The notes under the pieces are model-generated. The model worked only from the letters and a program-made list of their open reading frames with translations, was not told the DNA's origin and searched no databases. DNA of 38,440 nucleotides from Bdellovibrionales bacterium RIFOXYD1_FULL_55_31 (GTDB lineage Bacteria > Bdellovibrionota > UBA1018), in contig MEQK01000202.1 of NCBI GenBank assembly GCA_001770175.1, positions 1-38,440 on the forward strand. Direction: 5' to 3'. Positions within the stretch are counted from its first letter, which is position 1; every line of letters begins with the position of its first letter. Both the position numbers and the translations under genes were made by a program. This document shows, piece by piece, positions 1 through 38,440 of this stretch.

Positions 1-688
<688 letters not shown>

Positions 689-720
689 TCAGCCGGGATA
701 AAGCCATGGCTCGCGCGCGT

Positions 721-3708
721 TTACTGGTATCTCTCGAAAAGAGCTCGATCCGGTGCGTCCGGCTCCATCTGAAGATACTTACGAAACGAAATTGCCGCGC
801 TCGCCACGTCACCGGAATCCCGGTAAGCCATCCCGAGTCGCTTATGAATGATCGGATTTGCAGGATCATAAACCAGGGCGGCCTGGTAAAGGGCGATCGC
901 ACCCTGGTAATTCTTGATTAAATAGTTCGCATAAGCCGCGAGTTGCTTCGGCTCGGGATCTTTGGGTTTGAGCTGCATAGCCTTATTGTAAAACGTGATC
1001 GCGTTAACGAGATCTCCCGCCTCAACCAGCTCTTTTCCCAGGTGAATCATAGTTCGATAGCTTGCCGGGTTATTCTTCAACTCCGTGCGAAACTCCTCGA
1101 TGGCGGTCTTGTGGTTTCCCATGATCGCGTAAAGCTGGCCCTTGTAGAAATGCAGATTCGGATACTTCGGATAAACCATATAGATCTTTGAAAGCTCTTC
1201 CGAAGCCTTATCGTATTGCAGCTTTTCAGCGAAAATGGCGTACCTCTCTAGATATCCCGAGGGGTCCGAAGGGTTGCGATCAGAATAGGACTGATAGGCC
1301 TCCAGGGCTTTGTCAATTGCCAGGCGTTCACTGCCACGCTTATTCATGTAGATCTGGCCTTGCAGCTTCCACGGATAGGCGTAATCGGGATTTGCCGCCA
1401 TCGCCTGCTCGACGTTCTGCTGCGCCTGCTCCCACGCGCCCTTTTGGATCTGAAGTTCGGCGATCGCGGACAAAAGCTGGGCGCGGGCCGCTGTGCCTTT
1501 CTGAAGCTCATCCTGAAGCATCGTTATCGCGCGGTCGATACCCTCGGTGGCGGCGATACACTTCGCGGTTCCCACCAAGGCGTTGAAATTAAGCGGGTCA
1601 AATCGAAGCGCGAGCGCGTAAAAGAACGGCGCATCTTGGTAACGATTCGTCGCAAGAAGGCTATCCGCATACGCGATATAGACGTCCGGATCGATCACGT
1701 CGCGTTTCATCGCGTTCCGGTAGTGAATCTGCGCCTCGCCGTGCTGATTCTGCTTGGCATACATGTCGGCGGCGGCTTTGTCGATCGCGCTTTGAGGAAC
1801 GGGAAGGCTCCTGAACTTATCCATGGCCTTCTTCGCTTCCTCCCATTCGTAACTCTGGATAAGAACCTTGATGTATTTTGACCAGACATCAATGGAACTC
1901 GGCGCGCGATCCGCCGCGAGTTTAAAGTTGGTCCTCGCGTTTCCGAGATCGTGCAGAAGAACGAACATATCCCCCATTTTTACGAGCGGAAGAGGAGATT
2001 TGTCGTTCACGTGCCTGGCTTGCATGAACTGGATCAGCGCTTCCTGGTACTTGCCGGCCTTGACAAGCTTCTCTCCTTCGCCAAGAAAATAGTACATTCG
2101 CGCGTCGCCCCGGTAAGACTTGATCGAGTCACCCGCTTTTGCCCGCAACGTATAGAGTTCAAGGAAGTATTCGTGATTTCCTGGATCGATGCGGACGGCT
2201 CTTTCCATGTAACCCATCGCGATATCGAGTTTCTTGTTCTGCTCCTGAAAAATCGCGTGGAGATAATACGCAAGCCCGAGATCCTTGGGGGCGAGCAAGG
2301 CGGGGTTATCGGTCAAAAATTGAAGGTGCGCGCCGGCGGATTTCAACTCGCCCCTGCGGTTGAGAAGATCCGTTATTCTGAGACGTGACTTCGCGTGATT
2401 CGGATTGAAACGAATCGCTTTTTCGTACTCCCGAAGGGCGGCGTCATAGTCCATCAGTTTTTCCGCGACGAGCCCGCGAAGGTGGAACAGCTTCGCGCTG
2501 AACGCCTTCTGGTCCGGGAACTGCGCGAGATAGCGGGCCGCACTCGCGGCATCGCCCCGATGATAAAACGCCAACGCGAGGTAATAGAACATCTCAATCC
2601 CGAATTGCTGATGGGTTTTCGTGTACTCGACAATGCGGTTCTGGGCGGCCTCCGGCTTATTGATGGTGATGTAAAATTCGACGTCGCTGATGACGGTTTC
2701 CGGAAGATCGACGGCCTTGGCCCTCGACATTTCAATCAGTTTCGAGATGACGGAAAAATAGTTTTCATCCTTGTTGGAGGAGTCAATCAGGTTCAGATAA
2801 GCCGATGCGAGCATCGCGAGAGCTTTCACGTTCTTCATGTCGTAACTTACGGCGCGATGCAGCTTCTCCGCTGCCCTTCGATATCCGAGGACCGTATCTG
2901 CCAGATACGGGCGCAGTGCTTCCTGATATAATTTGGCGCTCTTCGCCGGATCTCCCTGTTCCTTGACGTACTCCGGCAAACTGGGCCGAATCGGATGAAA
3001 TTTATAGGGCTGCTTGAGCGGTTCAGCGAGAAACAGCTCATACCCAATCATCCCGAGAACAATCGCGATCATAGTCGCCTTCAAAACTTCCCTTAGCTTT
3101 CCGGTCGGCTTAGGGATGATGCTTTGTAAGGAGGATTTGGCGATCGACCGCTGAAAGACGACAGTTTTTTCAGTCGAGATTTTTCGGCTTTCGAGCAGAA
3201 GATTGTCTTCAACAGCCGGAAAGTCCAGAAAGGGATCTGCCGGGAACCGCTTTTCGTCAGCCGCTCCGATCATTTCTGTTTTTTCATCGCTCGAGTCAGG
3301 AGGGGGCAGTGGCTTCGCGACGTCGCCCGGCCGGCCGGGCACCGGATCGCTTTGGACATTTGGATTCTTATTCTTACTGAGCGTTTTTAGCTCAGGAAGG
3401 GGAGCCAGGCTGCTGCTGCCCGCGAAAACGTTAGTCGCGCCCGGAAGCGCTCGCGGCGAACCGGCGCCGCCGCGCTCGCTGCTCTGGGTGTTCTCTCCGA
3501 GAACGCTTCCGCGAACCCGCCTAACAAGGGCTGTCGCGATTTCCGGAATGAGATTGATGTCCTTCCATTCCCCGCTCGGGTACTCCCGCGCGATTTCTTT
3601 CCCGATGATCTGGTTTTTAGCTATAAGAAGACACACTCGCTCAAGGTCGAGAGGACCCAGTATCCGGCCTGAAGCGAGCTTAACTTTATAGCGCTTTCCG
3701 CGCGACAC
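721..3708 (-). CDS. Large TPR-repeat protein with N-terminal GYF_2-like domain and a single predicted TM segment
   Basis: 995-aa ORF; N-term RYKVKLASGRILGPLDLERVCLLIAKNQIIGKEIAREYPSGEWKDI resembles GYF_2-type domains; TM-like VLKATMIAIVLGMIGYELFL; then many TPR-like repeats (e.g. AALREYEKAIRFNPNHAKSRL, AAISFRKYLQMEPD). Confidence 0.8.
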   Translation of the reverse strand: MSRGKRYKVKLASGRILGPLDLERVCLLIAKNQIIGKEIAREYPSGEWKDINLIPEIATALVRRVRGSVLGENTQSSERGGAGSPRALPGATNVFAGSSSLAPLPELKTLSKNKNPNVQSDPVPGRPGDVAKPLPPPDSSDEKTEMIGAADEKRFPADPFLDFPAVEDNLLLESRKISTEKTVVFQRSIAKSSLQSIIPKPTGKLREVLKATMIAIVLGMIGYELFLAEPLKQPYKFHPIRPSLPEYVKEQGDPAKSAKLYQEALRPYLADTVLGYRRAAEKLHRAVSYDMKNVKALAMLASAYLNLIDSSNKDENYFSVISKLIEMSRAKAVDLPETVISDVEFYITINKPEAAQNRIVEYTKTHQQFGIEMFYYLALAFYHRGDAASAARYLAQFPDQKAFSAKLFHLRGLVAEKLMDYDAALREYEKAIRFNPNHAKSRLRITDLLNRRGELKSAGAHLQFLTDNPALLAPKDLGLAYYLHAIFQEQNKKLDIAMGYMERAVRIDPGNHEYFLELYTLRAKAGDSIKSYRGDARMYYFLGEGEKLVKAGKYQEALIQFMQARHVNDKSPLPLVKMGDMFVLLHDLGNARTNFKLAADRAPSSIDVWSKYIKVLIQSYEWEEAKKAMDKFRSLPVPQSAIDKAAADMYAKQNQHGEAQIHYRNAMKRDVIDPDVYIAYADSLLATNRYQDAPFFYALALRFDPLNFNALVGTAKCIAATEGIDRAITMLQDELQKGTAARAQLLSAIAELQIQKGAWEQAQQNVEQAMAANPDYAYPWKLQGQIYMNKRGSERLAIDKALEAYQSYSDRNPSDPSGYLERYAIFAEKLQYDKASEELSKIYMVYPKYPNLHFYKGQLYAIMGNHKTAIEEFRTELKNNPASYRTMIHLGKELVEAGDLVNAITFYNKAMQLKPKDPEPKQLAAYANYLIKNYQGAIALYQAALVYDPANPIIHKRLGMAYRDSGDVASAAISFRKYLQMEPDAPDRALFERYQ

Positions 3709-3735
3709 CAGCGGCCCTCCATGAGGGCTCCGATA

Positions 3736-5247
3736 TCAAAGACTCGTTACGGCCTTCTTGGCGGCCGCAACAATTCTCGCCGGCAACACGCCAATCTGCA
3801 GCGTCAAGATGACCATTGCCGCAATTGCCGCAGCCGACCATACGGACACGCGCCTCCGGACCGGCACTTCATCCGGAGTATCGCGCATGTACATATAGAC
3901 CAGAACCCTAAGGTAATAGTATACCGAAATCAGGCTGCAGAGCACGCTGATAACAACGAGCGGGATCTCGTTGGCCTGAATGGCTGAGTAAAACAGAACG
4001 TATTTTGCCGAGAACCCCGCCGTGGGCGGAATACCCGCGAGTGAAAACATAAATATCGCCAGCGAAAACGCCAGCCAGGGATGCCGTCGCGAGAGCCCCG
4101 AAAAGTCGTGCAAGTTCAGCCCGCCATCATTCCGGGCAGCGAGACTGGTCAAAATAACAAATGCCCCCAAGTTCATCACCGCGTAAGCCGTCAGGTACAT
4201 GAAAACCGGAGCATAGCCCTGTTCACTCAGAGGTCCAGCGATCATCCCGACCAGAATGTATCCGGAATGAGCAATCGAGGAATACGCTAGCATTCTCTTC
4301 AGGTTAGTCTGAGTCAATGCAATGACGTTTCCGATCACCATGGTCAGCACAGCAGAAACCCAGAGGATGTCGTGAATATGGTTTTGAATGACGGCCGAAA
4401 CACCCGACCCATATCCTGTGGCGATGAAAACGCGCAGAAAGGCCGCAAAGGCTGCCGCCTTGAGGCCGGTCGTCATAAATCCGGTCACGGGTACGGGGGC
4501 CCCTTCATAAACGTCCGGCATCCACATATGAAAGGGAACCACCGCGATCTTGAATAAAAAACCAAGAACCGCAAACCAAGCTCCGATCGCGAAGACTGGC
4601 GTGACGCCCTGGCCGGAGGCCGCCTGAAGGTACGCGAAAATCCCGCGAATGCTGGTGGATCCTGTCGCGCCATAGAGCAACGCCACTCCGTAGAGCAGAA
4701 CCGCCGATGCGGCCGAACCCAGAATGAAATATTTCATCGCTGCCTCATTCGAGCGTCGGTCATTACGGCGAAAACCGACGAGCATATAAACCGCGAGGGA
4801 CATCAGCTCGAACGCAATGAACATGACGATGAGATCCAGCGCGGATGCCATCAGCATCATTCCAAGGGCGGAAAACAGGATCAGAACGTAATATTCGGGT
4901 TGCTGGAGCTCTTCGTTATCCAGGTATTTGAGAGAGGACGCGGCTGTCACGATGGCCGAAACGAGAAAAATGACACAAAAAGAGTTCGCGTACGCATCTG
5001 AACTCATCATTCCGTTGAAAAGAAGCGTTGGCGGTTCTCTCAAGAGGACAAGTGCCGCGACCGTTCCGATAATGCTGCTAACAATGAAAATCAAGAAGGC
5101 CGGCCACCTCGATTTTACGACCCGCGCCGCGCTGAACAGGATCGCCAGCAGAGTGCCGGCAAAAACAAATAGATAGGGGCTAAGCGCGCGCAACTGGTCC
5201 GGGGCAAGAGTCAGTAATTCGGGTCGGATCGTTTTCAGCGCTTCCAT
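3736..5247 (-). CDS. nuoN: NADH-quinone oxidoreductase subunit N (canonical copy)
   Basis: 503 aa; antiporter-like fold; AFELMSLAVYMLVGF (TM5 Glu), FKIAVVPFHMWMPDVYEGAPVPVTGFMTTGLKAAAF (TM7/TM8 Lys), GFSAKYVLF (TM12 Lys). Confidence 0.96.
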   Translation of the reverse strand: MEALKTIRPELLTLAPDQLRALSPYLFVFAGTLLAILFSAARVVKSRWPAFLIFIVSSIIGTVAALVLLREPPTLLFNGMMSSDAYANSFCVIFLVSAIVTAASSLKYLDNEELQQPEYYVLILFSALGMMLMASALDLIVMFIAFELMSLAVYMLVGFRRNDRRSNEAAMKYFILGSAASAVLLYGVALLYGATGSTSIRGIFAYLQAASGQGVTPVFAIGAWFAVLGFLFKIAVVPFHMWMPDVYEGAPVPVTGFMTTGLKAAAFAAFLRVFIATGYGSGVSAVIQNHIHDILWVSAVLTMVIGNVIALTQTNLKRMLAYSSIAHSGYILVGMIAGPLSEQGYAPVFMYLTAYAVMNLGAFVILTSLAARNDGGLNLHDFSGLSRRHPWLAFSLAIFMFSLAGIPPTAGFSAKYVLFYSAIQANEIPLVVISVLCSLISVYYYLRVLVYMYMRDTPDEVPVRRRVSVWSAAAIAAMVILTLQIGVLPARIVAAAKKAVTSL

Positions 5248-5248
5248 T

Positions 5249-6850
5249 CTATTCCTCTTTTTCCTTCAATATGGCCGAAAGCTCAGCGATATCCCGGGGA
5301 TTCAGCACCTCCGCCGTTTCGATCCGAACCTCTCCCCGGCTTCGGGCCACGAATCGATCGATCGCCGGCTCGAGCTTATCCAGGACTACGTTGGGAAATA
5401 TGCCCATCACGAAGACGGCCACGAGAAGGGGGGCAAGGACGAGCGCTTCACGAGCCGAAAGGTCTGAGAGACCCTCGTTTTCTTTGCGCGTAATCGGGCC
5501 GTACATCACGCGTTGGAACATCCAAAGCATATAGACCGCCCCGAATATGACGCCGAGAGCGGCGACGCCGGCGAGCGCGGGACTGGTTCTCCAGGAACCG
5601 AGAAGGACCAGGAATTCGCCGATGAAACCATTCGTTCCCGGCAGCGCCATGGATGAGAGCACGATGATCATAAATGCGATCGCGAACAACGGCATGACAC
5701 GCGAAAGACCGCCGAAGTCGCCGATTTCACGAGTATGGCGGCGTTCGTAAATCATACCTACCAGCAGGAACAGGGCTCCGGTTGAAATCCCATGACTGAG
5801 CATCTGAAAATATGCGCCCGTTGCGGCGATCGCATTCAAAGAAAAAAGCCCGAGGATCACGTATCCCATGTGACTGACGGAGGAGTAGGCGACAAGCTTC
5901 TTGATATCCGGTTGAACCATGGCCACCCAGGCGCCATACACGATCGCGACCGAACCGAGGATCATGAACGTGACCTGATAGTAAGCGACCCCGAGCGGCA
6001 GGATCGGGAACGCGATTCTCATGAATCCGTAGCCCCCCATTTTAAGAAGAACAGAGGCGAGGATCACGCTTCCGGCCGTTGGCGCCTGCACGTGCGCGTC
6101 GGGCAGCCATGTGTGCAAAGGAAACAGCGGAACCTTGATCGCGAACGCGAGCGCGAATGCGAGAAAAAGAACCGACTGCGTCGCCAAAAACGTCCCCCCG
6201 TTCAGCTGCAGCTTATAAAGACTGACGAAGTCCATGGAATACGCGCCAAACTGAATCTTGTGCTGATAGGCGAGATAAAAGATGCCGACAAGCATGATCA
6301 GCGAGCCGAACATTGTGTACACGAAAAACTTCATCGCCGCGTAAATCTTTTCCCGTCCTCCCCAAATGCCAATCAGGAAATACATGGGGACAAGCATGAC
6401 TTCCCAAAAAACGTAAAAAAGGAAAATGTCCAAAGCGAGAAAAGTTCCAAGAATGGCGGACTCAAGGACGAGAAGCAGGAAATAGTATTCCTTTGTTCTC
6501 TCCTCGATGGCATTGAAACTGCTCAAAATCACGATCGGCATCAGAAAGGTCGTCAGCAGCACCAGCCACAAACTCAATCCGTCAACCCCGACGTGATAGG
6601 AAATCCCGAGCGCGGAAATCCACGCGACGTTTTCGACCAGCTGAAACTCCGACCCCGTGGGGACGTATCGCGTGTAAATCATCGCCGAAAGGGTAAGGGT
6701 CAGAATCGCCCCGAAAAATGCCCACGTTTTCACAAGCACCCGGGCGAAGCTGTTCACGCCGGCTCCCGCCGGTATCGCGAGCCCAACAAAGGCCCAGGCC
6801 AAAGGCAGAAAGACAGTCGCCGTCAAAAGATGCGAATCAAGCCACGCCAT
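5249..6850 (-). CDS. nuoM: NADH-quinone oxidoreductase subunit M (canonical copy)
   Basis: 533 aa; FWEVMLVPMYFLIGIWGG, IKVPLFPLHTWLPDAHVQAPTAGSVILASVLLKMGGYG, NGFIGEF. Confidence 0.97.
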   Translation of the reverse strand: MAWLDSHLLTATVFLPLAWAFVGLAIPAGAGVNSFARVLVKTWAFFGAILTLTLSAMIYTRYVPTGSEFQLVENVAWISALGISYHVGVDGLSLWLVLLTTFLMPIVILSSFNAIEERTKEYYFLLLVLESAILGTFLALDIFLFYVFWEVMLVPMYFLIGIWGGREKIYAAMKFFVYTMFGSLIMLVGIFYLAYQHKIQFGAYSMDFVSLYKLQLNGGTFLATQSVLFLAFALAFAIKVPLFPLHTWLPDAHVQAPTAGSVILASVLLKMGGYGFMRIAFPILPLGVAYYQVTFMILGSVAIVYGAWVAMVQPDIKKLVAYSSVSHMGYVILGLFSLNAIAATGAYFQMLSHGISTGALFLLVGMIYERRHTREIGDFGGLSRVMPLFAIAFMIIVLSSMALPGTNGFIGEFLVLLGSWRTSPALAGVAALGVIFGAVYMLWMFQRVMYGPITRKENEGLSDLSAREALVLAPLLVAVFVMGIFPNVVLDKLEPAIDRFVARSRGEVRIETAEVLNPRDIAELSAILKEKEE

Positions 6851-8789
6851 AAAGCAAATACCCCGCAGTGACGAGAATGCCGACCAAGATCACGAAAGCG
6901 TACACTTGAATCGACCCGGTCTGAATCAAACGCGCCGTCTGGCCCGTCCATACAGTGGCCTTTCCGAAGCCAAGAACCAGCCGATCGATCACAGCTATGT
7001 CAAATCCACGCCAGAGCGCGAGCGAAAGGCGGTAAATCGGTCTGACAAAAACAGCGCCATACAATTCGTCGACATACCACTTGTTTCGCAGGACTCCCGT
7101 GACCCAGTCCCAGCGCTCCTTGATTCTGTCAACCCTGGGGAGATTCGCATAGACCTTCAAGCCGACGAAGATGCCGAGCGCTGCCGCAGCCGTACTGACC
7201 ACCATCAGGAGCCACTCCATTCCTGAGCCACCGGCCACAGCCGCCGATTGATGCGGCTGCCCAAGAACGGGCGAAAGCCAATGCTCAAGCCAACTCAGGT
7301 GAGGAATCGCGATAAACCCGCCGATGACACTCAAAACCGCCAGGATCTGAACCGGAATGACCATGATCCCGGGAGCCTCATGCACCCTGAAGCTTTCGCC
7401 TGGTGTCTGTGTGGACTTCTGAAATCTCGGCTTCCCGAGAAAGACGAGCGAAAAGAGCCGGGTCATGTAGAAAGCCGTAAGGATCGACGTGAGCAGCGCA
7501 AGGGCCCAAAACCAGACCGACCCTTCCGGCGAGCTGTACGCCCTCCACAGAATTTCGTCCTTGGTAAAAAAACCGGAGAACGGCGGAATACCTGAAATTG
7601 CCAGTGCTCCCGCCGCGAAGGCGAGAAACGTTTTTGGCATTTTTGTCTTCAGTCCCCCCATCTTCGTGATGTCCTGCTGTTGATGCATTCCGTGAATGAC
7701 ATTTCCAGCACCGAGGAATAACAGCGCCTTAAAAAACGCGTGTGTCACCACATGCCCGACACCAGCCGCATATGCGCCAACGCCGCAGCCCAAGAACATG
7801 TAGCCCAGCTGTGAAATGGTGGAGTACGCGAGGATCTTTTTGATGTCCGTCTGAGCGATCGCAATACTAGCCGCGAAAAGAGCGGTTGCAAGACCGGTGA
7901 TCGCGACGACATGCGAGGCCATCGAAGAGAGTTCATAGAGGAAGTTCATCCGCGCCACGAGATACACGCCGGACGTAACCATCGTTGCCGCATGGATCAG
8001 GGCTGAAACCGGGGTGGGCCCCGCCATTGCGTCGGGAAGCCAAACGAAAAGCGGCAGCTGCGCCGATTTTCCGATGCAGCCGACGAAGAGACAAATGCAA
8101 ACAGTCGTGATCATGCCAATGTCAGCTCCGGCGGCGCCCGCCTCCTGCGCTTGTCGCACGAGCGCGCGAAGCGCGGCGATGTCCAGCGTGCCGAATTTGG
8201 CGAAAATAATGAACATGCCGATCATGAAGCCCACATCACCAATCCGATTCACAACGAAGGCCTTCTTGCCGGCGCTTGCCTTTTCCAGATCCGAATACCA
8301 GTAGGCGATCAAAAGGTAACTGCAGAGGCCGACGCCCTCCCAGCCGAGAAAAATAAGCGGCAACGAGCTGCCGAGCACGAGGACAATCATCGAGAAGCAA
8401 AAGAGGTTCAAATAGGCGAAGAATTTTGCCGGTGTCTTATCGTTCTCCATGTAGCCGATTGAATAGAGGTGGATCAGGGTCGCGACTCCTGTAATGAACA
8501 TAAGAAAAACCGAACTGAGCGGATCGAGTCGAAACGCGATGTCTATCGAAAGATTGCCAGCCGTGACCCAATTAAAAAGAACGTCCTCGACCTCCCGCTG
8601 GCTGACCGGCATTCCCTTGAGTCGGACGAAAAGGAGAAGCGACGCGAAAAACGAGGTGCCTATCGCCGCGGACCCGACAAGACCAGGAATGAGCGCGCCG
8701 GACCGGACCGGACGAGCCTGAAACAGCGCGTGCCAGAGGCCATTCGCGAGAAAGCCGAGCAGCGGAAACAATGCAATAAGAAAAAGCAT
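6837..8789 (-). CDS. nuoL: NADH-quinone oxidoreductase subunit L (canonical copy)
   Basis: 650 aa; FLGWEGVGLCSYLLIAYW, GKSAQLPLFVWLPDAMAGPTPVSALIHAATMVTSGVYL, GFFTKDEI; C-terminal lateral-helix type extension. Confidence 0.97.
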   Translation of the reverse strand: MLFLIALFPLLGFLANGLWHALFQARPVRSGALIPGLVGSAAIGTSFFASLLLFVRLKGMPVSQREVEDVLFNWVTAGNLSIDIAFRLDPLSSVFLMFITGVATLIHLYSIGYMENDKTPAKFFAYLNLFCFSMIVLVLGSSLPLIFLGWEGVGLCSYLLIAYWYSDLEKASAGKKAFVVNRIGDVGFMIGMFIIFAKFGTLDIAALRALVRQAQEAGAAGADIGMITTVCICLFVGCIGKSAQLPLFVWLPDAMAGPTPVSALIHAATMVTSGVYLVARMNFLYELSSMASHVVAITGLATALFAASIAIAQTDIKKILAYSTISQLGYMFLGCGVGAYAAGVGHVVTHAFFKALLFLGAGNVIHGMHQQQDITKMGGLKTKMPKTFLAFAAGALAISGIPPFSGFFTKDEILWRAYSSPEGSVWFWALALLTSILTAFYMTRLFSLVFLGKPRFQKSTQTPGESFRVHEAPGIMVIPVQILAVLSVIGGFIAIPHLSWLEHWLSPVLGQPHQSAAVAGGSGMEWLLMVVSTAAAALGIFVGLKVYANLPRVDRIKERWDWVTGVLRNKWYVDELYGAVFVRPIYRLSLALWRGFDIAVIDRLVLGFGKATVWTGQTARLIQTGSIQVYAFVILVGILVTAGYLLYGVA

Positions 8790-8793
8790 GTAC

Positions 8794-9102
8794 TCACTCC
8801 CTCAAGAGCTGAATTTGGTCCGTATCGACGCTTCTCAGTGTTCTGAACATCGCAACCACGAGCCCCAAACCCACTGCCGTTTCCGCGGCGGCGACGGTTA
8901 TGATGAAAAATACGGCAACTTGCCCCCCGAGATTCTGAAGCAGTTTGGCGTAAGTTACGAACGTGAGATTCACCGCGTTTAGCATCAGTTCAATGCACAT
9001 CAGAACAACAAGGATATTCCGCCGAATCAGCAGGCCCGTGAAGCCAATAAAAAAGATTATGGAGCAAAACGACAGGACAACCCATGGCTCAACCTGACTC
9101 AT
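8794..9102 (-). CDS. nuoK: NADH-quinone oxidoreductase subunit K (canonical copy)
   Basis: 102 aa; RRNILVVLMCIELMLNAVNL and AAAETAVGLGL carry the two conserved glutamates (E38, E74 here). Confidence 0.96.
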   Translation of the reverse strand: MSQVEPWVVLSFCSIIFFIGFTGLLIRRNILVVLMCIELMLNAVNLTFVTYAKLLQNLGGQVAVFFIITVAAAETAVGLGLVVAMFRTLRSVDTDQIQLLRE

Positions 9103-9650
9103 TTCGCCTCCTTTGACTTTTTCTCGATGACGCCGCGTTTGGCGAGAACAACGCTGCCGATGATCGCCGCAAGGAGAAGAACGGACGTTAATTCGAACGG
9201 CAGTACGTATTCCGAAAAAAGCAGCTCCGAGAGAACTCGGGTGTTCCCGCCGGCGGCTTGAATGTTTTCCGGAGAAAACGGCCCCGGCTGAAGCGGCGCC
9301 GATCCGCTCCTGAAAACGCGCCCGAGCAGGAAGACCATGCCGAATGCGCCGAAGGCCGCGAAGACTCCGGTCAGAATCCGACCCCGCTTATAATCAAACG
9401 AAGCCTGTTCGACGTTCAACAACATGATCACGAAGATGAATAGCACCAGAATCGCGCCGGCGTAGATCAGGACCTGAAGTGCAGCCACGAGGTGCGCGTC
9501 CAACAACGCGTAAATTCCCGCGAAGGAAAAGAACACCACCAGAAGACTGAACGCGCTCGCGATTGCGCTTCGGTTCAGGATCACAAGGAGCGAAAACAGA
9601 ATCGACGTCCCGGCAAATACATAAAAAAAGCCCGGCGAAATATTCATCAC
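9099..9650 (-). CDS. nuoJ: NADH-quinone oxidoreductase subunit J (canonical copy)
   Basis: 183 aa; VAALQVLIYAGAILVLFIFVIMLLNVE. Confidence 0.95.
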   Translation of the reverse strand: MMNISPGFFYVFAGTSILFSLLVILNRSAIASAFSLLVVFFSFAGIYALLDAHLVAALQVLIYAGAILVLFIFVIMLLNVEQASFDYKRGRILTGVFAAFGAFGMVFLLGRVFRSGSAPLQPGPFSPENIQAAGGNTRVLSELLFSEYVLPFELTSVLLLAAIIGSVVLAKRGVIEKKSKEAK

Positions 9651-10087
9651 TTGTTTCCCCGCTGCTCAAGTAAAAAGGCCTTGTCGTAAACCGGTCGCCT
9701 CGCCGAGCTCATCTCATAGATCGTACTCAGCTTTATCGCGTCCTTTGGGCAAGCCTCCTCGCACATTCCACAAAAGCAGCACCGCAGAATGTCGATTTCG
9801 AACTTAACCGGATATTTTTCTTTATCGGGCCGCTCGCCGGCTTCGATGTGAATGCATTCGGAGGGGCAGACGGTCGGACAGAGCATGCAGGCGGTGCAGT
9901 TCTCGACACCGTTCGTTGCCTTAATGTAATGCTGTCCGCGAAACCGTTCGGAATATCGGCGCCGCTGTTCCGGATATTGGATCGTGACCTTCCGAGAAAA
10001 GAATTTCCGGATTGTGATCCAGAGCCCGAGAATGATCTCGAACAAATAGAATCGTGAAAAGAAGGCTGTTTTCCGCTTTACCAGCAT
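9647..10087 (-). CDS. nuoI: NADH-quinone oxidoreductase subunit I, 2x[4Fe-4S] ferredoxin-like
   Basis: CTACMLCPTVCPSECIHIE and CCFCGMCEEACPKDAI. Confidence 0.96.
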   Translation of the reverse strand: MLVKRKTAFFSRFYLFEIILGLWITIRKFFSRKVTIQYPEQRRRYSERFRGQHYIKATNGVENCTACMLCPTVCPSECIHIEAGERPDKEKYPVKFEIDILRCCFCGMCEEACPKDAIKLSTIYEMSSARRPVYDKAFLLEQRGNK

Positions 10088-10090
10088 AAC

Positions 10091-11170
10091 TCAAACCCAT
10101 CCTTTATAGACCAGCGCAGCCGTAACACAGATATTGGCCAAAGAGAGCGGGAACATCACCCGCCAGCCGAGGTCCATAAGCTGGTCATAGCGAAAGCGGG
10201 GCAGCGTCCACCGGACCCAGACGAAAAACCACATGAAGAAGGCGATTTTCACGGTGAACGAAATAATCTCGAATAAGACCCGAATCCAATCTTGAGTGCT
10301 GCCTTGGAGATGAAGCGCTCCGAGAACGGTCCCCATTCCCGGCAGAAGCTGGTATCCGCCAAAGAACAAAGTCACGGCGAGACCCGAAGCGACAGCCATA
10401 TTCATGTATTCGGCCATCATGAACGTCGCGAATTTCATGGCGCCGTACTCAACGTGATATCCGACGATTTCGGGCTCTCCCTCGGGAAGATCGAACGGTA
10501 GCCGGTTCGTTTCGGCGAACACGGCCGTCAGGAACACCAGGAAACCAATTGGCTGGACGAAGATTCCCCACCTGGGGATGACAATTGGACCGAATGACAG
10601 CAGGGCCTCGCTCTGAAGTTTTACCATTTGTCCAAGCTCGACGGTCGAATGGATCATAACCAGCCCGACCACCGATAAGGCGAGCGAAATTTCATAACTG
10701 ATCATCTGGGACGAGCTTCGCATGGACCCGAGAATGGAAAAGCTGTTATTTGAGGCCCAGCCTCCCATAATCAAGCCGTAAACCCCCAACGAGGCGATCG
10801 CGAAAATATAGAGAAAACCGACGTTCAGATCCGCGGCCTGCATCGGGATCACCTGTCCGGCGATCGTAATCGGGCCCGCAAACGGAATCACGGCGAAGGT
10901 CATACATGCCGGAACAAGCACAACGATCGGCGCGATGAAATAGTAAAACGGTGAGACATGAGCGGGAACCCGGTCTTCCTTAAATAGAAATTTGACCGCA
11001 TCAGCCACCGTTTGCAGCAGCCCAAAAGGACCCACTCGATTCGGCCCCCGGCGAATCTGAATAAAGCCCGCGCCACGCCGCTCTACCCAGTTCATCACCG
11101 GCGCAACACTGAGAAGCATCGTGATCACGAAGCCTGTCTTTGCGAGGACGGCCACCCACTCGACACTCAT
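10091..11170 (-). CDS. nuoH: NADH-quinone oxidoreductase subunit H (canonical copy)
   Basis: ERRGAGFIQIRRGPNRVGPFGLLQTVADAVKFLFKED and AETNRLPFDLPEGEPEIVGYHVEYGAMKFATFMMAEY; start set to MSVEW (ATGA overlap with nuoG stop). Confidence 0.95.
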   Translation of the reverse strand: MSVEWVAVLAKTGFVITMLLSVAPVMNWVERRGAGFIQIRRGPNRVGPFGLLQTVADAVKFLFKEDRVPAHVSPFYYFIAPIVVLVPACMTFAVIPFAGPITIAGQVIPMQAADLNVGFLYIFAIASLGVYGLIMGGWASNNSFSILGSMRSSSQMISYEISLALSVVGLVMIHSTVELGQMVKLQSEALLSFGPIVIPRWGIFVQPIGFLVFLTAVFAETNRLPFDLPEGEPEIVGYHVEYGAMKFATFMMAEYMNMAVASGLAVTLFFGGYQLLPGMGTVLGALHLQGSTQDWIRVLFEIISFTVKIAFFMWFFVWVRWTLPRFRYDQLMDLGWRVMFPLSLANICVTAALVYKGWV

Positions 11171-12585
11171 CGGGCGCCCTCCTTGTGATTGATCCAAGTC
11201 ATCAAAACTTCCGGAAGTCCCTTGCAGCCGTCCGGCGGCGCGACGGCCCGGCGGAACGTCTGCTCGCGTCCCTGAAAATTGACGACTGTTCCGTCCTTCT
11301 CGGCAAAGGTAACTCCGGGCAATACCGCCGCGAAGCTCTCCACTTCCTTCCGTTTAAAAACCCCGATGCCCACTATTTTCGACAGTTTTAATTCGGGCAG
11401 AACCGCGCGACCGCCCCTAACAATAAGAACGGCATCGGTTCCCGCCGGAAGCTTTTCAAACCCGTTGTAACCAAGCTTCTCCAGACCATGAAGATTGGCG
11501 GTACGGCTTTTTCTTTTGAGTATCTTATCCGCCGGCCCGTCGTCCTTGCTCGAGATGATCTCGGGCGTTCCAAAATGGAAAAACGGCGCACCTGGAAATT
11601 TTCTCGGGAGAAACTCGTCACGGAGCAGTACGGCCTCCTGCTGAGTGAGATCCGAGCCGACAAGAATCGCCGGCTTCTTCGCGTTCATCGTCTCGCGAGC
11701 CGCTTCGATGGCACGATCCCAATTTGTAACCTCGAGTTTACCGCTTAACCTCGCCATGGGGGCGACGACGCGATCCTTATCGTGGATGTAATGAAAGTTG
11801 AACCGGCCCTCGTCACAGAGCCAATATTTGTTTACCTCCAGGTTTTCGCGCGGAACGCAGCGGTAGATCACGTTTCCATCCTGGTGAATTTCCATGTTGC
11901 AGCCCCGCGCGCAGGCTTCACAGGTCGTGGGCGTCTTCTTGAGGAACCAGACGCGTCGCTTAAATCTGAAATCCTTTAACAGGAGAGACCCGGTCGGGCA
12001 GATGTCCGCATAATTACCGGCGTAATCCGTTTCAAGCGGACGCCCATCGATCGTGCTGATCTCGGTCCAATTACCGCGCTCCGTGGCGACCATCTCGTGA
12101 ATTCCGGCGACCTCGATCCCGAACCGGATGCAGCGGGTGCAATGAATGCAACGGTTCATGTTTTTCACGATCACGGGACCCATATCGAGGTCCACATAGG
12201 TCCGGCGCTCTTCGGTCATTCGCGTGTGCGGGTCGCCGTATTCGAATGAGTAGTCCTGGAGATCGCATTCACCCGACTTGTCGCAGATGGGACAGTCCAG
12301 CGGGTGATTGATCAAAAGATACTCCGAAACCGCCTTTTGGTTCTGCACCGCGCGCGGAGACCGCGTTTTCACGACCATTCCGCTCTTCGGCAGGGTGGCG
12401 CAAGCGGGCTGTAACTTCGGCACGTTCTCGATTTCGACCGAACACATCCGGCACTGGGCCACGACAGAGAGACCAGGGTGATAACAATAATACGGAATTT
12501 CGACTCCCACCTTTTTGGCGACTTCGATCAGATTTTGACCCGGAACGAACTCCACCTCTCGTCCGTCAATCACGCATGTGGGCAT
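11167..12585 (-). CDS. nuoG: NADH-quinone oxidoreductase subunit G, compact form
   Basis: 472 aa; 2Fe-2S N-terminal domain, CPICDKSGECDLQDYSFEYG, CIHCTRC, N7-type CEACARGC...LCDEG; short remnant of the molybdopterin-like domain. Confidence 0.93.
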   Translation of the reverse strand: MPTCVIDGREVEFVPGQNLIEVAKKVGVEIPYYCYHPGLSVVAQCRMCSVEIENVPKLQPACATLPKSGMVVKTRSPRAVQNQKAVSEYLLINHPLDCPICDKSGECDLQDYSFEYGDPHTRMTEERRTYVDLDMGPVIVKNMNRCIHCTRCIRFGIEVAGIHEMVATERGNWTEISTIDGRPLETDYAGNYADICPTGSLLLKDFRFKRRVWFLKKTPTTCEACARGCNMEIHQDGNVIYRCVPRENLEVNKYWLCDEGRFNFHYIHDKDRVVAPMARLSGKLEVTNWDRAIEAARETMNAKKPAILVGSDLTQQEAVLLRDEFLPRKFPGAPFFHFGTPEIISSKDDGPADKILKRKSRTANLHGLEKLGYNGFEKLPAGTDAVLIVRGGRAVLPELKLSKIVGIGVFKRKEVESFAAVLPGVTFAEKDGTVVNFQGREQTFRRAVAPPDGCKGLPEVLMTWINHKEGAR

Positions 12586-13883
12586 TTTCCACCTCGGATG
12601 TGAGCCTCAAAATCAGCCCTGAATTTCGTGACGAAGCTAATGATCGGCCCCGCTGCGGCGTCCGCCAGCGCGCAGAGGGATTTCGCATTCATGTTATCGG
12701 CGACCTGCAGAATCAGGCCGAGATCCTGCTGATGCCCGCGACCGCCCTCGATCCGATCCAGGATGTCCTGAGCCCATTTCGTTCCTTCCCGGCAGGGGGT
12801 GCACTGGCCACAGGATTCGTGAGCATAGAACCTGACGATCCGCGCAAGCAGGCGGACCAAGCAGTAATCCTCACTCACGACGATCATGCCCGCGGACCCG
12901 AGCATCGAACCTATTTTCAACATCGGGTCGATATCGGCGACCACGTCGATCTCGTCTGCCCGGAGGACCGGCGCCGATGAACCGCCGGGAATCACCGCTT
13001 TCAGTTTTTTATCATCCAGAATGCCGTGACAATAATCATAGATCAGCTGGCGAACGGTCACACTGCCGGAGTCGAGCTCGTAGAGTCCGGGTTTTTTTAC
13101 GTGTCCCGATACTTCGTAAATCCGAGTGCCGCCGGAATTGGTGATGCGGCCAAGTTTAGCGTACCAATCTCCTCCCCGGTTGAGCACGAAAGGAACCCCG
13201 GCAAGTGTTTCGACGTTATTAACGACCGTGGGCCCGCCGAAAGCCCCCGCGATGGCGGGGTATGGCGGCTTGACTCTCGGCTCGCCGCGCCGGCCCTCAA
13301 GCGAATTCAGGAGCGCCGTTTCCTCTCCGCATATATAGGCTCCCGCGCCACGATGAATCGTGATCTCGAAATCGAACCCCGTGCCCATGATGTTTTTGCC
13401 GAGATAGCCCGCTTTTTCAGCCTCCAAAATCGCGGCCTGGAGAATCCCGGTTTCGCGGACGTACTCCCCCCGAATGTAGATATATCCCGTATGTGCGCCG
13501 ATTGCGTACGCGCCGATCGCCATTCCCTCGAGAACCAGGTGGGGCGTATACCGCATGAGATCGCGGTCCTTGAATGTTCCGGGCTCGGACTCATCGGCGT
13601 TGCAGATAAAATATTTCGCCTTGGCCGACTCCTTGGGAATCAGACTCCATTTGACCCCCGCGGGAAATCCCGCGCCACCGCGTCCGCGGATGTGTGCCTT
13701 TTTGACTTCGTTTATGACCTCGTCGCTCGACATTCCGAGTGCTTTTTTGAGCGCGGAATAGCCACTCATGTTTTTCAGGTAATAAGAAAGCGGCCGTGCT
13801 TCCTCACAAAAGTGCTGAATAAAGAGGGTCTCGGGCTGACTGTCTTCGAATGGCTGTTCAGGGGGTCGTTCTTGCTCCGACAT
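12570..13883 (-). CDS. nuoF: NADH-quinone oxidoreductase subunit F (FMN/NADH binding)
   Basis: RGRGGAGFPAGVKWSL, GAGAYICGEETALLNSLEG, ESCGQCTPCREGTKW. Confidence 0.97.
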   Translation of the reverse strand: MSEQERPPEQPFEDSQPETLFIQHFCEEARPLSYYLKNMSGYSALKKALGMSSDEVINEVKKAHIRGRGGAGFPAGVKWSLIPKESAKAKYFICNADESEPGTFKDRDLMRYTPHLVLEGMAIGAYAIGAHTGYIYIRGEYVRETGILQAAILEAEKAGYLGKNIMGTGFDFEITIHRGAGAYICGEETALLNSLEGRRGEPRVKPPYPAIAGAFGGPTVVNNVETLAGVPFVLNRGGDWYAKLGRITNSGGTRIYEVSGHVKKPGLYELDSGSVTVRQLIYDYCHGILDDKKLKAVIPGGSSAPVLRADEIDVVADIDPMLKIGSMLGSAGMIVVSEDYCLVRLLARIVRFYAHESCGQCTPCREGTKWAQDILDRIEGGRGHQQDLGLILQVADNMNAKSLCALADAAAGPIISFVTKFRADFEAHIRGGKCPHA

Positions 13884-13886
13884 CGC

Positions 13887-14363
13887 TCACTCCAATTCGC
13901 CGAGAATCCGATCAAGCTTCTGGACGTCGAGGTTCTCGTGGTAGTCGTCATTAATCATCATCGCCGGCGCGGTGCCACAAGCACCCAAGCACTCCTCTTC
14001 GTCAACCGTGAACTTTTTATCCGGTGTGGTTTCCGCCACCTTAATTCCCAGTTTCTTCTCGCAATGTTCGAGAAGCCGTTCGGCACCCCGTAACGAGCAG
14101 GACACGTTTGTACAGACTTTGATGTGGTACTTCCCGACCGGTTTGAAGTTATACATCGAATAGAACGTCGCGACCTCACGAACCTGTGCCGGATGAATTC
14201 CGATATACTCGGCGACTTCGTCCATTACGCCCGAAGACAACCAACCGAACTCATCCTGCGCGGCGTGAAGCGCCGGCAGAAGCAGCGCCAGCTTGCTCGG
14301 ATATCGGGGCTCCAGCTTTTTCATCGTCGAGTAGAATTTATCAGAGAGTATTTTATCGGCCAT
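13887..14363 (-). CDS. nuoE: NADH-quinone oxidoreductase subunit E (2Fe-2S)
   Basis: ATFYSMYNFKPVGKYHIKVCTNVSCSLRGAERLL...EECLGACGTAPAMMIND. Confidence 0.96.
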   Translation of the reverse strand: MADKILSDKFYSTMKKLEPRYPSKLALLLPALHAAQDEFGWLSSGVMDEVAEYIGIHPAQVREVATFYSMYNFKPVGKYHIKVCTNVSCSLRGAERLLEHCEKKLGIKVAETTPDKKFTVDEEECLGACGTAPAMMINDDYHENLDVQKLDRILGELE

Positions 14364-14374
14364 ATCGGTTCCCC

Positions 14375-15595
14375 TTACCTGTCAATCTCGCCCGCGATAA
14401 CATTGATGCTTCCGAATGTGGCCACCATGTCCGCGACTTTGAGACCCCTCACCATCAGGGGGAGCGCCTGGAAGTGCCAAAACGACGGTCCGCGAACCCT
14501 CATCCTGTGTGCCTTGCTCGATCCTTTACTGACGATATAGAAACCAAACTCCCCGTTCGCGGCTTCAAACTGAGTGTAAGTTTCGCCCGCGGGGACCTCG
14601 AACCCAGTCATGAAAAACTTGAAATGATGGATCATGCCTTCCATCGTGTTGTAAACGACATCTTTATCTGGAATTCTGACACGTTTGTCCTCACACCAGA
14701 TCGGTCCGGGCTTAATGCGGTCCGCGCATTGGGTAATAATGTTCAAGGACTGCCTGATCTCCTCGATTCGGACGAGATAGCGGCTGAAGATATCTCCCTC
14801 TTTCGCGTAAGGCACATCGAATTCCACATCCTTGTAGAACATGCACGGCTGGTCCCGGCGCAAATCGACGTCAAGACCGGAACCGCGCGCATTCGGTCCC
14901 GAGAAACCGTATTCGATGCACTGCTCTTTCGTGATGACACCCACTCCGATCGTTCGCTTTTGCCAGATCCGGTTCATCGTGAGCAACCGGTCCATTTCAT
15001 CAATGGTCTTGCGCGTGCGCTTGACCCAGGCTTTGACGTCTTTTTCCCAGCCTTCCGGCGCATCTGCCATTAACCCGCCGATTCTGGTGAATGATGTCGT
15101 CAGGCGCGAGCCGCAAAGCCTTTCAATCAGGGTATAGGCTTCTTCACGTTCGTGAAAACCATATAGGAAGTACGAGAACGCGCCAATGTCGACGGCATTA
15201 ATCCCGACGCAAACCAAATGGTCAATCACACGAGCCATTTCACTGCAGACCATTCGAATCCAGATCGTCCGTTCGGGAACTTCAATTCCCATCAGTCGTT
15301 CGACGGCCATTGCATAAACCGTATTGTTGATCATGGCGGAAACGTAGTTCATCCGGTCCGTATAAACGATGTACTGATGATACGTGCGGTTTTCACCCAT
15401 TTTCTCTTTTGCGCGATGGGTGTATCCAAATTCGCCGTAGGAATTTTCGATAGTTTCGCCATTGAGCTTGGCTACGAGCCTGAAGGCGCCGTGCATCGCG
15501 GGGTGAATGGGCCCAATATTGACGATCGCCCGGGAATCCTCCCAGAGGTCATCCGGATCTCGGTTGAGGACGCTCTTGTATTTCGTGTCGCTCAT
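14375..15595 (-). CDS. nuoD: NADH-quinone oxidoreductase subunit D (canonical copy)
   Basis: 406 aa; NIGPIHPAMHGAFRL, TDRMNYVSAM, NAVDIGAFSYF, GPNARGSGLDVDLRRDQP. Confidence 0.97.
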   Translation of the reverse strand: MSDTKYKSVLNRDPDDLWEDSRAIVNIGPIHPAMHGAFRLVAKLNGETIENSYGEFGYTHRAKEKMGENRTYHQYIVYTDRMNYVSAMINNTVYAMAVERLMGIEVPERTIWIRMVCSEMARVIDHLVCVGINAVDIGAFSYFLYGFHEREEAYTLIERLCGSRLTTSFTRIGGLMADAPEGWEKDVKAWVKRTRKTIDEMDRLLTMNRIWQKRTIGVGVITKEQCIEYGFSGPNARGSGLDVDLRRDQPCMFYKDVEFDVPYAKEGDIFSRYLVRIEEIRQSLNIITQCADRIKPGPIWCEDKRVRIPDKDVVYNTMEGMIHHFKFFMTGFEVPAGETYTQFEAANGEFGFYIVSKGSSKAHRMRVRGPSFWHFQALPLMVRGLKVADMVATFGSINVIAGEIDR

Positions 15596-15613
15596 CGGCT
15601 TCGCCTTCCTGGG

Positions 15614-16192
15614 TTACCCGTCCAGAAGAGCTGGGTCGGCCAACTCGGGTTCCGTAAAAATTTGATAGGCTTTGAGTGGAAAATCCTTTCGAAGCGGATG
15701 GCCCACGTACCGGATATCCATCAAAATCCGACGAAGGTCGGGATGCCCGGCGAACTTTATGCCGAACATGTCGAATATTTCCCGCTCGGCCCAATTCGCC
15801 CCCGGCCAGACTGCCATGGCCGTCGCCGCCTCCTCGTCGTCCCTGAGTCGAACTTTCAGGCGAATTCTGACGAGCTTCGTAGTCGAGAACAGGTTGTAAA
15901 CGAGCTCAAATCGCGGTTCGACGGATTCGTCAGTGGCGGTCAAATCCGAGAGAAAATTGTATTCGAATGCCGAATCCGTTTTCATGAAGCTTAGGACATT
16001 CAGAATACTTTCTTTTTTCACGTAGATGATTGGGACGTCCGTGGGATATTCCGGCGGCATTCGCGCTTCCAGGATGTCATCTCCAAACCGATGCCGGAGC
16101 GTGCTGATCTGGGCTTTCCAGAGCTCCCCGAATTTTGGAACCCAGTCTCCGAACGTGGTGGGCACGTAGTTTCTGATATCGGTGATTTCCAT
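15614..16192 (-). CDS. nuoC: NADH-quinone oxidoreductase subunit C (canonical copy)
   Basis: From MEITDIRNY; AEREIFDMFGIKFAGHPDLRRILMDIRYVGHPLRKDFPL (30-kDa subunit signature). The upstream extension in the ORF track is not plausible coding. Confidence 0.95.
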   Translation of the reverse strand: MEITDIRNYVPTTFGDWVPKFGELWKAQISTLRHRFGDDILEARMPPEYPTDVPIIYVKKESILNVLSFMKTDSAFEYNFLSDLTATDESVEPRFELVYNLFSTTKLVRIRLKVRLRDDEEAATAMAVWPGANWAEREIFDMFGIKFAGHPDLRRILMDIRYVGHPLRKDFPLKAYQIFTEPELADPALLDG

Positions 16193-16214
16193 CTTTACCC
16201 CTGTAGACTGACGA

Positions 16215-16700
16215 TCAGGCCCTCTGCCGTCGCTGGGCGTGTGTGTCACCTCGCGAAATTTTCTCCTGAAGCCCCAGCAAACCGTGGAGAAGGTTTTCGG
16301 GATTCGGCGGACACCCCGGAACATAGACGTCCACGGGAATGACAGTGTCGATACCCTTGAGCACACAATACGAATCAAAAAGACCGTTTCCAGAGCTGGC
16401 ACAGGAACCCATCGAGATGACCCATTTAGGATCAGACATCTGATCGTAAATCATGCGTAAAACAGGTGCCATTTTAAGATTCACTATCCCGGCGACAATC
16501 AGAAGATCACTTTGCCGCGGAGAAAACCTGACCACCTCCGCTCCAAACCGCGAGATGTCATAATCGGCCGCGAGCGTTGACATCATTTCAATCCCGCAGC
16601 AACTTGTCCCAAACGGAAGCGGCCAAAGCGCGTTTTTTCTCCCCCAGCTGATGAATTGCTCGAGTCGCGTCGTCAGAAAGCCTGTTGATCCGTCTCTCAT
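16215..16700 (-). CDS. nuoB: NADH-quinone oxidoreductase subunit B (canonical copy)
   Basis: [37 protein letters not shown]; start set to MRDGSTGF to avoid overlap with nuoA. Confidence 0.96.
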
Positions 16701-16704
16701 CGCC

Positions 16705-17064
16705 TCACTCCCAATCCAGCGCGCCTTTTCTGAGAACATAGAAGTATCCCACGAGGAGAATCGCGAGGAATACGCCCATTTCGAACAGAATGAATGAATT
16801 AATGCTCAGGTATTTCCTGAATACGATCGCCCAGGGGAAAAAGAAGATGATTTCGACATCGAAAAGCAGAAAAAGAATCCCAACCAGGAAAAAGCGGACC
16901 GAAATGCGGTGTCTCGGCGCGCGAATTGAGGTCTGCCCGCACTCATACGGGGAATCCTTTCTTCGATTCGCCATTTTTGGGCCAAGGAAATGGGAGGCTA
17001 AAAGTGCTCCGATCCCAATCGCCATACCCAAGAACATAAGAAGCAGTACCGGTATATAGGCCAT
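16705..17064 (-). CDS. nuoA: NADH-quinone oxidoreductase subunit A (canonical copy)
   Basis: 119 aa; KDSPYECG...[27 protein letters not shown]. Confidence 0.96.
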
Positions 17065-17102
17065 GCTAATCGAAACTTATATCCGGAGCTGCGCGGGCGG
17101 CG

Positions 17103-18599
17103 CTACCACAAAATATACTGAATCGATTTTGCGGTCCACGCGAGAGCCTGTTCGGCAAAAATTCCCGTCAAGAGAACGGGAACCATCAGAATAGCCAGAA
17201 AGGCGTAACGCGCATGATTGGTGCCCGTCGTGCAATTTGCGGCGCGATCCGCGGCGTGGTGCAACGCGGATTTTCTGAAATCTCCAATCAGACAATAAGA
17301 CAGGCGCGCCACAGAAACCGTTGAAACCGCCATTGAAACAATGGCAACGACAGCCAGCGCCATCCAGTGTTGCCGAAGGGCCGCGCCGATAAGCGTAAAC
17401 TTCCCGATGAACCCGGGCATCGGAGGCAGGCCAACCAACGTGATAAGAAACAGAATCAAACAAACACACTCGGGTACTGCCCTAGCCAGCATTCCCTTGA
17501 GATCCTCGAGCCGATCCGATCGAAGCTCGTCCATCAGGAAGGAGAGAATAAAGAAGATTCCGGTGATGGAAAACAATTCGATCATCAGATTGTAGAGCAG
17601 TGCGGCAATCCCGACGCTGTCGAGAACGAGAACACCCATCAAAAGATGTCCTGTTTCGGCGATAATAAGCGCGGCAACCATTCGTTTGGCTCCCACTTGG
17701 CGCATGGCGAGAAACGAGCCGATCACCATCGAGAGCCCTGCGGCTAGAGCAACGAGACGAGTCCAATCCAGCTGTCCGAGAATTTCCCATTGCCCCTGCG
17801 TCAGAGATGGCTGGGCAAATAGAACCAGCAGGAATCGAAGCGTTATGACAAATCCCGCCGCCCGCGAACCGATCGAAAGAAACGCGGAAACCGGGGTGGG
17901 GGAGCCCTCCAGCACGTCCGGAGCCCAAAGATACATCGGAAACGCACCCAGCTGAAAACTGAGCGCCAGAAATATCAAGGTGAAGGCCGCGAGGGACACC
18001 TCTCTTGAGAGTGGTACGGCCAGGAGTGATCTGTGAATTTCGTATATGTTCAAAACATGCGTAGCCGAGAAGAGAATGGCCATTCCGTAAGCCAACAATC
18101 CCGCCGAAACGACGCCGAACAACATATGTTTGAATGCGGCTTCGTTTGAGATGGGTGATCGCTTCGCGTAGCCAGCAAGAAGGTACCCAATGATATTCAC
18201 GAACTGAAGCGAAAGGAACGCCAGCAGCAGATCCGTCGAGGACGCCGCCAGGCACATTCCAAGGGTCGCCGCCAGAATCAGGACCGTATACTCCGCCCTT
18301 TTGTTCGGACTGATCTCGCGCGTTTGAACAGCAACAATGATCGAGAGAACCGCTAGAGAAATGAAGAAGAGCCTGAAAAAGAATGAAAGGCCGTCAATTG
18401 AAAGCGTATTGTTGAAAACCTGGCTGGGTCCATATTTGTAGGCGAGAAAACTTTGGATCAACGCGCTTGCGAGTCCCATGAGGGCGGTGATCGAAATGAG
18501 CCGGTACCTTTCTCCGTGATACGTGATTTCGCCGATCACCACGAATCCAAGCGTCAGCGCGATCAAGATTTCAGGCAAAATTAAGATAAGGTCTTTCAC
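17103..18599 (-). CDS. Divergent NuoN-like subunit of second complex I-like cluster (NuoN2)
   Basis: 498 aa; collinear with NuoN (SFQLGAFPMYLWAPDVLEGSPTPVSAFLSIGSRAAGF, GLPPMPGFIGKF) but TM5 Glu is Gln and TM7 Lys is Gln. Confidence 0.93.
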   Translation of the reverse strand: MKDLILILPEILIALTLGFVVIGEITYHGERYRLISITALMGLASALIQSFLAYKYGPSQVFNNTLSIDGLSFFFRLFFISLAVLSIIVAVQTREISPNKRAEYTVLILAATLGMCLAASSTDLLLAFLSLQFVNIIGYLLAGYAKRSPISNEAAFKHMLFGVVSAGLLAYGMAILFSATHVLNIYEIHRSLLAVPLSREVSLAAFTLIFLALSFQLGAFPMYLWAPDVLEGSPTPVSAFLSIGSRAAGFVITLRFLLVLFAQPSLTQGQWEILGQLDWTRLVALAAGLSMVIGSFLAMRQVGAKRMVAALIIAETGHLLMGVLVLDSVGIAALLYNLMIELFSITGIFFILSFLMDELRSDRLEDLKGMLARAVPECVCLILFLITLVGLPPMPGFIGKFTLIGAALRQHWMALAVVAIVSMAVSTVSVARLSYCLIGDFRKSALHHAADRAANCTTGTNHARYAFLAILMVPVLLTGIFAEQALAWTAKSIQYILW

Positions 18600-18632
18600 T
18601 CGTTCCCTCTTCCTTTTCTCATCAGACCCCTC

Positions 18633-20156
18633 CTACTTCACCGTCGACAAAAGGGTCAGGACCGTGGGCCTGACTAGCTCAAGAAGCGGCTTCGGGTACA
18701 TTCCGCAAAACAGCAGCCCGGAAACCAGCGGCAACAGATATGCCTGTTCCCGAAGCGTGAGATCGCCGAAAACCCCCATTTCGACGCTGCTGTCGCCGAG
18801 GAAGATAAGCCTATACATGACAAACAGGTAGTAGGTCGCCAACAGGACTGCACAAACGGCCAAAATAACGGCGAGCGGGTGCCCCGGGTAACCGCCGATC
18901 AGAAGGAGCGAGTGTCCCACGAAGCCGCCCAGGCCAGGAAACCCAAGCAGCGAAGCGACGAAAATCCCCGAAATAACCGCCATCGTTGGAGCCCGGGTAG
19001 CAATTCCTCCAAGCGGCCGCGGGCCGCCATCCTCACGCATAAAAACGGAGTGTCCGGCACGATCGTTCAACAGCCCCGAAAAAAGCCCGAAGCCGGCTAG
19101 CCCAAGCCCGAGGACGAGTTGCTCGTACACCGCGCCGACGACACCGGCCGAATTCAGAGATCCGACGCCGAGCAGAACAAAGCCGACCTCGCCCACGCAG
19201 AGAAAGGCAAGTAGTAGGCGAAGATCCCGCTGCGCGACGGATGAAACACCACCAACGAAGAGATTAATCGCGCCGACGGCGACTATGATGCCTCCTGCCG
19301 CGAGAAGGCTCTCGGGAAACAAGGTGTAGGAAAGCCGCATGAAAATGTAGATCGCGACCGGAACGGTAACCGCCGAAAGAGCGACAAACACGGATGGTGG
19401 CGCTTCGCGCGCCGCGTGCGTGAACCAGCTGTGCAGCGGCCATATCGCGGCTCGAAATGCCAGGCCGGTCCCGATCAACGCGAACGCCACGACGGAGAGC
19501 GAGAACTCGTGACCAAGAATTTCAAAGCTCTTTCCAGTGAGCTTCGCGTTGGCGAGTTCACGAAGAGAAAAACTATGCGGATCAACGGAGTAGTAAACCA
19601 GAATCAGCGCCGCAAACAGAAGCGCGTTGCCGATCGAGGCGGCGACAATCGAGCGAAAGGCCGCGCCCTCGCGGCCGGGGCCACCCCAGATCCCGATCAA
19701 GAAATAGAACGGAAGCGCGCTCAGCGCCCAAAAAAAGAAAAGAAGAAAAAGGTCTTGGGCACAGGCGACGCCGAAGAATGCAGTCTGGAGAATAAGAAAG
19801 AGACCATACATCCCCCGCGCACCGACCTTCTGATTCCACTCGGATGCGATCAGAACGGGAAATATGATTGAGACAAGCAGAACAATGAGCGCGTTCAGAC
19901 CATCGACGCCCATGTCGTAGCTGATCGCGTAGGACCCGACCCATTCAAGAATCTCGATCGCCTGGAGATCCGCCGTTCCTCGCTGCATGGAAATAACCAG
20001 AACGAAACCACAGATGCTCGCGCCAAGGCTCGCGGAAAGAGCCATCCACCTCGCGACCATGTCGGAACGAACGCCCTTGATTCCCGGCAAGAAGGCCTGA
20101 AAAAGGGCTCCGACAAGCGGAAGCAGTACCATCGAAGAAATCAAATGATTATTCAC
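18633..20156 (-). CDS. Divergent NuoM-like subunit of second cluster (NuoM2)
   Basis: 507 aa; FFFWALSALPFYFLIGIWGGPGREGAAF, AFRAAIWPLHSWFTHAAREAPPSVFVALSAVTVPVAIYIFMR, GLGGFVGHSLLL; collinear with NuoM. Confidence 0.92.
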   Translation of the reverse strand: MNNHLISSMVLLPLVGALFQAFLPGIKGVRSDMVARWMALSASLGASICGFVLVISMQRGTADLQAIEILEWVGSYAISYDMGVDGLNALIVLLVSIIFPVLIASEWNQKVGARGMYGLFLILQTAFFGVACAQDLFLLFFFWALSALPFYFLIGIWGGPGREGAAFRSIVAASIGNALLFAALILVYYSVDPHSFSLRELANAKLTGKSFEILGHEFSLSVVAFALIGTGLAFRAAIWPLHSWFTHAAREAPPSVFVALSAVTVPVAIYIFMRLSYTLFPESLLAAGGIIVAVGAINLFVGGVSSVAQRDLRLLLAFLCVGEVGFVLLGVGSLNSAGVVGAVYEQLVLGLGLAGFGLFSGLLNDRAGHSVFMREDGGPRPLGGIATRAPTMAVISGIFVASLLGFPGLGGFVGHSLLLIGGYPGHPLAVILAVCAVLLATYYLFVMYRLIFLGDSSVEMGVFGDLTLREQAYLLPLVSGLLFCGMYPKPLLELVRPTVLTLLSTVK

Positions 20157-20166
20157 GTTCTTTTCC

Positions 20167-22107
20167 TCAACCCCTCATGAAATGTAACAACATGGCCATT
20201 CCCGACCCGATCCCGAACAGCAGATACCATTGGACATCGCCGTTCTGGATCAGCTGGAACACTTTGCCCGGGACCTGCACGACCCGTAAAACGGTCGCGT
20301 TTAATCGCTCCGAGAATTTATCGTCCGCGGCCGTGAACGCCGCGGCGGTATTGCGGATCAGCCGAACCGCCAGCGTACCGCCAAGTCGCCCCGCGAATTG
20401 TTCGCCGACCGCCCAATCGATAAAGCTCCCGGTCGCTCTCATGATCCCGAGAACCCAAAGACCAAAACGATCGACCCCGTATCCGGACGTAAGAAATGCG
20501 GAAAAACGCGGGAACGTCCTCGCCGCCTGCTGAAACAGATCCAATTTCCTGCCGCTCGTCCAATAGGCCGTCGCGAAAGCGACGGCCTGAATTCCCAGCA
20601 AAAGCCAGAGCGCCGACGATAGCGCTTCGCCGTCTCCGGCGCGGTCTCGCGCCGACGAGGACCCGAAAAGAATATCGAACAAGGATGCAAAGAGCCTGTC
20701 GGGGGCCTCAAAAACCGCCTCTCCGGAGGCCGTTCCGGTCCAAACAAGTCCGAGCGCAAGCACGATCAGAACGAATGGCGCGCTGATCGTGAACCACGAT
20801 GCATCACTGATGCTCTTCACCCGAAATGCATTCCAGGCGAGCTTCCAGCCGTGAAGAACAAAAAGAAAAAAGACGAATCCAGCCGCGAACTCAAGGGCGG
20901 ATGAGTCCCATACCGCAAGCCACCTCAGGATTCCGCCGGCGGACACGAAGCCCAGTACGCCCGTGGCGGCGGCCACGGCCGCGAAACAGGCCACCTTTAT
21001 CCAGTCTGACTTGGTTCCATTCGACGCGCCCTTGGGTCCCTTGACGTCGAACGCGGAAACGGCGATCGAGAAAGCGGCCGCCCCAAGAACGAGCCCGATG
21101 AGAACAGCCGTTGCCACCCACTGTCCGGAAAACGCGAGCGTAGAGAAAACAACAGAGAAGCCGGCCGAAATCCAAAGACTCAGCCCCTGTCGTCCTTGCG
21201 TCTGAAGGAACCCGGAGCCGATCGTGAAAAGAGCGGAGCCCAATGCCACCCATCCGAAGACCGGCAGGATCCCGACGCTTCTGAGCTGCGGCTCGAGCCG
21301 GATGAGGACGCCAAAAACCGCAAGCGCCGGAAAAACCTGATTCAGAACAACCCGGAGAACGGGAGGACTTCCCGAAGAGGTGATAATCCAGCCGGTCAGC
21401 GGAAAGGACTGAAGCTGAATAAAAAGTCCGGCGGCGAGAAGGCCCGCTCCGATCTCGTCTGAGGAACCGGGGAGCGCGGCCCAACTCTCCGCATTCGCCC
21501 AATCCAGGGGCGGGCGTGATCCGGCGAGAATGCATGCTCCGAGAACCGCCAGGAAGAGGCCCCACGACTTTTCCCAACCGAACCGCATCGCGACATTCGC
21601 TTCACCATCCGTGTCCCACCGCGATCCGAGCGAGACGAACCCTCCAAGAATAGCGAGACCGATTCCGACAAAAGACAGCCATGGCGTCATTGCTATCCAT
21701 GAAATCGAAACACCCACGGTTGAGATCGCAAACGCCGCTTTGTACCGCTCCGGCGAGGGCTCCTTTGCCAGAAGGCCGCGGTTAAGCAACACGATTCCCG
21801 ACAAGATAGTTGCAAGAGCCACCATCGTGAGCCCTAGCGGATCTTGTAAAACACCGACAGTAATGGCGCCCGGCTCGTCTCGCGGCAGAATCCAGCCGGT
21901 CAGCCATCGCTTTTCGTGAAGTCCTTCTTCAACAAGACTGCTCCAGCCAAGCGCAACCATGGCAAGGAGTCCGACAAGCAAAATCCCGATAATCCACGTA
22001 GCGTAATTCTGGCGCCGCTTTCCGAAAACGAGAACAGCCAGGCCGGCCAGAAAAAGGATGAAAAGGTAAGACGCGAGAACGATGGGGGTTCCGTATAGAA
22101 GTTCCAT
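20167..22107 (-). CDS. Divergent NuoL-like subunit of second cluster (NuoL2)
   Basis: 646 aa, highly hydrophobic; FIQLQSFPLTGWIITSSGSPPVLRVVLNQVF; C-terminal NuoL-type region YGVDRFGLWVLG...QNGDVQWYLLFGIG; located between nuoK2 and nuoM2. Confidence 0.88.
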   Translation of the reverse strand: MELLYGTPIVLASYLFILFLAGLAVLVFGKRRQNYATWIIGILLVGLLAMVALGWSSLVEEGLHEKRWLTGWILPRDEPGAITVGVLQDPLGLTMVALATILSGIVLLNRGLLAKEPSPERYKAAFAISTVGVSISWIAMTPWLSFVGIGLAILGGFVSLGSRWDTDGEANVAMRFGWEKSWGLFLAVLGACILAGSRPPLDWANAESWAALPGSSDEIGAGLLAAGLFIQLQSFPLTGWIITSSGSPPVLRVVLNQVFPALAVFGVLIRLEPQLRSVGILPVFGWVALGSALFTIGSGFLQTQGRQGLSLWISAGFSVVFSTLAFSGQWVATAVLIGLVLGAAAFSIAVSAFDVKGPKGASNGTKSDWIKVACFAAVAAATGVLGFVSAGGILRWLAVWDSSALEFAAGFVFFLFVLHGWKLAWNAFRVKSISDASWFTISAPFVLIVLALGLVWTGTASGEAVFEAPDRLFASLFDILFGSSSARDRAGDGEALSSALWLLLGIQAVAFATAYWTSGRKLDLFQQAARTFPRFSAFLTSGYGVDRFGLWVLGIMRATGSFIDWAVGEQFAGRLGGTLAVRLIRNTAAAFTAADDKFSERLNATVLRVVQVPGKVFQLIQNGDVQWYLLFGIGSGMAMLLHFMRG

Positions 22108-22397
22108 TATTGTTTCAAGATCCGCAATCCATCAACTTTTCCCTGCCCTCGCAGGTAAAACTGACGAATAGCAAGCGCGTACCCGCCCACGAGCTGCGCG
22201 ATCCCTCCGAATGTAATGAAAAGCCCGAATATATGTCCCTCTGGCCTTGCTCCAGATGAAATTCCAGCCAGAACAAAGATCATGGTCGCCCCCATGATCA
22301 GCAGTTGACCGCCAATCAAGAGCCCAAGGAAAGTTCTGCGAGAGATAATGCAGACAAGGCCCATCGCGCCGATAACACCGGCGACCGCCATGATCAT
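22107..22397 (-). CDS. Divergent NuoK-like subunit of second cluster (NuoK2)
   Basis: 96 aa, three TM segments; ISRRTFLGLLIGGQLLIMGATMIFVLAG aligns with the NuoK RRNILVVLMCIELMLNAVNLTFV region. Confidence 0.88.
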   Translation of the reverse strand: MIMAVAGVIGAMGLVCIISRRTFLGLLIGGQLLIMGATMIFVLAGISSGARPEGHIFGLFITFGGIAQLVGGYALAIRQFYLRGQGKVDGLRILKQ

Positions 22398-22942
22398 GCG
22401 CGCCCCCTTTTCTGCTCGCCGGGTTTTCGCGACTTGTCCACGACATCGTCCTGTCCGGTTTGCGGTCTCGCGATCACGCCTCCTCCAACCAGCACGGTGA
22501 ACAGCGTCAAAGCGAGGACTTCGAGCGAAAGAAAATGCTCTTCCGAGATCTTCTTCCCCAGGCTGCCCAAATCATTTCCGTCTCGCGGAATAACAAGCAT
22601 ATTTTCCGGCAATGTTCCCGCGCCAAGCCAGATCACCGCCGCAAAAGCCAGACCCAAACCGAGTGACGCCCAGAAAATCAGCCCCGTGCGCCTACTTTCG
22701 GAATTTCCGCTCCCAGCCCCGTACTCGCCGAACATGACGGAAAAGAAAACGAAAGAGATGGAGACCATCGTCGAGACGATCCACTGAATAACCGCAAGGA
22801 GCTCCGCGCCAAGCGTCAGATAAATCGCGCCAATGCCGAGCCCCGCCACCCAAAGCGAAAGAACCCCCAGACGTAGCCCTCCGGCGAATGTCGCCACCAA
22901 TCCGCCGGCCACCGTTACAAACGCGAATGCCCAGTGAATCAT
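22394..22942 (-). CDS. Divergent NuoJ-like subunit of second cluster (NuoJ2)
   Basis: 182 aa, multi-TM; GAIYLTLGAELLAVIQWIVSTMVSISFVFFSVMFGE aligns with NuoJ; position between nuoI2 and nuoK2. Confidence 0.85.
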   Translation of the reverse strand: MIHWAFAFVTVAGGLVATFAGGLRLGVLSLWVAGLGIGAIYLTLGAELLAVIQWIVSTMVSISFVFFSVMFGEYGAGSGNSESRRTGLIFWASLGLGLAFAAVIWLGAGTLPENMLVIPRDGNDLGSLGKKISEEHFLSLEVLALTLFTVLVGGGVIARPQTGQDDVVDKSRKPGEQKRGRA

Positions 22943-23475
22943 AGGATCACCCTGTCATCCTCGATCTGCTGCCGCAGCTTTGCCCATTTTAGCCGCTGCT
23001 CGGGGGTGACCCAACCGCGCCCGAAACTCGCTACCAGCTCGGGGAGCTCGTAAACAGCTCCTTCAAAATTTTTGGTGTGTTTCAGAGAGGCGGGCTGGCA
23101 AACCTCCGCGCAGATACCGCAGAAAACGCACTTCGAAAAATCGATGTCGAAGACCGAAACCCAGATTTTGGTATCATCCGTCGCCGGCTCCGCCTCAACG
23201 CAGATACACTGGACGGGGCACTGCCGCTCGCATTCCTTGCATCCCGTGCAGCGCTCGATGTCGTTAACGAGAAAACCGCGGCTCCTGGGCGGAAGATCGT
23301 CAGCAATTTTCGAAGAAATCGGGTCCGGATATTGTTCGGTCACCTCCTTGCTGAGCTCGCCCGACCCGAAAAGATACGGTATCGCCGTCAGGCAGGACCC
23401 CCATACCGAACGAATGCCCCAAAGGACGTCCCGAAGATAACCGAGAATGGTCGAAAAAACCGAACCTCTCATCAT
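22939..23475 (-). CDS. NuoI-like 2x[4Fe-4S] subunit of second cluster (NuoI2)
   Basis: IERCTGCKECERQCPVQCICVEAEP and CVFCGICAEVCQPASLKHT; start uncertain (23505, 23475 or 23472). Confidence 0.93.
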   Translation of the reverse strand: MMRGSVFSTILGYLRDVLWGIRSVWGSCLTAIPYLFGSGELSKEVTEQYPDPISSKIADDLPPRSRGFLVNDIERCTGCKECERQCPVQCICVEAEPATDDTKIWVSVFDIDFSKCVFCGICAEVCQPASLKHTKNFEGAVYELPELVASFGRGWVTPEQRLKWAKLRQQIEDDRVIL

Positions 23476-23489
23476 AGCGGGACCTCCTG

Positions 23490-24566
23490 TCACAACGCCC
23501 CCCATCCGGCCACAAGGCTCGCGCCAATCAGGGCAACCAGGGAAAACGGGCTTAAAACACGCCAGGCGAAATCCGTGACCTGGTCAACCCGGCTCCTTGG
23601 GTTCACCTTTGCTATCCAGGTCACGACGAGAACAAGTAAAAACGTCTTTGAAAGAAGCCAGCAAAGCTCAAAAATTTGCAACAGTCTCGGGCTATCCGCA
23701 TTACGGAGTTCGGTGGAGAGGCCAAACGGAAGCTCCCATCCTCCCAAGAAAAGAACGACCGCGATTACGGACCAAAGCAGAAAGCCATAAAACCGACCGA
23801 GACGAAAAACCGTGAGCTTTCTTCCGGAAAGGTGAGAGGAGACGCCTCCATGAATATCCGGCGCTGAAAACGCCGCATCCATCGGCGGTATTCCCAACAA
23901 AACGAGCCCGCTGATCACGAATACAAAAAATGCGATGAACTGAAACGGATTTGCCGCCGCCGTCCAAAGCAACGGCGAGGAGGATTGTGCCGCGGCTATT
24001 TCACTCCAACGAAAGCCCCCTGCGCGAATTCCGGCACAAAGAAGTGCTATCAGCGCCGGGAAGGCACCGGCCAGCGCCTGTGCGGCGACCCGGATCCCGC
24101 CAAACCAGCCCGGAACGGAGCCCTGGCTAAGCCCAAGAAACATCGTCCCCAACGCCAAGACGAGGGCGGACCAGAAGGGAAGAAACGCGCTCATGTCGGT
24201 ATCGACCAGAAGAAGCAGTGAACCGAGCGGAATCACCGCGACCGTGGAATAGAGCGCCATCGTGTGGACGAGAAGCCAAATCGCCTCGCGCCAGTTCCAG
24301 TCTCGCGACGCCTGCTTTTGAAGCAGCTTCAAAAGGTCGGCAACCGGTTGCAGAACGCCCGCGGGTCCAGCCCGATTTGGACCGACCCGCGCCTGAAAAT
24401 CCGCGCTCAGTTTGCGTTCAAGATAGCCCATAACTGCGCCACTCGGAACAATAACGAGGCAATAGATAAGCACAAGTCCACAAGCGGTCAGGAGCCACTG
24501 GGGCACGCTCTCAGCAAAACTGAAGCCCGAAATCCAGGGGTTTAGCCACATCGCCTGCGCGTTCAT
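23490..24566 (-). CDS. Divergent NuoH-like subunit of second cluster (NuoH2)
   Basis: 358 aa; YLERKLSADFQARVGPNRAGPAGVLQPVADLLKLLQKQ is clear NuoH; later loop GIPPMDAAFSAPDIHGGVSSHLSGRKL replaces the acidic NuoH motif. Confidence 0.93.
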   Translation of the reverse strand: MNAQAMWLNPWISGFSFAESVPQWLLTACGLVLIYCLVIVPSGAVMGYLERKLSADFQARVGPNRAGPAGVLQPVADLLKLLQKQASRDWNWREAIWLLVHTMALYSTVAVIPLGSLLLLVDTDMSAFLPFWSALVLALGTMFLGLSQGSVPGWFGGIRVAAQALAGAFPALIALLCAGIRAGGFRWSEIAAAQSSSPLLWTAAANPFQFIAFFVFVISGLVLLGIPPMDAAFSAPDIHGGVSSHLSGRKLTVFRLGRFYGFLLWSVIAVVLFLGGWELPFGLSTELRNADSPRLLQIFELCWLLSKTFLLVLVVTWIAKVNPRSRVDQVTDFAWRVLSPFSLVALIGASLVAGWGAL

Positions 24567-25687
24567 CGATCCGCCTCCGCAACCCCAATATCCAAGGTCG
24601 CCAAGACCACCGGCAGGTCCTCGATTCTGATTCCACGCACCAGCTGCGGAAGAACGCTGAGCAACGCGAGAGAAGGGGGACGAAACTGAATTCGTTCCGG
24701 ATATGCGCCGCCATCCGATACCAGATGACAGCCAAGCAAGCCGCGCGAACTTTCGATTCGAATATAGGCCTCACCCCGCGGAACCTCGAAGCTCTCTTCC
24801 GGCTTCCGAAGCGCGAAGGGCCCGGAAGTAATCGCCTCGGCCGATTGTTTCAAAATTTCGACACTGGTCGAAATTTCCTGAAGCCGCAGCAAAAACCGGT
24901 GATTTGCGTCCCCCAGGTGTTGAGATTCGCGCCTTCCAACCGGAACTTCAAAATCCAGAAAATCATATCCTGAATAAGGATGTTCTTTTCTTACGTCGAA
25001 GGAAATGCCCGAGGCCCGCGCGTTAGGACCGGTCACGCCAAACGCCCTGGCCAATTCCGGGGCGATCGTCCCGATACCGCGAGTACGCTTTATGAAGGCG
25101 TGATTATACGTGAACAAATCATTGTACTCTTTGAGCCTGATGCGCAGGAGTTCACAAATTTCGAGAACCCGCTCAATGAAGCCTTCCGTTACATCCGCCT
25201 GCACACCCCCGAAACGAAGAAAGTTCAACGAAACCCGCGCGCCGGTCGCGAGCTCGAAAAGATCGAGAATTTTTTCGCGATCACGCAAGACGTAATGAAC
25301 CATCGTTTCCGAGCCGACCGCTCGCGCGACCCGAACGATATACCCCATGTGCGCGGATATTCGAGTCAACTCGGAAAGTATGACCCGGATACTCTGCGCA
25401 CGCGGCGGAACCGCGAGCGCCGCGATTTCCTCAACCGCAAGGCAAAGCGCAAGCTCTCCGAACAGAGCACCTTCGGGATCAAGGCGATCCGCATAGGGAA
25501 TGGCCGACCTCCAAAGCTGCCGCTCAAGTGCTTTTTCGAGGCCTCGATGAAGAAAACCCGTTTCAACCTCTCCGGCAACAATTAGCTCTCCATCCAATCG
25601 TAAGCGAAGCAACATCGGGCCCGGCAGCGAATGATCATACGGCCCGATCTCCCATTGAGTCAGATCTGTCTTGAGTGACTCAATCAT
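24563..25687 (-). CDS. Divergent NuoD-like subunit of second cluster (NuoD2)
   Basis: 374 aa; EVETGFLHRGLEKALE, IRVILSELTRISAHM, GVTGPNARASGISFDVRKEHPYSGYDFLDFEVPVGRR, ESSRGLLGCHLVSDGG. No CxxC motifs, so not a NiFe-hydrogenase large subunit. Confidence 0.95.
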   Translation of the reverse strand: MIESLKTDLTQWEIGPYDHSLPGPMLLRLRLDGELIVAGEVETGFLHRGLEKALERQLWRSAIPYADRLDPEGALFGELALCLAVEEIAALAVPPRAQSIRVILSELTRISAHMGYIVRVARAVGSETMVHYVLRDREKILDLFELATGARVSLNFLRFGGVQADVTEGFIERVLEICELLRIRLKEYNDLFTYNHAFIKRTRGIGTIAPELARAFGVTGPNARASGISFDVRKEHPYSGYDFLDFEVPVGRRESQHLGDANHRFLLRLQEISTSVEILKQSAEAITSGPFALRKPEESFEVPRGEAYIRIESSRGLLGCHLVSDGGAYPERIQFRPPSLALLSVLPQLVRGIRIEDLPVVLATLDIGVAEADR

Positions 25688-26187
25688 CGGCAGGGGCCCC
25701 CTCTCGTTCCCTTGTCGCCATCAAATACGAAACTCTTGCGAAGCGGGAATCCTTTCCAGTGATTTGGCGCCGCCTTGGTGTGCTTCATGGAGACGCCGTT
25801 TTCATCGAGAAAGCGTATTCCAAAGAGCTCGGCGATTTCGCGTTCCTGCGGTTCGGCCATTCCCCAAACCCCGGCGAGAGATTGAAAATCGGTCCGTTCA
25901 GTCGGGGAGGTGAGCTCAACCGAACTCCTGAGGATCAGCCGCTCTTTCGTCCGGCTCGATCGAATGAAGTAAGTAAATACGAGCGCGTCCTCGAGTTGCA
26001 TGGCCGAGAGATTCTCAAGCCAGTCCAGCGCGATCGCGGGGTCGTTCTTCAGCGCCATACAAAGTTCGCGAAGTTTCTCGCTTTCGACCCAGAGACAAGT
26101 CTTGGCGCTGCGGCCAAATCGCTGCTTTTCCAGAATTGCGCCTGGAACGAGCTTATTTATTTTTTGTAGCAGCTCGTTCGGTTCCAC
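25684..26187 (-). CDS. NuoC-like subunit of second cluster (NuoC2)
   Basis: 167 aa; EPQEREIAELFGIRFLDENG...HWKGFPLRKSF matches the 30-kDa signature. Confidence 0.9.
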   Translation of the reverse strand: MEPNELLQKINKLVPGAILEKQRFGRSAKTCLWVESEKLRELCMALKNDPAIALDWLENLSAMQLEDALVFTYFIRSSRTKERLILRSSVELTSPTERTDFQSLAGVWGMAEPQEREIAELFGIRFLDENGVSMKHTKAAPNHWKGFPLRKSFVFDGDKGTRGGPCR

Positions 26188-26626
26188 GTAGTCTTTCCTG
26201 CAGGGCGATCAGCCCGTTCATGATTGCTTCGGGCCTGGGAGGGCAGCCCGGAATATAGACGTCCACGGGGATTACCCGGTCGGCCCCTGGGACAACCGAA
26301 TAACTCACATCCGGAGCAAAGGGCCCGCCGCAGTTCGCGCACGAGCCCACCGCCAAAACCAGTTTGGGGGCCAGCATCGAATCGTAAAGTTGCTTGAGAT
26401 ACGGCGCCGCCTTATATGAAATTGCGCCTGTGATAATGAGTAGATCCGACTGTCGGGGATCGACCTGGGGAAGACAGCCGAAACGTTCCAGATCATAACG
26501 ACAACCCAAGGTCGCCAAAAGTTCATTGGAACAACAGCTCGTGCCGGCCGAGATATACCAGAGAGACTGCGCTCGTGCCCAGTCGAGAACCTTTCCGACG
26601 GTGGAGAGATAAAGCTTTCCGTTCAT
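26153..26626 (-). CDS. NuoB-like subunit of second cluster (NuoB2)
   Basis: 157 aa; [67 protein letters not shown]: all four N2 cysteines present. Confidence 0.95.
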   Translation of the reverse strand: MNGKLYLSTVGKVLDWARAQSLWYISAGTSCCSNELLATLGCRYDLERFGCLPQVDPRQSDLLIITGAISYKAAPYLKQLYDSMLAPKLVLAVGSCANCGGPFAPDVSYSVVPGADRVIPVDVYIPGCPPRPEAIMNGLIALQERLRGTERAATKNK

Positions 26627-27078
26627 CTCTTCCCGTCCTCATCTTGAAGATCGCGGGCCTCATGGTAGGAATATAGCCAGCTTAGATCGCCTTTTTTTCC
26701 GGAATAAAGCAACCCGAGCGCCGCGAAGCCAGCGATCGTCACCGTTGCCGCGAGTCCCCAGATCGAAGTTTCCCGCGAGCCCCCCTCAACGGCGGAGTGG
26801 AAGGTTCCGGCGCAGGGGATCAGAATCAGGCCGAGTGCAATCAGTATAAGTGCCGCGTTTGCCGCGAGAAAAAATCTCGCGTTAATCCTTTGTCCGAGAA
26901 GGTTTTGTTTTGAATACGCCGCGGGTTCGCGTTCAGTCTCGCTGTGCGAAGAACCTTTTCTTCGAAGCCGTTCATCTTTCGAAAAAATAAAGGCAATCAT
27001 CGCAAGAATAGCCGGAATTCCGAGCGCCAGAATCGCGGACAAAAAAACTACGTAGTAAACATCCCAGCCACTTGGCAT
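26623..27078 (-). CDS. Divergent NuoA-like subunit of second cluster (NuoA2)
   Basis: 151 aa, three TM segments, INARFFLAANAALILIALGLILIPCAG aligns with Nuo[28 protein letters not shown]; first gene of the cluster. Confidence 0.75.
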   Translation of the reverse strand: MPSGWDVYYVVFLSAILALGIPAILAMIAFIFSKDERLRRKGSSHSETEREPAAYSKQNLLGQRINARFFLAANAALILIALGLILIPCAGTFHSAVEGGSRETSIWGLAATVTIAGFAALGLLYSGKKGDLSWLYSYHEARDLQDEDGKR

Positions 27079-27214
27079 TCGCGATCTCTCTCTGAATAGG
27101 CCGGACCCCTGGGGCTCGGCTATTCCGATTTTCCCTGTTCCAAAAGTCGTTTTAGAAGCTCGCGAAAAGATTACTGAAGTTGAAATTTTGTGTCAAGGTA
27201 AGTAGATTGCTTAC

Positions 27215-30200
27215 ATGCGATCGAGTCGAATCGCCGCAATCCTCCGGTCTCTCGAAAGCGCGGGGGAGCCGATTCATGTTCAGGGTGCCACACCGGCCGC
27301 TCGCGCTTGGATAATTGCACGGCGCGTTAAGGCCGGCGGGGGCCCGGTCGTGGTCCTCTGCCGTGATGACGACAGCGCGGCGGATTTCGCGGCGGATCTC
27401 GAAACACTCGGCTTGGTTCTCGAGTGCCGCTCGATTTCAGTTTGCCAGTTCCCTACCTGGGATCAGTCTCCGTATAGCGCGAGTGCACCCTCCATCCGCA
27501 CCCGCCTGGCAAGGGCGGGGTCACTCGGTTTGCTCACGTCGGACGGTCTCAGCGTTCCACGCGCCTCACCGGAAGTGCTGGTTACTTCCCTGGCCGCGCT
27601 GTGCCAGGCGACCGTTCCGAAAGACCTTTTTCTTAAGCTCTCAATCGACCTTCGCGAGCAGGAGAGCGTCGGCTCCCGCGAAGCCCTGATCGCTCGGCTA
27701 CTGGAGGCCGGTTACCTTCGCGTTGACCCGGTTGAAGATCCGGGAACGTTTGCCGCGCGTGGGGAAATTCTGGACATATTCCCGCCCGATCGCGGAACCC
27801 CGATCCGGATCGAGCTGTTTGGGGACCGTGTTGAGCGAATTCGAGAATTCGATCCCGCGACTCAACGTGCCTCTGCTGAAGCCGCAGGGACTTTGCGCGG
27901 CGTTCGGATTTTTCCCGCACGAGAGTCCCTGATCAACTCGCAAACCACACCGCGCGTGCGGGAGCGGCTGAAGGCCCGCGCTGACGACCTTGGCATTTCC
28001 AGGACCGTTCGTGATCCTATACTTGCCTCGGTCCAAAGTGGAATCTATCCGGAGCACGCGGACGCATGGGTTCCTTTCGCTTTCGAAAACCCAGCCACAC
28101 TGATGGACTATCTCGCCCCGAATACCCTGTTTGCGTGGAATGACGAACTCTCCTGCATGCAGGACTGGGACATTTTCATCGCTGAACAGCGACGTCTTTC
28201 CGACGAAGCCGCGAATACCGAGGTCATCGCTCCGGTTCCGGAGGAGCTGTTTCGCTGGACCGCCGAACTGGCAAAAAGGATTCAATGCGGTGCCCGGCTT
28301 TTTCTCGATCAGGTCGCGCTCGCTAGTCTCGACCAACTTCCAGCGTCCGCCCCCACGTCTGCCGACGATCACGGCGAGATTTCTTCGCATCACCAAGTGC
28401 TGACCCTGCCCAATACCGACCTGACGCCCGGCTCAAGGCACTCTCTCGGGGATCTCGAGCCGAAGTTCAAGCTTTGGATTAGGCAGGGTTTCAAAATCGT
28501 CGCGCTCGCGTCGACGCAGACCCAGCTTGAACGAATCCGTTTTCTGCTCGAGGAGCGCGGGCTTTCCTGTCGACGCCCGGAAGCGGGTGGGTCTTATCCG
28601 GAGCCCTCGGTCGTCACGCTCCGGACAGGAAGCATATCCGAAGGTTTTCGCTGGCCCGCCGAAGGCCTGGTCATCGTAAATGAAGGTGAAATTCTCGGGA
28701 CAAAGCGCGCGAGCACCCCGCGAAAATCGTCGGTCGCGGAAAGCGGCTCCGCCGCCAAGGACTGGGCCGGCCTTAGCGCCCTGTCCGATCTCGCCGTCGA
28801 CGATGCTATTGTTCACATTGACCATGGAATCGGGCGTTACCGCGGGATAACCCGTCTGGACCTCTCCGGAGCGCCAAGTGACTTCCTGCAGCTCGAGTAC
28901 GCAAACAAAGACCGGCTGTATCTGCCCGTCTACCGACTGAATGTGATTCAAAAATACGTCGGCGCAGGCGAGAATATCGCGCTCGATCGGCTCGGCGGCC
29001 AACAGTTCGCCAAGGCAAAAGAAAAGGTGCGCGCGGCCGTAAAAAAACTCGCGATCGATCTGGTTCAGCTCTACGCGGAAAGGAAGATCCGGCCCGGCAT
29101 TCGTTTTTCACCACGGGATTCCCTATTCCGGGAGTTCGAGGCAAAGTTTCCGTTCGATGAAACGCCAGACCAGCTCAAGTCGACAGAGGACATTCTTGGC
29201 GACATGGAGTCCGGGCGCGTTATGGATCGCCTGGTTTGCGGCGATGTCGGGTATGGAAAAACCGAGGTGGCCATCCGAGCCGCATTTCGAGCTGTTTCGG
29301 ACGGGAGGCAGGTTGCCGTCCTCGTCCCGACAACCGTGCTCGCGTACCAGCACGAGCAATCATTCAAGGCCCGCATGAAGGATTATCCGATTCTTGTCGA
29401 ATCCCTTTCGCGGTTTAAGACGAAAAAGGAGCAATCCAAAACTCTCGAGAATCTTGCCTCAGGAAAAATCGATATCATCGTGGGTACGCACCGGCTTCTT
29501 TCCCGCGACGTGAGGTTTCGCGATCTCGGACTTGTAATCGTCGACGAAGAGCACAGATTCGGAGTAGAACACAAGGAGCGGCTAAAAACGATTCGAGTGA
29601 ACACGCATGTGCTCACCCTCACCGCAACGCCCATTCCACGAACCCTGCACATGGCCCTTTCCGGACTGCGCGATATCAGCCTCATAAATACGCCGCCTGT
29701 CGATCGACTTCCGATTCGGACGTACGTTTCCAAATTTGACGAGCCCCTAATCAAACGTGCCATCGAATTAGAGCTAAGCCGGGGAGGACAGGTCTTCTTC
29801 CTCCACAACCGGGTTCAATCGATTCACGAAATCGCGGCAAAAATTCGTGAGCTCGTTCATACCGCTCAAATCGGCGTGGCGCACGGCCAGATGCCCGAGG
29901 GAGAGCTTGAAAAAACGATGGTCGCATTTTACCAAAAGCGCACGAACGTCCTGGTCTGTACCTCCATTATCGAGTCGGGTTTGGATCTCCCTTCGGCCAA
30001 CACGATTCTCATTAACCGTGCTGATGCCCTCGGCCTTGCACAGCTGTATCAGATTCGGGGTCGCGTCGGGCGCGGACAGCAGCGGGCCTATGCGTACCTT
30101 CTTGTTCCGGCAGAAGGCGCCGTCACTGAGGACGCCAAGAGACGCCTGGAAGTCATTCAGCGCTTCGTGGAACTCGGTAGCGGCTTCAGCATCGCCAATC

Positions 30201-30781
30201 ATGACTTGGAAATTCGCGGCGGCGGGGACCTGCTCGGTCCACAACAATCGGGTCATATCGCCGCTGTCGGCTTCGATCTTTACACCGAACTTCTGGAGGA
30301 GGCGATCCGGGAGCTTCGGGGCAAGCCGCTTTCGCCCGAAGAATCGCGCCGAGAGCCAGAAATTAAGGTCCCCTTCCCGGCGTTTTTGAGCGAAAAATAT
30401 ATCCCAGACGTTCATCAGCGCCTATCATTTTATCGACGCTTTTCGGCTTCTGAGCAAGACCGAGAGCTTGAGCTTTTCGAAGAAGAGCTTGTCGACCGCT
30501 ACGGTCCCCTGCCGCCCGAGGCGCTGAATCTGCTTTGGCTAATCCGCATCAAACAGCTCCTCAAGCGATCGGGCATTGATGCCCTCACCGCAGGTCCGCA
30601 TCGCGTATCGCTGGTCCCTGGCCCACACAGCAAACTCGACCCGATGCGCGCCATTGCGTTGGTCTCAAGCGATCCGAAAAGCTTTCAGCTCACGCCCGAT
30701 TCCAGGTTCGTAGCCGCTCTGCCGACCGAACACCTCAGGGATCTTTTCTTTGGGTTGGAGGCGCTTCTTAAACGACTTTGA
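27215..30781 (+). CDS. mfd: Transcription-repair coupling factor
   Basis: 1188 aa; DAIVHIDHGIGRYRGI, ADELCGDVGYGKTEVA-like RLVCGDVGYGKTEVAIRAAF, DEEHRFGVEHKERLK, LTATPIPRTLHMALSGLRDISLI, GRVGRGQQRAYAYLL. Confidence 0.98.
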   Translation: MRSSRIAAILRSLESAGEPIHVQGATPAARAWIIARRVKAGGGPVVVLCRDDDSAADFAADLETLGLVLECRSISVCQFPTWDQSPYSASAPSIRTRLARAGSLGLLTSDGLSVPRASPEVLVTSLAALCQATVPKDLFLKLSIDLREQESVGSREALIARLLEAGYLRVDPVEDPGTFAARGEILDIFPPDRGTPIRIELFGDRVERIREFDPATQRASAEAAGTLRGVRIFPARESLINSQTTPRVRERLKARADDLGISRTVRDPILASVQSGIYPEHADAWVPFAFENPATLMDYLAPNTLFAWNDELSCMQDWDIFIAEQRRLSDEAANTEVIAPVPEELFRWTAELAKRIQCGARLFLDQVALASLDQLPASAPTSADDHGEISSHHQVLTLPNTDLTPGSRHSLGDLEPKFKLWIRQGFKIVALASTQTQLERIRFLLEERGLSCRRPEAGGSYPEPSVVTLRTGSISEGFRWPAEGLVIVNEGEILGTKRASTPRKSSVAESGSAAKDWAGLSALSDLAVDDAIVHIDHGIGRYRGITRLDLSGAPSDFLQLEYANKDRLYLPVYRLNVIQKYVGAGENIALDRLGGQQFAKAKEKVRAAVKKLAIDLVQLYAERKIRPGIRFSPRDSLFREFEAKFPFDETPDQLKSTEDILGDMESGRVMDRLVCGDVGYGKTEVAIRAAFRAVSDGRQVAVLVPTTVLAYQHEQSFKARMKDYPILVESLSRFKTKKEQSKTLENLASGKIDIIVGTHRLLSRDVRFRDLGLVIVDEEHRFGVEHKERLKTIRVNTHVLTLTATPIPRTLHMALSGLRDISLINTPPVDRLPIRTYVSKFDEPLIKRAIELELSRGGQVFFLHNRVQSIHEIAAKIRELVHTAQIGVAHGQMPEGELEKTMVAFYQKRTNVLVCTSIIESGLDLPSANTILINRADALGLAQLYQIRGRVGRGQQRAYAYLLVPAEGAVTEDAKRRLEVIQRFVELGSGFSIANHDLEIRGGGDLLGPQQSGHIAAVGFDLYTELLEEAIRELRGKPLSPEESRREPEIKVPFPAFLSEKYIPDVHQRLSFYRRFSASEQDRELELFEEELVDRYGPLPPEALNLLWLIRIKQLLKRSGIDALTAGPHRVSLVPGPHSKLDPMRAIALVSSDPKSFQLTPDSRFVAALPTEHLRDLFFGLEALLKRL

Positions 30782-30857
30782 GAGAAGCCGCGCTCCCGGT
30801 AACTTGGGCTGTTAAGAAATTTGCGAAGACGCAAAACCATGTTACCCTTAAACTATT

Positions 30858-31685
30858 ATGAAAACGAAAATCTCGCTCGTGACGTTACTGGGATTGTCTG
30901 TTTGTTTTGTCGGCATCTCCGATGCCGCAACAGAGCTGGCGCGCGTGAATGGCACCTCGATTTCGCTTGAAAACTTTAACAAGAAATACGCGGACAGTCT
31001 GAAGTTCTTCCAGTTCAAAGCTCCGACCAAGAAGGGGGTTCTCGAAGACCTGATCAAGCGCGAGCTCGGGATTCAAGAGGCTCGCCGCCTTGGGCTGGAC
31101 AAAGACGCCGACGTGATCGATCGAATGAACACTGTCCTGTACCATGCGCTTCTCGACAAAAAACTCAGCAAGGAGTTCGAAGGCATCCACATCTCTGATG
31201 ATGAGGCTAGAGAGTATTACGCGAAATATCCGGAGATCCGAACAAGCCACATTTTCGTCGCGGTCCGTCCTGATGCGAAGCCCAATGACAACAAGAAGGC
31301 TTATGAAAAGATAAAGAAGATTCAAGACGAGAACCTGCGGGACGGAAAGGCCGGCTTTGCGGAAATCGCGCAACGCTTCTCTGAAGGGGTCGCGGCACCG
31401 ATGGGCGGCGACATCGATTATCAGACGAAAGATAAACTCGACCCGGTTTATTACGAAACCGCGCTCAAGCTGAAAACTCCCGGCAACGTCAGCGGCATTG
31501 TGAGAACGCAGTTTGGATACCATATCATAAAACTCACCGCTGTCCGGTCGTGGGAAGACGCCGACCGCGCACAGGTGAAACGGCTTGTATTTGACGAGCG
31601 GCGTAGTCAAATTTTCGAGCGTTACATGAACGGACTGCGTCAACAAGCCCGGATATCCGTCCGCTCAGAGCTCCTTAAAGACTAG
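30858..31685 (+). CDS. Parvulin-type peptidyl-prolyl isomerase, exported
   Basis: 275 aa; N-terminal signal-like hydrophobic segment; SHIFVAVRPDAKP...FAEIAQRFSEGVAAPMGGDIDYQTKDKLDPVYYETALKLKTPGNVSGIVRTQFGYHIIKL. Confidence 0.9.
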   Translation: MKTKISLVTLLGLSVCFVGISDAATELARVNGTSISLENFNKKYADSLKFFQFKAPTKKGVLEDLIKRELGIQEARRLGLDKDADVIDRMNTVLYHALLDKKLSKEFEGIHISDDEAREYYAKYPEIRTSHIFVAVRPDAKPNDNKKAYEKIKKIQDENLRDGKAGFAEIAQRFSEGVAAPMGGDIDYQTKDKLDPVYYETALKLKTPGNVSGIVRTQFGYHIIKLTAVRSWEDADRAQVKRLVFDERRSQIFERYMNGLRQQARISVRSELLKD

Positions 31686-31691
31686 TTCCCC

Positions 31692-31718
31692 GTTTTCGCG
31701 ATCGCTTGTTGCGAAAAC
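31692..31718. other. Perfect 8-bp inverted repeat between the two PPIase genes
   Basis: GTTTTCGC (31692-31699) / GCGAAAAC (31711-31718), 11-nt loop; no T tract follows. Confidence 0.4.
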
Positions 31719-31784
31719 CCCCCGGACCGTGCCAAAAAGAGGAAAAGAGGCGCGCGTGCGCCCAGATCTTGAGAAGGGCTATTC

Positions 31785-32843
31785 ATGAAATATCGATTCA
31801 CGTTCTATATGATTCTTGTTGCTCTAGCTTATGCGGAAGCCCCCGAGTCAGCGCTCGCGGCACCCGCCACAAAGGCGACACCTCCAGCCGCGGCTCCGGT
31901 CGTGATCGATCGAATTGAAGCGTCCGTGAATCTGGCACTTGTCCTGCGCTCGGATCTTGACCGCTTTCGACACACCATAAAGCTGCGCAAACAATTGGAC
32001 CCGCTTTTTTCGGGAACGGCGCTTGCGACAAAGGGTGAGCGCGCCACGGACAGCGAAATTGCCCAGTTTCTGATCAACGAGCGGCTGATTGCTCAACAGT
32101 TCCCGGTGAGTGACGCCGAAGTCGAGCAAGAGATCAATTCAATTCAGGCAAACAACCATATCGACCGCGAAACTTTGAAGCGAGCTCTTTCTGAGCAGGG
32201 GTTCGCCTTTGAGGAATATTTTGAATTGATCCGAATGAGCGCCAGCAAACGCAATCTGATCGACAGGGATATCCGGACGAAAGTTGCCGTTTCCGACGAT
32301 GACGTAAAAAACTATTTCTACAATCATTTTACGCGCTCATCATCGACACCGCTCTCTTACAAGCTGCAGATCATTTCCGTTGCTACTCGTAATTATAAAT
32401 CGCTTGGCGCCGCTCGAGACGTTGCTCAACGTGCCGTAAGCGCGCTGAAATCAGGGGAACAGTTCGAAGAAGTCGCAAAACAAATGAGCGATCACGCAAG
32501 CGCCTCCTCGGGGGGCGACTTGGGCGTTGTCACCGAGGACGAGATGTCACCGCTCATTCGCGAGCAAGTCAAAAAGCTCAAAATCGGCCAAGTCAGCGAT
32601 GTCTTCGGCGGCGCTTCGGCGGGAGCATTCAACATTATTCGCCTCGTCGACGTCAAATCAGGCGAAAATGACCGGTTCGAGAAAGCAAAAGAAGAAATCC
32701 GCAACCAGCTCGCCGCGGGAGAGTATCAGCACCAGATTTCTCTGTGGCTCGAAAGGCAGCAACAAAAAGCCTTCATTCATCAAGCAGGAGATGCTGCTAC
32801 CGCTGGTCTTTCGACGCAGCCCTCTTCCACGAACACGAGATGA
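31785..32843 (+). CDS. SurA-like periplasmic chaperone / PPIase
   Basis: 352 aa; signal-like N-terminus; VIDRIEASVNLALVLRSDLDRFR; FEEVAKQMSDHASASSGGDLGVVTEDEMSPLIREQVKKLKIGQVSDVFGG...FNIIRLVDVKSG. Confidence 0.88.
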   Translation: MKYRFTFYMILVALAYAEAPESALAAPATKATPPAAAPVVIDRIEASVNLALVLRSDLDRFRHTIKLRKQLDPLFSGTALATKGERATDSEIAQFLINERLIAQQFPVSDAEVEQEINSIQANNHIDRETLKRALSEQGFAFEEYFELIRMSASKRNLIDRDIRTKVAVSDDDVKNYFYNHFTRSSSTPLSYKLQIISVATRNYKSLGAARDVAQRAVSALKSGEQFEEVAKQMSDHASASSGGDLGVVTEDEMSPLIREQVKKLKIGQVSDVFGGASAGAFNIIRLVDVKSGENDRFEKAKEEIRNQLAAGEYQHQISLWLERQQQKAFIHQAGDAATAGLSTQPSSTNTR

Positions 32844-33865
32844 ATCCGCTTGCCGTCACTCCGGGTGATCCGGACGGAATCGGGCCAGAGGTGGTGTGGA
32901 AGACCATTCGGGAGGTCCGCGGGCTCGGCGCACGTCTTCTTTGCGTCGGAGCGAGGAGACCCTTCGAGAAGCTTGGCGCAAAAATCATAGAAACCTCTGA
33001 AGAGGAGTTGCGACTGGCTCTCAAGTCACACCGGCTCCGCCCGCCGGCTTCTCGCGAGCCCCACGTGTGGCTGTTGCCCGCGCCGGAGGCGGTCCCCTCC
33101 GCCAGCTTGGGAACCGCTCCCGCAATTCTGGCCGGCTTTCAAGCTGGCTGGTCGATCAAAAAGGCGACGAGACTTGTTCAGCGCGGCCTTGCGACCGCTC
33201 TGGTTACCGGGCCCATCAGCAAAGAACGTTTGATCGCTGCCGGCTATTCGTTTCCCGGACACACCGAGTTTCTGGCTCATCTTTGTGGAAAAAAAACCGT
33301 TACGATGATGCTGGCAAATGACACATTACGCGTCTCTCTGGTCACGACCCATCTCGCTTTGCGAGACGTCCCCGGGGCCCTGACTCAGCAAAAGATCATC
33401 TCCGCGACCAAACAGACCTTCAACAGCCTTCAGGCGGGGTGGGGGATCGCGCGTCCGAGAGTGGCCGTCGCCGCCCTTAACCCTCATGCAGGCGAATCAG
33501 GTCTTTTTGGCCGCGAAGAGGTCGAAATCATTTGCCCGGCGATCCGCAAATTACGAAAATTGGGCTATCCCGCCGAGGGCCCCTTTCCCGCGGACACCCT
33601 CTTCGCGAAGCATGTCTCGGGACCGCTGAAAGGGCGATTCGACGCCGTCGTCTGCATGTACCACGACCAGGGTTTGATCCCGGTAAAGCTCCTTGATTTC
33701 GGCAATACCGTCAATATAACGTTGGGTCTTCCTATGATACGAACATCGGTCGACCACGGTGTCGGCTTTGATATCGCGGGTTCGGGGCAAGCCGATCATT
33801 CCAGTTTCCGGGCCGCAGTCGCCTTGGCGGAGCGCCTGGTTCGAAAACGACGATCCGACCGCTAA
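32840..33865 (+). CDS. pdxA: 4-hydroxythreonine-4-phosphate dehydrogenase
   Basis: MNPLAVTPGDPDGIGPEVV, TGPISKERLIAAGYSFPGHTEFLA, YHDQGLIPVKLLDFGNTVNITLGLPMIRTSVDHGVGFDIAGSGQADHSSF; ATG overlaps the upstream stop (ATGA), so the longer ORF start at 32744 is unlikely. Confidence 0.95.
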   Translation: MNPLAVTPGDPDGIGPEVVWKTIREVRGLGARLLCVGARRPFEKLGAKIIETSEEELRLALKSHRLRPPASREPHVWLLPAPEAVPSASLGTAPAILAGFQAGWSIKKATRLVQRGLATALVTGPISKERLIAAGYSFPGHTEFLAHLCGKKTVTMMLANDTLRVSLVTTHLALRDVPGALTQQKIISATKQTFNSLQAGWGIARPRVAVAALNPHAGESGLFGREEVEIICPAIRKLRKLGYPAEGPFPADTLFAKHVSGPLKGRFDAVVCMYHDQGLIPVKLLDFGNTVNITLGLPMIRTSVDHGVGFDIAGSGQADHSSFRAAVALAERLVRKRRSDR

Positions 33866-33878
33866 AAGGGAGCTTAAG

Positions 33879-35324
33879 ATGAGTTTAGAGATTCGACCTT
33901 CCATTTTTCGCGAATACGATATCCGCGGTATAGCGGGCAAGGACCTGACCGCCGAGTTTGCCGCCGCGCTTGGCGAAGCCTACGCTCATTACATTGCCAG
34001 GCGGCTTCGCGGCAAGAACCCCGCAAGTGCTCGATCGGCGATCACCGTTTCTGTCGGCTGGGATTGCCGACTTTCGAGCGACGGCTACGCCGCCGCCCTG
34101 ATTGCCGGGCTCGCACGGGGAGGGCTGGACGTGATCCGGCTTGGCGTTTGCCCGACGCCGCTGACTTACTTCAGCGTCTTTCATCTGAACCTGGATGGCG
34201 GAATCATGATCACGGGGTCACACAATCCCGCTGACTACAACGGTTTCAAGCTGTCCATCGGGAAAGAAACGCTTCACGGTTCACAAATCCAGGATCTTCG
34301 TATCATCATGGAGGAGCATCTCCGTGAAAAGCCGGTCCAGCATCGTGCCGGAAAAATTTCGGAATACGCGATCATTCCCCCATATCTTGATCACCTCGTC
34401 GCCGGCGCCCGACACCTCAAAAGGAAGAAAATCGTCATTGATGCCGGAAACGGAACCGCGTCAACGGTCGCACCGGCGCTTTTCTCTCGCCTGGGAGCCG
34501 AAGTAGTGCCCCTTTATTGTGAAATTGATGGTCGCTTTCCGAATCATCACCCCGATCCCACCGTACCTGCCAATCTCAAAGTCCTCGTTGAGACAGTCAG
34601 GAGCGAGGGCGCGGACTTCGGCGTGGCGTTTGATGGGGACTCGGATCGTATCGGCCTCGTGGATGATACCGGACGCATTGTTTTCGGTGACGAGCTGATG
34701 GTGATTTTCGCGCGCGACATCCTGAAGGAAAATCCTGGAGCCACGATTATTTCGGAGGTTAAGTGCAGTCACCGCCTCTATAACGACATCGCGAAAAACG
34801 GCGGGACAGGCATCATGTGGAAGACCGGCCACTCGCTTATCAAAGCCAAAATGCGCGAAACCGGCGCGGCGCTTGCCGGCGAAATGTCCGGACACATGTT
34901 CTTTGCCGATCGTTATTTCGGATACGACGACGCGATCTATGCCGCCCTCCGGATTTATGAGATCGCCTGTTCGTCTTCGTCATCGATTTCCTCTCTGCTG
35001 TCTGATTTGGAAAAAATGATTGCCACTCCCGAGATTCGAGTCGACTGCGAGGAAGAAAAAAAATTCCGCCTGGTCGAAGAAACAAAAAAACGCCTTGCTT
35101 CCAAAAACAAAATCACAGATATCGATGGGGTTCGCGTGGATTTTGGGGACGGCTGGGGTCTTGTTCGGGCTTCCAATACGCAGCCCGTTCTCGTGCTACG
35201 GTTCGAGGCGCCTACCGAGACCCGCATGAATGCGATCCGAGCGATCGTCGAATCCGCGCTGAAAGACGCCGCTCGGGCGATCGGGCACGGGCCGATCGAG
35301 TTTTCCGGCGGTCCCGGACATTAA
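33879..35324 (+). CDS. Phosphomannomutase/phosphoglucomutase
   Basis: [95 protein letters not shown]; start chosen at ATG 33879 preceded by an SD-like AAAAGGGAG. Confidence 0.94.
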
Positions 35325-35345
35325 GAACAAGGGAGTTCAAGGAAT

Positions 35346-37937
35346 TTGACGACCCCCGATGAGTCGATCGTAATCCGCGGCGGGCGGGTACATAATCTTA
35401 AGAACATCGACGTGGAAATCCCGAGGGACAAGTTCGTCGTCATTACAGGCCCGTCCGGTTCCGGAAAGTCCTCGCTTGCTTTCGACATGATTTATGCCGA
35501 AGGTCAGCGCCGCTATGTCGAAAGCCTTTCGGCTTACGCGCGCCAGTTTCTTGAACAACTCAGCAAACCGGACCTGGATTCAATCGAGGGTCTCAGTCCG
35601 ACGATTTCGATCGAGCAACGAACGACCTCCTATAACCCGCGCTCCACGGTCGGAACGGTGACAGAGGTTTACGATTACCTGCGACTGTTGTTCGCGAGAA
35701 TCGCGAAGCCGTTTTGTTGGAATTGCGGCCAACCGATCCGCTCGCAGTCGCCACAGCAAATCGTCGATCTCATTCTTGCCTCGGGCCGCGGTGGTCCCTC
35801 GGGAGCCGAGGCCGTTAAGTTATCGATCCTCGCCCCAATCGTCAGGGGGCGAAAAGGCGAGTACCAGAAAGAACTTCACCAATTACGTCAACGCGGTTTC
35901 GTTCGCATCTGGGTGGACGGCGAGGTTCGCGACCTCTCGGATGAAATAATTCTTGATAAAAACAAAAAACACGACATTTCCGTCTATATCGACCGCCTGA
36001 TCATCAAGGGTGATCCGGGCGCGTTGGCCGCGCGAGTCAGCGAGTCCGTCGAGCTTGGATTGAAGCTGGGCGAGGGCCTATTGATCCTCGAAACGTTTGA
36101 CGGAGCCACTCGTCAGGAAACGCTCCTTTCCGAGCGCTTCGCCTGTCCACAATGCCAAATCAGCTATCCCTCTCCAGAGCCGCGCACCTTCTCGTTCAAC
36201 AGCCCCATGGGCGCGTGCCCGGAGTGCGACGGTTTAGGGACTCAACCCGACGAGGAAGCCGAAGAGCGCGAACCCGAAGAGGACTCTCCCGAGAGCCCCA
36301 TGGCTTTCGAAAGCGCGCCGTGCCCTGCCTGCGGCGGCGCCCGCCTGAAGAAGGAAAGTCTTCATTTCAGGATTGCCGAGAGAAATATCGCGGAAATCAG
36401 CTCTCTTTCAATCAGCGAACTTTCAAGCTTCTTCTCGTCCCTGCGGTTGAGCGATCGGGAACACCTGATTGCCGATCGTATCTTAAAGGAGATTCAGGAC
36501 CGGTCACGGTTTCTTTCAGAGGTCGGCGTGGGCTATCTCAGCATGAGCCGCTCGGCGCAAACCCTTTCGGGCGGCGAAGCTCAACGCATTCGTCTGGCTA
36601 CGCAGATCGGAAGTTCGCTTGTGGGGGTTATTTACGTTCTTGACGAACCCAGTATCGGGTTGCATCAAAAAGACAATAAGCGTCTTCTCGCCACCCTCGC
36701 TCAGCTGCGTGATCTCGGCAATACCGTGATCGTGGTCGAGCATGATCGTGAGACGATTGAAAGCGCCGACTGGGTGCTCGATCTCGGTCCGGGCGCGGGA
36801 ACAGAAGGCGGTCATCTGGTCGCGGCCGGACGACCCAGTGAAATAGCGACCTCAAAGAAGAGCGTCACCGGTAAATATCTTCGTGGCGAGCTCCAAATTC
36901 CTGTACCGCCTGTTCGTCGACCCTGGTCCAAAGATCAGATTCTTCGAATTACGGGGGCTCAACAGAACAATCTGAAGAACCTCGTTGCGGAATTTCCGTT
37001 AGGCGTGTTTACCTGCGTCACAGGCACCTCCGGAAGCGGCAAAAGCACTCTCGTGATCGATACGCTTTATCGCGCACTCCTCAACCATCTTTACAAAGTG
37101 GACACTGGGAATATTAGAATCCAGTCGCTCGCGGGTCTCGAACACGTGGACAAGGTGATCGATATCGATCAAAGCCCTATCGGCAAAACGCCTCGTTCAA
37201 ATCCTGCCACTTATACCGGGCTTTTTAGCCTGATCCGTGATCTCTTCGCGAGTCTTCCCGAATCACAGGTTCGCGGCTACGGTCCTGGACGATACTCGTT
37301 CAACGTAAAGGGCGGCCGCTGTGAGGCCTGCGAGGGCGACGGTGTTACGAAAATTGAAATGCATTTTTTACCAGATGTTTTCGTGCAATGCGACGTTTGC
37401 AAGGGAAAGCGATACAATCGCGAGACTCTCGAAATTCGTTATAAAGGGAAAAATATCGCGGAGGTCCTCGAGATGACCGGCGCCGAGGCGTATTCCTTTT
37501 TTGACCCGATCCCCTCGATCAAGGCGAAACTCAAGGTTCTTAATGACGTCGGCCTCGGTTATCTTCAACTGGGCCAGAATGCGACTACGCTTTCGGGCGG
37601 AGAAGCGCAAAGAATCAAGCTTTCTAAAGAGCTCTCCCGTCGAAGCACCGGCAGAACCGTATACATCCTGGATGAACCGTCAACCGGACTCCACTTCGAT
37701 GACGTCAACAAGCTCGTCGGCATTCTGCAGGCCCTTGTTGACCAGGGAAACACCGTGATCGTTATTGAACATAATCTCGATATTATCAAGGTTGCCGATC
37801 ATATCATCGACATGGGGCCCGAGGGCGGAGCCGGCGGAGGCCGAATCGTGGGAACGGGAACTCCCGAGGAAGTATCCGCGATCCCTGCCAGCGATACCGG
37901 GACTTTTCTGCGGAGCTATCTGCCGAGCCAGAAATAG
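35346..37937 (+). CDS. uvrA: Excinuclease ABC subunit A, shortened
   Basis: 863 aa from [62 protein letters not shown], two LSGGEAQRI signatures, [36 protein letters not shown]. Confidence 0.97.
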
Positions 37938-37939
37938 AA

Positions 37940-37973
37940 GGCCCGGACCAACACTGGCCCGGGCCCATTTTTT
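37940..37973 (+). terminator. Rho-independent terminator, possibly bidirectional (uvrA / atpE)
   Basis: GGCCCGG(37940-37946)...CCGGGCC(37959-37965) followed by CATTTTTT; lies between convergent uvrA and atpE stops. Confidence 0.8.
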
Positions 37974-37994
37974 CGCTTGTCTGAACGTTTAGCC

Positions 37995-38324
37995 TTAGGT
38001 CTTGATCTTGATCAGCGCGATGATGAACGCATACAGAACAAGCGACTCAATGAGGGCGAGACCGATAATCATCGGAATGAAAATCTTGTCCCGGGCGGCG
38101 GGATTGCGAGCGATGCCTTCGAGCGCCGCCACTGCGGTCTTGCCTTGACCCAGGGCTCCGCCGAACGCGGCAAGCCCGATTGCCAAAGCTGCGCCAAGCG
38201 AAGCGTACTGATCGCCTCCGGCCGCGGGGGCGCCGGTCTCGGCCATCGCAACAGAAGCACCCACGGTCAACAAAAGCGTGGTCAACAGAAACAAGGCTTT
38301 ACCAAAAGTCATCTCAAATCCCAT
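37995..38324 (-). CDS. atpE: F-type ATP synthase subunit c
   Basis: 109 aa; FGGALGQGKTAVAALEGIARNPAARDKIFIPMIIGLALIESLVLYAFIIALI; N-terminal extension resembling a signal sequence. Confidence 0.96.
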   Translation of the reverse strand: MGFEMTFGKALFLLTTLLLTVGASVAMAETGAPAAGGDQYASLGAALAIGLAAFGGALGQGKTAVAALEGIARNPAARDKIFIPMIIGLALIESLVLYAFIIALIKIKT

Positions 38325-38330
38325 CCTTTC

Positions 38331-38440
38331 TCAATGGTCGTGTGATGTAGACAAGGAAATATAAACCATCGTCATAAGACAAAAGACGAAGGCCTGAACA
38401 AAAGCCACAAACGCCCCCAACCCATAAAAAATTACAGGCA
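38331..38440 (-). CDS. atpB: F-type ATP synthase subunit a, C-terminal end (partial)
   Basis: Reverse-complement reading to TGA at 38331 gives ...PVIFYGLGAFVAFVQAFVFCLMTMVYISLSTSHDH*, typical AtpB C-terminus. Confidence 0.88.
   Translation of the reverse strand, partial: PVIFYGLGAFVAFVQAFVFCLMTMVYISLSTSHDH

Follow-up and report, generated by a model that had tools for sequence, protein, structure and literature searches.

The window analyzed here is a 38,440-nucleotide stretch, contig C202 of the 3.7-Mb draft genome of Bdellovibrionales bacterium RIFOXYD1_FULL_55_31. It carries two sets of complex I genes side by side on the minus strand. Directly upstream of a canonical 14-gene nuo operon (A to N, 3736–17064), 11 intact ORFs run from 27078 to 17103 in the order A-B-C-D-H-I-J-K-L-M-N, with neighboring ORFs overlapping or standing no more than ~35 bp apart, in agreement with the first-pass annotation of this DNA. 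The cluster is flanked on one side by a divergent 1188-aa ORF at 27215, which by its sequence appears to be the transcription-repair gene mfd, and on the other by canonical nuoA (17064). Only a 38-bp spacer (17065–17102, minus strand) lies between the paralog nuoN stop and canonical nuoA, and a search of this spacer for a promoter-like site found none. The position of the cluster just ahead of canonical nuo, with such tiny gaps, suggests one transcript, and the two gene sets are probably co-transcribed. NuoE, NuoF and NuoG are absent among the 11 paralog ORFs and are encoded in the adjacent canonical operon; no donor or acceptor gene was found inside the 11-gene cluster. NuoG is usually 700–900 aa long. 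The canonical NuoG of the window (11167–12585) has 472 aa and lacks most of the molybdopterin-like domain, and frames of similar length (~455–522 aa) occur in all relatives.

Family searches against Pfam and NCBIfam named 10 of the 11 ORFs, namely B, C, D, H, I, J, K, M and N and, weakly, A. NuoA (151 aa, 26623–27078) gave a weak NCBIfam match and has an ortholog in 22 other loci. NuoC (167 aa, 25684–26187) matched Complex1_30kDa (E = 2.6e-18), NuoJ (182 aa, 22394–22942) Oxidored_q3, NuoK (96 aa, 22107–22397) Oxidored_q2 and NuoN (498 aa, 17103–18599) Proton_antipo_M, while NuoM (507 aa, 18633–20156) was assigned by family searches and residue alignment. NuoL (646 aa, 20167–22107) returned zero matches by sequence to Pfam, NCBIfam or PDB. 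Its AlphaFold2 model, built from the NuoL family alignment, reached a pLDDT of 82, and Foldseek placed NuoL/ND5 from solved complex I structures at the top of its matches (E = 3e-16, TM ~0.7). The lateral helix and last transmembrane segment are retained, with invariant Q618 and G623 at the C-terminal lateral-helix/TM16 end, and the pump residues are gone. The model of NuoH (358 aa, 23490–24566) matched NuoH/NdhA with a TM of ~0.8 and was of low confidence exactly in the rebuilt TM5–6 loop. As judged by these models, the folds of NuoL and NuoH are kept.

Residue conservation was assessed in per-subunit alignments of three groups: the paralog clusters, the canonical nuo of the same genomes and EFG-less 11-subunit clusters from other phyla, the last serving as a pump-competent control at similar distance. 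The alignments span 22–38 orthologous clusters, and residues were judged at sites invariant in both control groups. Few canonical NuoM and NuoN sequences were available, since the 20-kb pieces truncated them, and for these two subunits the comparison depends mainly on the EFG-less control. All 12 cysteine ligands of N2, N6a and N6b were retained across 36–38 sequences. NuoB (157 aa, 26153–26626) has the N2 ligands C31, C32, C96 and C128, which are found in 35–36 of 36 sequences (one has Gly at the first), and NuoI (188 aa, 22939–23505) has all eight cysteines of N6a and N6b, found in 37–38 of 38. These ligands persist even in paralogs whose NuoD differs by several substitutions per site, and their full conservation favors a role that still moves electrons. 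The first-pass annotation had proposed that Fe-S ligands and overall architecture remain, and the alignments and the predicted NuoL and NuoH folds bear this out.

The residues for quinone binding, coupling and proton translocation followed a different pattern. In NuoD (374 aa, 24563–25687), P22 and P71 stand at the positions of the quinone ligands His38 and Tyr87 (Thermus numbering, by alignment); His38 is absent in 38 of 38 paralogs and Tyr87 in 35 of 38. Nearly all paralogs lack the E-channel glutamates of NuoH (E169, E229, E239, E241, E243, E250 and E263, canonical window numbering); the paralog NuoH of the window has Arg in place of E263, as is the case in 21 sequences. The membrane glutamates of NuoK have become glutamines (Q31 in 21 of 23 sequences, Q at position 68 in 17 of 23), leaving transmembrane segments 2 and 3 with zero acidic residues. 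In NuoM (canonical window numbering), E150 is changed to A, K239 to R, K270 to P, K317 to R and E412 to H; across the family, K239 is Arg in 27, K270 Pro in 23 and K317 Arg in 22, and E150 and E412 are absent. The NuoN of the cluster has Gln in place of E147 and K233, as do most family members, and Arg in place of K263, a change seen in 22. The replacements are often isosteric (E to Q, K to R), and the EFG-less controls retain the quinone and pump residues that the paralogs miss.

The coordinated loss described in the first-pass annotation therefore stands on family alignments with two control groups, with two amendments. Its list of affected subunits (D, H, K, L, M and N) was correct and too short, as NuoA (E71 to Leu, 17 of 22 letters), NuoB (R71 to Q in the quinone-chamber region), NuoC and NuoJ (Y63 absent) are affected as well; NuoL lacks E151. 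The loss is also nearly rather than wholly complete. Charged residues surviving in NuoN include K400 (75%), E103 and K157, and E118, E168, K172 and mostly K415 are retained there too, as are the outer NuoH residues R49, D66, K69, K73, R160 and K317 and an acidic residue at 39. Misalignment as the source of the apparent losses was ruled out, since no key residue appeared at a shifted position in the family alignments. A blind count over all invariant sites of the membrane arm gave 29 of 62 charged sites lost versus 59 of 205 others (Fisher p = 0.013), and the same comparison by Mann–Whitney was not significant; the excess of charged losses is modest and this bulk statistic weakly informative, so the case is made by which functional residues have gone. 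Dozens of positions have become fixed anew among the paralogs, for example NuoK Gln31 and Arg78 and NuoM Arg235, which speaks for re-use over decay. Read from these alignments, the three clusters of the N6a-N6b-N2 wire keep all their ligands, and the deep quinone site, E-channel and proton paths are nearly wholly removed.

Substitution rates confirmed that the ORFs are maintained. In the closest pair of loci (L044/L099, dS 0.1–0.4), dN/dS was 0.02–0.10 for D, H, I, J, K, L, M and N, and in a pair carrying the most reduced version (L062/L063) it was 0.03–0.08 for all eight genes found. The range 0.02–0.10 holds most close-pair values; values are higher in wider pairs, and these, together with one NuoI value, are uninterpretable because of saturation or because the NuoI frame overlaps NuoH. 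All examined subunits are under purifying selection, with values well below 1 wherever closely related pairs exist, and the cluster is therefore not decaying.

The named relatives of the paralog NuoD come from Bdellovibrionota metagenome-assembled genomes, among them contig CAIRTR010000121 and UBA1018, and place the group in the GTDB class UBA1018. This class, for which the name 'Bdellonasia' has been proposed, is the sister of Bacteriovoracia (PMC13200544). Parallel to the arrangement in the window, the cluster was found in 54 of the 58 genomes of the class that were searched, immediately upstream of canonical nuo and on the same strand wherever the contig is long enough, and the canonical nuoA frame of these relatives usually opens within ~60 bases of the nuoN stop. 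The earlier proposal of a retained complex with a new role is borne out by the cluster's occurrence throughout the class, its constant position and its low dN/dS. Of the remaining four genomes, G007 and G056 cannot be judged; the other two, G046 (L178) and G048 (L177), are family f5 species whose canonical nuo has no cluster in front. These species have lost the whole cluster, which is therefore dispensable there, and they provide natural deletion controls. Family f5 is otherwise reduced, with NuoC missing and frames of ~300 aa at the L and M positions. The NuoD frame is interrupted in only two of ~54 genomes (G039 and G030), where assembly error is possible. Locus L186 (G044) has a ~1074-aa open frame with a match to the NuoM paralog, which suggests a fused NuoL-NuoM.

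A wider spread through the phylum was considered and rejected, as the extra NuoD genes of sister families belong to intact 11-subunit clusters or to a B-C-D-I quartet and are not gutted. The quartets are compact, retain NuoD Tyr87 and occur in other families of the phylum (L157–L163, L169–L171, L175 and L176); no membrane subunits were detected beside them. In L160, the quartet is followed by a 635-aa membrane-containing protein.

Phylogeny placed the cluster apart from its neighbor. In the NuoD tree, the paralogs form one clade (100/100) and the canonical NuoD sequences from these genomes another (100/99), the nearest neighbors of the paralogs being EFG-less types, and quick trees of H, M and B likewise gave one paralog clade apart from the canonical sequences. 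Tandem duplication of the neighboring operon was ruled out by these four trees, and the term paralog used in the first-pass annotation holds in the broad sense only: the cluster is a separate lineage, not a duplicate. The trees point to common descent with EFG-less 11-subunit complexes, with long branches that make the exact attachment uncertain, and an enzyme of this kind is the likely ancestor type. A basal member from family f2 (L059) retains Tyr87, half of the E-channel, NuoM K270, H327, H353 and E412 and NuoN E147, and lacks His38, NuoH E169, E229 and E239, NuoM E150 and K239 and NuoN K233 and K263. This mixture shows a half-gutted intermediate, so the losses began in common and then proceeded step by step.

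An EFG-less 11-subunit complex I-like enzyme is known in bacteria, for example in Desulfitobacterium hafniense (PMC11238625). Clusters of this layout occur in Planctomycetota, Calditrichota, Ignavibacteria and Marinimicrobia; they share with the paralog cluster the subunits, their order, the Fe-S wire and the closest NuoD (36–43% identity), but retain the quinone ligands, E-channel and pump residues nearly all missing here. The gene set, gene order and 12 cysteine ligands of the paralog cluster are thus those of an EFG-less enzyme, and His38/Tyr87, the E-channel and the pump Glu/Lys of K, L, M and N are not in place. From its genes, we rate the cluster as an 11-subunit complex I by descent and layout, yet one that falls outside the functional definition of that enzyme. 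The same genome also carries, on contig C134, a second EFG-less 11-gene cluster (L073) with nearly all quinone and pump residues retained; clusters of this pump-competent-looking type occur in some relatives only. Compared to the canonical 14-subunit complex I next door, whose subunits are homologous, the paralog cluster has no NuoE, F or G, its own NuoD clade and almost none of the quinone and pump residues. Photosynthetic NDH-1 of cyanobacteria and chloroplasts also has an EFG-less layout and is the best fold match for paralog NuoH, but its NuoD retains in alignments the His and Tyr that the paralog NuoD lacks. The membrane-bound hydrogenases and MBS (Ech, Mbh and Mbs) have B, D, H, I and antiporter-like subunits of common ancestry. 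In contrast to these, the cluster has complex I gene order and subunit set, and a hydrogenase-type NuoD was ruled out as the paralog sequence has no CxxC-type [NiFe] ligand motif. A hydrogenase-4-like locus (L074) with a 505-aa NuoD homolog, a NuoB homolog and two antiporter-like subunits lies on contig C37 of the same genome. No earlier report of such a cluster was found in the literature, and the text of the paper describing the class mentions neither nuo nor NADH (PMC13200544).

The reading we tentatively prefer, at a probability of roughly 0.4, is that the cluster encodes a membrane-bound, non-pumping, quinone-incompetent sister complex that keeps its electron wire and cooperates with canonical complex I. 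It would have arisen by conversion of an EFG-less 11-subunit complex I. The electron donor would be soluble and of low potential, resembling ferredoxin as it does for other EFG-less complexes, or else the neighboring NADH module; electrons would pass through NuoI to N2 in NuoB and exit to some acceptor that is not quinone at its usual site. With the E-to-Q and K-to-R changes locking it, the membrane arm would serve as an anchor and would probably dock to canonical complex I or be produced in step with it, which would uncouple electron flow from pumping. This reading is consistent with cysteine ligands kept at high divergence, with the loss of quinone and pump residues that EFG-less controls keep, with dN/dS mostly of 0.02–0.10, class-wide adjacency to canonical nuo, retained NuoL and NuoH folds, the invariant NuoL Q618/G623 and lineage-new fixed residues (NuoK Gln31 and Arg78; NuoM Arg235). 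Against it, the cluster brings no donor or acceptor gene, the Fe-S ligands might persist for folding only, one family has shrunk NuoL and NuoM to ~300 aa, two species do without the cluster and the NuoD frames of G039 and G030 are interrupted. In a bolder form, which we hold to be somewhat unlikely, the wired, pump-locked pseudo-complex would dock to canonical complex I as a hetero-supercomplex and gate, relay or vent its electrons, having been kept for the lifetime of the bacterial class.

Nearly as likely as the electron-moving reading is a pure pseudoenzyme without electron chemistry, which would serve canonical complex I structurally, in assembly or in regulation, for example as the silent half of a hetero-dimer. 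An unchanging place directly before canonical nuo, almost or entirely without a spacer, and an architecture retained while functional residues were lost, would suit such a partner; near-invariant Fe-S ligands at great divergence would be needless for a scaffold, and the canonical operon persists without the cluster in two species. A quinone reductase with a relocated, shallower site and no pumping, providing uncoupled electron entry, seems improbable: His38, Tyr87 and the chamber-side NuoB Arg are all gone in most members, even if NuoH residues near the quinone entry remain (R49, D66, K73 and the acidic residue at 39) and basal L059 keeps Tyr87 and half of the E-channel. We give very little weight to two further explanations. 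The cluster could be a leader or spacer, kept because the promoter for canonical nuo lies ahead of it, as the 38-bp spacing and the lack of a promoter-like match there would allow, but selection acts at the amino-acid level in every subunit compared and two species manage without it. It could equally be what is left of an earlier 11-subunit complex I in decay; in favor of this one might cite losses that differ step by step from lineage to lineage, the reduced L and M of one family, the two species that lost the cluster altogether and the two interrupted NuoD frames. Neutral decay of a pseudogene cluster is, however, ruled out by the close-pair dN/dS, with interruptions in only two of ~54 genomes, frames open in nearly all and the ligands invariant.

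A complex I look-alike is thus kept class-wide with its quinone and pump residues replaced and its Fe-S ligands intact, which supports the view that evolution preserves the cluster for a job other than the textbook role of complex I. It has long been asked how complex I couples quinone chemistry to pumping along its whole length, and so far single mutations have been the main test. Here, nature has replaced a near-full set of coupling residues, retained the architecture and left a half-converted intermediate, a natural experiment that could show which residues are needed for pumping and which for structure only. It would be a respiratory complex conserved whole after the loss of its textbook function.
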